In this document: positions 1-59,190 of the stretch, one piece after another
Position numbering within the stretch: position 1 is the stretch's first letter
Layout of the letters: every line of letters starts with the position of its first letter
Assembly: GCA_018897105.1 (NCBI GenBank)
Contig: JAHILF010000024.1
Span: forward strand, 1 to 59,190
Reading direction: 5' to 3'
Origin: Pseudomonadota bacterium
GTDB lineage: Bacteria; Desulfobacterota; Desulfobulbia; Desulfobulbales; SURF-16
DNA length: 59,190 bases
Translations under genes and position numbers: made by a program
Notes under the pieces: model-generated
Database searches by the model: none
The model's input: the letters and a program-made list of their open reading frames with translations, nothing else
What the model was told of the DNA's origin: nothing

Positions 1-1706
1 TGGACCGTCGCCTTGACATGGGCGATCAGAGGAGGAGAATGGGATTTCCTGCCCGCGCCACTCCTTCCGCCATGCGCCACTGCCCGACCCGTGCCATGGT
101 TATCGATCTTGAAGAAGGCGATGACGCTCTGCAACTGCTCGGCCTGGGAGGAAAGCTCCTCGGCGGTGGAGGACATCTCCTCCGAGGCCCCGGCGTTCTG
201 CTGGATAACCTGATCCAGCTGCTGGATGGCCTTGTTGATCTGCTCGGCGCCGCTATCCTGCTCGCGGCTGGCGGCACTGATCTCCTGCACCAGCTCCGCC
301 GTCTTCTGGATATCGGGCAGCATCCTGCTCAGCATGTCACCCGCCTTCTCCGCCACCTCGACGCTGGCCGATGAAAGCTCGGAGATCTCCGACGCGGCCT
401 TCTGGCTCCGTTCCGCCAGTTTCCGCACCTCGGAGGCCACCACCGCAAAGCCCTTGCCATGCTCCCCGGCCCGGGCCGCCTCGATGGCGGCGTTTAAGGC
501 CAGCAGATTGGTCTGCCGGGCAATCTCCTCGATGATTGAGATCTTGCTGGCGATCTCCTTCATGGCGCCAACCGTCTGATTCACTGCCTCGCCACCCTCC
601 TGGGCGTCGCCCGCCGATTTGGTGGCGATCTTTTCGGTCTGCAGGGCGTTATCGGCGCTCTGTCTGATATTGGACGACATCTCCTCCATGGACGAAGAGG
701 CCTCCTCGGCCGCGGACGCCTGTTCGGTGGCGCCCTCGGACATCTGCTGGGCGCTGGCCGAAAGCTCCTGGCTGCCGTTGGCAACGTTGTCGGCGGACGA
801 CTGGACTTCCAGCACCACCTCCTTCAGTTTCTCAACCATATCCTGTAGTGCTTCCATCAGCTCATCTTCCGCACTGCGCTTCTTGAGTTCCAGCATCAGG
901 TTGCCCTGGGCCACCTGCTTGGCAGCGTCGGTTATCCCCTTGAAGGCATCGACCATGCTCCCCATGGCGGAGAGCAGCAAGCCGGTTTCGTCTTTGCTGT
1001 TTGATACAATTTTTGTGTTCATGTCTCCCTGGGCCAGACGATTGGCTGCCCCCACCGCCTCATATAAGGGCTTGGTTATGCTGCGGGTCAACAGCAAGGT
1101 GAAACCGGCAGCAACCAGCACGGCGGCAATCGCCAGGCCGAGGGCCAGGGTCAATGAATTCTTAATCACCGCATCAAACTCAGTATTAGCCGTATTTGAT
1201 TTCATGAGCAGGAAGTCAACCATCTTTTCCAGGGGCAGCATGACGTTCTCCGCCTTAAGGTCCAGTTCCTCGTTGACCTTGAGGATCTCCGACGCATCCC
1301 CGCGGCTTAGCGCCCCAAGGACATCCTTTTCAAAATAGGTTAGAATACTCTGATATTCTTCCTTAAACTTCTCGGCCTCCTTTTTCTCCTCCGCCGTTTC
1401 AACCAGTTGCATGATTGTCTCAATATCTTTTGTTCCTATTTCCCTGTATTTCGGCAGCTGCTGCTCAAGGCCGCGCGCATCCTTGTTAATGATGGAATCA
1501 GCCCCAAACATGGTAAGCTCATCTATCCGCATATCGATCTGCAGAACATGGACCGAATCTTCGTTGAGCTTGGTAGCCTCGTCCTGCATATGCCCCATGA
1601 CATTCATCTTCATCATTTGAAACGTGATCACACAGCATAACAGCAGGATGATCGTGGAAATCCCGGAAAACAGCCTGGTGCCGATCTTTAAATCACTTAC
1701 TCTCAT
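1..1706 (-). CDS. Methyl-accepting chemotaxis protein (copy A), C-terminus cut by window edge
   Basis: Transmembrane chemoreceptor that would signal to CheA/CheW. The minus-strand frame is open from ATG 1706 to the left edge without a stop. It shows a first membrane segment near residues 10-32, a periplasmic helical region, a second membrane segment (about residues 165-190), HAMP, then the cytoplasmic hairpin with the tip sequence [19 protein letters not shown]. The C-terminal linker matches that of the receptor at 3328-5820. It lacks the roughly 230-residue PAS cassette present in that paralogue. It follows the CheA-tail fragment by a short overlap and is the left arm of a direct duplication (1-2037 versus 3440-6173). 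Only a few C-terminal residues should be missing, judged from the paralogue. Confidence 0.9.
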
Positions 1707-2058
1707 CTTTCTGTCCTCCATTGAGGGTAAAATTTTCGCATCTTGAGCTGTTCATTGCTCCATGAAGTGCATGAATATTTTTTGGCCGGCTCTCCTCTTC
1801 CACCGACCTGACCAGTTGCGGAATATCAAGAATAAGGGCCACGCTGCCGTCGTCCAAAATAGTGGCGCCGGAGACGTCCTCCACCTGCTTGAAAGCCGGG
1901 CCCAGTGACTTGATCACTGTCTGATGCTCTCCAATCACACAATCAACCACAAAACCGACCCGCGTCCCGTTCAGCTCGGTGATAACCACCTGCTCGATAT
2001 CGGGAATTGTGCCGGCAATACAGAATTTCCGCCGCAGCTTGATGGCTTCACCGGTCAT
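1693..2058 (-). pseudogene. Duplicated CheA C-terminal (CheW-like domain) fragment
   Basis: From the residues LRRKF onward this 121-residue frame is nearly identical to the last 85 or so residues of the intact CheA (5916-8033), including IPDIEQVVITELNGTRVGFV. It lacks the Hpt, dimerisation and ATPase domains and cannot be a kinase. Its C-terminal end differs from CheA: a small indel removes the original stop, so the frame runs on into the start of the following chemoreceptor. Upstream of LRRKF the sequence switches abruptly to the end of a chemoreceptor sensory domain. I read it as a rearrangement scar. A stand-alone CheW-like adaptor is possible but unlikely because the domain is incomplete. 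Confidence 0.85.
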
Positions 2059-2610
2059 GTCGTCCGCTTGTTTGCCGGCCTCATGTACCTGTCGGTCTGC
2101 AACCTGACAAACGACTCAATACTATCCATGTAGTGATCCTGCGCCTTGCTCAATTTCCCCATCAGCAGCTGCAGGGCCTGGTCGCGTTTCTCGGACTTTA
2201 CCAGGCCAAGATACTCCTCCTCCTGTTCACGGTAGGAACCTGCAGCTTGTTCAATGACGGCTATCTGCCTTTTCCCCTCCTCACTCAGGATCCTATCCTG
2301 CAATGTCTTCATATTTTGGTCAATCTGCTTCTGGGCTGAAGCAAGATGTTCATACTGCTGTTCAATATGCTTAGGATCAGAGCTCAGCATAATATCACGA
2401 CTGGCTCGTGCGGTGAGATTAACCGCATCATTAAATCTCCTTCCCATGAAGCATATTGGGGAAACGGTCATTAACCACCTTATTGACCATATAGTCTAAA
2501 CCCTGCAGTTTCTGATAGGAAACACCGACCAAAATCCCTACCAGCAGGAGAAGCATGCCAAAACCTAATCCCAGCCGCAGCCCGATTTTCATATTTTTAA
2601 ACATTCCCAT
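2055..2610 (-). pseudogene. Chemoreceptor N-terminal fragment (four-helix-bundle sensor), frameshifted
   Basis: Residues from ATG 2610 give a typical receptor start: a cytoplasmic FKNMKIGLRLGLGFG segment, a first membrane helix, and the first helix of a 4HB-type sensor ending at HGKEI-stop near 2438. The sensor continues in the next frame (NDAVNLTARASRDIML and onward) after one extra base, consistent with a single T insertion around 2433-2438. The second frame ends at 2055, where the CheA-tail fragment begins. The second membrane helix, HAMP and signalling domain are absent. An AAGGGA Shine-Dalgarno sits before the ATG pair at 2610/2604. This is the remains of a different receptor from the two flanking it. 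Confidence 0.8.
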
Positions 2611-2680
2611 TTCCCTTGAAAAATCGTTAAACAGCGCATCAAACAACAATCACCGTGCATTCGCATCACTATCGGAAAAT

Positions 2681-3190
2681 CTAGCCATGGGCAGCGCCGG
2701 TCAACTCCTCCACTATCTCCTGTAACGGGGCCAACACCTCGGCGGTAAAAACCCTGTCGATATCCAGAATCATCATGAACATTTCATTATGCTTGCCCAT
2801 GCCCTGAATGAAATCGATATTAATTCTGTTGCCGATGCGAGGCGCCGGCTCGATCTGCTCCGGTTCCAGGTCTATCACCTCCTGCACCGAGTCGGCCAGC
2901 ACGCCCAGCACCATCGGCTCCCCATCCAGCACCGTGTCAACCACAATGACGCAGGTGTTCACCGTCTTTTCCGTGGCGCTCATGCCGAACTTCAATCGCA
3001 GATCCAGCACCGGCACCACACTGCCGCGCAGGTTGATCACTCCGCGCATGTAATTCGGGGTCTGCGGCACCTTGGTCACCGTGGTGAAATCCAGAATCTC
3101 CCGTACCTTGGCCACATCCAGGGCAAAGATCTCCTCCCCCAGTTTAAAAGTCAGATACTGGGTGGTCACTGTTATTGTCGTAACGCTCAT
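2681..3190 (-). CDS. cheW: CheW chemotaxis adaptor protein
   Basis: Cytoplasmic adaptor coupling chemoreceptors to CheA. The 169-residue protein is a single CheW domain: the opening strand QYLTFKLGEEIFALDVAKVREIL, then MRGVINLRGSVVPVLDLR, and a closing segment FMMILDIDRVF. I chose ATG 3190 because GGAGGAGAT lies just upstream; the frame is also open 14 codons further upstream, but that extension has no ribosome site. It lies between the intact receptor (3328-5820) and the truncated one (2055-2610) in the same direction, so it probably belongs to the same operon. Nothing looks degraded. Confidence 0.93.
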   Translation of the reverse strand: MSVTTITVTTQYLTFKLGEEIFALDVAKVREILDFTTVTKVPQTPNYMRGVINLRGSVVPVLDLRLKFGMSATEKTVNTCVIVVDTVLDGEPMVLGVLADSVQEVIDLEPEQIEPAPRIGNRINIDFIQGMGKHNEMFMMILDIDRVFTAEVLAPLQEIVEELTGAAHG

Positions 3191-3327
3191 TATCTCCTCC
3201 ACTTGATTGCTATTGCGGTCGCATCTTCCCAAGCCATTCTTGCCATGATCAACAGCTCAATGCCAAGCGCCGAGTATTGAGACAACTTTCTCCGGCAACA
3301 GGCAAACCAAAAGCCGTTCCGGTGCCC

Positions 3328-5820
3328 TTAATACTTCTCAAAGGAACTATCCAGGTCATCTCCCTGGGCATCATCCATCTGCAGATTCATCCCCTTGGAC
3401 GATGTGCCCCTGCCGGATGGGGAGAGCGCCTGCCGGTCATGGACCGTCGCCTTGACATGGGCGATCTGAGGAGGATGATGGGATTTCCTGCCCGAGCCAC
3501 TCCTTCCGCCATGCGCCACTGCCCGACCCGTGCCATGGCTATCGATCTTGAAGAAGGCGATGACGCTCTGCAACTGCTCGGCCTGGGAGGAAAGCTCCTC
3601 GGCGGTGGAGGACATCTCCTCCGTGGCCCCGGCGTTCTGCTGGATAACCTGATCCAGCTGCTGGATGGCCTTGTTGATCTGCTCGGCGCCGGTATCCTGC
3701 TCGCGGGTGGCGGCGCTGATCTCCTGTACCAGTTCGGCCGTCTTCTGGATATCGGGCAGCATCTTGCTCAGCATGTCACCCGCCTTCTCCGCCACTTCGA
3801 CGCTGGCCGAAGAAAGCTCGGAGATCTCTGCCGCCGCCTTCTGGCTCCGTTCCGCCAGTTTGCGCACCTCCGAGGCCACCACCGCAAAGCCCTTGCCATG
3901 CTCCCCGGCCCGGGCAGCCTCGATGGCGGCGTTTAAGGCCAACAGGTTGGTCTGCCGGGCAATCTCCTCGATGATTGAGATCTTGCCGGCGATTTCCTTC
4001 ATGGCGCCAACCGTCTGATTAACCGCTTTGCCACCCTCCTGAGCGTCGCCCGCCGATTTGATGGCGATCTTTTCGGTCTGCATGGCGTTATCCGCGCTCT
4101 GCCTGATATTTGACGACATCTCCTCCATGGAGGAAGAGGCCTCCTCGGCCGCGGCCGCCTGTTCGGTGGCGCCCTGGGACATCTCCTGGGCGCTGGCCGA
4201 AAGCTCCTGGCTCCCGGCCGCCACATTGTCGGCAGCGGACATGACTTCACCCACGATTTCTCTTAACTTTGCCACCATACTATTCAAGGCTGAGCTGATG
4301 TTCTCGAAATTCTGGGCAATCGCCGCGGTGTTCTCATCACTGGCGGCAACGATGGCATCGACGGCTAGATCCCCAGTGGCCAGTCTTTCCAGGTTAACAA
4401 GAAGTTTACCCACCTCTTCGTTCTGAAACCGGGCCTGTTTGTCCGCTACCCTGGCCGCCTTCTTGACCGCAGTCTGATCGCTGACCACCTCAAAGGCGCC
4501 GATGATATTACCTTGGCGGTCCTTGATCGGCGTGCCGGAATAGCTGATGTCAAGATCGACGCCGGCCAGCGGATGTGCATCGGTCTCACTGGAGGAAACC
4601 TGCCCGTTCATGATAGCCCGCTGACAGGCGCAGCGCTCGCTGCGGCAGTCCGAGGTCTTGAAATGATCATAACACTTGCCTCCCAAGGCCTGCTGTTGCG
4701 TCTTGCCGGCGACCTTCGCCCCCAGCTCGTTCATGTAGATAATCGAAAAGTCCTTGTCAATAATCATGGCCGGCGCCGGCATGGAGTCCAGCAAACCTAC
4801 CAGACGGTTGATGGCATCATTCACCCCTTCCACGATCTTGCAGAAATCACCCTGATGCTTGGATGCATCGGCTCGAATTGTCAGCCTGCCGGCAATGGCG
4901 GCATCGGCAAGCATGCCGGCATCGGCTGCCAAGGCCTTGACGGAATCGACCATCTTCTGCAGCGCTTCCATCAACTCATCTTTATCACTGCGTTTTTTAA
5001 GCTCCACCATCAGATTGCCCTGGGCCACCTGCTTGGCAGCGCCGGTTATGCCCTTGAGCGCATCAACCATGCTCCCCATGGCGGAGAGCAGCAGGCCTGT
5101 TTCATCCTTGCCGCACGATGCAATATTTACATTGAGATCGCCCACTGCCAGGCCCTTGGCGATGTTCACCGCGGCAATCAAGGGTCTGGTGATACTGCGG
5201 GTCAGCAGCCAGGTAAAGACAACGGTCAGCAAAACAGCAACAATCGCCAGGCTGACGGCCAGGGTCATGGTTTTCGCCTTGACCTCATCAAACTCAATAT
5301 CGGCTGTTTCTGATTTCATGATCAGGGCCTCAACAAGCTTTTCAAGGGGGACCATGACCGCTTCACCTTTTTTGTCAACCTCCTCATTGGCCTTGAGGAT
5401 TTCGGCCGGATTTGCACCCTCGAGCGCCTCATGGACGTCCTTTTCGACAAAGGCCAACAGGGCACGGTATTCCTCCTTGAACTGCTCGGCTTCCTTTTTC
5501 TCCTCCGCGGTCCCAGCCAGATTCAGGACCAGCTCAATATCCTTGGCCGTCACCTCCTTGATCGTTGCCAACTCCTGCTCCAGAGCCTGCGGGTTGCGAT
5601 TGATGATTGAATCCGCCACAATCATGAGAAACTCATCAATCCTCATATCGGCCTGCAGTACCTGGACCGAATCCACATGGCGCTTCGCCGCCTCATCATG
5701 CATGTGTCCCATGAAATTCATCTTGAATATCTGGAACACAATCACACAGCATAAAAGCAGGGCAATTAAGAAAATACCTGAGAACAATCTGGTGCCGATC
5801 TTTAAATCACATATTTTCAT
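3328..5820 (-). CDS. Methyl-accepting chemotaxis protein with HAMP and Cys-rich PAS domain (copy B)
   Basis: An 830-residue inner-membrane chemoreceptor. In order: membrane helix 1 (about 12-34), a helical periplasmic sensor, membrane helix 2 (about 185-210), HAMP, a HAMP-like repeat, a PAS domain (about 335-450) carrying the cysteine cluster [18 protein letters not shown], a further HAMP-like segment, then the methyl-accepting hairpin with tip [19 protein letters not shown] and a Ser/Gly/His-rich tail. ATG 5820 aligns with the start of copy A and has GGAG about ten bases upstream; a GTG at 5835 is the alternative. It sits 95 bases after cheA. The PAS cysteines suggest a redox or metal/haem signal, which is inference. 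The PAS cassette is missing from copy A. Confidence 0.93.
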
Positions 5821-5915
5821 CTTTCTTTTCTCCACTGTGGATAAAATTTTCGCATCTTGAGCTGTTCATTGCCCCATGAAGTGCATGAATATTTTCTGAT
5901 TGCGGTCTGCATAAT

Positions 5916-8033
5916 TTACTGCCTGCAGTTCTCTTCCACCGACCTGACCAGTTGCGGAATGTCGAGAATGAGGGCCACGCTGCCGTCGCCTAAAATAGTG
6001 GCTCCGGACACGTCCTCCACATGTTTAAAGGCAGGCCCCAGCGACTTGATCACCGTCTGATGCTCTCCTATCACATTATCAACCACAAAACCGACCCGCG
6101 TGCCGTTCAGCTCGGTGATAACCACCTGCTCGATATCGGGAATTGTGCCGGCAATACTGAATTTCCGCCGCAGAGGGATATAGGGAACGAGATGACCTCG
6201 CACCGTCGCCATGTTCCGGCCATGGGAGGCCGCCACATCGGCACGGGTCAGCTCGATGCACTCATCCACCAGGGAAAGGGGAATGAGGAAATGGTCGTCG
6301 CCGATCTCTACCAGCAGGGTCTCGATAATCGCCATGGTCAGCGGAATTTTGACGCTGATCACCGTACCCTGGCCCGGACGGCAATTGATGGAGATGCTAC
6401 CGCGCAGGTCATCAATGGCCCGTTTCACCACATCCATCCCCACCCCGCGCCCGGAAACACTGGTGATCTTGGCGGCAGTGGAGAAACCGGCAGCGAAAAT
6501 GAGATTGTAAATCTCCTGCTCCGAGAGTTCGGCGCTGGGGGCGACCATACCCTTTTCCACCGCCTTGGCAAGGATCGCCTCCTTGTCCAGACCAGCCCCG
6601 TCATCTTCGATGGTCAGCAGGACGCTGTCGCCGGAATGGACTGCGGCCAACCGCACCGTCCCCTGGCGGGGCTTGCCGGCCGTCTCCCGCACTTCCGGCC
6701 TTTCGATGCCATGATCGATGCAGTTACGAATGAGATGGACCATGGGGTCGTTCAGCCGCTCGATAACGGTCTTATCGAGTTCGGTTTCAGCACCCTCGGT
6801 GGCCATCTCGATCTCCTTGCCCAGCTCACCGGAAAGATCGCGCACCAGTCGTTTGAATTTGTTGAAGGTGATGCCGATGGGCAGCATCCGGATATTCAAG
6901 GCGTTGTCCCGCAGCTCGGCGGTCAGTCGCTCCACCTCTTCGGCGATGCTGATGAGTTCCGCGTCCTCCCTTCCGGCTGCGGTCTGCGTCATACGGGCCT
7001 GGATGGTCACCAGTTCGCCCACCAGATTGACCAGCACATCGAGTTTTTCCGCCGGCACCCGGATGCTGGCCCCAGCCTCCTGGGCCTGGGCTTTCTCCTC
7101 CTTCTGCTTGCGCTCCTGGCGAACTTCTTTCACATGCTGCTGCTCCAGGAGAGCGGACTGGATCTGCGAGGGACCCACCATGCCTTTCTCCACCAGCATC
7201 TCACCCAACCTTTTCTGGGTGGAGAGGACAGTTTCAATATCATGAACGTCAATATCTCCCCGCTCCACCAAAATTTGGCCGAGTTTCTTGTAGGCCTCGT
7301 CGTCGAAGTTTCCGACCCCGTCAATGGGGTCAATCCTTATCTCGCAATAATCCTCTACAAAAATGAATACATCCTTGATGGCATCTAGGCCCGAAGCCGT
7401 CGTCAGGATCACATCCCAGAAGATATAGCAGCACTCCGGATCGATATCCCCGAGCACCGGGACATCGCACATCTGGGCGACAATCCTGCAGTTGCCCAAT
7501 TGCCGCAGTTCGTTCAACAACGCGACCGGGTTGGTGCCATTGGCAAAGACATTGCGGTCCGGCTTGAAGCGGATCCGGTAGGTAATGAAATCGTCCTCCG
7601 AAGCTGCCACGGAAGGGGTTGACGGCGGCATGGATCCCTGCGGCGCGGGTGCAGCTTCCTGGTTCCCGTTCATCAGCTCCTTGAATCCTGCGATCAGCTG
7701 CGCGGTGCCTGCGGCATCAACCGCAGCCCCCCCGAGCATGGTCTTGATCTGATCCCGGGCCGCCAGCGTCAGGTCGATCATCTTCCGGCTGACGCTAAGC
7801 TTGCCGTTCCGCACCTGGTCAAATGCGGTTTCAACCTGATGGGTGAAGGCGGCAATATCATCAAAACCAAACATGGCCCCGGATCCCTTGATGGTATGCA
7901 GCGCCCGGAAAACCCGGCCGATCAGCTCAGTGTCATCAGGGCTGTCCTCCAGTTCGAGAAGGGAATTTTCCAGCTCAGCCAGAAGTTCAGAGGCCTCTTC
8001 CTTGAATGTATCCGCGTATTGATTATCCATCAT
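5916..8033 (-). CDS. cheA: CheA chemotaxis histidine kinase
   Basis: A 705-residue kinase that phosphorylates CheY-type receivers. Domains in order: Hpt with phospho-accepting His46 in LHTIKGSG; a P2-like region (about 150-250); a short MshEN-like repeat (about 250-300: KLGQILVERG then RLGEMLVEKG); the dimerisation helices (VPAEKLDVLVNLVGELV); an HATPase with N-box HLIRNCIDHGIE and G-box EDDGAGLD; and a C-terminal CheW-like domain. Its start overlaps the upstream receiver gene by four bases (ATGA), so translation is probably coupled. The last 85 or so codons are duplicated at 1693-2040. No CheB or CheR is encoded nearby, so adaptation enzymes must come from elsewhere. Confidence 0.96.
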   Translation of the reverse strand: MMDNQYADTFKEEASELLAELENSLLELEDSPDDTELIGRVFRALHTIKGSGAMFGFDDIAAFTHQVETAFDQVRNGKLSVSRKMIDLTLAARDQIKTMLGGAAVDAAGTAQLIAGFKELMNGNQEAAPAPQGSMPPSTPSVAASEDDFITYRIRFKPDRNVFANGTNPVALLNELRQLGNCRIVAQMCDVPVLGDIDPECCYIFWDVILTTASGLDAIKDVFIFVEDYCEIRIDPIDGVGNFDDEAYKKLGQILVERGDIDVHDIETVLSTQKRLGEMLVEKGMVGPSQIQSALLEQQHVKEVRQERKQKEEKAQAQEAGASIRVPAEKLDVLVNLVGELVTIQARMTQTAAGREDAELISIAEEVERLTAELRDNALNIRMLPIGITFNKFKRLVRDLSGELGKEIEMATEGAETELDKTVIERLNDPMVHLIRNCIDHGIERPEVRETAGKPRQGTVRLAAVHSGDSVLLTIEDDGAGLDKEAILAKAVEKGMVAPSAELSEQEIYNLIFAAGFSTAAKITSVSGRGVGMDVVKRAIDDLRGSISINCRPGQGTVISVKIPLTMAIIETLLVEIGDDHFLIPLSLVDECIELTRADVAASHGRNMATVRGHLVPYIPLRRKFSIAGTIPDIEQVVITELNGTRVGFVVDNVIGEHQTVIKSLGPAFKHVEDVSGATILGDGSVALILDIPQLVRSVEENCRQ

Positions 8034-8398
8034 CCCAGCACCTTTTTAACCACTGCCAGTAATTGTTCGGGCTTGAAAGGCTTGACAATCCAGCCGGTGG
8101 CCCCGGCTGCCCTGCCTTCCTGTTTTTTAGTATCCTGGGATTCGGTGGTCAGCATGATGATGGGAATAAATTTGCAGTCAGGCAAAGCCCGGGCTCCCTT
8201 TATCAGACCAATGCCATCCAGATTGGGCATATTGAGATCGGTGATCAGCATGTCCACCTTTCTGCCCCCAAGCTGCTGCAGGGCGTCCCTTCCGTCCACC
8301 GCCTGCACCACCTCATAACCGCCCTGTTTGAGGGTAAATGACACCATCTGACGCACGCTGGCCGAATCATCCACCGTCATGATCACCTTTCCCGTCAT
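8030..8398 (-). CDS. cheY: CheY-type single-domain response regulator
   Basis: A 122-residue receiver domain with no output domain, expected to take phosphate from the adjacent CheA. The acidic pocket is Asp10/Asp11, the phospho-acceptor Asp54 lies in ITDLNMPNLDG, the switch Thr84 follows IIML, and Lys106 is in IVKPFKPEQL. It overlaps the STAS gene by four bases upstream and cheA by four bases downstream, which argues for one coupled transcript. Whether it binds a flagellar switch or acts on another output cannot be told from sequence; no flagellar or pilus genes are in the window. Confidence 0.94.
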   Translation of the reverse strand: MTGKVIMTVDDSASVRQMVSFTLKQGGYEVVQAVDGRDALQQLGGRKVDMLITDLNMPNLDGIGLIKGARALPDCKFIPIIMLTTESQDTKKQEGRAAGATGWIVKPFKPEQLLAVVKKVLG

Positions 8399-8757
8399 TT
8401 GTCGCCTCCTGTCCAGATGCAGGTATGATCTCTGTCCTGCATACAGCCGACATGCCTGTCAAATCCCGCGTCGTATGCCGCCGCCGCGACAACTTCGTTG
8501 TCGGCTTTCATGACGACGAAACCCTTGCCCCCGGCAATCGAGGTCAGATGGGCGGAACAGATAAACTGCAGGCCGACAAGATCAATTTCCGTCACCTTTG
8601 ACAAATCCAGCAGTAATGTATCGGCACTGCCCATGGCTTCCAGAAACGCGGACTTGATCTCCGCCCCATACTGGATGGTCATGCTGCCGGTGATGGAAAC
8701 CACCATGGTCCCAGGCTGGTCCGCCGGATTGCTCTGATTAACAGCAAACTCCTCCAT
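8395..8757 (-). CDS. STAS-domain protein of a chemosensory operon
   Basis: A 120-residue protein with one STAS fold: strand MVVSITGSMTI, then LLLDLSKVTEIDLVGLQFI. In anti-anti-sigma factors the corresponding motif is D-S-x-G-L with a phosphorylated serine. Here it reads D-L-V-G-L, so the serine is a leucine and a phospho-switch of the SpoIIAA type is unlikely. ATG 8757 is preceded by GGGAGAG; the frame stays open far upstream but that part is the wrong frame of the receptor-like gene. It lies 25 bases after that gene and overlaps the receiver gene by four. It is probably a scaffold or partner in the CheA pathway (inference). Confidence 0.85.
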   Translation of the reverse strand: MEEFAVNQSNPADQPGTMVVSITGSMTIQYGAEIKSAFLEAMGSADTLLLDLSKVTEIDLVGLQFICSAHLTSIAGGKGFVVMKADNEVVAAAAYDAGFDRHVGCMQDRDHTCIWTGGDK

Positions 8758-8782
8758 ATTCTCTCCCTCTAGCTGATGATGG

Positions 8783-10717
8783 CTAAAACAGTTCCACATT
8801 ATCTCCCAGATCATCGCTGCCGCCGCTAGATCCGGTATCTTCCTCCCCCGGTGGGGCGAGCAACGGCTGCGAATCCGTCGCCTCTGGGGTGTTCGGCTGG
8901 GCGTTGAGCACCACGGCATGGATATCCCGTTCGCTGTGCATGGTATAATGGGTGTCAGCGGCCCGGAACTTTTCCGCCTCCAGCGACCACTTGTCCGCCG
9001 GCAGCAGGGCCTTGGCACTTCTGGTAACGGCACCCAGGATAGTCTCCGCCTCCTCAATGACAGCCGCCACCTTCTGATGCACCGTAACTCCACCGACAAC
9101 CTCTTCAATATCTGCGGACAACTGCACCACCATGGCATGAGCCCGGGTGAGTCCCCCAGCCATTTCTTCATTTATTTCCCGCAGTGAGGCAAGTATACCC
9201 TCCACCTCCTGACGCATCTCCACAACCCTTCCCTCCATGACGCTCGCCTCATCGCTGACACTCTGGCACATCCCGTCCGTTAGGGATTTGATTTCGGCAA
9301 GGATGCCGGTTACCTCTTCAGCCTGCTCTCTGGCCTCCAGGGAAAGACGACTGATGGCATCAGCCAGTACGCCGAGCCCCCCTCCACCTCCCCCCATGGC
9401 TTCGGCCTGAATCAAAAAATTGAGGGCGATGAGCTTGATGGCGTAGACAATATTTTCAATATCACCGACAAAGTGAAAAATTTCTCCCACCGTGCCGGCG
9501 GCGGCACTCATGACCACGGACAGGTCACGGCTGGTGGCCGACGCGGCAGTGAGCATGGCGATGACCTCCGTCAGATCGTTACCCAACTCGTTAAAAAAGG
9601 AGGCGCCGGCCTGGTCGGTCAAACCGACAAGATCAACGGTTTCCTTGGACATCCCGCTCTCCATGGCAGAAATTTCCCGCAGATTGACGATAATGCTCTC
9701 CACCGCGGTTTGCAGTTCCATCGAGGCGTGGCGGAGTTGGGCCGCCTGAATCTCACATATTATTCCGCTCTCCATCACCAAATAGTCCCTTTCATCCTGG
9801 TTCGGATGCTGTGGCGCCCCCGGACCGGGCAGACGATCGGCCAGTTCATTTAGAATTTCGGCTACATGCTCAATCTGCTGACGCACCCTATCGTGGGTCT
9901 GAAGGGAAACAACCACCTGCCCCAGGTTCTGCTCCACCACGGACGACGAGAGGGAAATGGTGCCGGCCGACGATGAACAACGTTCCACTATACTTGTCAG
10001 CGCCTGCAGACTCTGCCCGGTTTTCCCAAGAACCGCATGAATCCTGCCCTGTTTCTCAACTCCCATGTTCACCACGTCCGCCAAGGCGTTGCGGATCGTC
10101 TCTGCCAGTTGATCTTTCTGGAGAAGAATGGTGTCGACCTTGCCGATAATCTCGTCGGACAAAACAGCGACAGCTTTGGTCAGAGCCTCAAACCCCACCG
10201 AATTTTCACCCAGCCGGGAACTTTCAATCTTGGTGTAAACCCCCAGCAACATCAAACTCTTGTTCACCCGGCCAAAACCGCCAAGGGGTGTGCCCACCCG
10301 GTCAAGACACTGCAGGATCGCTACAAGCGACTTCCGCCCTTCCTCCTTGCGCGCCTCGTCAAGGTGGTCTTCCAGGTCATTGAGGATTTCGGCAAGCGCG
10401 CCCATGGCGGCAGAACTCTGCCCGCCGCCCAGCCGGTTGACCAGGCTGCTAATAATGGTGGTTATTTCACCGGCCCGTTGATAGAAATCCTGCAATCTTT
10501 CGCCGATGGCCAGAAACTCATCCTCAGTGGAGGCTGACATACTGCCGAGCCGTGAGGAAACGAGGCGAAGCTGTCCAATCCATTCTTCACACCCCAGATC
10601 AATCGCACCCGCGGAATCAGGTATGGCGGCCTTTCCGGGACCAAGCCAAGCTTTCAACGCCCCCTGCAGGCTCCGCAAAGAAAAGTGTCCGTGGATACCC
10701 CTTTGAAATGAAACCAA
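8783..10717 (-). CDS. Soluble chemoreceptor-like coiled-coil protein with degenerate signalling tip
   Basis: A 644-residue cytoplasmic protein with no membrane segment and long helical, heptad-rich stretches. Around residues 420-455 it has IKLIALNFLIQAEAM, then six glycines and LGVLADAISRLS, which mimics the chemoreceptor hairpin tip (normally [29 protein letters not shown]) with key residues changed. The C-terminus (about 590-644) is acidic and Ser/Gly-rich and probably disordered. It is the first gene of the cheY-cheA operon. TTG 10717 has GAGGTAGG upstream and no good ATG is nearby. It may be a receptor-like scaffold or alternative input for this CheA; function not established. Confidence 0.8.
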   Translation of the reverse strand: MVSFQRGIHGHFSLRSLQGALKAWLGPGKAAIPDSAGAIDLGCEEWIGQLRLVSSRLGSMSASTEDEFLAIGERLQDFYQRAGEITTIISSLVNRLGGGQSSAAMGALAEILNDLEDHLDEARKEEGRKSLVAILQCLDRVGTPLGGFGRVNKSLMLLGVYTKIESSRLGENSVGFEALTKAVAVLSDEIIGKVDTILLQKDQLAETIRNALADVVNMGVEKQGRIHAVLGKTGQSLQALTSIVERCSSSAGTISLSSSVVEQNLGQVVVSLQTHDRVRQQIEHVAEILNELADRLPGPGAPQHPNQDERDYLVMESGIICEIQAAQLRHASMELQTAVESIIVNLREISAMESGMSKETVDLVGLTDQAGASFFNELGNDLTEVIAMLTAASATSRDLSVVMSAAAGTVGEIFHFVGDIENIVYAIKLIALNFLIQAEAMGGGGGGLGVLADAISRLSLEAREQAEEVTGILAEIKSLTDGMCQSVSDEASVMEGRVVEMRQEVEGILASLREINEEMAGGLTRAHAMVVQLSADIEEVVGGVTVHQKVAAVIEEAETILGAVTRSAKALLPADKWSLEAEKFRAADTHYTMHSERDIHAVVLNAQPNTPEATDSQPLLAPPGEEDTGSSGGSDDLGDNVELF

Positions 10718-11159
10718 TTGCCTACCTCTTCGCGGTATTGCTAACGGTATGATTATAACGCAGAAACTCTGGCATGCTTTTTCTCATGGTTCAGCATTAA
10801 TACAACTGCGGGATCGATCTATTTTCTGGGTTGATTTTATGACAAACAGGTCGAAGTTGTCAAAGCACACTTTTTATAAATGCTCCGGCCTGCCACACAG
10901 CAGATCAGACATTGAGTGACGCCAACTAAGTTTATTTTTAACAAATTCAAGCTGATAACCTTGAAATTCATGAATTGCCCGCTTCAAAAACGGGAAAACT
11001 GACACCCATATCGTATTTCCCTATCGGAAAGATAGTATCATTTTTCATTACCTGGTGTAGAAAAAAATGAACACGGGTAAACGGGAGAATGGAGACTAAC
11101 GCCATGAAAGTCATCTGCACGTTTCAGCGCAGATCAATTTTGCGAGGGGGAGGTATAGA
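10718..11159. other. Intergenic region between chemosensory operon and CULT gene
   Basis: About 440 bases with no convincing gene. It is A/T-richer than its neighbours and carries the candidate promoter at 10834-10863. It also lies downstream of the CULT gene, but I saw no strong terminator hairpin with a T-run. Confidence 0.5.
10834..10863 (-). promoter_or_regulatory. Candidate sigma-70 promoter of the chemosensory operon
   Basis: On the minus strand TTGACA (10863-10858) is followed after 18 bases by TAAAAT (10839-10834). It lies about 115 bases upstream of the TTG start at 10717. The -35 is a perfect match; the -10 is one base off consensus. Not tested. Confidence 0.4.
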
Positions 11160-11618
11160 TTACCGGCGCAGCAGATTTGCCAGAATCAAGCCGAAGAAAT
11201 AGCCGGTCAGATCCGAGTGATATTGCCAACCCAGATGGGAAAAACAGGACCCACAGAGAGAAAAACGCCAGGTACAGCCGGTAAACCAGGTGCATTCAGT
11301 GGTGGGCAACCCCTGGTTCAGGCAGCCAGGAGCATGGGAAAAGCAGCCGATTTCATAAACCTTGCCAAGGGGATTAGTAAACATATGGCAATGGCTGCCG
11401 TTTACTTCAATCATCTGGGCCGCGGTGGTGATTTTTGTCCTGCAGAAGCGGCAGAGAAAAACTTCCCCCTGGTCGCTATTTTTGGTTTGTTCATCGCTGC
11501 TGCTGTCTATTTTGCCATCAAGCAGCAATTCCCCTTGCCGCCTGAAAACAAGACCGGAATTAACACAGCAATCTCCGCTAAATCCTCCCTGCACGGATGC
11601 GCACCACAACATAACCAT
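11160..11618 (-). CDS. CULT-domain (cereblon-type thalidomide-binding fold) protein
   Basis: A protein of about 152 residues whose C-terminal 100 residues match the CULT fold of cereblon and of bacterial single-domain homologues. Numbering from ATG 11618: zinc-type pairs C56-R-F-C59 and C122-G-S-C125; an NPLGKVYEIGCF segment; then W111, W117 and W131. The tryptophan spacings (6 and 14) equal those of the cage residues W380, W386 and W400 of human cereblon, and the cysteine pair falls five residues after the second Trp as it does there. The natural ligand is unknown. The start is uncertain (11657, 11618 or 11612); GAAGAG and the end of the upstream gene favour 11618/11612. It is probably cotranscribed with the small gene upstream. 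Confidence 0.85.
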   Translation of the reverse strand: MVMLWCASVQGGFSGDCCVNSGLVFRRQGELLLDGKIDSSSDEQTKNSDQGEVFLCRFCRTKITTAAQMIEVNGSHCHMFTNPLGKVYEIGCFSHAPGCLNQGLPTTECTWFTGCTWRFSLCGSCFSHLGWQYHSDLTGYFFGLILANLLRR

Positions 11619-11622
11619 CTCT

Positions 11623-11844
11623 TCAATTCTGGTGAGAAAGCGGCCATTGCTGCTCATTTCTGTTGGCCATATAACAGAAGCGGTCCCAGGAGAACTCCCT
11701 GCCGCTGACCGGACAGCGCAATGTCACCTTTTTATCGTCAACATCGACCACCAGCCAGTCCCCGCTGCGTTTGCCGTCAACGATGTGAATCTTCTCCCCT
11801 TTGCTAAAAGGATACTGCTTGAAAAGCGTTACCTGATCAGCCAT
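11623..11844 (-). CDS. Small conserved-looking protein, function unknown
   Basis: A 73-residue protein, mostly beta-strand in appearance: EKIHIVDGKRSGDWLVVDVD, then KKVTLRCPVSGREFSWDRFCY. The two cysteines (C44, C57) are not in a CxxC pair. ATG 11844 has GAGGGAT at good spacing. It ends a few bases before the most likely start of the CULT gene, so the two probably form an operon. I do not recognise the family; a small SH3- or Tudor-like barrel is only a guess. Confidence 0.6.
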   Translation of the reverse strand: MADQVTLFKQYPFSKGEKIHIVDGKRSGDWLVVDVDDKKVTLRCPVSGREFSWDRFCYMANRNEQQWPLSHQN

Positions 11845-11999
11845 GGATTATCCCTCATGATTATGGAAAAACAAGACCGCAACTCCGCTTATCCTTATCT
11901 AAGGATATTATGTTATAAAACCTCGATAAAGTAAAAAATCTGCTGCCGCCATAGAAGGAAAATATTATTGGTCATGCCGCATGAATAGTTCCGGCGGCC

Positions 12000-12554
12000 T
12001 CAGGCAGACTGCGAAGTCTGCTTTTTGAAGAGCTGCATTAAACGCAATTTCGCTTCGGTCAGTAAATGGGGATTTGTGAGATTCATCTCCAGGCTGGCAA
12101 TTTTGACTTCAAACTGCACATCATCAAACACCAGAGATTCATTGACAGCGGTGTGGACGTCAAGCCTGGTGGTAGCGATAATCTGCAGCGCTACACTGCC
12201 CGAGCCGAGACTGTAGCGGTCGCTGTTATTTTTATAAAAAGAGGACCGGATGATTTTTCTGGTGAATCCTGACAATTTCACCTCAACCCCGCAGATAAAC
12301 TCCTCAACATTCATCCCTTCTACTTTAACTTTTCTCCTCAGCTCCTCTAGCAACCGGTTTTGGACAAAAGGGACCAGCACATGGTTGGCAAAGACTGCCT
12401 CAATCTCCTCTTCAGGCACGGAAAAATAATGGGAAGCCAATTCACCGAACAGCATGTCATGGTGTTTTTTCTGGAGATTAAGAATATTCTCCATCTGTTT
12501 TCGCTGGATCAAACCTTCCCGGAGAAGTATCCAGCCGAATTTCATGAGGGCCAT
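12000..12554 (-). CDS. Protein with N-terminal MshEN-like repeat, function unknown
   Basis: A 184-residue soluble protein. The first 55 residues (KFGWILLREGLIQRKQMENIL, then MLFGELASHYFSVPEEEIEAVF) have the pattern of the MshEN/GspE N-terminal domain, which binds c-di-GMP in some ATPases. The same pattern occurs inside the CheA of this window. The remainder (about 70-184) contains an amphipathic strand-rich region and is unrecognised. It stands alone on the minus strand, divergent from the ArsC-family gene. Any nucleotide-second-messenger role is inference. Confidence 0.65.
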   Translation of the reverse strand: MALMKFGWILLREGLIQRKQMENILNLQKKHHDMLFGELASHYFSVPEEEIEAVFANHVLVPFVQNRLLEELRRKVKVEGMNVEEFICGVEVKLSGFTRKIIRSSFYKNNSDRYSLGSGSVALQIIATTRLDVHTAVNESLVFDDVQFEVKIASLEMNLTNPHLLTEAKLRLMQLFKKQTSQSA

Positions 12555-12828
12555 ATATGCCTCTATCTACTTGTAATCACGTTAACTTTAAAATATTCAA
12601 CAACCTAGCCAGTTCCATCGCACCGGCCGGAATGGCTACAGATGCATGTTTCACTTGGCACAAAAGGATTAATAATTCTCCTCTGCTCAAAAACACCTTT
12701 TTATATAATATGCATCACTCTTCTTTTTTTCACCTTGTTATGGCACCGAAAAAAATTATATAAAATGAGTGAGGATGTAGATTGCTTACTACTTATTCAT
12801 CTTCAAAGCATATTTATATGGAGCAGAA

Positions 12829-13173
12829 ATGATTATTAACTGGGCATATTTCAGAAAAGGGTGTGCATCCTGCCAGAAGGCCCAGGAATCTCTCGGGCGC
12901 ACGAAAGTTCAAATAAAAAAAGAGGTAAACGCTCGACAGGAGCCTCTGGAGGCGCAAAAAGCCTGGGACCTGTTGGCTGACAGCAATAGGATACTGATCG
13001 CCTCAGGCAAAAAAATCAGGGAATATTCGCCAAGGCCTGACAAAAAAGAGGAAATTTTAAAAATCGTTCTGGGCAGGAGCGGCACGCTACGGGCGCCGAC
13101 CCTTAAAATCGGCAACACATTCTATATCGGCTACAGCAACGAAATGTATGATAAATTAGTTGGTAAAGGCTGA
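12829..13173 (+). CDS. ArsC/Spx-family thioredoxin-fold protein
   Basis: A 114-residue protein with C12-A-S-C15 after the first strand (INWAYFRKGCASCQKA), and the cis-Pro region RAPTLKIGNTFYIGY followed by a closing helix, as in the ArsC/YffB/Spx family. Members related to this one in sulfate reducers can carry selenocysteine at the second position; here both are cysteines. It may reduce or bind a thiol or oxyanion substrate, but no ars genes are nearby, so arsenate reduction is not supported. GGAGCAGAA precedes ATG 12829. It ends 8 bases before yifB and is likely cotranscribed with it. Confidence 0.8.
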   Translation: MIINWAYFRKGCASCQKAQESLGRTKVQIKKEVNARQEPLEAQKAWDLLADSNRILIASGKKIREYSPRPDKKEEILKIVLGRSGTLRAPTLKIGNTFYIGYSNEMYDKLVGKG

Positions 13174-13181
13174 TATTATTC

Positions 13182-14717
13182 ATGCTTGCCAAAGTTTTCA
13201 CCAGCAGTGTACTTGGCGTTGAAGCTCTGCCTGTTGAGGTCGAAGTCGACATTATTTTCGGACTGCCCGCTTTTTCCACCGTTGGTCTTGCCGAAGGTGC
13301 GGTGCGGGAAAGCAAGGACAGGGTAAAGGCGGCCATAAAAAACAGCGGCTACGAATTCCCGGACAAAAAAATTACGGTAAATCTTGCCCCGGCTGACATC
13401 AAAAAAAGTGGAACCGGTTTTGATCTACCCATCGCCCTGGGCATCCTTGCCACTGAAGCAATTGTCACCTCCGAACAACTGCAGAATTTTGCTGTGGTTG
13501 GCGAACTGGCACTTGACGGCTTCGTTCGCCCGGTGCCAGGCATTCTCCCCATGGTTATTGCCGCCAGGGACGCCGGATTGCGCGGCATCATCGTTCCCAA
13601 GGACAACGCCGATGAGGCAGCAGTTGTCAACGGCATTGACGTGATCGGCATCAGCTACCTCCATCAGGCAGTTGACTTTCTATCAAACAGAAAAATTATC
13701 GAACCCACTACAGTAGACCTGGAACTCTTACTCGGCAATCAGAGAAGTTATGACATTGATTTTTCCGAGGTCAAGGGACAGGAGCATGTCAAACGCGCTC
13801 TCGAGGTTGCGGCTGCCGGAGACCATAATGTGCTGATGTCAGGTCCGCCTGGCTCCGGTAAAACGATGCTGGCCCGGCGACTGCCGACCATCCTGCCGGA
13901 TCTCACCTTTGATGAGGCTCTGGAAACCACCAAGATTTACAGTGTCTGCGGCCTGCTTCCAGATCGATGCAGCCTGATGACACAAAGACCGTTCCGTTCC
14001 CCTCATCACACCATTTCCGATGCCGGCCTAATCGGTGGAGGCAACATCCCGCGGCCCGGAGAGGTTTCCCTGGCCCATAACGGTGTTCTTTTTCTTGATG
14101 AGCTGCCGGAATTCAAAAAAAACGTGCTGGAAGTGCTCAGACAGCCCCTTGAAGACGGTCAGGTAACCATTGCCAGGGCCTCATCCACGCTCACCTTTCC
14201 GGCCCGTTTCGTTTTAGTGGCAGCCCTTAATCCCTGCCCGTGCGGCCATGCGGGCGACATCAACCATAGCTGCACCTGTTCGCCCCTGCAGATAAAACGT
14301 TACGAGGAAAGGCTATCCGGCCCCCTGCTGGACAGAATTGACATCCATCTGCAGGTGCCTGCCGTGCCTTTTCAGCAGGTGTCTTCCACCACTGAGGGAG
14401 AAAATTCCCGGACTATCAAGGATCGGGTCGTCAGGGCGCGAGAGCTACAGAAGCAGAGATTTCATGGGAGAAAGGGAATTTACAGCAACAGCCAGATGAA
14501 CAGCCGTGATCTGAAAAAATTCTGCAGTCTGGATAAGACGTCTCTCAACCTGCTGGAGCGGGGCATGGCCCAGCTCGGGCTTTCCGCCAGGGCCTATCAC
14601 CGCATATTAAAAATAGCCCGCACCATTGCCGATCTTGCCGGAAAAACGGATATCGCATCCGACCATATCGCTGAGGCGATTCAATATCGCCGTCTTGACA
14701 GGAGCCGCCAGTCATGA
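13182..14717 (+). CDS. comM: YifB/ComM family magnesium-chelatase-like AAA+ ATPase
   Basis: A 511-residue protein of the usual length for YifB/ComM, a hexameric branch-migration helicase that helps integrate incoming DNA during natural transformation. The N-terminal ChlI-type domain (about 1-165) resembles the Lon protease fold; the AAA+ core has Walker A GPPGSGKT at about 221-228, Walker B LFLDELPEF, the family NPCPCGH motif, and a C-terminal helical domain ending LAEAIQYRRLD-like. It follows the ArsC-family gene by 8 bases. Its stop overlaps the ATG of a small downstream frame. No competence genes are nearby. Confidence 0.95.
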   Translation: MLAKVFTSSVLGVEALPVEVEVDIIFGLPAFSTVGLAEGAVRESKDRVKAAIKNSGYEFPDKKITVNLAPADIKKSGTGFDLPIALGILATEAIVTSEQLQNFAVVGELALDGFVRPVPGILPMVIAARDAGLRGIIVPKDNADEAAVVNGIDVIGISYLHQAVDFLSNRKIIEPTTVDLELLLGNQRSYDIDFSEVKGQEHVKRALEVAAAGDHNVLMSGPPGSGKTMLARRLPTILPDLTFDEALETTKIYSVCGLLPDRCSLMTQRPFRSPHHTISDAGLIGGGNIPRPGEVSLAHNGVLFLDELPEFKKNVLEVLRQPLEDGQVTIARASSTLTFPARFVLVAALNPCPCGHAGDINHSCTCSPLQIKRYEERLSGPLLDRIDIHLQVPAVPFQQVSSTTEGENSRTIKDRVVRARELQKQRFHGRKGIYSNSQMNSRDLKKFCSLDKTSLNLLERGMAQLGLSARAYHRILKIARTIADLAGKTDIASDHIAEAIQYRRLDRSRQS

Positions 14718-14935
14718 AAGACAAAGCCGTTGAAAAAATAACTGTACATTACAATAATATGAACGGCATAAGGGGCCGTAACGAAATGGTCAGAAATGCA
14801 ATGGTTATTTCGCAACGGCCCCTAAATACCCAGGCAGATTACAAAAAATTCGGGCGGTATTGTTCCGGCACTATTTTTTTTAAAAATCAGCAGGATGGAC
14901 TTTGCTTCTCAGCGGGGGATGTGTTAAAAATTTAG
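14714..14935 (+). CDS. Possible small protein overlapping the yifB stop (doubtful)
   Basis: A 73-codon frame whose ATG overlaps the yifB stop (ATGA), which would allow coupled translation. It is rich in Asn, Lys and Phe and has no recognised domain, and it contains the inverted repeat at 14771-14823, which more likely serves as RNA structure downstream of yifB. I consider it more probably non-coding. Confidence 0.2.
   Translation: MKDKAVEKITVHYNNMNGIRGRNEMVRNAMVISQRPLNTQADYKKFGRYCSGTIFFKNQQDGLCFSAGDVLKI
14771..14823 (+). repeat. 17-bp inverted repeat downstream of yifB
   Basis: Arms AGGGGCCGTAACGAAAT (14771-14787) and ATTTCGCAACGGCCCCT (14807-14823) pair at 15 of 17 positions around a 19-base loop. 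There is no T-run directly after it, so a classical rho-independent terminator is doubtful. It could be a small palindromic repeat or an mRNA-end hairpin. Confidence 0.7.
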
Positions 14936-14978
14936 ATGTACTTACATTGTGCCTGTCATAAATCTTCGAGGGAGCGAT

Positions 14979-15338
14979 ATGAACAAAAAACATGAGGAAA
15001 AGAGAAAGAGCAACCGCATCCCCGTTCAGTTTGATGTAACGATCCTGCACGAAGAAGATTACCTCATTTCGTTTACCCGGGACATCTCGGCAGATGGCAT
15101 GTTTATCAATACCCAGACGCCCTTGTCAAAGGGTGAAAAAATAACCGTTGGTTTTACAATCGGAGCGGAAAAAGCAATTTCGGTGAAAGCAAAAATTGTC
15201 TGGGTCAACATGGAGGGCCCGGAGGTTGACCGCGGCATGGGAGTGAAATTCATCAATGTCTCGCCGAAAATGAAGAAAAATATTCTGCTGCTGGTCAACC
15301 GCATCGCCATATTGCCCGATGACGCCTTGATAAATTAA
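14979..15338 (+). CDS. PilZ domain protein (predicted c-di-GMP receptor)
   Basis: A 119-residue, single-domain protein. It has the PilZ signature R9-x-x-x-R13 (RKSNR) followed by D35-x-S37-x-x-G40 (DISADGMF), the residues that bind cyclic di-GMP in this family, then the expected barrel strands to about residue 105. The start is ATG 14979, preceded by GAGGGAG; an upstream GTG-type extension at 14949 has no such site. It stands alone. Its partner is unknown; receptor and MshEN-like proteins nearby make a second-messenger link possible. Confidence 0.9.
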   Translation: MNKKHEEKRKSNRIPVQFDVTILHEEDYLISFTRDISADGMFINTQTPLSKGEKITVGFTIGAEKAISVKAKIVWVNMEGPEVDRGMGVKFINVSPKMKKNILLLVNRIAILPDDALIN

Positions 15339-15777
15339 AGCAGCTGGTAAAATGCTACTGCCACCTTTCCATCCTGCCCGGCAAAACATCATCCATCAGA
15401 GACGGCATAGATTTCATCGCCTCATCATCCCCCTATCACCCAACACGCGCATATTTTCCCCAGCTCAACCTGTAACCCCTGTTTGAGTAACGGACCATGC
15501 ACGATCACCACCGGATTTGCCGCTTTTGTCGAACCGTTACGGCAGACCACCGCACAATCAGTATCCAATCAGCAGGAAGCCAGCAAGAAAAGATAATTTT
15601 TTTCTGGGGGAAAACGGTACCAGAGGAACAACAGCCAGGAAGAAAACGAAAAACGATGAGGAGATAAAAAAATTATTAAGTTAAATTAATAAGTTAAAAA
15701 GCATAAGCAACGCATGGGCATTGGGTATGCGGAGAAAAATCAATCCGGCAATAAACCTCACTCTGTTTTACAACCCT
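15339..15777. other. Intergenic region without recognised genes
   Basis: About 440 bases between the PilZ gene and the small basic gene on the other strand. It contains an A/T-rich part near 15660-15705 with a loose repeat of TTAAGTTAAATTAATAAGTTAAA. No good frame, hairpin or RNA gene was recognised. Confidence 0.4.
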
Positions 15778-15969
15778 CTAGCGCTTTCTCCGCTCCGACT
15801 GACTGCGGCGGTCAGTGGGGGTGGAAAGGGAGACGATAACCCCGCTTCGCACACTTTTACGCCTGTCCTGTCTGTTTTTTCGTCTCTCCTTGCGTTTTGC
15901 TTTTTCATAGGAGGGATTCTTTTCCGGATCCTTTTTTACAACCGGAGCCTTGCCGATAATGATATCCAT
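15778..15969 (-). CDS. Small, highly basic protein, function unknown
   Basis: A 63-residue protein, mostly Arg, Lys, Glu, Asp and Ser: MDIIIGKAPVVKKDPEKNPS, then repeated RRK/DRR stretches (RKNRQDRRKSVRSGVIVSLS) to a basic end. It has no cysteines or membrane segment. The start is well supported by AAGGAGAT placed eight bases before the ATG. Composition suggests RNA or nucleic-acid contact, which is only inference. I believe short proteins of this pattern recur in deltaproteobacteria but cannot name a family. Confidence 0.6.
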   Translation of the reverse strand: MDIIIGKAPVVKKDPEKNPSYEKAKRKERRKNRQDRRKSVRSGVIVSLSTPTDRRSQSERRKR

Positions 15970-16085
15970 ATATATCTCCTTGTTGATCTTTATTTCTTAC
16001 ATATCCTCTTAACTTTTTTTATCGGCAAGGCAAAGAAAAAACTTGACTTCTATTATTATAAATGCACGGTTTTTAACCGTCCCTT

Positions 16086-17329
16086 TCAACCCAGTTCTAT
16101 TCTGTCCTTGGCGCCATAATGCAGGCTGAGAATAAGGGTCAGATATTCCCGCAGATGCCGGGTCAGCAGAAAATTATCCCGGACAAATTCCCTGGCCTTG
16201 CCGCCGATCTCGATCATCTTCTGTGGATGCCGCAGCAGATAGCGGATACGCAGGGCGGCACCCTCAGGGGTGCTGACCCGAAAGCCGGTGTTGAAATTGG
16301 TCACCTGCAGACGGATGCCGCCGGTGTCGCCGCCGATCACCGGTTTACCTTTCCACATGGCCTCCGTGACGGTTAGCCCGAAACCTTCCTTGATGGATTT
16401 CTGCAGGATAATGTCAGCCGCTCGCTGCAAGGCATTAATCTTGCGATGAGCATCCGGCGGCAGAAGCAGGATATGGATATCCGGGTCCTCTGCCGCCGCT
16501 TCTCTCACCTCCCGCAGCACAATCTCTCCCTCAGGATCGTCTGTTGCCCCGCCGCCGGCCAGCACCAGTTGCTGGTCCGGGACAAACTTTTTCACAATCC
16601 TGAAGGCCTGAATCACGCCCAAGGGGTCCTTGAAGCGATCAAAGCGGGAAACCTGCAGGAGAAGCGGTCTCTGCGGATCAAGCTGGAATTCGCCAAATAC
16701 GGCATCAATCTCATCTCCCGGGAGATCCATATTCTTTTCACTGAGGGGATCAATGCTTGGCGGAATGATATATTGGGGATGGGGCAGGGATTTGGCAAAA
16801 CCGGCCAGGGAAAAAATACTGGCATCATAGCCGCTGACAAACTGCTGGAGATATTTCCACACCGGACGATATGGATGACTGGCGTCAATATGGCAGCGCC
16901 ATATCCATTTACCTCGTCGTTTCGGGCAGTTCTGCAGCAAATGGGCTGGCTGGGGATCATGAATGAAGACAAAGTCCGCATCCTCAAGACCAGCCCGCAG
17001 CCGTTCCGCATTTTCTCTGTTGACCTGCTCATATGCCCTTAGAAGCTTCTCAGAAATACGGACATGGTTGCCCTGCAGGGCATTGTGCATATTCTTCGTA
17101 CATTGAAAAAAATCGTCATTGCCATCTATATAACCTCCCAGGAGGCATTAATCCCCAACTCCTGCATAAGAGGCACCAGCTTGGTGAGAATCTCCGCCAC
17201 TCCGCCCCCAACCTTGGTGGAGTTGACGTGTACGACTTTCATGCCCTGCAGGGGTCGGGCAAGCTGGCGGAGATGATTAATAACGTCCTGACCGGCAACA
17301 CCCGCATAGGCATCGAGCAGATTCGTCAT
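16086..17329 (-). pseudogene. treT: Trehalose synthase (TreT-type GT4), frameshifted near codon 68
   Basis: TreT joins NDP-glucose and glucose to trehalose. The 5' frame (17329-17126) has the family start, MKVVHVNSTKVGGGVAEIL and ELGINASWEVI, then a TAG. The protein continues in another frame as DGNDDFFQCTKNMHNALQG and runs to 16086 with the GT4 hallmarks VSRFDRFKDP and KEGFGLTVTEAMWKGKPVIGGD. The break is at TATATA (17127-17132): removing one TA restores VIDGNDDF and one continuous enzyme of about 414 residues. So it is a recent frameshift, slippage-prone site or sequence error. The 3' part could be translated alone from 17090 but would lack the first Rossmann strand. Its start overlaps the DUF5752 gene by four bases. 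Confidence 0.85.
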
Positions 17330-18021
17330 ATCATCACCTCGCGGAAATACTCCTGAAACAGGCCGTTGAGTTCCGATTTCAAATCAGTCAGAGAACCGAA
17401 ATAGGGATCAATACCATTCAGCCTGTTACAAAGCTCCTGATATCGCCCGTCAAAGCCTGCCAGCCAGAAACTGAAGTCATTGCCATGATGGGACAGCCTT
17501 CTACGGGCATCGATAAAATGGTAAAAGATACTGCTGGCGGATATGTCCGGAAACAGCCGGACAAGTTCCTCAGAGGTCGTGGCCCGTTTGTGGGTGTCAA
17601 AGACAACAATCTGCGAGCGGATAAACTCAAAGGGAGAAGTTGCCTGCAACCAGGGAAGATATTCCTCTTCATCCAGTCGCTCCTCAATAATATCGAGCAA
17701 TTCCCCGCGCAGCGCCTCCAGGCTGGCAAACCCGATGGGATCGATAACCGCCATCCGTTCAGCCAGAGTGGCATCATGCAGATGATACCAAGCCCAGGCG
17801 GCAAAATCGTTGTTATATTCCCGTTCCTCAAAACGCGGCTGCAGCAGACCGCCCCAGAAATGATAGAAGATGCTGGCTTCATCGATCGTCCTGAGACCAT
17901 CACGCAACTCCTTCAGGGTCATCGCGCGGCTGCCGGTGGCAATGGCGATCAAGGCGCAGTCCTTGATAACAAAATCTCCATGAGCCATGCCTGGGGATGG
18001 TTGAACAGTGGTCTCGGTCAT
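17326..18021 (-). CDS. DUF5752 family protein paired with trehalose synthase
   Basis: A 231-residue soluble protein in two related halves: each has the motif SIFYHF (EASIFYHFWGG and ASSIFYHFIDA) after a helix beginning TLKELRDGL or TSEELVRLF, and each half later has a WAWYHLHD- or FSFWLAGFD-like segment. This matches DUF5752, a family usually found next to sugar synthases of the TreT or glucosylglycerate type. ATG 18021 is preceded by GAGGAGGAAGTA; an upstream extension to 18087 has no support. It overlaps treT by four bases. The role is unknown; a regulatory or accessory part of compatible-solute synthesis is inferred from pairing. Confidence 0.8.
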   Translation of the reverse strand: MTETTVQPSPGMAHGDFVIKDCALIAIATGSRAMTLKELRDGLRTIDEASIFYHFWGGLLQPRFEEREYNNDFAAWAWYHLHDATLAERMAVIDPIGFASLEALRGELLDIIEERLDEEEYLPWLQATSPFEFIRSQIVVFDTHKRATTSEELVRLFPDISASSIFYHFIDARRRLSHHGNDFSFWLAGFDGRYQELCNRLNGIDPYFGSLTDLKSELNGLFQEYFREVMI

Positions 18022-18322
18022 TACTTCCTCCTCTTTATTACTCTTCATTTGGCAGCCACTTACGGTCTTCCCGTCTGCAGCCATCATCCTTTTCCGTATG
18101 TGATGAAAATGGAGAAGTGGAACAGCTCAGCCAGTGGGAAATAGGCGAGCGGGGGGCCATATTTTTCAGCAGATACCTCTTTTTTTATATCATATTTGCT
18201 CTTCCTGTCATATTATTTATGCAATAATCAGCAGGAAAAAGGTCATTTGACGGCTTTACTGACAACGAAAAGTCTCCAGCGAATAATCCAAAATCCTAAC
18301 CATACCAACAAGAGGTTCCACC
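18022..18322. other. Divergent intergenic region between DUF5752 and PfpI genes
   Basis: About 300 bases expected to hold two divergent promoters. The part near 18170-18235 is T/A-rich. No confident promoter pair, hairpin or gene was found. Confidence 0.4.
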
Positions 18323-18835
18323 ATGGCAAAAGTTGCCGTCATCATCGCGGATCTATTTGAGGATTCCGAATACACCGAACCGGCCGAGGCCCTGCGCCAA
18401 GCCAGCCATGAGGTAATCCATTTAGGGTTGCAGGCAGGGCAGACCGTGCGCGGCAAAAAGAACAACACACCCGTGGCCATTGATCTGGCGGTGCAGGATA
18501 CCCGGGCCGCAGATTTCGATGCCCTGCTCATTCCGGGAGGTTATTCGCCGGATAAACTCCGGGCCGATCCCCAGGCGGTGAAATTTGTCCGGCAGTTCAT
18601 GCAGAGCAACAAACCGGTGTTTTCCATCTGTCACGGCCCCCAGCTTCTCATAACCGCCAAGTCGCTGGAAGGGCGGAGATTGACCGGCTGGAAATCGATC
18701 AGACAGGATATCATCTATGCCGGTGCAAACTTTATCGATGAGGAAATGGTCGAAGACGGCAACCTGATCACCAGCCGCAGCCCCAAAGATCTGCCGGCCT
18801 TTATCAGGGCCTGCCTGGCAAAGCTGGCAAGTTAG
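18323..18835 (+). CDS. PfpI/DJ-1 family protein (protease or deglycase-like)
   Basis: A 170-residue protein of the PfpI/YhbO type. The nucleophile elbow is S-I-C103-H104-G (FSICHGPQLL), after LLIPGGYSPDKLR, with the glutamate region FEDSEYTEP near residue 15. Family members act as stress-related deglycases or peptidases in the cytoplasm; which activity applies here is not decidable. AGAGG precedes ATG 18323 by seven bases. It stands alone, converging with the FAD oxidoreductase. Confidence 0.93.
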   Translation: MAKVAVIIADLFEDSEYTEPAEALRQASHEVIHLGLQAGQTVRGKKNNTPVAIDLAVQDTRAADFDALLIPGGYSPDKLRADPQAVKFVRQFMQSNKPVFSICHGPQLLITAKSLEGRRLTGWKSIRQDIIYAGANFIDEEMVEDGNLITSRSPKDLPAFIRACLAKLAS

Positions 18836-18874
18836 TGTCTGTGCATAAATCAGCGGAAAGTTTTTCCCCGCCGC

Positions 18875-19993
18875 CTATTCAATGGCCTGAAATTTTTTCA
18901 TGAATTTGCGGTCGATATAGTCCTTGATAAGAAAGGCGAGCCGGCCGTCAAGCTCCAGCCATCTCTTGCGCAAAATGCCGGTGCCGTCGCCCAGGTTGAA
19001 AATGAGCAGGTAATCGCCCCCCGGTGAAAAGGTCTGGAGCTCGCCCTCTTCCAGGGAGGCCATGAGGTTTTGAAACAGTACGGGATTCTCACGGACCGCA
19101 TAAACCCCCACCTTGTCAAGGGGCTGCTCCTGGAAGTAAATACAGTCGCCGCCGCCGAAAATCTCAGGAAATTCGGTGCACTGCAAATACCTGTTCACCA
19201 GCAGGCCTCCGTCAGGGCCGGTGGGCAGGCCTGACTCCTGAAAAATGGGCGACGGCTTCACTCCGACGGAAAGAAAGATAAAATCCGTGGCATACTGTTC
19301 ACCGGACTCCAGGGTAACCCTGCCTGTTGCCACCTCCTGCACATACCCCTGTTCCAGGATTTCAATGCCGCGCCCCTGCAAAGAACGAACTGCCTTGCGG
19401 CGGACGGATTCCGGGAAACGTCCCATGAGTTTTCTGCCGGCAAAGATACGAATATCAGCCAGATGCCGGCCACGGTCACGTAGAAGCCGCCAGACGTTGC
19501 CGGCGATCTCCACGGCAGACGGGCCGCCACCGATGACAGACACGGAAAATTTTCCCCGGCCGGCAAGATCGAGCAGATGCGCCTGGGCCTCCATAAGCCG
19601 TTCAATGGGCTTTACCGCAAAAATTCCCTCACCGCTGCCTTTGACACTGGCCTGCGGCACATAACTGCCGGCATTGCAGGACAGGACATCGTAGTGGATA
19701 GTCGAACCGTCTTCCAGCACCACGTTCTTCTGTGCCCCATCAATGCGCACCACCTTGCCGAGTACAAAGCGCCCGCCCTGTTTTTCCACCACATGCCGGG
19801 TGGCAAAACGGATATCATCCGGCCGGTATAACCCGCCGAGCATGCCCGGCCCCATGCCGGAATAATAATGAAAGGCCGAGGGCCCTATCACCGTCACCCC
19901 ATGGCCCTTTTCCAGGAAGCTGCCAAGATTTGCCAAAGTCACCATATGGGCGTGACCGCCCCCTACAAGTACAAGCCGTTTCCCCATTTTCAT
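18875..19993 (-). CDS. FAD-dependent pyridine nucleotide-disulfide-type oxidoreductase
   Basis: A 372-residue flavoprotein of the NDH-2/sulfide:quinone reductase-like group. FAD-binding motif GGGHAHM near the start (LVLVGGGHAHMVTL), NAD(P)-binding VIGGGPSAVEIA near residue 155, and a late FLSVGVKPSP plus EIFGGGDC FAD contact. The GGGHAH form is also seen in the flavoprotein domain that fuses to SelD in some organisms, so the electron acceptor is open. The C-terminal helices could attach to the membrane. Two ATGs at 19993 and 19987 compete; GGAG spacing favours the second. It follows the nitroreductase gene by about 110 bases in the same direction. Confidence 0.85.
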   Translation of the reverse strand: MKMGKRLVLVGGGHAHMVTLANLGSFLEKGHGVTVIGPSAFHYYSGMGPGMLGGLYRPDDIRFATRHVVEKQGGRFVLGKVVRIDGAQKNVVLEDGSTIHYDVLSCNAGSYVPQASVKGSGEGIFAVKPIERLMEAQAHLLDLAGRGKFSVSVIGGGPSAVEIAGNVWRLLRDRGRHLADIRIFAGRKLMGRFPESVRRKAVRSLQGRGIEILEQGYVQEVATGRVTLESGEQYATDFIFLSVGVKPSPIFQESGLPTGPDGGLLVNRYLQCTEFPEIFGGGDCIYFQEQPLDKVGVYAVRENPVLFQNLMASLEEGELQTFSPGGDYLLIFNLGDGTGILRKRWLELDGRLAFLIKDYIDRKFMKKFQAIE

Positions 19994-20106
19994 CTCCGCA
20001 GGATTTTGATCGCTCTTTTCGTATCCGGCTTTCTGCCGGAAGAGTCAGGTTTACTATAGGCAATGATCAGGAAGGGATCAACTGGTTCGCAGGATTATAG
20101 TCGGTC

Positions 20107-21018
20107 TCAATCAACCAGCCTTGGATAGCGGGGCGCCACCGGTTTGCGGCCGCAGACATGCTGGTATTTTTCCGCAGGATGGCCCAGGGCGATGACGGAA
20201 AAGATCGATTCCCCGGCAGGGATGGTAAGATGGCGTTTAAGGGCCGGGTCATGCCTGATGGCCTCCACGGCAAAACCGATGAGACAGGTGCCGAGCCCCA
20301 TGGCATGGGCTGCAAGCAGGATATTCTGGGTGGCCAGCAGGGCGTCTTCGGCCGGACAACTGGCGTCATCCCTGCCACCGACCAGCATCACTGCCGTTGC
20401 CCCATGGAACAGCCGATCCCGGCCCTCCTCCTGCCATTCATGCAGGCCCTGGGCAATTGTCTGATAATATTTACGGTAGTAGCTGCCCAGTCGGTCCTTG
20501 GCGAAAAGCCTTGATGCCAGCCGCAGCAGGGGATTTGCCGCCAGGTTATTCAGTTTCCTGAAAAATGCGGCCACATGGTTACCGAAACTGATCACCGCTT
20601 CCCGATGGTCGAGAATGGTAAAGGTCCAGCCCTGGCTGTTGGTGCCGGAAGGGGCGGTGGTGCCGATTCTGACCAGGTCTTCCAGCATGGCGCGGCTCAC
20701 CTGCTGATCGGTAAAATTCCTGCAGGAACGCCGGGAACGCATGAGCCGAACCAGGGAGGCTAAATCAAAATCGCCAAAGGGCAGCCAGTGCAGCTCCTCC
20801 TGAAAGGTGGAAAAATCCATGGCGGCGGCGATAACCGGGACAGTAATTGCCCCCACCGGGCAGACAGCCTGGCAGTGGCCGCAGCTTATGCACTCCGTCC
20901 CGCATATTCCCGCCTTATCACCGACCAAGCTGATCGTCCGGTCAGGACAGATGGCAAGACAAAGGCCGCAGCCGATGCATTTTTCACTGTCTATCCGCGT
21001 GGCAACCGGCCCACTCAT
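20107..21018 (-). CDS. Nitroreductase-family flavoprotein with N-terminal 2[4Fe-4S] ferredoxin domain
   Basis: A 303-residue fusion. Residues 1-60 form a bacterial ferredoxin: C14-x-x-C17-x-x-C20-x-x-x-C24 and C43-x-x-C46-x-x-C49-x-x-x-C53. The rest is an FMN-binding nitroreductase domain (RRSCRNFTDQQV; GTTAPSGTNSQGWTF; AHAMGLGTCLIGF). This architecture is common in anaerobes, where ferredoxin electrons reach the flavin; the substrate is unknown. Its ATG overlaps the stop of the flavin reductase gene (TAATG), so the pair is probably translationally coupled. Confidence 0.93.
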   Translation of the reverse strand: MSGPVATRIDSEKCIGCGLCLAICPDRTISLVGDKAGICGTECISCGHCQAVCPVGAITVPVIAAAMDFSTFQEELHWLPFGDFDLASLVRLMRSRRSCRNFTDQQVSRAMLEDLVRIGTTAPSGTNSQGWTFTILDHREAVISFGNHVAAFFRKLNNLAANPLLRLASRLFAKDRLGSYYRKYYQTIAQGLHEWQEEGRDRLFHGATAVMLVGGRDDASCPAEDALLATQNILLAAHAMGLGTCLIGFAVEAIRHDPALKRHLTIPAGESIFSVIALGHPAEKYQHVCGRKPVAPRYPRLVD

Positions 21019-21593
21019 TACTTGTCACGGAACCTCTTACCCAAGGCAAAGGCCTCGCCGATCATCTGGCCCACACTATGATACTTCCGGCCCCCCGGAG
21101 AAAAAATCATTGGTTTAAGCAGGGCGATATCAGGAATATCATTTTCTCCCAATATCTCCTCATCGGCTTTGACATCGATAATTTCACCGATGAACTGGGT
21201 ATGCAGGCCTATTTCCACGATCTGCTTCAGTTTGCATTCCAGCACCAGAGGAAATTCCGCTATATACGGTGCGTCAACCACCTCACTCTTTACCGCGGTC
21301 AGTGCGACGACGGCGAATTTGTCAATACTCTTACCGGAGGACAAACCGAAGTAATCAACTTCAGCGGCATATTTCTCAACTCCCACATTAACGGTAAACG
21401 CCTCGCGGGCAATGATGCAGCCATGGGTGTAGGTTGCCTCCCGTAAAGAAACGGCAACGCAGGGAGGCTTTGAACAGCAGATCCCGGCCCAGGCAGCGGT
21501 CATCACATTGGCCTTCCCGTTTTGATCATAGGTACCGATTACCCAGACCGGAGTCGGATATACCAGGGTATTGGGGCCTAATGACTTTTTCAT
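21018..21593 (-). CDS. Flavin reductase family / FMN-binding split-barrel protein
   Basis: A 191-residue cytoplasmic protein with the flavin reductase-like fold: PTPVWVIGTYDQNGKANVMT, then SLREATYTHGCIIAREAFTVNV and LGENDIPDIALLKPMIFSPG near the end. Anaerobe homologues bind FMN and transfer electrons to partner proteins. The start is ATG 21593, with GGAGAAGAG upstream, rather than the ATG six codons earlier. It is the first gene of a minus-strand group with the ferredoxin-nitroreductase (one-base overlap) and perhaps the FAD oxidoreductase. Confidence 0.9.
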   Translation of the reverse strand: MKKSLGPNTLVYPTPVWVIGTYDQNGKANVMTAAWAGICCSKPPCVAVSLREATYTHGCIIAREAFTVNVGVEKYAAEVDYFGLSSGKSIDKFAVVALTAVKSEVVDAPYIAEFPLVLECKLKQIVEIGLHTQFIGEIIDVKADEEILGENDIPDIALLKPMIFSPGGRKYHSVGQMIGEAFALGKRFRDK

Positions 21594-21699
21594 TTTCTCT
21601 TCTCCTCGCATCTCTGCATTTAACTTGCTTTCAGCAGAAATTCTGAATATATATTTAAGGTTTTACATTTGACTGTCTTGTATTTCACCATTATTAAGC

Positions 21700-22848
21700 A
21701 TGAAACTTGCGATCTGTCTATTTAATTACTTCCCCTATGGCGGCCTGGAACGAAACTTCCTGAGAATCAGCCGGGAGTGCCTTGCCCGGGGGCATACGGT
21801 GGATGTATTCACCATGCGATGGGAAGGAGAAAAACCGGACGGAATCAGCGTCAGCGAGATTGCGCCGCGGGGCATGAGCAATCACCGGCAGGCCGCGGCC
21901 TATACCGCCGATGTTGCAGAAAAAATTAATGGAAAAAACTTTGACCTGGTGCTGGGCTTTAACCGCATGCCCGGCCTTGATCTCTACTATGCCGCTGATG
22001 TCTGTTATGTTGCCCGGATAGCGCGACAACGCTCTTTTCTGGCCAGACTGACTCCCCGCTACCGCATTTTTGCCGCCTTTGAACGGGCTGTGTTCGCCCC
22101 GGAATCGACCGCCCACATCATCATGCTGTCGGAACAGGAAAAAGATATTTATCAAACAATTTATGGCACACCGGAAAACAGGTTCCATATAGTTCCTCCG
22201 GGCGTCGACAAAGAACGCATCAGGTCCTGCCTCAACGGGCAAAACAGGGAGAAGGTCCGGGCGCAACTGGGGCTTTCCCCACAGGACAACTTCCTGCTCA
22301 TGATCGGCTCCCACTTCCACACCAAGGGCGTCGACCGGTCGATACACGCCCTGGCAGCCCTGCCGCCGGCATTGAAAAATGCAACCTATCTCTTTATCAT
22401 CGGCAAGGGCAAGGAAAACCCCTACCTGAGACTGGCTCAGAAACTCGGGATCACGGACCATGTCCATTTCCTGGGTACCAGGGAGGATGTGCCGTTATTT
22501 CTGGTTGGTGCAGATTTCGTTCTCCAGCCTTCCCGTACGGAAAACACCGGCAATGCCATTGTTGAGGCCCTGGTGGCCGGCGTCCCGGTCATGGCAACGG
22601 ACACCTGCGGTTATGCGGTGCATGTTGAGCGGGCCGGAGCCGGCAGAATCATCCCCTGCTCCCCCTTCAGCCAGGAAAATATGAATGCCATGCTGCGGGA
22701 AATGCTTTCCTCGGGAGAGAGAAAAATCTGGCAGCAACAGGCCCTTGCTTACGCAGATGCCACGGACCTTTACAATCGTTTCAAATTTATCGCTGATTGC
22801 ATTGAAGCCACCGCGGCCCAAAAAAGTAAGAGGGGGCAAGGGGCATGA
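21700..22848 (+). CDS. waaG: WaaG-like LPS core glycosyltransferase (GT4)
   Basis: A 382-residue glycosyltransferase of the WaaG (RfaG) type, which adds the first glucose to the LPS inner-core heptose. The start MKLAICLFNYFPYGGLERNF and the FDLVLGFNRMPGLDLYYAAD region are typical, as is the donor-binding stretch PSRTENTGNAIVEALVAGVPV (the E-x7-E motif). It is soluble and expected at the inner face of the cytoplasmic membrane. No strong ribosome site is visible before ATG 21700. It overlaps the following WaaP-like gene by four bases. Confidence 0.9.
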   Translation: MKLAICLFNYFPYGGLERNFLRISRECLARGHTVDVFTMRWEGEKPDGISVSEIAPRGMSNHRQAAAYTADVAEKINGKNFDLVLGFNRMPGLDLYYAADVCYVARIARQRSFLARLTPRYRIFAAFERAVFAPESTAHIIMLSEQEKDIYQTIYGTPENRFHIVPPGVDKERIRSCLNGQNREKVRAQLGLSPQDNFLLMIGSHFHTKGVDRSIHALAALPPALKNATYLFIIGKGKENPYLRLAQKLGITDHVHFLGTREDVPLFLVGADFVLQPSRTENTGNAIVEALVAGVPVMATDTCGYAVHVERAGAGRIIPCSPFSQENMNAMLREMLSSGERKIWQQQALAYADATDLYNRFKFIADCIEATAAQKSKRGQGA

Positions 22849-23783
22849 CTTTTTCCTGCAACTACGAGGCGCCTGTCTCTGTCCGCCGGTACGGCCAACA
22901 GCGGCAAGAGATACTGCTTATTAACGAGAGGTATCAGCACTTTTTGCAGGGTATCGGCTTCACCAGTTTTGCTGCCGCATGGACCTTTGCCCGCGGGGAG
23001 ATCATTAAAGAGAAAGGGGAAAGAACCGTTATCCGGGCAGAATTTCCCTGTCCGGCAGATCCTGAAGTGGAACATGGTCACGGCCCGGAGGAAAATACTG
23101 TTTTCTACATCAAGAAGCATTGTCAGCGACTCAGCCTGTGGCAGCGACTGCAGTGCCTGCTGCGGCCGCTAGTCTCCTGTGGGGAAGGCTTCAAGGAATT
23201 TCATAATTACTGCCGGTTCCGACAAAACGGACTGGCCACAGCCGTTCCCGTTGCTGCGGGGATAAAGTTTTCCTCATTTTTGCGGGCGGATTCCTTTCTG
23301 ATTACCCAGGACTTCTCCCCGCTCACTGCCCTGGAGGATATTGTGTTGCAGCAACCGGCAACCCTGCTGGGTAGGGAAAATCAGCAGAAAAAAAACAATA
23401 TCCTGCGGGCAGTAGGCCGCTATGCCAGGCGCATGCATGACAGCGGCATGAACCAGAAGGATTTCAACGCCACCCATATCCTGCTGCAGAATCTGGTGAG
23501 CGAACAGCCCCAGGTGGCCCTGTTTGATCTGCAGCGGGTGGACCACAACCCGCTGAACCGGCTCCGCTGGCCGATCAAGGCCCTGGCGGAACTGAACTAT
23601 ACCCTGCCCCCCGTGCTTTTCAGCGAAAGCGACAGGCTCTTGCTGTTTTCCGCCTACAAGGGCAAAAAAAATCTTTCCGCCCTGGACCAGTGGCAGTACC
23701 TGCTGATCAGGCGGAAAACGGCCCGTATCGCCAGACACACCCAAAAAAGAGGGCTGGCCCCAAAAATGACGGACACTGAGTGA
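22845..23783 (+). CDS. waaP: WaaP-like LPS core heptose kinase
   Basis: A 312-residue protein kinase-like enzyme that phosphorylates inner-core heptose in its family. The catalytic loop MHDSGMNQKDFNATHILLQN puts the catalytic Asp at about residue 206; the metal-binding Asp is in VALFDLQRVD. An N-terminal half with AWTFARGEIIKEKGERTVIR matches the nucleotide-binding lobe. It overlaps waaG by four bases. It ends in a single TGA (23781-23783), after which the same frame stays open into the next gene. Confidence 0.9.
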   Translation: MTFSCNYEAPVSVRRYGQQRQEILLINERYQHFLQGIGFTSFAAAWTFARGEIIKEKGERTVIRAEFPCPADPEVEHGHGPEENTVFYIKKHCQRLSLWQRLQCLLRPLVSCGEGFKEFHNYCRFRQNGLATAVPVAAGIKFSSFLRADSFLITQDFSPLTALEDIVLQQPATLLGRENQQKKNNILRAVGRYARRMHDSGMNQKDFNATHILLQNLVSEQPQVALFDLQRVDHNPLNRLRWPIKALAELNYTLPPVLFSESDRLLLFSAYKGKKNLSALDQWQYLLIRRKTARIARHTQKRGLAPKMTDTE

Positions 23784-23813
23784 CATTACTCTGCGAACCA
23801 TTGCACAACAGGA

Positions 23814-26363
23814 TTGCTATTTTTCCAGATTATGGGCATTGCTGAAAAAAAACCGGATACCCTTGCCTCCATCCATGGCAAACAGTTTACGCACTATGAG
23901 CAACAGGTGCGCCTGCTTTTAGCCGGCGTGTTGCCGGCCGGTTGGCAATGGGTCCCCTCTTCCCGGAACACGGTAGTTGCAGTGACCACGGCTGAACCCA
24001 TTGTCTATTACAAGGAATTTCTGCCGCGGGACAGCTTTGAACGGATCAAGGCCATCTTCCGCGGCAATCGCTGCGAGCGAGCCTGCAGACAGGCGGGCGT
24101 ATTAGTGGCAGCAGGTCTGCTCACGCCCGAAATCCTCTGCTGGGGAAATGGTCGAAAAAATGCCTTTCTCATCACCAAAGATTTTGCCGGTATCGGTTTT
24201 TATCAGTATCTCAAAACCCATTTTTCGCCACCTCTCAGCCAGGAGCAGATCAGAGAAAAACGCCTGATGTTGGCCAAAGCCGGCGCACTGATCGGCAGAA
24301 TGCATAGCAAGGGTATCGTGCATGGAGATCTGCGGCAGAACAATCTGCTGGTCACAAAAGAGGGGGGGAATTTCCGCTTCAGCCTTATTGACAATGAAAG
24401 CAACCGGAAATGGCGACGTATTCCCCTGTCACGGGTCATGAAAAACCTGGTCCAATTTGCCATATATCCGGATAATATCCTCAGCGGCCCGGACCTGATA
24501 CGCCTCTTTAAGGCTTACAGTGCCAACTACCCGCGATTTTCCGGTCGAAACAGACAAAAACTCCTGCAGACGGTCTGCCTGCGCAGCAAGGCACGTATCC
24601 TCGAATCAAAGTTTAATTGGCAGTGCAAGAATTTTTGCCGGACCTTTCATTCGGACAGGTTTTCCGGGCAGTGTGTGCTGGACAGTGTTCTGGCCAAACA
24701 GCTTGCCAGCGGGGCAGATTTCGGCCAATGGTTTGAATCGGCTGACATCACCATGAAGCATGATAAAAGTATCACCGTCAAACTCCTGCATGGCCCGGCA
24801 GGCAACATTGTGGTGAAACGTTTTTCCGCCAAAAATCTCCTCTATCACCTCAAAGTCTGGGGAAAAAAGGAACGTATTTTTCAGTTATGGAAAATGACGC
24901 ACTACTTTCAGTTCCTGGGAATTCCGGTTGCGCCCGCCATGGGCTATGTCCTGGAAGGCACGGGAGCGTGGCGCACGGTAAGTTATTTTTGCAGCCACTA
25001 TCTTGAAAACACCTACAATCTTCTCGAGTTATCCAGAAACAGAAAAATTTTCCCAGTTTTGCTTAACGACAAACAGATCATATCTAGCGTTGCCGGGGCA
25101 CTGGCCAGATTGCACAACAACGGTTTCTGCCATGGCGACACCAAATGGGCAAATGTTCTGGTGCATCCAGACACAGGGGAATTCTGGTTTATTGACCTTG
25201 ACGGGGCCTCTCAGGTCACATCAATCCTGGGACACGGCGTATGCAAAGATCTCAGCCGCTTCCTGGTAAATATAATTGAACACCAACTCCCGGAAGGGTA
25301 TGCTGACGAATTTCTTTCTGCCTATTGTCGAACAAGAAGGCTGAACAAAAAACTGGTACAGATGGCCATAAAGCCTTCCATAGAAAAAATTCTGAACCGG
25401 CATAAAAAAAACAAGAAAAAAGAGGATATTACCCGATTGATTGAACAGAAAAAAATATGCTGCGCCTTATGCGGCAGCGATCAATATGACTTGTTGTTTG
25501 AGGGCGTGGATCGTCTGCATGGATTTGCCGGCACATTCAGTTATGTCAAATGCAGAGAGTGCGGTCTTGTTTATATGAATCCCCAGATTTGCCCCGAGCA
25601 CATGGGCAATTTCTATCCCGACAACTATGCCCCGCATCAGGCAAACATCATAGGGATCACGGACAGGGATGCCGCACGGGCCAATTTAAAAAAGAGGCCA
25701 TTTTTTGCACGTCTCGCCGGCAAGTTAACGAAAAATTCACGGGTGCTTGATGTTGGCTGCGGCAATGGTTCTTTCCTGAGCCAGGTCCGGGCGCTGACCC
25801 AATGCCAGGTCGCGGGTATTGATATTTCCCCAATTGCCGCTGAGGCTGCGAAAAAAAATTACGGGCTGGATATATTTACCGGCACCATATTGGAGGCCCC
25901 TTTTCCGGACAATTCTTTTGATGTCATCACGGCATGGTCCTTTCTGGAACATGTGAATAATCCGGTCGAAGTATTAGTTAAGCTGTCAAGTCTGCTGAAA
26001 AAGGATGGCCTGTGTATCCTGACCACCCCCAATTTTGACAGCTTTAATGCCAAGTTGTTTAAAGATAAATGGTATCACCTTGATTGCCCGAGACATCTTT
26101 TTATCTATACTCCGCAGACGGTGAAAGCATTGTTTGAAAAAAGCGGTCTTTATGTGAAACAGATTATCTATGACAAGTCTTCGAAAGGTGTTTTAGGATC
26201 ATTACAGTATCAATTCTATGGGGATAATTATAACCCCAGGCATGGGAATCGCCTGAGGAGATCATCCCTGGTAAAAAAAATCGCCTCCCCGTTTGCCAGA
26301 CTGGCAAAGATCATGAAAAAATCGGATGTCATGGCCATCTGTGCTGCAAAGAGTCCTTCTTAA
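23814..26363 (+). CDS. Fusion of two LPS-kinase-like domains and a zinc-ribbon SAM methyltransferase
   Basis: An 849-residue three-part protein. Kinase-like domain 1 (about 20-265) has the loop IVHGDLRQNNLLV with His170 and metal Asp in SLIDNESNRKW. Kinase-like domain 2 (about 285-535) has GFCHGDTKWANVLV (His440) and WFIDLDGAS. A C-terminal class I methyltransferase follows a CxxC-CxxC ribbon (about 549-586) and has VLDVGCGNGSF at about 643-653 and SFLEHVNNP. Neighbours point to LPS core or glycolipid modification. The start is unclear: TTG 23814 or ATG 23832, neither with a clear ribosome site. It lies in the same frame as waaP, separated by one TGA. Confidence 0.85.
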   Translation: MLFFQIMGIAEKKPDTLASIHGKQFTHYEQQVRLLLAGVLPAGWQWVPSSRNTVVAVTTAEPIVYYKEFLPRDSFERIKAIFRGNRCERACRQAGVLVAAGLLTPEILCWGNGRKNAFLITKDFAGIGFYQYLKTHFSPPLSQEQIREKRLMLAKAGALIGRMHSKGIVHGDLRQNNLLVTKEGGNFRFSLIDNESNRKWRRIPLSRVMKNLVQFAIYPDNILSGPDLIRLFKAYSANYPRFSGRNRQKLLQTVCLRSKARILESKFNWQCKNFCRTFHSDRFSGQCVLDSVLAKQLASGADFGQWFESADITMKHDKSITVKLLHGPAGNIVVKRFSAKNLLYHLKVWGKKERIFQLWKMTHYFQFLGIPVAPAMGYVLEGTGAWRTVSYFCSHYLENTYNLLELSRNRKIFPVLLNDKQIISSVAGALARLHNNGFCHGDTKWANVLVHPDTGEFWFIDLDGASQVTSILGHGVCKDLSRFLVNIIEHQLPEGYADEFLSAYCRTRRLNKKLVQMAIKPSIEKILNRHKKNKKKEDITRLIEQKKICCALCGSDQYDLLFEGVDRLHGFAGTFSYVKCRECGLVYMNPQICPEHMGNFYPDNYAPHQANIIGITDRDAARANLKKRPFFARLAGKLTKNSRVLDVGCGNGSFLSQVRALTQCQVAGIDISPIAAEAAKKNYGLDIFTGTILEAPFPDNSFDVITAWSFLEHVNNPVEVLVKLSSLLKKDGLCILTTPNFDSFNAKLFKDKWYHLDCPRHLFIYTPQTVKALFEKSGLYVKQIIYDKSSKGVLGSLQYQFYGDNYNPRHGNRLRRSSLVKKIASPFARLAKIMKKSDVMAICAAKSPS

Positions 26364-26440
26364 GAGCTCCTGAAAACTTTCTGCGGGACGATGGCCATAC
26401 AGAGGAAGAAAGGCGAAACCAGATATTTCATCTTATCGGC

Positions 26441-27430
26441 TCAGCCTGCCAGCCCATTTTCAAGTGAAGCAATCATCTTTCGGAAAGTGCTCTGCAAGGA
26501 AAAATTGTCAAAACAGCGTTTTCTGCCGGCCTTCCCCATGGAATTTCTGAGAGCATCGTCAGCAACCAGTCGCTCAATAGCCGTCAGCCACTCCTGCTCT
26601 CCTGCAACAAGAAAACCGTTGACACCATGTTCCACGATCTCCTTATTCACCCCTGTGGGAGAAGAAATGACTGGCAGGCCAGCCGCCATATACTGGATAA
26701 CCTTCAAGGCACATTTCCCTCTGGTGAAAAGATTATCCGGCAAAGGCGCTATACCTATGTGGGCTGCTGCCAACTCCTGTGCTTCTCTTTTTTCCGACCA
26801 CCTGATCGGGACAATAGTGAGTTTGTCCGACTGTAAAGTAAAATCAGCTATAATTTTCAAACGTAAGGCAGGGATGACGCCAGCCGCTGATTCAAGTGCA
26901 GGTAACACGCTTTTCAGATGTTCTTTGGTTGCGCTGCTGCCGATCCAGACCAGATCAAAAAAATTTTGCTCCCTGTCGACACTGAAATTATATTTATCAA
27001 TATCCAGTGAAGTCGGCAGGACAAGTATCTTACGGGCAAACGGTCTGGCCCGGTCTGCCAGGTAGTTGTTGCCGGGCCAGACCTGATCGGCTGATGCTAC
27101 ACTGCGAATAAAACTCCTCTCCCTGCTGTTTGATTGCTGGCCCTGGTCTTTTTGAAAAACGGCATCATCATAGTCAAATACCAGATATTTTGCGGCAAAT
27201 CGTAACAACCTGAAAAAAGGGTAGGAATACGTCCTTCGCAAGATGACGACGACATCGGAATGTGCAGCCTCATATAAAATACTCTTGCGGGTTGCCAAGG
27301 ATCGATTATCTGCTATATGTTTAAAAGACCATCCCCCAGCCTCAAACATTGCAGCATATTGCAATGCCCTATATCTGGTAGATGGGGACTCAGCCCCCTT
27401 TGAAATAAATAAAATCTTACGCCGAGACAT
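26441..27430 (-). CDS. Glycosyltransferase family 4-like protein
   Basis: A 329-residue soluble glycosyltransferase. N-terminal MSRRKILFISKGAESPSTRYR, a mid region LVFDYDDAVFQ, and a GT-B C-terminal half with LVWIGSSATKEHLKSVLPAL and KVIQYMAAGLPVISSPTG, where the acidic donor-binding residue is replaced or displaced. It is the promoter-distal gene of the minus-strand surface-glycan block and is followed by the convergent kinase-methyltransferase gene. Donor and acceptor are unknown. A/T content is noticeably higher here than in the chemosensory region. Confidence 0.85.
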   Translation of the reverse strand: MSRRKILFISKGAESPSTRYRALQYAAMFEAGGWSFKHIADNRSLATRKSILYEAAHSDVVVILRRTYSYPFFRLLRFAAKYLVFDYDDAVFQKDQGQQSNSRERSFIRSVASADQVWPGNNYLADRARPFARKILVLPTSLDIDKYNFSVDREQNFFDLVWIGSSATKEHLKSVLPALESAAGVIPALRLKIIADFTLQSDKLTIVPIRWSEKREAQELAAAHIGIAPLPDNLFTRGKCALKVIQYMAAGLPVISSPTGVNKEIVEHGVNGFLVAGEQEWLTAIERLVADDALRNSMGKAGRKRCFDNFSLQSTFRKMIASLENGLAG

Positions 27431-27713
27431 AATGTATAAAATGCTCCCCTTGGAGGTTTCATCTGATTTTTCCGGCTTGGATTAACATACTGATAATACG
27501 TTATTTTAAAAAAAATAACCCCGCGCTGATTCCGTAATATTTTCATAACGGCACCGAGTAAAACCCAAGTGAAGCGAAATCCGTATTAATGGACTTATTT
27601 CTGCCACATCTGCATAAAATCAACAAATTACGTCAACTCAGCAAGTTGCGCAGCAATTATATTGTTGATCAAACAAAAATCAAGCTAGCCAATCAAGACT
27701 TGGTTAACAGCCA
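27431..27713. other. A/T-rich gap between GT4 and GT11 genes
   Basis: About 280 bases without a convincing gene. It includes runs of A and T near 27505-27515. A 72-codon plus-strand frame from 27589 overlaps the end of the GT11 gene and looks random. Confidence 0.4.
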
Positions 27714-28607
27714 TTACAACTTCACATATCCATCAGGCACGGGGGTATACATTTGGTATTTGCTTGATTTAAACCATTTTCTTGGCGCAACAACGATTTT
27801 CTCATGATACGGGTTCAGCCAGGCGGACCACCAGGAAAAACCACTGTTTGCTATGACGTTATGCTTACATTGGCTCATCAAGCGCATATCCTCATGTCCA
27901 TCGAGAGGCCCGTTACAATCGACGAACGTGCAGGGAAAAGAAATGCGGAGATTGTCCCTGACCCAGTTCAGGTCATCACTGAAAACAAAAAAATGCGGAT
28001 CTTTGACCCGATCTGCTATAAAATGTATGGCCCGCTGGTAGTAATCCAGGCTGCACGTTCCGTGAATGCTGTTGGTTTTTGCATCGTTAGCATAATCGCC
28101 TCGCCTGACATGGAGACTTGCAGACTCACAGGACCTGATCTTCTCAAGGAAAATTCTATTTTCTCCTGTGGCTGGATTCTTGAAGGTAAAGTCTGAGCGA
28201 ATGATCGATTCAATATCAGCGAAATAGTGCCAACTGTTCCAATTACCATCCAAGTAGACATCATCCTGCAGGATAAGAATATCCGGGTCAAAATAAATAT
28301 GTTTTTCCCTTACATAACTTTTGGGGCGTTTAGGCTTATTGTGAAAAAGACGATGAACAAAACTGGAAAGCTTCCCCTGTCGGACCGTGGTCAACTTTGC
28401 AATTTCATCAGGACTGGCAAACGACTCTTCTATGTTGAAAACACTTAAACCGTACTGCCGAAAATCAATCTCGCCTCTTTCGTGATAAATGCTAAACCCT
28501 GCAATATCCAACTTCAATTGTGTACCAAGTACCAGAGACAATCTGCGACCTGCAGCATAGGGAAACATCTGATTGGCCAGGCCGCCATGCAGTCTTACAA
28601 TTACCAT
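27714..28607 (-). CDS. GT11 family alpha-1,2-fucosyltransferase-like protein
   Basis: A 297-residue enzyme of the GT11 family, which normally moves L-fucose from GDP-fucose to a galactose acceptor. The start VIVRLHGGLANQMFPYAAGR, the donor motif ASLHVRRGDYAND, FVFSDDLNWV, and HNVIANSGFSWWSAWLN near the C-terminus are all diagnostic. No GDP-fucose genes (gmd, wcaG) are in the window, so donor supply must be elsewhere or the donor differs. It lies in the minus-strand O-chain block. Confidence 0.92.
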   Translation of the reverse strand: MVIVRLHGGLANQMFPYAAGRRLSLVLGTQLKLDIAGFSIYHERGEIDFRQYGLSVFNIEESFASPDEIAKLTTVRQGKLSSFVHRLFHNKPKRPKSYVREKHIYFDPDILILQDDVYLDGNWNSWHYFADIESIIRSDFTFKNPATGENRIFLEKIRSCESASLHVRRGDYANDAKTNSIHGTCSLDYYQRAIHFIADRVKDPHFFVFSDDLNWVRDNLRISFPCTFVDCNGPLDGHEDMRLMSQCKHNVIANSGFSWWSAWLNPYHEKIVVAPRKWFKSSKYQMYTPVPDGYVKL

Positions 28608-28697
28608 TTTGTCTTTATCCGGATATTTTTCACCCGGCTCTCATTAGGCTTCACCTGTCTCATTTTGACTTGCAATCATGTAATTCCGGAAACATTT

Positions 28698-29804
28698 TTA
28701 TGTGAGAATCTCACATACTGTTTTGACTATCCTTGCATGGTCGGCAGGTGACAGATGTGGTCCAATAGGCAGACTCAACACCTCTGACTGAATTGTCTCA
28801 GTAAGAGGAAAAGCCCCTTGAGTTAATTGCATGGGGCTATAGGCTTTCTGCAGATGCGAGGGAATTGGATAATGAATCATGGTGTGGATACCGGCTTCGT
28901 ATAGCCTATGTTGCAGAAGGTCCCGGTTCTCGGACCTGACCACATAGAGATGCCACACGGGCACGGCCCATTCTGGGATTATGGGTTGGATAAGCGATGT
29001 CTGCCTTAACCCCTCCTGATAAAGAGCAGCGATTTTTCTGCGGCGTTCGTTCCACCCATCAAGCCTGGGAAGCTTCACCCGAAGAAAGGCAGCCTGCAAT
29101 TCATCAAGCCTGGAATTAAACCCGATGATATCATTGTAATATTTTGTTCCTGATCCGTAGTTTCTCAACTTACGCACCAGTTCCGCCAGGTGAGTATCAT
29201 TGGTGAGAACCGCCCCACCGTCGCCAAAAGCGCCGAGGTTTTTACCAGGGTAAAAACTGAAACCAGCCGCATGCCCCAGGCTCCCCGCCTTTCTACCTTT
29301 ATAAAGCGCCCCATGAGCCTGGGCTGCGTCTTCAATTACCTTGAGATGATATTTGGCGGCTAATGCATTAATCGGATCCATGTCAGCGGTCTGGCCGTAA
29401 AGATGAACAGCCATGATCGCTTTGGTCTTTGGCGTGATGGCCCTTTCCAGAAGTGACGGATTGATATTGTATGTATATTCATCGGGTTCAACCGGAACCG
29501 GGGTGGCACCATTGTGGGAAACAGCCAGCCACGATGCAATATAGGTATTGGCCGGCACAATCACCTCATCGTCTTTGCCGATCCCGTAAGCATGGAGAAT
29601 CAGAGAAAGTGCTTCAAGACCATTGCCAACACCTATACAGTGATTGACTCCGCAATAGGCGGCAAATTCTTTTTCAAAGGCCTCAACCTCGGAGCCGAGT
29701 ATATACCAACCGCTCAGCATTACCCTTTTGTAGGCTGCGTCCAACTCGTCTTGAAGTTCCTGGTAAGTACCTTTTAGACCCAGGAAAGGAATTTCTTCTG
29801 TCAA
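28698..29804 (-). CDS. DegT/DnrJ/EryC1 sugar aminotransferase (FdtB/QdtB-like)
   Basis: A 368-residue PLP enzyme. The PLP-lysine lies in [18 protein letters not shown]; the fold-type I Asp is in [17 protein letters not shown]. The start [20 protein letters not shown] and length fit the FdtB/QdtB group, which converts dTDP-3-keto-6-deoxyhexose to the 3-amino sugar using glutamate. The fused isomerase/acetyltransferase next door and rmlAB in the window support that pathway. The apparent start is TTG 29804. Confidence 0.88.
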
Positions 29805-29884
29805 AATGAAAGATCCCGCAAATAAACTTTACCCAAATTCAGGTGACAATTAAGCAACGGCATAACCGTTAAGGGATGTCCGTC

Positions 29885-30838
29885 TTACTCTAGCAGCCCA
29901 TCACTATCGGAAACCATTTCAAGATATTGATTGTAATCCCTGATATAGTCTTCCGCTTCATACTTTTCTGAAGCAAGCACCAGCAATACCGCATCCGGCG
30001 AGTATTTATAGTGTATCCGCCACACAAGTGGCGGGACATGAACGCCGATATTGGCAGAATTAAGAAGAAATTCCCCTCTGTTTTTACCATCATCAACCAC
30101 GAGGGAACATGCCCCTTTCACACAAACGAGAAACTCATGCAGTTTTTTATGTGCATGCTCTCCACGGATCTCTTTGGAAGGGACATCAAAGACCATAAAG
30201 AACCTCTTCGGAATAAAGGGTAAGAACTGGCCATATTCGGCAAAAGTGAGACTACCGCGAAGGTCGGTAATCAATGGCAGCGAATAAATGGTAACTCCCT
30301 TTACCATTGTACCAGGTACCGTCTTCCCTTCCCCTGGAGTAATAACAGCGGATACAGAAGGTTGCATCTTCGATGGAGCGGTATAGGAGGTAATGCGGGC
30401 CGGATTTCCGACTACAATGGCATATGGAGGCACGTTTTTGGTAACCACGGATCCGGCACCAACCATGGCATCTTTGCCGATGGTGACACCTGGGAGAATT
30501 GTGGCGTTTGCGCCTATTGATGCACCTTTGTGGATCAGTGTCCGGGAAAATTTCCATGGATACTGTTTGCTACGCGGAAAAGGATCATTGGTCAGCGTAA
30601 CATTCGGCCCGATAAAGACATCATTTTCTATGGTGATGCCGTCCCATACCTGCACGCCGCATTTGATGGTGACCCTGTCGCCGATCCTGACATCGTTTTC
30701 AATGAACACATGATCACATATATTGCAGTCACGGCCAATGTGGGCACCAGGCAGGACATGGGCAAATGCCCAGATTTTCGTTTCATCGCCGATAAACTGA
30801 GATTCAACAATGGACTGTGGATGTTTGAAATATCCCAT
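29885..30838 (-). CDS. Fused sugar N-acetyltransferase and FdtA/QdtA-type 3,4-ketoisomerase (WxcM-like)
   Basis: A 317-residue bifunctional protein. Residues 1-165 form a left-handed beta-helix acetyltransferase (hexapeptide repeats such as IGRDCNICDHVFIENDVRIG, then IVVGNPARIT). Residues 180-317 are a cupin of the FdtA/QdtA/WxcM type (DLRGSLTFAEYGQ; RFFMVFDV; RGEHAHKKLHEFLVCVKGA). The cupin would isomerise dTDP-4-keto-6-deoxyglucose to the 3-keto sugar, the neighbouring aminotransferase would aminate it, and the acetyltransferase part would acetylate it. Whether the product is Fuc3NAc or Qui3NAc is not readable from sequence. Confidence 0.92.
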   Translation of the reverse strand: MGYFKHPQSIVESQFIGDETKIWAFAHVLPGAHIGRDCNICDHVFIENDVRIGDRVTIKCGVQVWDGITIENDVFIGPNVTLTNDPFPRSKQYPWKFSRTLIHKGASIGANATILPGVTIGKDAMVGAGSVVTKNVPPYAIVVGNPARITSYTAPSKMQPSVSAVITPGEGKTVPGTMVKGVTIYSLPLITDLRGSLTFAEYGQFLPFIPKRFFMVFDVPSKEIRGEHAHKKLHEFLVCVKGACSLVVDDGKNRGEFLLNSANIGVHVPPLVWRIHYKYSPDAVLLVLASEKYEAEDYIRDYNQYLEMVSDSDGLLE

Positions 30839-30895
30839 GTGTGGTGCTGGTTCTCTCTATGATTTCATTGTAAGGGGGAGGCAAAAACTTTTTTT

Positions 30896-31810
30896 TTAAT
30901 CGATAATTCCACGTAAACGCAAGGATAATAAATGCCATAACAATCGGACATCACGCCAGCAATATTTCAAGGCACCTGCAAATATTCTCTTTTCAAGCTC
31001 GGAAGGGTTCCTGGTTTTGCTGAGGTATCGTCCCAGCAGCAGATACTGCCTTGTCAGTTGATGCCGTATCAGTTTTTTGTAAGGAGCAAGCTGGGGAACC
31101 TCCTCAAGATATTTGCGATAGAGTAGAACTTTGTCCGCCCTGGCAATATAACGATTGGTCCGGGATGAGTTCGTCTGATGCTGCCTGAGACAGTAAACAG
31201 GAACATCAATGAATTTGATCGGCCCTGCCAGATAAAGGAGAAGCTGCGGATCAAGATCCTCACAATACTGATACCTCAGGTCAAATCCGCCTATATTTAT
31301 GAGTATTTCAGTCCTGGCCATAAGGGTATGAATAGGCAGGTTTACTCCCCTAATGAACTCCGGAATGGGATCAGCCAGTTCGAAAAGACGACGCCGCTTT
31401 GCGTCCATGACAGGCTGACTAGAAACCTTGTCTTCGGTTAACTGGAGGGCATCACCGAATACGGTTACACATTCAGGATTTTCAAGCAAAGATGAGGCTC
31501 TGCTGGACAAGCTGCCGGGTGGGAGATAATCGTCAGAGGCAAGAAGACAGAAAAATTCACCTTCAGCAATTGCCAAACCCTCGTTAAGTGTTTTTATAAG
31601 GCCTTTATTCGGCCGGGAAATAAAACGAAAACCTCCCTTTTCCAGATATAGATCAGAGAGTATCTGCGGACTCCTATCTGTTGATCCGTCATCAATGACG
31701 ATGAGATCGATGTGGGGCCAATCCTGAGTCAGAACACTCTCTATGGCGTTCAGTACATAGGCCTGATGGTTGTAAGATGGGATGACAACAGAAATCTTAT
31801 AATTCTGCAT
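30896..31810 (-). CDS. GT2 family glycosyltransferase (paralogue 1)
   Basis: A 304-residue GT-A enzyme with ISVVIPSYNHQAYVLNAIES, the Asp-rich LIVIDDGSTDRSPQIL and the DxD-region CLLASDDYLPPG. The tail is basic and aromatic (RDVRLLWHLLSL). It closely resembles the GT2 at 33441-34340 over its whole length, including FRFISRPNKGL and the C-terminal motif, so the two are paralogues flanking a GT39 gene. I start it at ATG 31810; GTG 31819 is possible. Confidence 0.9.
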   Translation of the reverse strand: MQNYKISVVIPSYNHQAYVLNAIESVLTQDWPHIDLIVIDDGSTDRSPQILSDLYLEKGGFRFISRPNKGLIKTLNEGLAIAEGEFFCLLASDDYLPPGSLSSRASSLLENPECVTVFGDALQLTEDKVSSQPVMDAKRRRLFELADPIPEFIRGVNLPIHTLMARTEILINIGGFDLRYQYCEDLDPQLLLYLAGPIKFIDVPVYCLRQHQTNSSRTNRYIARADKVLLYRKYLEEVPQLAPYKKLIRHQLTRQYLLLGRYLSKTRNPSELEKRIFAGALKYCWRDVRLLWHLLSLRLRGIID

Positions 31811-31872
31811 CGTTGACACTAATATTTTTTTGGTTACAGGCTAAAAATTGCAATAAAGGAGTCTCCTCTGCT

Positions 31873-33444
31873 TTATATCTGCCAGAGAGCAACCACCACA
31901 TTTTTTTTATCTTCCGGGTCAGTAAAAATCCTGGATTCAACCGCCCGCAAACCATCCAGGCTTTCCATGAACATCATATCTTCTTTGTTACGTCTGCTCA
32001 GCAGCAGAACAATCATGGTTGATTTTTCTTCAGTTTTTTTGTGTGACCCCAACGAGGTCAAAACCACCCGGTTAGTAGCCGGAGAAATTTGCTCGGCATC
32101 CCTTCTGTCGAGAAACCAGGCAATGGTTCTCATATTGACAATGACCTTCCAGTTCTTCTCTTTGTGCAGAACCTGATTGCGAACCCACAGACATGCATCA
32201 CGCAGGACAGGAATGTGGATATTATAGTCCATAAAAGCTGTCTTATAAGCAAACGGCAGAGTAAGCAGAATGCTGAGCGGCAGAATGACAGCCTGTTTTA
32301 TTTTTGCGGGACCGATAACTCCCTTCGCCACCAGATAACCGCCAACAGCAGGCAGGCCGGCCCCGGCAAAAAACAACCAGAGGATAGCCGGAAAAAGCAT
32401 GATGCGTCCTTCCATGGCCCCGGAATAGTAATAATTAGCCAGAATCACCAAGATATTAGCGAGAAAAACCGAGGATAGCAGAATTCCGTTTCCTGGATCC
32501 CGAATAACCGACTTTACCCCGAAAAACCCTAGCACAAGGAGCGGCAAGCTCAGGTTATTTTCAAACATGCGCAGCATACCGATCCCATAAATCCATTGCC
32601 AGTTGCGCTCTATGACCTGCCAAAAATTGTTGCCAAAACCAAACGGCACATTAGTGTGCGCAAGCTCATCGAGCTTGGTGAGATAAAAGGTTACTGCCTG
32701 CGGTGTTGTCCGCAGATCCTGCAGTATGGAAAGCGCTTCATCCAGTCTGATCAGATTACGGCCTGTGGGGGAGAGACTGAAAAGAAATAAAAGGAGACAG
32801 AAGACTCCTGCCATGACTGCTACAGCCCACCCCCAGAAAAAATTAGTAAAACGGCGGACAAAGGATATGGAACCCCAGACAGAAATCACCAACGACAGAG
32901 CAATACCTTCCACCCTGAGCAGGGGTAAGCAGAGAGTGGTCAACAGAGCAACCGGTAACCATTTCAGTCCCCCTCCTTCGGCGAAACGAAGGGCGGTATA
33001 AATGGCAAAAAGTGCCATACAGAGATAGAGAGGATCTCTTATGGCGGCAAAGGCTATGGAATTATATTCCGGCAGCAGCACAAAGACCATGGTGATGATA
33101 ATGGCAGGCCATCCCGGAGAAAATCTCTTGGCAAGACTGAAAAAAGGAAACAGAGCAAGACAGGAGGCAGCAACGGAAATGGTACGACCGGCGGCAAGCC
33201 AGTCAAGACCCAACTTGTGAACACACATCACGAGAAAGGGATAAAACAGCATAGGATATGCCGTAATTGCCTCAGCTATATTCCCCCGTTCCAATGATTG
33301 CGCGGACCATAAATATACCGGGGCGTCAGGATGGATCATGATACCCCGAAACAATGGCAGAGTTTTAACAAGCAGATTTGTTAAAAAAAGCAAGATAAAC
33401 CAGCCCGGCCAATCCGCGGATATTTTATCCTGGTAACGCTTCAT
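31873..33444 (-). CDS. GT39/ArnT-like polytopic membrane glycosyltransferase
   Basis: A 523-residue integral membrane protein with about ten hydrophobic helices. The first extracytoplasmic loop has FRGIMIHPDAPVYLWSAQSL, where an acidic residue follows the pattern of GT39/GT83 enzymes that use polyprenyl-phosphate sugars. A soluble C-terminal domain (about 420-523) follows. It should act at the periplasmic side. ATG 33444 overlaps the stop of the upstream GT2 gene (ATGA), so the genes are coupled. The exact sugar is unknown. Confidence 0.85.
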   Translation of the reverse strand: MKRYQDKISADWPGWFILLFLTNLLVKTLPLFRGIMIHPDAPVYLWSAQSLERGNIAEAITAYPMLFYPFLVMCVHKLGLDWLAAGRTISVAASCLALFPFFSLAKRFSPGWPAIIITMVFVLLPEYNSIAFAAIRDPLYLCMALFAIYTALRFAEGGGLKWLPVALLTTLCLPLLRVEGIALSLVISVWGSISFVRRFTNFFWGWAVAVMAGVFCLLLFLFSLSPTGRNLIRLDEALSILQDLRTTPQAVTFYLTKLDELAHTNVPFGFGNNFWQVIERNWQWIYGIGMLRMFENNLSLPLLVLGFFGVKSVIRDPGNGILLSSVFLANILVILANYYYSGAMEGRIMLFPAILWLFFAGAGLPAVGGYLVAKGVIGPAKIKQAVILPLSILLTLPFAYKTAFMDYNIHIPVLRDACLWVRNQVLHKEKNWKVIVNMRTIAWFLDRRDAEQISPATNRVVLTSLGSHKKTEEKSTMIVLLLSRRNKEDMMFMESLDGLRAVESRIFTDPEDKKNVVVALWQI

Positions 33445-34340
33445 GTCAATTTTGCTTTTCCCCATCTGATCAGGTGCCAAAGCAGCCGGACATCCTGCAA
33501 AGCATAGCCCCAGGCATTCTGAAAAATTCTGCGCTCATAGGCATTACCGCCGCCATTTAAGCTGAGATGTCTGCCGAGGGCTAGATATGACCTGCGCAAC
33601 TGATAGCGGATAATTGATGCATAGGAAACCAGATCAGGGTTGCGCGATAATTTTTCATAACAGAGAATCTTGTCGGTCCTGATCGTGGATGTTGTTGAAG
33701 AAACGTTGGTAGCATGCTCACGCCTGCAGAGAACAGGCTTATCCATAAAACCCACCTTCCCCTCCAACCACAATAACACCGGCATCTCCAGGTCTTCGTA
33801 GCATTGATACTGCGGGTCAAATCCGCCGACTTTCCGAAGGGTATCCGTCTGGAACATGCCAGTGGCAAAGATTGGTCTAACTCCATGCAACATTAAGGAA
33901 AGAGGATCGGGTTGACTGAAAAGAAAGCGCCGTTTATCATCCAGCACACATCCACATGTTTCCGTATCACCCACCACCCGAAAAGCGTCAGCAAAAATGG
34001 CCACATGATCCTGGTGATCCACAAAAAAACGGGCTCGATTCTCAATGCTGTCAAAGGGCAGAAAATCGTCAGAGGCCAGCTCGCAGAAATACTGCCCTTC
34101 AGCCATTGCAAGCCCCTCGTTTAATGAACTGATCAAGCCCCTGTTCTGCTGCCGATGGATAAAACGGAACCCTCCTCTTTTGGCAAGGATCTCGGCAATG
34201 ATTGATGGGCTGTTATCTGTAGACGCATCATCAACCACAATGAGATCGATCTCAGGCCAGGTCTGATCAAGAACACTGGTGATCGACTGGGCAATATAGT
34301 GTTGGTGATTGTATGAAGGAATAATGATTGAAACGAGCAT
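33441..34340 (-). CDS. GT2 family glycosyltransferase (paralogue 2)
   Basis: A 299-residue GT-A enzyme with VSIIIPSYNHQHYIAQSITS, LIVVDDASTDNSPSII and CELASDDFLPFDS. Compared with the GT2 at 30896-31810 it keeps the same layout and the same C-terminal pattern (YERRIFQNAWGYALQDVRLL), indicating duplication with divergence. It overlaps the GT39 gene by four bases and follows the GT4 gene by about 40 bases. Likely adds a sugar to the lipid-linked glycan at the cytoplasmic face. Confidence 0.9.
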   Translation of the reverse strand: MLVSIIIPSYNHQHYIAQSITSVLDQTWPEIDLIVVDDASTDNSPSIIAEILAKRGGFRFIHRQQNRGLISSLNEGLAMAEGQYFCELASDDFLPFDSIENRARFFVDHQDHVAIFADAFRVVGDTETCGCVLDDKRRFLFSQPDPLSLMLHGVRPIFATGMFQTDTLRKVGGFDPQYQCYEDLEMPVLLWLEGKVGFMDKPVLCRREHATNVSSTTSTIRTDKILCYEKLSRNPDLVSYASIIRYQLRRSYLALGRHLSLNGGGNAYERRIFQNAWGYALQDVRLLWHLIRWGKAKLT

Positions 34341-34379
34341 TGAGTTATAGGGTGTTCAATCTGTAAAGGAATGGGGAAA

Positions 34380-35519
34380 TTAAATCATGAGTTCGCGATA
34401 CAAGGAATCCATCCGGGCAATCATGCTATTGCCGTCAAAAAACTGCGCCTGCTGTTTTATACTTGCAACGGCCTGGTTTCTCTGCAATTCCGACCATGCC
34501 ATAACCTGCCCCATGGCAGATCCCAGTTTCTTGTCATTTTCAGGAGGCACAAGAAAACATTGCCCCTTGTTCGCAAGGGTCGTCAGAATCTCCGGTATAC
34601 CGCCGACCCCGCTTGCCACGACAGGCAATCCTGCGGCCAGCGCTTCCAGCACGGCCAGGGGAAATCCTTCATGTCTGGAGGGCATGACAAAGCCGTCCAA
34701 TGCTGTCAGAAATTTCGGGATATCACCAATATGACCCAATAAGGAGATCTCGTTTGCAATTCCCAGTTCCCGCGCCAGGGCAGTCAACTCATCACGTAGT
34801 TTCCCTTTCCCGGCTATAACCAGATGGCCTCCATGTTTGCCGATTTCACTTCCGGCCCATGCCTTGAGGAGAATATCATGGCCCTTGACAGGGGCCAGTC
34901 TGCCCACCGCCCCCCAGAGCCAACCATGGGTTGGTAACCCGAAGAACGACCGGCTTTCCGTTTTATTGAGGTTGCTTCTGCCGAAAACGGCGAGATCAAT
35001 ACCATTATACACCACTTCAACTCTGCTCACCGGGAACCAGGGGTTTGTCAGCAGTATATCACGTTTGACCGCCTCGGAAACCGCAATTATTTTGTTAATA
35101 CGGGGCCAGAGAATTCTGTTACCAATTTTACGTAAAAGAGATCGGGAACGGTTCAGGCCATGAACAGTTGTGACCAGACGTACTTTGCTATTTTTCCGCG
35201 CAGCCAGGGCGGCATAAAAAACAGACTTATGCCTTTGGGCATGGATAATATCCACTCCCTCTGCTTTGATAATCTGATCCAGCTCCCGCACCACCCGGTA
35301 TTTGAAACTCCTGAGATCACCGTTGCCAAAGGGAAGCCACCTTATATCAAAACCGGCCTTACCAAGGGTTTCCTTGTCTGACGGGGGCCCGACCAGATAA
35401 CAGACAATATGCCTGAATCCGTCCTTCAGCCCATGGACAATCTGATTGAATAAAGGGTAATCACCTTTAAAACTACTCCATACATGGAGAATGGTAATTT
35501 CCCCGCCCGTATCCTTCAT
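34380..35519 (-). CDS. GT4 family glycosyltransferase
   Basis: A 379-residue GT-B enzyme. N-terminal ITILHVWSSFKGDYPLFNQI, mid region IDIIHAQRHKSVFYAALAAR and TTVHGLNRSRSLLRKIG, then the donor domain GAVGRLAPVKGHDILLKAW and MPSRHEGFPLAVLEALAAGL (the E-x7-E motif intact). It is related in style to heptosyl/hexosyl-transferases of LPS and exopolysaccharide. It follows msbA by 23 bases in the same direction. Confidence 0.92.
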   Translation of the reverse strand: MKDTGGEITILHVWSSFKGDYPLFNQIVHGLKDGFRHIVCYLVGPPSDKETLGKAGFDIRWLPFGNGDLRSFKYRVVRELDQIIKAEGVDIIHAQRHKSVFYAALAARKNSKVRLVTTVHGLNRSRSLLRKIGNRILWPRINKIIAVSEAVKRDILLTNPWFPVSRVEVVYNGIDLAVFGRSNLNKTESRSFFGLPTHGWLWGAVGRLAPVKGHDILLKAWAGSEIGKHGGHLVIAGKGKLRDELTALARELGIANEISLLGHIGDIPKFLTALDGFVMPSRHEGFPLAVLEALAAGLPVVASGVGGIPEILTTLANKGQCFLVPPENDKKLGSAMGQVMAWSELQRNQAVASIKQQAQFFDGNSMIARMDSLYRELMI

Positions 35520-35542
35520 TTATGGTATCTCAACACAAAAAC

Positions 35543-37294
35543 TCAGCAAGACTCTGTCTTTTTCTCACTGTAAGAAAGGTAGAGTTCTTTGTAGGTTTGG
35601 GATTTCTCCAGCAACTCCTCATGGCGGCCCTGGGAGATAATCCGGCCATGCTCCATGACGAGAATCCTATCAGCATTGCGAATGGTGGAAAGTCGATGAG
35701 CCACGACAATTGTTGTCCTATCATGCATCAATCTTTCCAATGCTTTCTGCACGAGGGCTTCTGAAACCGCATCAAGGGCCGACGTCGCCTCATCCAATAT
35801 GAGGATAGGGGGATTTTTCAAGATGGCCCTGGCAATGGCAATTCTCTGCCGTTGCCCGCCTGAGAGATTGAGACCTCTTTCACCAAGCATGGTATTGTAG
35901 CCGTCAGGAAATTCCGAGATAAAATCGTGTGCAAATGCCAGGCGTGCCGCCTTTTCAACCTCACTGTCCTGAGCATCGGGAGAGCCAAAGGCTATATTTT
36001 CCCTGATCGTATCATTAAAAAGCACGATATCCTGACTGACCAGGCCAATCAATTTTCGTAAATCCTGCAGCCTGACACTTGACAAATCATGCCCGTCAAT
36101 CAGAATGCCACCCTCGGAAGGATCATAATAACGGGGCAGCAAATCAATAAACGAGGTCTTGCCGGCCCCGCTCGGTCCGACAATCGCCACCACATCGCCC
36201 TTCCGGATAGTCAGGTTGATATCCTGCAAAACAAGTTCTCCATTCTCTCTATATCTATGTGAAACATTATCATAACGGATCTCCTGTCGAAAGGACGGCA
36301 ACGGGATATCGCCGCTTTTTTCCGCTTCCATTGTTTCAAGCCACCAGATGCGATCGGTGGCAGCCATAATCTCATGGAAAACCGCATATGATCTCCCGAC
36401 CTGCTTGACGGGATTAAAGATCATCACCACGGCGCCAAGGGAGGAAAAAAGATCTCCGCTGGTAATAATCCCTCTCGCCACAAGGTTTCCCCCGTACCAG
36501 ATAACGATGGCCACGCCGATGCCGGTGGAGATATCAACAATCAACTTGGCTATCTCCTTATAGCGGATAATTTTGGTTTCCTGGCTGTAATTGGAATGGC
36601 TTGTTTTTCTAAAATGTGCCGCCTGGCCATCCTCATTGACAAAAATTTTGATCACCTTGGCGCCAATGGAGGCTTCACTGATGAAATGGGTCAATGTGGC
36701 AGCGCTCTGCTGGGCCAGATTACGCCTTGCCTTCACCTTGCGGGCAACCATGTTGGCAGCGCCGACAATCAACGGCAGCCCTACAAGGGCGAGCAGGGTA
36801 ATATCCCACCGCCGGTAAAAGGCCACCGCCAGTAAGACAATAATGGTAGGAACTTCCTTGAAAACGGTCAGCAGGGTGTCACTCACCAGTCCCTGGGCCA
36901 AGGATGTGTCGGTCAGGATACGGGAGATCATCTTCCCGGATGATTCCTTACCTAGGGACAATACCGGCAGGTGAAGCAGATGCTCGTACAGACGGACGCG
37001 CAAATCCCTCACCAACTTGAGTCCTGAGGAGCGCATCAGATAGCTGTAGATCATTTCACAGGTACCCCGCAGGGCATACAGCAGCATGATCACAAATGGC
37101 AGCCAGACCAACATCGAAAATTTCTTTTCAACAAAAATTGAATCAATGACTGGTTTCACCAACCAGGCAATTGTGCCACTTGCTCCGGAAGATACCAAGC
37201 TGAATAAAAGTGCACCAAGCACCCGGCCGTAATACGGCCGGACAAGTCCGATAATTTTCTGGTCAAATAAATTTGATAGGGATATCTTAGCCAT
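35543..37294 (-). CDS. msbA: MsbA-type lipid A/lipid-linked glycan ABC exporter
   Basis: A 583-residue half-transporter with an N-terminal six-helix membrane domain (about 1-320) and a C-terminal ATPase: Walker A VGPSGAGKTS, signature LSGGQRQRIAIARAI, Walker B ILILDEATSALD and the H-loop VAHRLST. Length and order match MsbA, which flips lipid A-core across the inner membrane. It is the first gene of the minus-strand glycan block, divergent from rmlB. It might instead flip a lipid-linked oligosaccharide made by the downstream transferases. Confidence 0.9.
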   Translation of the reverse strand: MAKISLSNLFDQKIIGLVRPYYGRVLGALLFSLVSSGASGTIAWLVKPVIDSIFVEKKFSMLVWLPFVIMLLYALRGTCEMIYSYLMRSSGLKLVRDLRVRLYEHLLHLPVLSLGKESSGKMISRILTDTSLAQGLVSDTLLTVFKEVPTIIVLLAVAFYRRWDITLLALVGLPLIVGAANMVARKVKARRNLAQQSAATLTHFISEASIGAKVIKIFVNEDGQAAHFRKTSHSNYSQETKIIRYKEIAKLIVDISTGIGVAIVIWYGGNLVARGIITSGDLFSSLGAVVMIFNPVKQVGRSYAVFHEIMAATDRIWWLETMEAEKSGDIPLPSFRQEIRYDNVSHRYRENGELVLQDINLTIRKGDVVAIVGPSGAGKTSFIDLLPRYYDPSEGGILIDGHDLSSVRLQDLRKLIGLVSQDIVLFNDTIRENIAFGSPDAQDSEVEKAARLAFAHDFISEFPDGYNTMLGERGLNLSGGQRQRIAIARAILKNPPILILDEATSALDAVSEALVQKALERLMHDRTTIVVAHRLSTIRNADRILVMEHGRIISQGRHEELLEKSQTYKELYLSYSEKKTESC

Positions 37295-37479
37295 TCACAC
37301 AATAAAAAGATAAAGATAAAGGAGTTATTCTACCCGGTTATACGTTTAAATTGATGCAAGCCGAAGAAGAGCAAATTAAATATCTTACTCTTCATAGACG
37401 ATTTAAGCAACATATTGTATACTTGAGATTTTGTTGTAACACCTCCCTGACAATACTTAACTTATTGATGACTACATTA

Positions 37480-38562
37480 ATGGATAACACAACCACAACA
37501 GACAATATCCTGGTGACGGGCGGCGCCGGTTTCATCGGAGCCAACTTTATCCACTTCATGCTGAAAAACCGGCCTGATTTGCAGGTAATTAATCTCGATG
37601 CCCTGACCTATGCCGGCAATCTTACCAGTCTCGCCGTTCTGCCGATTGAGCACCGCAACCGTCATATCTTTGTGCACGGCGATATCCGCAATGCAGATCT
37701 GCTTGCCGGACTCTTCAGCAAATACTCATTTAAAGGCGTTATTCATTTTGCGGCAGAATCACATGTCGACCGTTCAATTCATGGACCGCAGGTCTTTGTT
37801 GATACCAATGTCGGCGGTACCTGCACCCTTTTGCAGGCAAGTCTGGATTCCTGGGAGAGACGTGGTAGACCTGGGGATTTTCGTTTCCATCATGTTTCCA
37901 CCGATGAGGTATACGGCAGCCTGGGACCGGTTGGCGCTTTCACAGAGAAGAGCCCCTATGACCCCTCAAGCCCGTATTCAGCCTCCAAGGCTGCCTCTGA
38001 TCATTTTGTCCGAGCTTACGGGAAAACATATGGCCTGCCTTTTGTCATCACCAACTGTTCCAATAATTTCGGACCTTTTCAGTTTCCCGAGAAACTTATT
38101 CCGCTTATAATATGCAATATTCTGGCAGAAAAACCGCTGCCGATATATGGTGACGGCAGCAATGTGCGGGACTGGCTTTATGTTCTTGACCACTGCTCCG
38201 CTCTCCTCCGCGTCTTTGAGGAGGGAACAGCAGGACAAACTTACAATATCGGCGGCGGCGCAGAACGGTCAAATCTTGACATCGTGAGACAACTATGTAG
38301 AATCATGGATGAAAAGATGGGAAAATCCACCGGCGCTGCCGAATCGCTTATCACCTTTGTCAAAGACCGTCCTGGCCATGACTTCCGCTATGCCATTGAC
38401 GCAACAAAAATAAACAGAGAACTGGACTGGAAGCCGCTATACTCCTTTGAAGAGGCCTTAAACGTAACAGTTGACTGGTATCTGGCCAATATGGAATGGG
38501 TCGACTCCGTCCGCTCCGGCGCCTATCGCCAATGGCTGGAACTTAACTACGAACAGAGATAA
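37480..38562 (+). CDS. rmlB: dTDP-glucose 4,6-dehydratase
   Basis: A 360-residue short-chain dehydrogenase-type enzyme making dTDP-4-keto-6-deoxyglucose. NAD motif [11 protein letters not shown]; active-site THr-Asp-Glu in [27 protein letters not shown] supplies the Tyr-x-x-x-Lys. I chose ATG 37480 because it gives the usual length; ATG 37468 is equally open and neither has a strong ribosome site. It starts the rmlBACD operon and is divergent from msbA with about 185 bases between them. Confidence 0.95.
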
Positions 38563-38564
38563 TA

Positions 38565-39452
38565 ATGAAAGGAATCATACTTGCCGGCGGATCAGGTACC
38601 CGCCTCTATCCCATCACACAGGTAGTCAGCAAACAACTCCTGCCTGTTTATGACAAACCGATGATCTATTACCCTCTTTCGGTCCTCATGCTGGCCGGGA
38701 TCAGGGACATTCTCATTATTTCAACACCCAAGGATCTTCCCCTCTTCCGGGAACTTCTCGGTGACGGCTCACAATGGGGTCTCTCTTTTTCTTATGTTGA
38801 ACAGCCGCGCCCTGAGGGACTGGCCCAGGCATTTATTCTGGGGCGTGACTTTATCGCCAGCGATAACGTCTGCATGATCCTTGGCGACAATCTCTTTTAT
38901 GGCCATGGTTTACCGGAAAAACTTCACAGGGCGGCAGCTCGGACTCCAGGGGCGACAATTTTCGGTTATCAGGTGAGCGATCCCCAGCGATATGGGGTTA
39001 TCACCTTTGGCAAGGAAGGAAGGGTTATGGATATTGAGGAAAAACCTTCTGTACCCAAATCAAATTACGCGGTCACCGGCCTCTATTTCTATGACAATCG
39101 TGTACCGGATATCGCGGCGCAGATCAAACCATCCCCACGGGGCGAACTGGAAATCACCGACGTCAACCGCGCCTATCTGGAAATGGGGGAGCTGCATGTG
39201 GAAAAACTGGGCCGAGGCATCGCCTGGCTTGATACCGGCACCCACGATTCCCTGCTGCAGTCTTCACGGTTTATTGAGGTCATTGAAAAAAGACAGGGTC
39301 TCAAGGTGGCCTGTATCGAGGAAATCGCTTATCTCTTGAAATACATCGATAATGCGCAACTTGAAAAACTGGCGCTCCCCCTGATGAAAAACAATTATGG
39401 TCAGTACCTGATGAAACTCCTGAAGGAGGAAATTCTTTATGAACGTGATTGA
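38565..39452 (+). CDS. rmlA: Glucose-1-phosphate thymidylyltransferase
   Basis: A 295-residue enzyme that joins dTTP and glucose-1-phosphate. Signature [20 protein letters not shown] at the N-terminus, the catalytic region [17 protein letters not shown], and [17 protein letters not shown]. Length is normal. It follows rmlB by two bases and overlaps rmlC by 14 bases. Confidence 0.97.
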
Positions 39453-39996
39453 AACGCAACTCTCCGGAGTGTTGATACTTGAACCTCGCGTGTTTGATGA
39501 TAATCGCGGTTTTTTCATGGAAACCTTTCACAAGGAGAAATATGAACAAATTGGCATAAAGGTTGAATTTGTTCAGGACAATTTCTCTTTTTCCCAGAAA
39601 AACACCCTGCGCGGTCTCCACTTTCAGCACCCCCATGGCCAGGCAAAACTGGTCCAGGTTTTTCAGGGAGCGGTGTTTGATGTGGCGGTTGATATCAGGC
39701 TCGGCTCGCCAACCTTCGGCAAATGGGTAGGCGTCGAACTTTCCGCCGCAAACAAAAGACAGATCTTCATCCCGGCGGGGTTTGCCCACGGCTTTGTCGT
39801 GTTGAGCGATACCGCCTCTTTTGTCTATAAATGCAGTGATTTTTATTCCCCAGACTGTGAGAGAGGCATTATCTTTTCCGATCCCCAACTTGCCATCCGC
39901 TGGCCGGGCGGCAACTTCCTGCTCTCGCCTAAGGATCAGCAATACCCCGCTCTGCAGGATATTTCCCCCGGAGATCTACCCTCCTATACCGGATGA
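39439..39996 (+). CDS. rmlC: dTDP-4-dehydrorhamnose 3,5-epimerase
   Basis: A 185-residue cupin-fold epimerase. It carries [20 protein letters not shown] with the catalytic His in LRGLHFQ, the [16 protein letters not shown] strand pair, and [14 protein letters not shown]. It overlaps rmlA by 14 bases and ends four bases before rmlD. Its presence shows that L-rhamnose is made as well as the 3-acetamido sugar predicted from the fdt-like genes. Confidence 0.97.
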
Positions 39997-40000
39997 GCCC

Positions 40001-40879
40001 ATGAAAATTCTTGTAACCGGCATAAACGGCCAGGTCGGCTGGGAACTGCTGCGCAAAGGCCCTCTCCATGGTTGCCGCATCATCAGCTTTGACCGCAACG
40101 CTCTTGACATTACTGACAGTCAGGCTGTTTCCCGAGAAATACAAAATAACTCTCCCGATCTGGTGATCAATTGCGGCGCCTATACGGCGGTTGACAAAGC
40201 GGAAGCGGAAACGGAGAAGTGCTGGTCGGTGAACAGGGATGGCCCGGCGTGGCTGGCTGCATCCTGCGCCCGCGAACACATACCGCTTATTCATCTCTCC
40301 ACTGATTATGTTTTTAACGGCCAGGCAAGTAAACCCTACACGGAAACATCACCCACTGACCCGCTCGGCATATACGGCAGGAGCAAGGCAGCCGGTGAAC
40401 AGGAGGTGCGAGCACGGCTGGAGAGACATCTCATTATCCGTACCTCCTGGGTTTACGGGATCCATGGCCACAACTTTGTCAAAACCATATTGCGCCTGGG
40501 GCAGGAGAAAGAGGAGCTGAAAGTGGTCGCTGATCAATGGGGCTGCCCCACTTTTGCCGGCGACCTGGCGCTGGCCCTGCTGACTATGGCAAAGGAAATC
40601 CACGCAGGCCAAAGCAACTGTTGGGGGACGTATCACTGTTGCGGGGCAACCGCGGTGAGTTGGCATGAATTCGCCACCCTTATCTTAGATCTTGCAAGAA
40701 AAATTCATCCCGTTAAAGTAAGGAACATTATAGCGATCACCAGCGAAGAATTTCCGACTATCGCACCCAGGCCGAAATACTCTGTTCTGGATTGTCAGAA
40801 AGTGTATAGTGTCTTCGGGATTCAGCTCCCGGACCTGTTCAGCAGTCTCGAAGCATTTTTTGCCGAACAGGAAAAATGA
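40001..40879 (+). CDS. rmlD: dTDP-4-dehydrorhamnose reductase
   Basis: A 292-residue NAD(P)H-dependent reductase completing dTDP-L-rhamnose. Rossmann motif MKILVTGINGQVGWELL, IHLSTDYVFNGQASKPY, and YGRSKAAGEQEV with the Tyr-x-x-x-Lys pair. The start is ATG 40001, four bases after the rmlC stop; an open extension to 39821 is the wrong frame of rmlC. It is the last gene of the rml operon; a Trm112-like gene follows after about 48 bases. Confidence 0.96.
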   Translation: MKILVTGINGQVGWELLRKGPLHGCRIISFDRNALDITDSQAVSREIQNNSPDLVINCGAYTAVDKAEAETEKCWSVNRDGPAWLAASCAREHIPLIHLSTDYVFNGQASKPYTETSPTDPLGIYGRSKAAGEQEVRARLERHLIIRTSWVYGIHGHNFVKTILRLGQEKEELKVVADQWGCPTFAGDLALALLTMAKEIHAGQSNCWGTYHCCGATAVSWHEFATLILDLARKIHPVKVRNIIAITSEEFPTIAPRPKYSVLDCQKVYSVFGIQLPDLFSSLEAFFAEQEK

Positions 40880-40927
40880 TTCTGCCAGGGGCTACATGCA
40901 TATACTATTTTTTTTAAGAGGTAACCA

Positions 40928-41101
40928 ATGATCAAAAAAGAACTGCTCGACATTCTCGCCTGCCCGAAATGCAAAGGTCCCGTTGAGCTCAACGACAAGG
41001 GCAACGGTCTGATCTGTCAAACCTGCAAACTGGTTTACGAAATCAGGGATGACATTCCCATCATGCTGATTGACGAGGCCAAGCCCCTGGAAGAAGGTTA
41101 A
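40928..41101 (+). CDS. Trm112 family zinc-ribbon protein
   Basis: A 57-residue protein of the Trm112/YcaR type: IKKELLDILACPKCKGPVEL with C12 and C15, then LICQTCKLVYEIRDDIPIML with C30 and C33. The second pair and the closing DDIPIML are family hallmarks. Such proteins are often encoded beside LPS or nucleotide-sugar genes in proteobacteria and may activate a methyltransferase. AAGAGGT stands before ATG 40928. It ends seven bases before the TIM-barrel gene. Confidence 0.9.
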   Translation: MIKKELLDILACPKCKGPVELNDKGNGLICQTCKLVYEIRDDIPIMLIDEAKPLEEG

Positions 41102-41108
41102 TTTCACC

Positions 41109-41918
41109 ATGCCGCCGACTTCTCTCAAGTCACGCTGTTTTGTCAATGCCCCTTTCCGCTATCTACAGGAGAATTTAAGCCGCTTTATCAGCGAGGGTTT
41201 GCAGCCTGAGATCGGGCTGGAAGGGGATGTCCTGTACACCGCGGCTCAGGAAGAGTTTACCGCTGTTGCCGAAGAGCTTGCGGCCCACAACCTATCCTGC
41301 ACCCTGCATGCCCCTTTTTTTGAACTGTATCCGGGCAGTCTCGATCCTGAGATCCGCCGCGTCAGCCGCAGCAAAATCCGCAAGGCCTTTGAGCTGATTC
41401 CGGTTTTCAAACCCAGATCAATTGTCTGCCATCTGGGATTTGAAGAAAACAAGCATGGCTATAAACCGGAAGAGTGGTTCCAATACTCGCTGGAGGGCTG
41501 GCAGGAATTTCTTGCCATTGCCACGGAGCATGACACCCCGCTCATGCTGGAAAATACCTATGAACAGGGACCGACACAGCACAGGCAGATGCTTGCGGCC
41601 CTTGATTCGCCCTATGCCCGTTTCTGCCTGGATGTGGGCCATGTGCTGGCCTTTGCCAAAAAAAACTGGCATGACTGGCTGCCGGAACTCGAACCCTGGC
41701 TCGGCCAGCTTCATCTCCATGACAATCATGGCATTCGCGACACCCATCTGGCAGTAGGCCAGGGCATCTTCGATTTTGCCGGATTTCTTGCCTATATCAG
41801 AGAAAGGCGTCTCTCCCCCATCGTCACCCTGGAGCCGCATCAGGAAAACGGGGTAAAGGAAAGCCTGCTGGCCCTGGACAAGCTGGGAGTTGGCTCATGG
41901 CTGATAGCTCATGGCTGA
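41109..41918 (+). CDS. Sugar phosphate isomerase/epimerase-type TIM barrel protein
   Basis: A 269-residue protein of the xylose isomerase-like (AP endonuclease 2) barrel family. It shows CTLHAPFFELYPGSLDP, IVCHLGFEE, LMLENTYEQGP, FCLDVGHVLAFA, LHLHDNHGIRDTHL and VTLEPHQENG, giving the expected metal ligands (Glu, Asp, His, Glu). The substrate is unknown. ATG 41109 follows GAAGAAGG. The last codons sit in a 14-bp tandem repeat (GCTCATGGCTGATR, 41893-41920), immediately before the 9-bp repeat array upstream of dnaE. Confidence 0.88.
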   Translation: MPPTSLKSRCFVNAPFRYLQENLSRFISEGLQPEIGLEGDVLYTAAQEEFTAVAEELAAHNLSCTLHAPFFELYPGSLDPEIRRVSRSKIRKAFELIPVFKPRSIVCHLGFEENKHGYKPEEWFQYSLEGWQEFLAIATEHDTPLMLENTYEQGPTQHRQMLAALDSPYARFCLDVGHVLAFAKKNWHDWLPELEPWLGQLHLHDNHGIRDTHLAVGQGIFDFAGFLAYIRERRLSPIVTLEPHQENGVKESLLALDKLGVGSWLIAHG

Positions 41919-41920
41919 TG
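41893..41920 (+). repeat. Two-copy 14-bp tandem repeat at the isomerase stop codon
   Basis: GCTCATGGCTGATA is followed directly by GCTCATGGCTGATG. The second copy contains the TGA stop of the isomerase gene, and a third partial copy (GCCCATG) follows. Confidence 0.8.
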
Positions 41921-41937
41921 GCCCATGTTACCAGCCG

Positions 41938-42036
41938 GACCAGCAAGATCAGCTAGACCAATCAGACTAATTAGACCAGTAAGACCAACCAGACCAGTGA
42001 GATCAGTATGACCAGTGAGACCAATCAGACCAGTCC
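41938..42036 (+). repeat. Eleven-copy 9-bp tandem repeat spanning the dnaE start
   Basis: Eleven adjoining 9-bp units with consensus GACCAGTNA fill exactly 99 bases. The dnaE ATG (42008-42010) lies at the junction of units 8 and 9, and units 9-11 encode the N-terminal residues TSETNQTSP. Because 9 is a multiple of three, gain or loss of a unit keeps the frame; the frame is open upstream to a TAG at about 41972. Confidence 0.9.
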
Positions 42037-45000
42037 AGCCAATTTTGTTCATCTCCATGTTCACACCCAGTACAGCCTGCTTGACGGCGCTATCCGCCTG
42101 GATGATCTGCTGGCAAAATGCAAGGAATACGGCATGGACACCGTGGCAATCACCGACCATGGTTCCATGTTCGGCGCCCTCGAATTTTACGTAAAGGCCA
42201 GAAAGGCCGGGATCAAACCGATTATCGGCTGCGAATTCTACATTGCCCCGGAATCCCGTAGCGATAAATCGGCGAAAAGCTCCGGCAAGGCCGCCTTTCA
42301 TCTCGTGCTGCTGGCCATGAACATGGAGGGTTATAAAAATCTACTGAAACTGGCCTCCATTGCCCAGCTCCAAGGGTTCCACTATAAACCGCGCATTGAC
42401 AAAGAGGTGCTGGCACAGCACAGCGCCGGCCTGATCGCCATGACCGCCTGCCTGCACGGCGAAATTCCCTACCTGATCGTCAAGGAAAAAAATATGGATC
42501 TGGCCCGGGAAAAAACCAGGGAACTGCAGGAGATTTTCGGTGACCGGCTTTATTTTGAGCTGCAGGAAAACGGCATGGATGAACAGCATGAGGCCAACAG
42601 GGGGCTAAAAGAGCTGTCTGCCGAATTCGGCATTCCCTTGGTAGCAACCAATGACTGCCATTACCTCAACCGGGAGGAAAACAAGGCCCATGAGCTGCTG
42701 CTCTGCATCCAGACCGGCAAGAATATCCTGGATGCAAACCGGTTCAAATTCACCACCGACCAACTCTATTTCAAGTCCCCTGATGAGATGCGCAAGAATT
42801 TCGCCCATTGTCCGGAGGCCATTGACAACACCGTTGCCATTGCCGCCCGCTGCAATCTGGAACTCGCATTCGGCAATCACTATTTCCCCATTTTCCCGAT
42901 GCCGGCAGGAGAATCCCTGGAGTCCCTGTTTGAAAAGATGGCCAGGGATGGCTTCAAGGAACGGCTCCGCGAACTGCGGAGCAGACAGGAAGTGAGCCCG
43001 GAACTTGAAAAAACATACCGCAAGCGCCTGGACATGGAAATCGAGGTCATCAAGACCATGGAATTTCCCGGTTATTTTCTCATCGTCGCCGACTTCATTA
43101 ACTGGGCGAAAAATCATGATATCCCGGTGGGGCCGGGCCGCGGTTCCGGGGCGGGCAGTCTGGTCGCCTTTTGCATGCGCATCACCGATATCGATCCCAT
43201 CCCCTACGGCCTCATTTTTGAACGCTTTCTCAATGTCGAGCGCAAGTCCATGCCCGACTTTGATGTTGATTTCTGCCAGGAACGCCGCGGTGAAGTCATC
43301 AAGTACGTGCATGATAAATACGGCGGCGACGAACATGTCACCCAGATCATCACCTACGGCTCCATGAAGGCCAAGGGTGTCATCCGGGATGTCGGCCGCG
43401 CCCTGGCCATGCCCTTCGGCGATGTGGACCGCATCGCCAAACTGGTGCCGGATGAACTGAAAATGACCATCAAAAAGGCGATGGTACAGGAACCGCGCCT
43501 GAAGGATCTGTATCAACGCGATGAGCAGGTACGTCAGCTGCTCGACATCGCCATGGTGTTGGAAGGCCTGCAGCGCCACACCTCCATTCACGCAGCCGGT
43601 GTGGTCATCTCGCCGGAACCGATGGTTGAATACCTGCCGGTATGCAAGGGCCCCAAAGGCGAGGTGCTCACCCAGTATGACATGAAGTACACCGAGATGA
43701 CCGGGCTGATCAAGTTCGATTTTCTCGGCCTGAAAACCCTTACCGTAATCGACCGGGCCTTGAAACTGATCAAGGAGGAACGGGGGGAACCGCTTGATAT
43801 CCACGCCATTCCCATGGACGACCAGAAGACTTATGACCTGCTGTGCAAGGGTGATGCCCTCGGCGTCTTTCAGCTGGAAAGTTCCGGCATGCGGCAGCTG
43901 TTGATGAAAATGAAACCGGAGGTCTTCACCGATCTCATCGCACTTGTCGCCCTTTACCGGCCCGGCCCTTTGGAAAGCGGCATGGTGGACGACTTTGTCA
44001 ACACCAAGCACGGTAAAATGGTGGCCAGCTACCCGCTGCCCCAGCTTGAACCGATCCTTAAGGAAACCTACGGGGTTATTGTCTACCAGGAACAGGTCAT
44101 GAAGATCGCCAATGTGCTGGCCGGCTATTCCCTGGGCGATGCCGACAATCTGCGGCGCGCCATGGGCAAAAAAATCGCGGCGGTCATGGAAGAGCAGCGC
44201 GGCAAGTTCATGAAGGGGGCGGAGAAAAACCAGGTGCCTCTTGATAAGGCGCAATATATTTTTGATCTGATGGCCAAATTCGCAGGCTACGGCTTCAACA
44301 AATCCCACAGCGCCGCCTACGCCCTGATCTCGTACCAGACCGCTTATCTCAAGGCCCATTACCCGGCCCAGTTCATGGCCGCCCTGCTCTCCTGCGACGT
44401 CAACAACACCGACAAGGTGGTCAAGTACATCAATGAATGCAAGGATCACCAGATTGATGTTCTGCCGCCGGACATCAATGAAAGCAACCAGGATTTCACC
44501 GTTATCAACGACCGGATCCGCTTCGGCCTGGCAGCGGTGAAAAATGTGGGAGGCGCGGCCCTTGATTCCATCATGGAGGAACGGCTGCAAGATGGCCCAT
44601 ACCAGTCCCTGGGGGATTTCTGTTCCCGGGTCGATTCCCGCAAGGTAAACCGCCGGGTGATCGAAAGCCTGATCAAGGCTGGCGCCTTTGATTCTCTCGG
44701 GGCGAAACGGTCGCAGCATTTCGCCATTCTCGACCAGGCAATGGAGCAGGCCCAGGCCGCCCAGCGCGACAAGGAAAGCGGCCAGCTCTCTCTCTTTTCC
44801 ATTATGCCCTTGACGACAAAGGAGAAATCCACCAGCATTGCCCTACCGGATATCCCCGAGTGGAACAAAAAGGACTTACTTGCGGCAGAAAAGGAAACTG
44901 TTGGTTTTTATATTACCGGTCATCCCTTAGATGAGTTCCGCGATGAGCTCAAACAGGCGACTGACAGTGAAATCTCCGATCTGCCCCAGCGCACCGACGG

Positions 45001-45562
45001 CTCGGCAGTGCGGGTAGGTGGACTGGTCAAAAGCAGGAAGGACATCAAAAACAAAAAAGGCGAACTCATGTCTTTCATCAGCCTGGAAGACACCTCAAGC
45101 AGTGTTGAGGTCATTATCTTCTCTCAGGCCTTTGCCGAGTGTGCCCACATCATCCGGGATGATACGCCGCTGGTTGTCCAGGGAGTGCTGCAGAATGAAG
45201 AGGAGGGTGAAGCAAAAATCATTGCTGATACCGTTGATACCCTGGCAGACGCCCTGAAAAAATTCACCGCCTCCACCAGAATCATGCTCTATGCGGACCG
45301 GGTCAACCGCAGGAAAATCGAGGACCTGAAAAAAGCGATCCATCGACACCACGGTCCCTGCCCTGTTGCCCTCACCCTCCATTTCCCCCAAAAGGGTGAG
45401 GTGGACATCGACATCCCTGAAGAGCTGACTATCAACCCTATTCGGGAATTTTCCAGGGAGGTTAACGATATCCTTGGTTACAACGCTATTCAATTCGCCA
45501 AAAAACAGCCAGAAACCACAAGAAGAAACGACAAACGTGGTAATTTCTCATCAGCGGGATAA
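42008..45562 (+). CDS. dnaE: DNA polymerase III alpha subunit
   Basis: An 1184-residue replicative polymerase of usual length. The N-terminal PHP domain begins FVHLHVHTQYSLLDGA; the polymerase active-site aspartates are in PDFDVDFCQE (D419 and D421); GPGRGSGAGSLVAFCM and GYGFNKSHSAAYALISYQTA are family motifs; an OB domain with VRVGGLVKSRKDIKNKKGE follows near 1005. The first ten residues come from the 9-bp repeat and have no counterpart in the family, so the natural start may be variable. No ribosome site is visible because the upstream region is repeat. A later start is unlikely since PHP begins at residue 13. Confidence 0.97.
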   Translation: MTSETNQTSPANFVHLHVHTQYSLLDGAIRLDDLLAKCKEYGMDTVAITDHGSMFGALEFYVKARKAGIKPIIGCEFYIAPESRSDKSAKSSGKAAFHLVLLAMNMEGYKNLLKLASIAQLQGFHYKPRIDKEVLAQHSAGLIAMTACLHGEIPYLIVKEKNMDLAREKTRELQEIFGDRLYFELQENGMDEQHEANRGLKELSAEFGIPLVATNDCHYLNREENKAHELLLCIQTGKNILDANRFKFTTDQLYFKSPDEMRKNFAHCPEAIDNTVAIAARCNLELAFGNHYFPIFPMPAGESLESLFEKMARDGFKERLRELRSRQEVSPELEKTYRKRLDMEIEVIKTMEFPGYFLIVADFINWAKNHDIPVGPGRGSGAGSLVAFCMRITDIDPIPYGLIFERFLNVERKSMPDFDVDFCQERRGEVIKYVHDKYGGDEHVTQIITYGSMKAKGVIRDVGRALAMPFGDVDRIAKLVPDELKMTIKKAMVQEPRLKDLYQRDEQVRQLLDIAMVLEGLQRHTSIHAAGVVISPEPMVEYLPVCKGPKGEVLTQYDMKYTEMTGLIKFDFLGLKTLTVIDRALKLIKEERGEPLDIHAIPMDDQKTYDLLCKGDALGVFQLESSGMRQLLMKMKPEVFTDLIALVALYRPGPLESGMVDDFVNTKHGKMVASYPLPQLEPILKETYGVIVYQEQVMKIANVLAGYSLGDADNLRRAMGKKIAAVMEEQRGKFMKGAEKNQVPLDKAQYIFDLMAKFAGYGFNKSHSAAYALISYQTAYLKAHYPAQFMAALLSCDVNNTDKVVKYINECKDHQIDVLPPDINESNQDFTVINDRIRFGLAAVKNVGGAALDSIMEERLQDGPYQSLGDFCSRVDSRKVNRRVIESLIKAGAFDSLGAKRSQHFAILDQAMEQAQAAQRDKESGQLSLFSIMPLTTKEKSTSIALPDIPEWNKKDLLAAEKETVGFYITGHPLDEFRDELKQATDSEISDLPQRTDGSAVRVGGLVKSRKDIKNKKGELMSFISLEDTSSSVEVIIFSQAFAECAHIIRDDTPLVVQGVLQNEEEGEAKIIADTVDTLADALKKFTASTRIMLYADRVNRRKIEDLKKAIHRHHGPCPVALTLHFPQKGEVDIDIPEELTINPIREFSREVNDILGYNAIQFAKKQPETTRRNDKRGNFSSAG

Positions 45563-45852
45563 GATGGAAATTCTGCCGAAAACTTAAGGCCGGGAGACAA
45601 GATTTAATTTTTCTCCGGACTGAGGGAACTGAATTTTTTTCGGGGTTTTGCGAAAATCATACTGTCTCCGACTTTGAGGCCGGAACAAACTTTTCTTTTT
45701 CGTGTCTCTGATGCACAGGACAGCAGTTGTCTCACAAAAAACATTACACCGAAATAAATGCTCATTTTAACACTGCCCCCTGACAGACCATTTTCCTGCA
45801 ATGACAGGAAATCCGTTAGCAGTTTTACAATTTTCCCGCCCGAGAGAACAGC
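45563..45852. other. Region between dnaE and the VKOR gene
   Basis: About 290 bases. A short hairpin TTTCCTG-(6)-CAGGAAA lies at 45792-45811 ahead of the VKOR gene. A minus-strand frame of 85 codons (45861-45604) covers most of it, but it overlaps the VKOR start and has no recognised domain. Confidence 0.4.
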
Positions 45853-46836
45853 ATGAAGCATAACTATCTGAAATTAATGCAATGGAGCACCTTGCTGGCC
45901 TGCGGGTTCATCGCCGTGCAAATGGCCATGATTATCTTCAGCGGCAAGGCGCTCTGTCTCAACGATGGCTGCAGCATCGCCGAAAAACTCACGACGGTTG
46001 CGCCCGTTTACCTGAATCTCTCCGGCTTTGTTTATTTTCTTGCCGTTTTCTGTGTCTGCCGTTGGTTCCGCACCCGGCCTGTGCCCGCGTTTGACTGGCT
46101 CCGCCTGTTGTTACTGATCGGCCTGGCAGTTGAAGGGGTGCTGGTAAGCTATCAGGTATTCGTCATCCATACCCTGTGTTCCTATTGCCTGATCATCTTT
46201 TCTTTCATTCTCCTGCTCAACATCCTTTACGGCCGGCAACAGCTTTTTATCGGCATCCCGCTTTTTATGGCCGTACTTGCCACCTTTACCATCCTCAATT
46301 TCGGTCCGGCCCTGCTGACCCTGCAGAATCAGACCCTTGCTTCCGGCACCATTGCGATAAAGAAATGCGCCTTGCCGTCCAAACAACTCTATTTCTTTTT
46401 TTCCTCAGATTGTCCTCACTGCAAAAATGTTCTCACGGCACTGGAAAACTGCAACAGCTGCGAATTCCATTTCAACCCCATTGACAAGATCAAATCCCTG
46501 TCCATCCCCGAACTGGAATACACTTCTACCTATAATCCTGCCTTGAACAGGCTTATCCTGTCCCTTGTCAAAATCCAGACCATCCCCGTCCTACTTGTGC
46601 AGAATCCCGACGGACTGACCTTTATCAAGGGGGAAGATAGCATCATCCGCTTTATCAGTCAGACCTGTTTCCGCGAAGAGCCGCAGTTGTACCTGGATTC
46701 CTCCCTGTATAACGCCCCACAAGGTATGAGTGTCTATGATGAGCAGCAGGGTGAATGCAACATCCAGCTGGATTGCCCTGATGCAGAAAAACAAACGGAA
46801 AGTCCCGCCGGAGAACCAGAGGTAAGCAAACCGTAG
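45853..46836 (+). CDS. VKOR-domain membrane protein fused to a thioredoxin-like domain
   Basis: A 327-residue inner-membrane disulfide-forming protein. The VKOR part (about 8-150) has four to five membrane helices, the loop cysteines C35 and C40 (CLNDGC), the conserved Ser57 region, and the active site C109-S-Y-C112. The C-terminal thioredoxin-like domain (about 170-280) has C187-P-H-C190. In bacteria such proteins oxidise periplasmic thiols in place of DsbB. The last 45 residues are acidic and carry two further cysteines. It is a single-gene unit ended by the hairpin at 46853-46885. Confidence 0.92.
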   Translation: MKHNYLKLMQWSTLLACGFIAVQMAMIIFSGKALCLNDGCSIAEKLTTVAPVYLNLSGFVYFLAVFCVCRWFRTRPVPAFDWLRLLLLIGLAVEGVLVSYQVFVIHTLCSYCLIIFSFILLLNILYGRQQLFIGIPLFMAVLATFTILNFGPALLTLQNQTLASGTIAIKKCALPSKQLYFFFSSDCPHCKNVLTALENCNSCEFHFNPIDKIKSLSIPELEYTSTYNPALNRLILSLVKIQTIPVLLVQNPDGLTFIKGEDSIIRFISQTCFREEPQLYLDSSLYNAPQGMSVYDEQQGECNIQLDCPDAEKQTESPAGEPEVSKP

Positions 46837-46852
46837 TTTCCTCAAAAAATCC

Positions 46853-46885
46853 GAAGGACCATAGGCACAGGCCAGACGGTCCTTC
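46853..46885. terminator. Bidirectional rho-independent terminator
   Basis: GAAGGACC (46853-46860) pairs perfectly with GGTCCTTC (46878-46885). A T-rich tract follows on the plus strand, and TTTTTT follows the stem on the minus strand. It lies between the convergent VKOR and chemoreceptor genes, so it can stop both. Confidence 0.8.
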
Positions 46886-46954
46886 AGTTTTACTTTGGTT
46901 ATTTCTTCTCTGATGTATCAAACCGGGCCTTGCCAACTGCCGGGAAGAACGTTC

Positions 46955-48841
46955 TTATACCACCTCCTTCACGTCATCTAAACCCTCGTTATCGTCAAAA
47001 GGAATGAACTGGGCTGCCGGGGAAGATGGTTGTTGGCCTTGTTGCTTTCTTGTGTCTTTCCCTGGGGTTGGAACCGAAATAATCCGTTTCTCCGGCTGAG
47101 ACTTCCGACCGGCCGCCTTCGGCGTCTTTACCTTGGCAGCACTCTGCCCATCCATGAGGGTGGCCAGCAGGACCACGGTCTCCTGCATCCTATCGGACTG
47201 GGCGTTCAGTTCGTCTGATGCGGCAGCGGATTCTTCCGCGCTGGCGGCATTGTTCTGTGTGGTGTAGTTGAGTTCGGCCACTGCCGTGTTGATCTGATCG
47301 ATACCGGAATCCTGCTCCACGGAGGCCGTGGCGATTTCAGCGATCAGGGCGGCAATCTTCTTGGCACTCTGATCCACTTCAGCGAAATTACTGTTGCAGT
47401 CGGTGGCAAGTTTAACCCCATCCTCTATGGTTCTGGCGGACTGATCAATGAGGGCCGAGGTATCTTTAGCGGCATTTGCGGCGCGCAGGGCAAGATTGCG
47501 CACCTCATCGGCCACCACGGCAAAGCCCGCTCCTGCAGCGCCGGCACGGGCGGCCTCAACCGCAGCGTTCAAGGCCAGCAGGTTGGTCTGGAAGGCGATT
47601 TCGTCGATTGTCTTGACAACCTTCTGTGTTTCCCGACTGGTTCCGGCTATCTGCCCCATGGCATTGGTCAGTTGCAGCATGGAGTCGGATGAACGATCCA
47701 CCAGGGTACTCGAATCTTTCATCAAGGAGTTGGCATGTCGAGCATTGTCAGCATTCTGTTTGGTCATGGCGGAGATCTCTTCAAGAGAAGAAGACGTTTC
47801 CTCCAGGGAGGCTGCCTGCTCAGAGGCCCCTTCCGCCAGGGTTTGACTTGATGAGGCGACCTGGTCAGCCGCCATCCCCACCTGAGAGGAGGCACTGCGC
47901 AGATCGATAACGATACGATCAAGCGTTCGGTAAATGGAACCGGAGAGGAATAGGTTGCCGATGATGCCCAGCATGGTGAAGGCAAGTACGGTGATGATGA
48001 TATAGTTCAGATAGGTCCTGGTGGTTCCCAGCATGTTGGCCGTGTCTGCATCCGACTTGGCGTTAATAGCGGTAAGTTCTTTTTTAAGCCGGTCCAGCGT
48101 GTTTGTTTCAAGCTCAAGACGTTTCTGGGTGTTGTCAATATAGGCAAGGGTCAATTCCTTAATCTTCAGCTCGGCGTTTTTTGCCGCCATCGCCATCTGC
48201 TGAAAGGGTGTGTTGGCCAGATCGTTGATGTCTTTTCCCACGTTGACCAGTAAGGTATCCAGGAAGGCGAGCAATTTGTCCTTATGGGCGATATCATCAT
48301 TGAGCAGGGCAAATTGGTGTTTGATGCTGTAATTGGCCGAGGTGTTGACATTGGCGCCCTGGATGACAAGGCGTTCCAGGGTGCTGACCTCCTTGCGAAG
48401 TTGCTCATCCGCCAGCTTGGTGCTGACATCCGTGATGTAGCCGTTTGATTTGGAGATGGCAAAGTCGGTCAACTCATTGACCTGTGCGGTAATCTGTACA
48501 TTCTGCTGGCGCAGGGACTGGATCTGCTCAACATCCTGCCATATGATCGCCATTTCTTTTTCATGGCTGCCGGCAGAGGCTTTCCTGATCTCATCCAGCA
48601 ATGGCACGACCTCCCCCTGCAGCGTAACGTATGAAATTTTCCGACTCAAATAGTTGTTGATGTGAAAGGTGGCGCTCCGCACTGAGGTGACGATCTTGTT
48701 TGACTTTTCCTGTTCAAGTGCCAACCCGCTGACAACGTTGTGTGAGTTGTAAGCGAAGATGCCGACGATGATGACGAGCATGATCAGGATAATGTTCGGG
48801 GTGAACAGCTTCTTTTTGAGACTTAACTGTAAAACATTCAT
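46955..48841 (-). CDS. Methyl-accepting chemotaxis protein
   Basis: A 628-residue inner-membrane chemoreceptor. Membrane helix 1 (about 18-36), a long helical periplasmic sensor (about 40-280), membrane helix 2 (about 290-315), a short HAMP-like region, then the signalling hairpin with tip [20 protein letters not shown] and GFAVVADEVRNLA, and a Lys/Ser/Pro-rich tail. I chose ATG 48841, with GAGG upstream; an open extension to 48913 overlaps cheW. It is unrelated in its sensor to the receptors at the left end. It pairs with the cheW gene just upstream. Confidence 0.94.
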   Translation of the reverse strand: MNVLQLSLKKKLFTPNIILIMLVIIVGIFAYNSHNVVSGLALEQEKSNKIVTSVRSATFHINNYLSRKISYVTLQGEVVPLLDEIRKASAGSHEKEMAIIWQDVEQIQSLRQQNVQITAQVNELTDFAISKSNGYITDVSTKLADEQLRKEVSTLERLVIQGANVNTSANYSIKHQFALLNDDIAHKDKLLAFLDTLLVNVGKDINDLANTPFQQMAMAAKNAELKIKELTLAYIDNTQKRLELETNTLDRLKKELTAINAKSDADTANMLGTTRTYLNYIIITVLAFTMLGIIGNLFLSGSIYRTLDRIVIDLRSASSQVGMAADQVASSSQTLAEGASEQAASLEETSSSLEEISAMTKQNADNARHANSLMKDSSTLVDRSSDSMLQLTNAMGQIAGTSRETQKVVKTIDEIAFQTNLLALNAAVEAARAGAAGAGFAVVADEVRNLALRAANAAKDTSALIDQSARTIEDGVKLATDCNSNFAEVDQSAKKIAALIAEIATASVEQDSGIDQINTAVAELNYTTQNNAASAEESAAASDELNAQSDRMQETVVLLATLMDGQSAAKVKTPKAAGRKSQPEKRIISVPTPGKDTRKQQGQQPSSPAAQFIPFDDNEGLDDVKEVV

Positions 48842-48896
48842 GGTTGTTTTCCTCTGTTGGCAGTTATTTTCATTTTTCTCCTCATGATTGTTGGTG

Positions 48897-49397
48897 TTAC
48901 GCCGCCTTTTCAATCAAAGCGCGCAGATCCCCTTTATCAACGATTCTGTCAATGTCGATCAGAATCTTTACCTTTCCCTCCACTTTCGCCACACCAAGCA
49001 AAAAGCTGCTGTTATCAGCTGAATCGATATTTACGGTCTTCTCCACCTGTTTTTCATTTATCTGCAGCACTTCGGATACCGCATCAACGATCATGCCGGT
49101 GGGCACCAGCCTATCTGCCCGGGATACCTCCACCACGATGATGCAGGTCCTTTCACTGATAGCCGCGCATGGCCTGTTCAGCCGCAAACGCAGATCAAGC
49201 ACGGGGATAATACGATCGCGCAGGTTGATAACTCCCCTGTAATATTCCTTTTGTTGGGGAATCACGGCAATCTCAGTCATGCCGATAATTTCTTTGACTT
49301 TATGAATCGGTATGCCATATTCCTCATTATTGAGATAAAAAGTCAGATACTTTTCTTCCTGATGTCTCTGCTGTGCACTTGATGTGGGGACACTCAT
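48897..49397 (-). CDS. cheW: CheW-family adaptor protein (second cluster)
   Basis: A 166-residue single CheW domain: EEKYLTFYLNNEEYGIPIHK, YRGVINLRDRIIPVLDLRLR, then ILIDIDRIVDKGDLRALIEK. ATG 49397 has AAGGAGAA at good spacing. It is followed by the chemoreceptor and preceded by a receiver-domain gene. There is no cheA in this cluster, so it presumably works with the CheA encoded at the left end or elsewhere. Confidence 0.94.
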   Translation of the reverse strand: MSVPTSSAQQRHQEEKYLTFYLNNEEYGIPIHKVKEIIGMTEIAVIPQQKEYYRGVINLRDRIIPVLDLRLRLNRPCAAISERTCIIVVEVSRADRLVPTGMIVDAVSEVLQINEKQVEKTVNIDSADNSSFLLGVAKVEGKVKILIDIDRIVDKGDLRALIEKAA

Positions 49398-49408
49398 GAT
49401 CGTTCTCC

Positions 49409-49903
49409 TTAATCCCAGCGTATAAAGAAGCGTGACATCCCCTTGAAAAAATTCTTATTCAGGCTCAGTCTTGTCTTGTTTTCTTCCTTCTTCATGCGCT
49501 TCTGTATATGATTAAACACCTCCAGAAGTTCCCGGTACTCAAAAGGCTTGATCAGATAATAAACCACCCGCTGCTCTCTCACCCGCTGTTCCATTTCTTT
49601 GCTGTTGCTGCCCGTCATTGCCACAAAAGCGGCATCAGGGCATAACTCCTTCAGTTCATTGATAAGGACGGCGCCATCGCCATCGGGCAGTAAAATGTCG
49701 GCGATGACAATGTCAAAGCGACTGGCTGCCGCCTTTGCCAGGGCATCATGACAGGTAAAGGCTGTTTCCGTGACAAAGCCTGCGCTGGTGAGAATGGCGG
49801 CGATAAGCCCGGCGACGTTTTCTTCATCATCGATAACGAGCACCCGCAATGGGTCATGCTGTTCAGCCGCTCTTTGGTCCAGGGGAGATTTTAAGGCGTG
49901 CAT
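49409..49903 (-). CDS. Single-receiver response regulator with basic C-terminal tail
   Basis: A 164-residue protein with a receiver domain at about 18-135: acidic pair D25/D26 in VLVIDDEENV, phospho-acceptor D69 in DIVIADILLPDGDG, Thr in FVAMTGSN, and Lys in YYLIKPFEYRE. A basic tail of about 30 residues (KKEENKTRLSLNKNFFKGMS) follows and is not a known output domain. ATG 49903 is favoured by AAGGA eight bases upstream. It is 11 bases from cheW and lies in the same direction. Confidence 0.88.
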   Translation of the reverse strand: MHALKSPLDQRAAEQHDPLRVLVIDDEENVAGLIAAILTSAGFVTETAFTCHDALAKAAASRFDIVIADILLPDGDGAVLINELKELCPDAAFVAMTGSNSKEMEQRVREQRVVYYLIKPFEYRELLEVFNHIQKRMKKEENKTRLSLNKNFFKGMSRFFIRWD

Positions 49904-50173
49904 ATCTTCATCCTTTTCTTGTTGGCAGGACATCTGTCGCTTGTTTGTTATCACTGGTAATATCAATAAATATGCCATGGGCGGATTACTTCTGTTAACA
50001 TCCCGACACGAAACACTTTTCTGCATGAATATGCCAGGATGGCACGGTGAAAACCGCATGTTCGGATCGGACTAAAAAGGGGAAAAACAGAGGTTATCAA
50101 TCAATAATTAGTTAATATCAAACAAGAAAAGCAGAAACAGGCAACAAATGGCAGCATTTCGGGCAATAAAGCC

Positions 50174-52006
50174 CTATTTTTTCAATTTCAGAAACCCGTA
50201 CTGTTTCATTTTGCGGTACAGGGTCTTGGGGTTTACCTTGAGGGCCATGGCGGTGTTGCCTTGGTGCCACTTATTATGCTGCAGGGCATTAAAGAGGAAT
50301 TTTTTTTCAAATCTCTCCAGGGCCTCCTCATAGGTGAGCGCTTCCATGTTCTGACTGGTATCGGCAAAAGGCTTTTCCTCGGCCGCATCGATGACGGTGC
50401 CCATGAAGTCAAGTTTTTTCAGGGTGACGAATCGATGCAGGGTGTTCTGCAGCTCCCTGACATTGCCGGGCCAGTCGTAACTCTGCAAGGCCTTAATGAT
50501 TTTCGGACTGACCGGAGGAACCTTGTCCGACTCATAGTGGCTGAGGAAATGTTCGATAAGTAAAGGGATATCTTCCTTTCTTTCCCTTAAAAGGGGAAGG
50601 CAAATAGGAATGACATGAATCCTGTAGAGAAAATCCTGCCGCATCCGTCCCTGTCGCACCGCCTCCTTGAGATCCCGGTTGGTGGCGGCAATAAAACGGA
50701 CAGCAGGCCTCTTGATTTCCGCACCACCCACCGGGGTGAAACCGTTACCCTCGATGGCCCGCAGCAGCTTGATCTGCATGCTGATGGGGATTTCGCCGAT
50801 TTCATCGAGAAAAAGCGTGCCGCCATCCGCCATATCCAGGTAGCCGTGCTTATCATCGATGGCCCCGGTAAAGGCGCCCTTTTTATGGCCGAAAAATTCA
50901 CTCTCGAACAGACTCTCCGGGATGGCGCCGCAGTTGACATAATAGAGTTTTTTGTCCTTTCTGTCGCTGTGTTCATGGATCGCCTTGGCCACCAGCTCTT
51001 TGCCGGTGCCGGATTCGCCATAGATGATCACGTTGACATCGGAGGCGGCCGCATTGAGTATGAGCTCGTATACCTCCTGCATCTTCGGGCTTTTGCCGAT
51101 GATATCGCCGAATTTGTACCGATCGGTTAAAGATGCCCGCAGTCGCATGTTTTCCTTGCGGAAGTATTCTTCTCTCTCCTTGAGCTCCTGTTCCTTTTGC
51201 TTCCGCTCGCTGATATCGTAAAACAGGATGAGGCGCTGGCTCATCTCTCCCTGCTGGTCAAAGATCGGAGTGTGGATCACATAATACCAGCGGTTGTCCA
51301 CGCTGTTGTGAAACTCCTCACTGATGCTCTGGCCTTCAACGGGAAGGCCTGCGTCCTCACACCAGGAACAGGGGGAAGTTCTCTGAAAGACAGCCTGATG
51401 ACATATTTCCCCGGTGGCGTCCCTGCCGAGATACTTGATCAAAAAGGCATTCATGAAAGTAATGCGGCAATGGCGGTCACAGATGAAGATGAAGCCTTCA
51501 AATGACTCAATGATCGTGGAGAGCTTCTGCTCGCTCTGCTTCAGCGATTGCAGGGTGGCTTCAAGTTCCCGGGTACGCTGCTTGACCTTCCCTTCCAGTT
51601 CCTGCTGATAACTGATATTTTCCCTGCCCAGCCGAGCCTTCTCCAGGGCCTGTTCCACGGAATACCTGAGCACCTCAAGCCGACTGACGGGTTTGGTATG
51701 GTAGTTCCATGCGCCGAGCCGCAGCGCCCGGATCACGTCATCCATGCAGCCCTCACCGGAAATAACAATGACCGGGATATCCGGGGACTGTCGAGCCACC
51801 TGCTCCAGTACGGTAAAACCGTCAACCTGCGGCATGTTGAGATCAACGAGGATGATATCCGGTCTCTCCTCTGCATACAACGCCAGGCCCTCTCTGCCAT
51901 CCGGCGCAGTTGATACGGCATAGCCGAGCCTTTGAAAGAACATGCTGATCAAGCTTAAAAAATTCTTATCATCGTCAATGCATAACAGTTTGACTGCTTC
52001 GTTCAT
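50174..52006 (-). CDS. Sigma-54-dependent response regulator (REC-PAS-AAA+-Fis)
   Basis: A 610-residue NtrC-class activator. Receiver with D11-D13 and phospho-acceptor D55 (IILVDLNMPQVDG); a coiled coil and a PAS domain (about 150-260) with FEGFIFICDRHCRITFMNAF; the AAA+ domain with Walker A GESGTGKE and the sigma-54 contact loop GAFTGA; and a C-terminal Fis-type helix-turn-helix (NTAMALKVNPKTLYRKMKQY). Its start overlaps the end of the hybrid-kinase gene (ATGA), making that kinase its likely partner. Targets are unknown; I found no convincing -24/-12 promoter in the gaps nearby. Confidence 0.96.
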   Translation of the reverse strand: MNEAVKLLCIDDDKNFLSLISMFFQRLGYAVSTAPDGREGLALYAEERPDIILVDLNMPQVDGFTVLEQVARQSPDIPVIVISGEGCMDDVIRALRLGAWNYHTKPVSRLEVLRYSVEQALEKARLGRENISYQQELEGKVKQRTRELEATLQSLKQSEQKLSTIIESFEGFIFICDRHCRITFMNAFLIKYLGRDATGEICHQAVFQRTSPCSWCEDAGLPVEGQSISEEFHNSVDNRWYYVIHTPIFDQQGEMSQRLILFYDISERKQKEQELKEREEYFRKENMRLRASLTDRYKFGDIIGKSPKMQEVYELILNAAASDVNVIIYGESGTGKELVAKAIHEHSDRKDKKLYYVNCGAIPESLFESEFFGHKKGAFTGAIDDKHGYLDMADGGTLFLDEIGEIPISMQIKLLRAIEGNGFTPVGGAEIKRPAVRFIAATNRDLKEAVRQGRMRQDFLYRIHVIPICLPLLRERKEDIPLLIEHFLSHYESDKVPPVSPKIIKALQSYDWPGNVRELQNTLHRFVTLKKLDFMGTVIDAAEEKPFADTSQNMEALTYEEALERFEKKFLFNALQHNKWHQGNTAMALKVNPKTLYRKMKQYGFLKLKK

Positions 52007-55000
52007 GCCTGCTCCTTGGTGTCCAGGACCCGGCGGATGGCGCAGGCCAGCTGCTGCTTGACCAGAGGCTTCATGAGAAATCGCCTGATCCCCAGTTGCC
52101 TTGCCCTCTCTTCATTGATAACTTCACTAAAGCCGGTACAGAGGATAATCGGGATGTCTGAACGGATGCGTAATACATGCTGCGCCAATACATCGCCGGT
52201 CATTTCCGGCATGGTCATATCGGTGATGATCAGGTCGAAATTATGCGGATTTTCCATGAACAGGGCCAGAGCCTCGGGGGAATTTTTTTCAGTGGTCACC
52301 TGGTAGCCCAGTTTTTCCAGCATCTTTTTATGGACTGTTAACAGTGCCACCTCATCGTCCACAAAAAGGATCGATTCACTTCCCGTAGGGCAAGAAGCCG
52401 CGTCATCGTGCTGACTAACTGGATCGGCCTGGATGACGGGCAGAAAAATATCAAAGGTCGTCCCCTGCCCCGGTTCACTCCGGACAACGATGGCCCCCCT
52501 ACAGTCTTTGACAATGCCGTGCACCACGGACAGACCAATGCCCGTTCCCTTGCCTTCCCCTTTGGTGGTAAAATAGGGGTCAAATATCTTTTTCATTGTC
52601 TCAGGTTGTATGCCATGGCCGGTATCGCGCACTGAAAGCCTGACATAGAGGCCCGGCACGAGGTCCGGATGCAGCCGGGTGAAATTTTCATCAAGCTCCA
52701 CATCAACAAGATCGATATCGAGTTTACCGCCATATTCTTCCATGGCATGGAAGGCATTGGTGCACAGATTCATCATGACCTGGTGAATATTGGTGGGATC
52801 CGCCATGACCAAACTGTCGGAGAGGATATTATGATTGATGCTGATGGTGGACGGCAGAGAGGCCTTGAGCAATTTGAACACCTCCTTGGCGATCAATTTC
52901 ACCTGCACCGGTCTCGCCTCAACCTGCCGTTGCCGGCTGAACAGCAGAATCTGCTGCACCAGTCTCTTGGCCCTTTCAGCCGACGACATAATCATCTGCA
53001 GATCATTTTTTATCTGCGAATTTTCCTCGATCTGCATCAGGGCCAGATCGGTGTAACCGAAAATACTTGAAAGAATATTGTTGAAATCATGGGCAATACC
53101 TCCGGCCAGGGTGCCCAGTGCCTCCATTTTCTGGGCCTGGCGCAGCTTTTCCCCCATCTCGTTTTTTTCCTTTTCCGCCCGTTTGTTGTCGGTTATGTCT
53201 GTGATAAATCCTTCCAGCGCAACCACCTGGCCATCGTCTCCTGCAACAGCTGACCCCTGTTCCCATACCCATTTTTCCTGACCCTGGGAGGTAAGAATTC
53301 GGTAATTCAAATGATAGGGGGAATGCTGATCAACCGCATTACGGATCTGCTGCCAGACCGAATCTCTATCGTCCGGGTGAATCAGACTCTCATAGGATAC
53401 ATGCCGGTCATCTGTCAGTTCTTCAGCGGTATAACCGGTCAGAATCTGACAGCCCTCGGAAACAACCTGCATGGTCCGGGATGCACGGTATGCGCTGCGG
53501 TAGGCCATACCTGACAGGTTGGCCAGCAGATTGGCCAGTTTGCGTTCACTTTCACACAGGGCCTGCTCGGCCATAATCTTTTCGGTAATATCACGCCCCA
53601 TGGCCATCAGAAAGGAAATCTCTCCCTGCTCATTTCTGATCGGCTTCAACATGAAATCAATAAAATGCAGCGTGCCGTCAAATCCCGGATGAGTGACCTG
53701 GGACTGTATGTCATCTCCAGCGGCGGCGTGCCTTACGGCCTGGCGCAGCCACTCCTGCAGTTCCAGGGAATGGGCCCACCAGCCGGTCTGCCAGAACGGT
53801 TTGCCGAGCACATCCTCTTTGCGGACGTTGATGAGCTGCAGGGCCGCGGTATTGGCATCGAGAATGGCCCCATCCAGAGTAAGAAAACCGAAAAGCTGAA
53901 AGGTCTGATCAATAATTGCCCGGTATTTTCTCTCTCTTTCCCGCAGAGACATGTTCATGACAGCCTGTTCAATGCCCAGGGCTATCTGGTCGGCAATGGA
54001 GGCCAGTGCCCTGGTTACCGTGTCGTTCAACACGTGGCGGGAAAATAAACCCATGACGCCGACTACATTTTCATTGATGAGCAGAGGGTGGCCGGCAAAG
54101 GAAACCATGCCTTCCCGTTTTGCCCATTCCTGGTCGGTGATATGCGGATCGCCGATGACCGCATTGGTCAGCAGCGGTTTTCGGTTCACGGCAATGCTGC
54201 CGATCTTGTTGCTGCCATCAATGGCTTTTTGGCAGTGTTCTCCTTCGATGCGTGTGTAAAGACCGGCACTGGCCTGCAGTTCCAGCAGATTGGATTCCTT
54301 GTTGACCAGCCAGATGCGGGCAAAGGCGGCATGGAGATGTTTGACCAGCAAGTCACAGCAGTCCTGCAGGATCTGCCTCAGATCGCCGCCGCTGGTCAGC
54401 ACAACGCCCACCTCTGCCCCCAGGGTGAGAACGGTGAACTGTTCGGCAAGCAGCTTTTCACGCAGCTTGCGTTCCGTGATGTCCCGCCAGACCACATGCA
54501 GAATTTTCCTCCCCTCATCAGGAATAGCGGTCAGCAGCACCTCCACTGGAAAATCTTCTCCATCCGCCCGCTGATGTATCCACTCAAAACGGTGACAGCC
54601 CTGGGCCAAGGCCGTTGCGATCATCGCCTCGGCCTTTTCATAAGACAATCTGCCGTCCGGTTGCCTCTGCGGAGACAACTCCGCGGGATGGGTCTGCAGG
54701 ATATGAGCCTTATCGGTATAACGCAACATTTCCACCGCGGCATTGTTGCAGTCAACCTGGTAACCATCATGCAGGATAAACATGGCATCAGCCGAATTTT
54801 CAAAGAGAGCCCGATACTTGTTCTCGCTTTTCTGCAGGGCGTCCATGCTCTGCAGCCGGTCGTCAGCCCTCTGCTGCAGGGCATCTTCCAGGATCATCCG
54901 TTCCTGAATTTCATTCTCAAGACTTTTCCTGATTTTTTCATAGTAATTGAGAATCATGCCCATGGCCGAGGTGAGGAACAGGACCGACACCAGCAGGTAA

Positions 55001-55533
55001 CCCCAGGGAGCAAACCACGGCACTTGGCGGAGAAAGGGATAATCCGCCGTATGTATTCCCCAGAAGATCAGGGACCAGCCGAAAACCTGTTTTCCCGCCC
55101 CTCCGATCCGGTGGTGGCGCAGAAAGATAAAACCGGACCAGATGTAGACCCCACCCAGAAAAACCGAGGTGGCAATATTCTGGGCGATAAAAGAAAAACC
55201 GGCCAGGGTGGCGATCAATGCCAAGCCGGCAACAGCTCCTGCGCCGTAGAGCCAGAACCTGGGAAAATCTTTGTCAAGAAACTGATAGGTGCCCCAGATG
55301 AAAAAAAAGGCGCTGCAGATTGCTGCGGCATGATCCCCCAAAATCATCCAGGCCGGCATGATGTTATGCAAGATGGCCAGATGGATGACAAACCTGCATG
55401 AATAAGCGCTCCAGCTCAGGAACCAGAACAGGAGAAATCTCTCCCTTTCCCGATAGAACAGGTAAAGAAAGGTCAACGAGACAATGATCGCCGCATTAAG
55501 GGTGGCGATGAGAGCGGGGATCAGCCAATCCAT
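52003..55533 (-). CDS. Membrane hybrid histidine kinase (7TM-PAS-GAF-PAS-PAS-HisKA-HATPase-REC)
   Basis: An 1176-residue sensor kinase. About seven membrane helices fill residues 1-205. Then PAS (about 235-360, FENSADAMFILHDG), GAF (about 375-520), PAS (about 530-655), PAS (about 665-790), the phospho-acceptor H815 in GGIAHDFNNILS, an HATPase with MNLCTNAFHAME and DTGHGI, and a C-terminal receiver with D1105 in IITDMTMPEMTG. The Phe-Asn-Asn H-box and the receiver are shared with the damaged fragments at 56-58 kb. It overlaps the NtrC-like regulator gene by four bases. Confidence 0.95.
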   Translation of the reverse strand: MDWLIPALIATLNAAIIVSLTFLYLFYRERERFLLFWFLSWSAYSCRFVIHLAILHNIMPAWMILGDHAAAICSAFFFIWGTYQFLDKDFPRFWLYGAGAVAGLALIATLAGFSFIAQNIATSVFLGGVYIWSGFIFLRHHRIGGAGKQVFGWSLIFWGIHTADYPFLRQVPWFAPWGYLLVSVLFLTSAMGMILNYYEKIRKSLENEIQERMILEDALQQRADDRLQSMDALQKSENKYRALFENSADAMFILHDGYQVDCNNAAVEMLRYTDKAHILQTHPAELSPQRQPDGRLSYEKAEAMIATALAQGCHRFEWIHQRADGEDFPVEVLLTAIPDEGRKILHVVWRDITERKLREKLLAEQFTVLTLGAEVGVVLTSGGDLRQILQDCCDLLVKHLHAAFARIWLVNKESNLLELQASAGLYTRIEGEHCQKAIDGSNKIGSIAVNRKPLLTNAVIGDPHITDQEWAKREGMVSFAGHPLLINENVVGVMGLFSRHVLNDTVTRALASIADQIALGIEQAVMNMSLRERERKYRAIIDQTFQLFGFLTLDGAILDANTAALQLINVRKEDVLGKPFWQTGWWAHSLELQEWLRQAVRHAAAGDDIQSQVTHPGFDGTLHFIDFMLKPIRNEQGEISFLMAMGRDITEKIMAEQALCESERKLANLLANLSGMAYRSAYRASRTMQVVSEGCQILTGYTAEELTDDRHVSYESLIHPDDRDSVWQQIRNAVDQHSPYHLNYRILTSQGQEKWVWEQGSAVAGDDGQVVALEGFITDITDNKRAEKEKNEMGEKLRQAQKMEALGTLAGGIAHDFNNILSSIFGYTDLALMQIEENSQIKNDLQMIMSSAERAKRLVQQILLFSRQRQVEARPVQVKLIAKEVFKLLKASLPSTISINHNILSDSLVMADPTNIHQVMMNLCTNAFHAMEEYGGKLDIDLVDVELDENFTRLHPDLVPGLYVRLSVRDTGHGIQPETMKKIFDPYFTTKGEGKGTGIGLSVVHGIVKDCRGAIVVRSEPGQGTTFDIFLPVIQADPVSQHDDAASCPTGSESILFVDDEVALLTVHKKMLEKLGYQVTTEKNSPEALALFMENPHNFDLIITDMTMPEMTGDVLAQHVLRIRSDIPIILCTGFSEVINEERARQLGIRRFLMKPLVKQQLACAIRRVLDTKEQA

Positions 55534-55959
55534 TACTTCTCCGGGGTTAATGATGACAGAAAGGGAGCCGGCAAGTCCTCAGGAACCGAAAGGCTATCAT
55601 TTTTTGTATCATTAAACATATGCCTGAGTAAAACAGAAAAATTCGCCCGACATGTAGCGGGTTGCAGGCAAATCCCCCGACAACATTCCATTCGGCTTCC
55701 CCTGCACTCAAGCCTTGGGTGCAGCTTCTCTGCCGGTTGAGGTCTCTTTTTAATATTTGACAAATAACAGATTTCATCTGATTCTAAGCAGAGAGTCTTC
55801 GTAAAAAATCTCCAGGTAATAATCAAACAGCTTAATCCGGATGCGCCATGTGGATTGACTGGCCATAACATAGGACCATCAATGCTTTCCCCACACGGCA
55901 ATCAAAAGTTGGTTACGAAGAGGAAAAGCAAAGTGAGAGTGCGTGGAAATCAATGTGGA
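55534..55959. other. Region upstream of the hybrid kinase gene
   Basis: About 425 bases. A 122-codon minus-strand frame (55901-55533) ends exactly at the kinase start but has no ribosome site or domain. The region presumably carries the kinase promoter; none stood out. Confidence 0.4.
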
Positions 55960-56197
55960 ATATCTGGATCTGATCCGCTATACGGACAAAAAATACATCA
56001 CGGATCTACATGACCATGCCGAAAATGACCGGGGCAGCTTCTGCAGCTAGGCCTGGTCTGCCGATTATTTTCTGTACGGGATTCAGCAAACTGATTGAGA
56101 AGATAAGGCAGGAACCATTGCTATCCATCAGCTTCTCATAAAGCCCATGAAGAAGGGAGAGCTGGCCGAGATGCTGCGGAGCACGCTGGATGATTGA
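55960..56197 (+). pseudogene. Decayed receiver-domain remnant
   Basis: Fragments in different plus-strand frames match the C-terminal part of a hybrid-kinase receiver: MTMPKMTG (from 56010), LPIIFCTGFSKLIEK, then QLLIKPMKKGELAEMLRSTL ending at TGA 56197. A stretch before 56010 resembles a broken copy of the phosphorylation-site strand (D-L-I then T-D). Frameshifts and stops rule out a working protein. Confidence 0.75.
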
Positions 56198-56258
56198 GTT
56201 CCCCTGCCATGGAAGCGCACCGAAACAATAAATATGGATCAAACAAGCTGAGGTTTAC

Positions 56259-56669
56259 ATGAATAAACAGAAAATTTCCAGGTATCTCGTAGGTTATGAA
56301 ATAATCGGCTTCGGCGCCCTGTTTGTCATTTTATGGCTCGATGAACTGCTTGATCTTCCCTATCTGCTGATGGGGGCGGATCCCACGCCGATCAATTGGC
56401 GTGAAAGCACCCTTGAAGGTATTCTGGTTGTTATCATTGGCCTGTTCACCGTGTACATCACGAAAAAATTATTACATGAGATTAAATACCTGGAGGGATT
56501 TCTACCGATCTGCGCCTCATGCAAGAAGATCAGAGACGACCAGGGGAACTGGGTGCAGATAGAGGGCTATATCCGTGACCATTCTGCGGCGAAATTTTCG
56601 CACGGCATCTGTCCGGACTGCGCCAGACAGCTCTACCCCGAGTTTGATCTGTATAAAAACAAAAAATGA
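56259..56669 (+). CDS. Two-TM membrane protein with C-terminal zinc-ribbon-like CxxC/CxxC motif
   Basis: A 136-residue protein. Two membrane helices (about 10-28 and 52-72) are followed by LPICASCKKIRDDQGNWVQI and FSHGICPDCARQLYP. The cysteines C85/C88 and C118/C121 would form a metal site. The same tail is found at the end of many deltaproteobacterial sensor kinases and receptors, so this looks like a membrane anchor plus that tail, without a kinase. It lies within a cluster of broken kinase pieces, so it may itself be a remnant, but its frame is intact. Confidence 0.75.
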   Translation: MNKQKISRYLVGYEIIGFGALFVILWLDELLDLPYLLMGADPTPINWRESTLEGILVVIIGLFTVYITKKLLHEIKYLEGFLPICASCKKIRDDQGNWVQIEGYIRDHSAAKFSHGICPDCARQLYPEFDLYKNKK

Positions 56670-56679
56670 GCAGACAAGT

Positions 56680-56856
56680 GAGCCTCTTGCAAAATGAACG
56701 TCGTAGCGAGATCGAGAGAAAAATTTTCTGTGCAAGGATGAGTGGTGAAACCGCCCGGAAGCATAGCAGTGCTACGTTGAGGACGAGTTCTCCAGGAAGA
56801 CGCCGCACAGGATATTTTTAGCCGATCGGAGTAGATGTTCATTTTGCAAGAGGCTC
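56680..56856 (+). mobile_element. 177-bp palindromic MITE-like element
   Basis: Perfect 20-bp terminal inverted repeats, GAGCCTCTTGCAAAATGAAC (56680-56699) and its exact complement (56837-56856). The interior arms are also partly complementary (CGAGATCGAGAGAAAAATTTTCTGTGC against CCGATCGGCTAAAAATATCCTGTGC), so the whole element can fold into one long hairpin. It encodes no protein. A clear target-site duplication is not visible. It sits seven bases from the stop of the minus-strand kinase fragment. I believe similar elements are dispersed in related genomes, but this cannot be checked here. Confidence 0.7.
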
Positions 56857-56862
56857 TAGTTA

Positions 56863-57436
56863 TTAGCCCGCATCCAATACCTCTCTTACCAGCCTGGCAA
56901 GTTGCTTGCCACCGAAAGGTTTATGCACCAGTTTCCGGATACCGGCTTCAATCGCCTTTTACTCGGAAATGGCCGAACTGTATCCGGTGCAGAGAATGAT
57001 CGGCATATCAGGCCGGACCCTGAGAACCTCTCCTGCCAGTTCCGTTCCACACAGGGAGGGCATGGTCTGGTCGGTTATAATGAGATCGAAACCGTCCGGC
57101 GCTGCCTGAAAATAGCTCAAGGCAATTCTGTTGTCTGTGGTTGCCGTCACGTGATAGCCAAGCGCGGCCAGGGTATTTTTCTGCAGGCCGACGATTGCCG
57201 CTTCATCATCAACGAGCAGAATGCGTCGTTACCCCTTTGCAGAATCTCTTCCACCGCATCGGCGATCACCACCTGTTTTGCATCAGTGACCGGTAAATAG
57301 ACACAAAAAGTGGTCCCGTGATTTCTTTCACTTGTAACCTTGATGATCCCCCCGCAACTCTTGACGATGCCATGGACCACTGCCAGTCCCAGTCCGGTTC
57401 CTTTGCCGTTTTCCTTGGTGGTGAAAAAGGCGGGAT
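56863..57436 (-). pseudogene. Truncated hybrid kinase end (HATPase C-terminal half plus receiver), decayed
   Basis: Starts abruptly at [20 protein letters not shown] in the middle of an HATPase domain and runs through [11 protein letters not shown] one-base deletion near 57226 shifts frame before [14 protein letters not shown]. After ILCTGYSSAISE a TAA replaces a sense codon, and the frame then continues to a normal end (KPFGGKQLARLVREVLDAG). The kinase core, including the phospho-accepting histidine, is missing. The cut end meets an oppositely oriented fragment. Confidence 0.85.
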
Positions 57437-58145
57437 TTTACGGGTTGAACGGAAAAGGACGGAATTGCATGGTGGCGATTTACCCGAATACCCCTCCCTG
57501 AAAACAGGAGCATATATCGAACTGGTGGTGCGTGATACAGGAGCGGGCATTGATCCGGCCATCAAAAACAAAATTTTCGATCCCTACTTTACCACCAAGC
57601 AGACAGGCAAGGGAACCGGCCTGGGGCTTGCCATTGTCCACGGCATCATAAGGGATTACGGCGGGGCGATCCGGGTCAGAAGTGCCCCCGGCAAAGGCAC
57701 AGCTTTTCACATATTCCTCCTCGCCTCGCCGGAAAAGGCCCTGCCGCAGGATGAAGGGGCAGCAGTCTTGCCATCAGGCACAGAGCGGATACTTTTTGTC
57801 GATGACGAGGAAATGATCGCCGATATGGGCAAGAATATGCTTGAAAGATTGGGCTATAGTGTAACCACCCAGGTCAACAGCTTTGAGGCCTTGCAGACCT
57901 TCCGTATCAATCACGATCAGTTTGATCTGATCATCACCGATCAAACCATGCCAGGCATGACCGGCGCCGAACTGGCCGGGGAAATGCTGCATATACGGCC
58001 CGACATCCCCATCATTCTCTGCACCGGCTACAGCAGCAGCATCTCCGAGGAAAAGGCAAAGGCCATCGGCATCAGGGAGTTTCTCATGAAGCCGATCGTT
58101 AAAAAGGATATCTCCCGGCTTATCAGAAAAGTGCTGGACACCTGA
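57423..58145 (+). pseudogene. Truncated hybrid kinase end (HATPase plus receiver), opposite orientation
   Basis: From [20 protein letters not shown] the plus strand carries an uninterrupted HATPase C-terminal part ([34 protein letters not shown]) and a complete receiver with ILFVDDEE, phospho-acceptor Asp in IITDQTMPGMTG, and FLMKPIVKK. The N-terminal HATPase half, HisKA and sensors are absent: the sequence before 57423 is the complement of the other fragment. A frame is open from 57318, but its first 35 codons are antisense. It could give a soluble receiver if translated internally; more likely a remnant. Confidence 0.85.
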
Positions 58146-58167
58146 CGGGCCTGCAGGAGATCTTCCT

Positions 58168-58938
58168 CTACCTTTTCTTTCTTGGCTGCAGAGTGGGCAT
58201 ATCGGCCAGGACCAGCTTCAGCCAGTCAAAACCGAACGAGAGCAATGCCTCGTCGTCATTTTCAATGGACCGGATGCGGGCCTGGGGCAGCTTGAAACGC
58301 CCCAGCAGGTTGTGGTGGCGCATATAGTCCCTGAAACCGTCGATATTGTAACAAACCAAAAAAGCGAGCTTCTGCCGCGGACCGGCAGCCCCCTCACCTG
58401 CCCATGGATTGCCGGAAAAGAGTGTATCCATCTCCGCCCATTGATCGGCCATGGCGTTATGAAAAATAAGATGCTGGCTGCGCAGCCACTCTTTCACCGT
58501 CCACTCCTGCTCTTCATCGTGGCCTTTGCAGTAGTCATGTCTGGTCAAAAAATAGAACTCTTCCGCCCTGCCCTTCTCCGGGGTGCGATCCAGCCCGCGT
58601 TCCAGCGGATACATGCGGCAGGACAGCGGCCTGTGCTCGTAAACCGTGCATCCGTCTTGACCCAGAAAGGGACAGGAGTTGGCGGCGGTCATTTTCATCA
58701 TAAGCGAAGGGAAAAAGGGATTTGCTCCCTGCACCACCTGAACATATTGTTCCAGAAACAGATCCGAGCGGATGCCGAGATAATTTTTCAGCTCGATGAT
58801 ATCATGGGGATAGAGGAGCATATCAACGTTGCGGCAGCATGACATGAAGCAGGACACGCCGGGATGGCAGGAAAATAAAAATTTTGATTTTCCCAACGGA
58901 ACCATGCCCTCGGGAAAGGATTTTTCTTGTTTACTCAT
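58168..58938 (-). CDS. YkgJ family cysteine-cluster protein
   Basis: A 256-residue protein with the YkgJ-type metal-binding cysteines: FSCHPGVSCFMSCCRNVDML near the N-terminus and SCPFLGQDGCTVYEHRPLSC mid-protein. These clusters are predicted to bind zinc or iron-sulfur; the function is not established. The C-terminal third is helical. GGAAG before ATG 58938 supports that start; ATG 58947 and a frame to 59031 are alternatives. It is convergent with the truncated kinase fragment and stands alone. Confidence 0.88.
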   Translation of the reverse strand: MSKQEKSFPEGMVPLGKSKFLFSCHPGVSCFMSCCRNVDMLLYPHDIIELKNYLGIRSDLFLEQYVQVVQGANPFFPSLMMKMTAANSCPFLGQDGCTVYEHRPLSCRMYPLERGLDRTPEKGRAEEFYFLTRHDYCKGHDEEQEWTVKEWLRSQHLIFHNAMADQWAEMDTLFSGNPWAGEGAAGPRQKLAFLVCYNIDGFRDYMRHHNLLGRFKLPQARIRSIENDDEALLSFGFDWLKLVLADMPTLQPRKKR

Positions 58939-59022
58939 AGCTTCCATCGATAATTTTTTAGTCTGAAGGGTGCCTTGAAAACAAACAGCAGCAAAGCCGA
59001 CGAAATTACCATCTGCGCAACT

Positions 59023-59190
59023 GAAGGTCAAGGTTGACTATCGCTTCTCTCTGGATATTCGACATAACAGCAGGACGAGTCTGGTAGCTCTTCCCATCAT
59101 CGCCATGGAACGCGCCTGGGCGCCCTTTGATTATGCGGTCGATGCATTGGCAAGGGGGCTCTACGGCAGAAGCAATGCAGAAAGGAGGAA
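59023..59190 (+). other. Possible 5' end of a gene leaving the window
   Basis: A plus-strand frame reads through without a stop to the right edge (for example MERAWAPFDYAVDALARGLY from ATG 59096). It is too short to name. Possible ribosome sites are weak. Confidence 0.2.

Follow-up and report, generated by a model that had tools for sequence, protein, structure and literature searches.

Gene content of the locus

The window is the whole stretch of DNA analysed here, 59,190 nucleotides in length, and the features discussed below are listed in Table 1. Translation showed that positions 22845-26363 can be read in one frame whose sole internal stop is the TGA at 23781-23783, as an earlier note on this DNA had pointed out. 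The GT4 glycosyltransferase gene and the waaP-like gene that opens this frame overlap by ATGA and lie in the same operon, and the order glycosyltransferase-kinase is also present in three related genomes (G002, G004 and G010). The ORF downstream of the TGA, which ends at 26363, encodes 843 aa, with kinase domains at residues 1 to about 530 and a methyltransferase at residues from about 536 to 843. Two candidate starts were found for this ORF, TTG 23814 (open) and ATG 23832; the latter is more probably the start, judging from the conserved MGIAEKK(PD) or MSLKEKK(PD) in relatives. No Rfam elements or tRNAs were found in the window.

Table 1. Positions of the genes and sites discussed, in window coordinates (G002 is the closest relative)
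Feature	Position	Strand	Evidence or remark
GT4 glycosyltransferase	21700..22848	+	Pfam Glycos_transf_1, 102 bits; positional counterpart of waaG/wapG
WaaP-like LPS core kinase, 312 aa, separate gene	22845..23783	+	Pfam Kdo/WaaP, 70.8 bits
Stop codon of the waaP-like gene	23781..23783	+	TGA in the window, other stops in relatives
Tandem LPS kinase	23832..25426	+	Pfam Kdo/WaaP, two stretches
Fusion junction	25400..25436	+	60 additional bases here in G002
AGAGGA Shine-Dalgarno-like site	25421..25426	+	10 nt 5' of TTG 25437
Class I SAM methyltransferase, N-terminal Cys4 ribbon	25437..26363	+	Methyltransf_23, 104 bits
Glycosyltransferase	26441..27430	-	Homologue directly 3' of the methyltransferase homologue in Phycisphaerales locus L017

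The separate WaaP-like kinase aligned with the P. aeruginosa WaaP structure 6dfl at an E value of 9e-9, and in this alignment both the HRD-type Asp (QKD) and the DLH-type Asp (DLQ) are kept. Its gene is a conserved neighbour of the tandem kinase in G002, G004, G010, G001 and G256, and has a G+C content of 55.1%, compared with 45.7% for the methyltransferase. In the downstream ORF, two stretches of Pfam Kdo/WaaP followed by a Cys4 ribbon and Methyltransf_23 bore out the earlier reading of two LPS-kinase-like domains and a ribbon-containing methyltransferase, in that order.

The kinase pair is a family form found without the methyltransferase

The Pfam family Kdo/WaaP (PF06293) has a cut-off of 21.3 bits, and three matches in the window's own genome score above it. 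The tandem kinase reached 74.8 bits over its two stretches. Domain A (residues 1 to about 270) carries K61, HGDLRQNN at 164-171 and D187, while domain B (residues about 272-525) carries K329, HGDTKWAN at 434-441 and D455. The Lys, the HGD loop and the Asp are thus found in both domains, and the catalytic residues are conserved in an alignment (A3) of nine relatives; scores above the cut-off, an HxD-type catalytic Asp and a DLH/DFG-type metal-binding Asp together place these kinases in PF06293. The AlphaFold model of the kinase pair, in which domain A is also of good confidence, has a mean pLDDT of 85.5. Its domain B has a WaaP-like kinase fold and matched WaaP 6dfl with a Z score of 18.7 (3.9 Å over 231 residues). 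Matches of domain B to PRPK/Bud32 reached a Z score of 20.0, and a search against a viral structure library returned generic kinases only.

We found the tandem kinase in 11 of the 22 genomes of the window's own family, as a single polypeptide in 10 of them, and relatives share from 89% down to 38% identity with the window protein. Most copies in the family are about 530-540 aa long; those of G010 and the window are extended, that of G001 is split into two ORFs, and G256, a genome of another family, has an extended copy as well. Across a sample of the phylum, 58 of 395 genomes matched the tandem kinase at 1e-15. Two kinase domains share one ORF in 14 of 24 loci (window left out), which is not readable as a frequency because these loci are the best-scoring ones, and several of them adjoin a separate WaaP-like gene. 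In every other family genome that has the tandem kinase, the protein lacks the methyltransferase; these comparisons indicate that a kinase pair alone is the norm for the family, and that fused kinase pairs are widespread in the phylum. The fusion is therefore the usual architecture as far as the kinase pair is concerned (10 of 22 family genomes) and an unusual one for the methyltransferase, which is a separate gene in G002. As for whether relatives hold the parts as separate genes, the methyltransferase is one in G002 and the WaaP-like kinase in several relatives, whereas the kinase pair is mostly one polypeptide. With dN/dS ratios of about 0.19 (kinases) and 0.20 (methyltransferase), both parts are under purifying selection.

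Several departures from the common form were seen among relatives. In G001 (L029:10163-11601) the tandem kinase is broken, with a TGA between the domains and a domain B that lacks the N-lobe and lies in another frame. In G007 and G015, which belong to one sister genus (L026:8670-10280 and L027:1663-3273), domain B lacks the DFG-type Asp (IGLD and INLD), and in G015 the His of HGD is lost as well; domain B of these genomes may therefore be a pseudokinase. The tandem kinases of G256 (L040:1501-3837) and G010 (L038:1480-3858), which come from different families, carry a C-terminal extension of about 250 aa with GDSH and DHHYD motifs, which looks SGNH-hydrolase-like by eye and has no Pfam match; in both, a convergent alpha/beta-hydrolase-like gene follows.

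A 60-bp difference joins the methyltransferase to the kinase gene

The closest relative of the window is G002, whose contig is also in GTDB as the metagenome-assembled genome isolate MM_PC_MetaG.mb.92; protein identity between the two is 89% for the tandem kinase and 95% for the methyltransferase. The tandem-kinase gene of G002 terminates in TGATGA, and a separate ORF of 308 aa, opened by TTG, encodes the methyltransferase. Alignment of the two junctions (A1) revealed a single difference, exactly 60 bases that are absent from the window. This segment sits between A-rich tracts, its flanks match on both sides, and it holds the TGATGA. It forms a hairpin with a folding energy of -15 kcal/mol and a z score of -4.55. 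The fusion frame in the window is intact and the linker has no stops. A mobile repeat was considered for the 60-bp segment and rejected, as only one copy exists in G002 and none in the window's own genome.

The G002 hairpin (L002:3085-3155) lies between the kinase and methyltransferase genes, and a T-run follows it on the minus strand. Because of this T-run, the hairpin might terminate antisense transcription that enters from the sugar cluster. A consensus scan found no intrinsic terminator at the hairpin, the loop of which is longer than the scan permits.

In our alignment, the tandem kinases of outgroups end at the equivalent residue. Since the outgroup kinases end there and the Planctomycetes homologues of the methyltransferase are standalone, separate kinase and methyltransferase genes are the ancestral state. 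TTG 25437 is the probable original start of the methyltransferase, with AGAGGA retained 10 bases upstream. Moreover, no relative of the methyltransferase was found in nine other tandem-kinase neighbourhoods (besides those of the window and G002), no LPS kinase was found in three methyltransferase neighbourhoods outside the family, and the kinase-kinase-methyltransferase fusion was found in no examined genome other than the window's, so that the domain order is as unusual as had been supposed. A missed frameshift had been named as a possible source of the apparent fusion; we found no frameshift, and a small 60-bp deletion explains the join of the methyltransferase.

We therefore favour, with good confidence, an explanation in which an ordinary LPS-core kinase gene and an unrelated methyltransferase gene were joined by the loss of the 60-bp hairpin, which would make the fusion a recent and local join and not a new kind of enzyme. 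Loss of the hairpin between the A-rich tracts would have removed the stop codons of the kinase gene, and the fused frame could be translated as one protein, while the methyltransferase retains its own ribosome-binding site and TTG start.

The comparison behind this loss is one of two metagenome-assembled genomes, and the fusion could also be absent in the organism itself, if the hairpin had been lost during sequencing or assembly and the true genome kept the two genes apart, like G002. A strong hairpin between A-rich tracts, such as the segment absent here, is prone to slippage, and the stops are present in the sole close relative. However, the frames on either side are clean, the 60-bp loss leaves the reading frame exactly preserved, about 40 bases after the junction match G002 perfectly, and a true deletion of such a hairpin would be just as easy. 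We consider an assembly slip of this kind possible, though improbable. Either way, because the sister genome keeps the stops within the 60-base stretch, the three-part fusion would be a local accident or an assembly slip. If the deletion occurred in the living strain, the locus offers a small, clean case of functionally unlinked neighbours fused through the loss of an intergenic hairpin; it also cautions that a fusion in one metagenome-assembled genome is poor ground for inferring coordinated function.

The methyltransferase resembles sugar methyltransferases of surface-glycan clusters

The methyltransferase scored well above the Methyltransf_23 cut-off of 27 bits, and the SAM-binding motif I (LDVGCGNG) assigns it to class I. 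The Cys4 ribbon (CALC...CREC) lies N-terminal to the methyltransferase core. Homologues in polysaccharide clusters of Planctomycetota (L018) and Phycisphaerales (L017) are 62% and 52% identical, respectively, over the whole length, but both are standalone with no kinase nearby, whereas the methyltransferase of the window is fused to kinases. The glycosyltransferase homologue that follows in L017 (Table 1) is thus shared with the window as a neighbour.

Structural comparison (VIA-align 2) of the methyltransferase model with MtmC (4rvd) gave a Z score of 21.1 at 2.8 Å over 239 residues, and TcaB9 and KijD1 matched with Z scores of about 20. These three sugar C-methyltransferases share with the window protein an N-terminal ribbon and a class I methyltransferase core; the match (Z 20-21, 226-239 residues) covers residues 541-843, in a part of the model that is low-confidence in places. 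In contrast to them, the window protein has no C-terminal third domain: the alignment stops at residue ~268 of their ~405-419, and identity is 16-20%. A Foldseek search with the full-length model was filled by methyltransferases; WbdD was absent among the matches listed, which speaks neither for nor against a likeness.

In the window, positions 26441-41000 hold a surface-sugar cluster with an FdtA/FdtC-type fusion (29885-30838), an aminotransferase, a GT11, several glycosyltransferases and MsbA; no Wzy_C/WaaL-type (PF04932) match was found anywhere in the genome. Its dTDP-sugar genes are of the FdtA and DegT types, together with RmlA/B/C/D-like ORFs, the last recognised by reading the annotated genes. 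Since the neighbouring cluster encodes dTDP-sugar genes, a sugar substrate for the methyltransferase is plausible; judging from its family, a sugar or nucleotide sugar is most likely. The low G+C content of the methyltransferase is consistent with DNA of variable sugar clusters. We suggest that it is an independent surface-glycan gene that came in with the adjoining variable sugar cluster.

The locus differs from the WbdD system

WbdD was considered because a kinase and a methyltransferase are paired there. WbdD (structure 4AZS), which terminates O-antigen chains in E. coli O9a, comprises a methyltransferase, one kinase and a coiled coil, and works with an ABC-exported O-chain (PMC3482155). 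It has been proposed in the earlier note that the present fusion coordinates phosphorylation and methylation of the LPS core, and methylated phospho-glycans were named there as a known chemistry of O-chain capping. By analogy, a selected bifunctional enzyme would phosphorylate a core or chain-end sugar with its kinases and methylate the phosphate with the fused methyltransferase. Kinases and a SAM methyltransferase do share one polypeptide here, through an intact frame and a stop-free linker, WbdD unites the same two chemistries (PMC3482155), and a protein with a Wzt_C domain is encoded elsewhere in the window's own genome. However, the WbdD order of methyltransferase, kinase and C-terminal coiled coil (PMC3482155) is reversed in the window protein, which has two kinases followed by a ribbon methyltransferase and ends there with no further domain. 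None of the window's annotated genes was recognised as Wzm or Wzt, and the single Wzt_C protein is encoded on another contig. Moreover, the two parts are separate in G002 and do not co-occur in the other genomes compared, and in structure the methyltransferase comes closest to sugar C-methyltransferases. These results give no support to coordinated phosphorylation and methylation or to O-chain capping, and we regard a selected bifunctional enzyme as very unlikely. About as improbable, in our estimate, is a reading in which the fusion exists in the organism, is expressed and is under selection, so that a single protein would place two phosphates on a sugar of the LPS core or chain end and methylate the product; were it true, a chain-capping or charge-masking enzyme with a layout unlike WbdD would have been born from one small deletion.

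Three kinase domains may act on the LPS inner core

The gene end at 23781-23783 was compared among relatives. The waaP-like gene stops with TAG in G002, G004 and G001 and with TAA in G010 and G256. The frame offset from this gene to the kinase start is 0 in the window, G002 and G256, and 1 in G004, G010 and G001. In G256, several stops lie inside the in-frame interval between the two genes. The shared frame across the TGA is thus a 1-in-3 coincidence that is not conserved among the relatives compared, and by this comparison the TGA is an ordinary stop. Programmed readthrough, which would join the waaP product to the downstream protein in a three-kinase polypeptide, has in its favour a frame otherwise open but for the single TGA, yet it is rejected with near certainty, as is recoding, because neither the identity of the stop nor the frame relation is conserved: the stop is TAG or TAA in relatives, further in-frame stops are present in G256, and the frames of the two genes differ in half of the relatives.

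The core cluster of Pseudomonas has the row waaG-waaP-wapP-wapQ-PA5006 (PMC8005017, PMC6147952). Kinases of the same family likewise stand in a row after a waaG-type glycosyltransferase in the window, with the difference that the second and third kinases form one polypeptide there and are separate proteins in Pseudomonas (WaaP, WapP, WapQ). Under our preferred explanation of two unrelated genes joined by hairpin loss, the locus would form the last part of an operon for LPS-core assembly, made up of a glycosyltransferase, the WaaP-like kinase and the tandem-domain kinase. By family and position, the three kinase domains most likely act on inner-core sugars, which is the best-supported function; they would phosphorylate heptose and/or Kdo with ATP, like Pseudomonas WaaP, WapP and WapQ. 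A limited literature search found nothing specific on a described tandem LPS kinase. The two-kinase LPS protein, common in the phylum and apparently undescribed, is the part of this locus that deserves biochemical work.

A further arrangement of such domains was seen in G503, where a 1045-aa ORF (L060:55-3192) combines, by Pfam, a GT4 glycosyltransferase, two LPS kinase domains and a GT9 heptosyltransferase; it is possibly a multi-step core-assembly protein.
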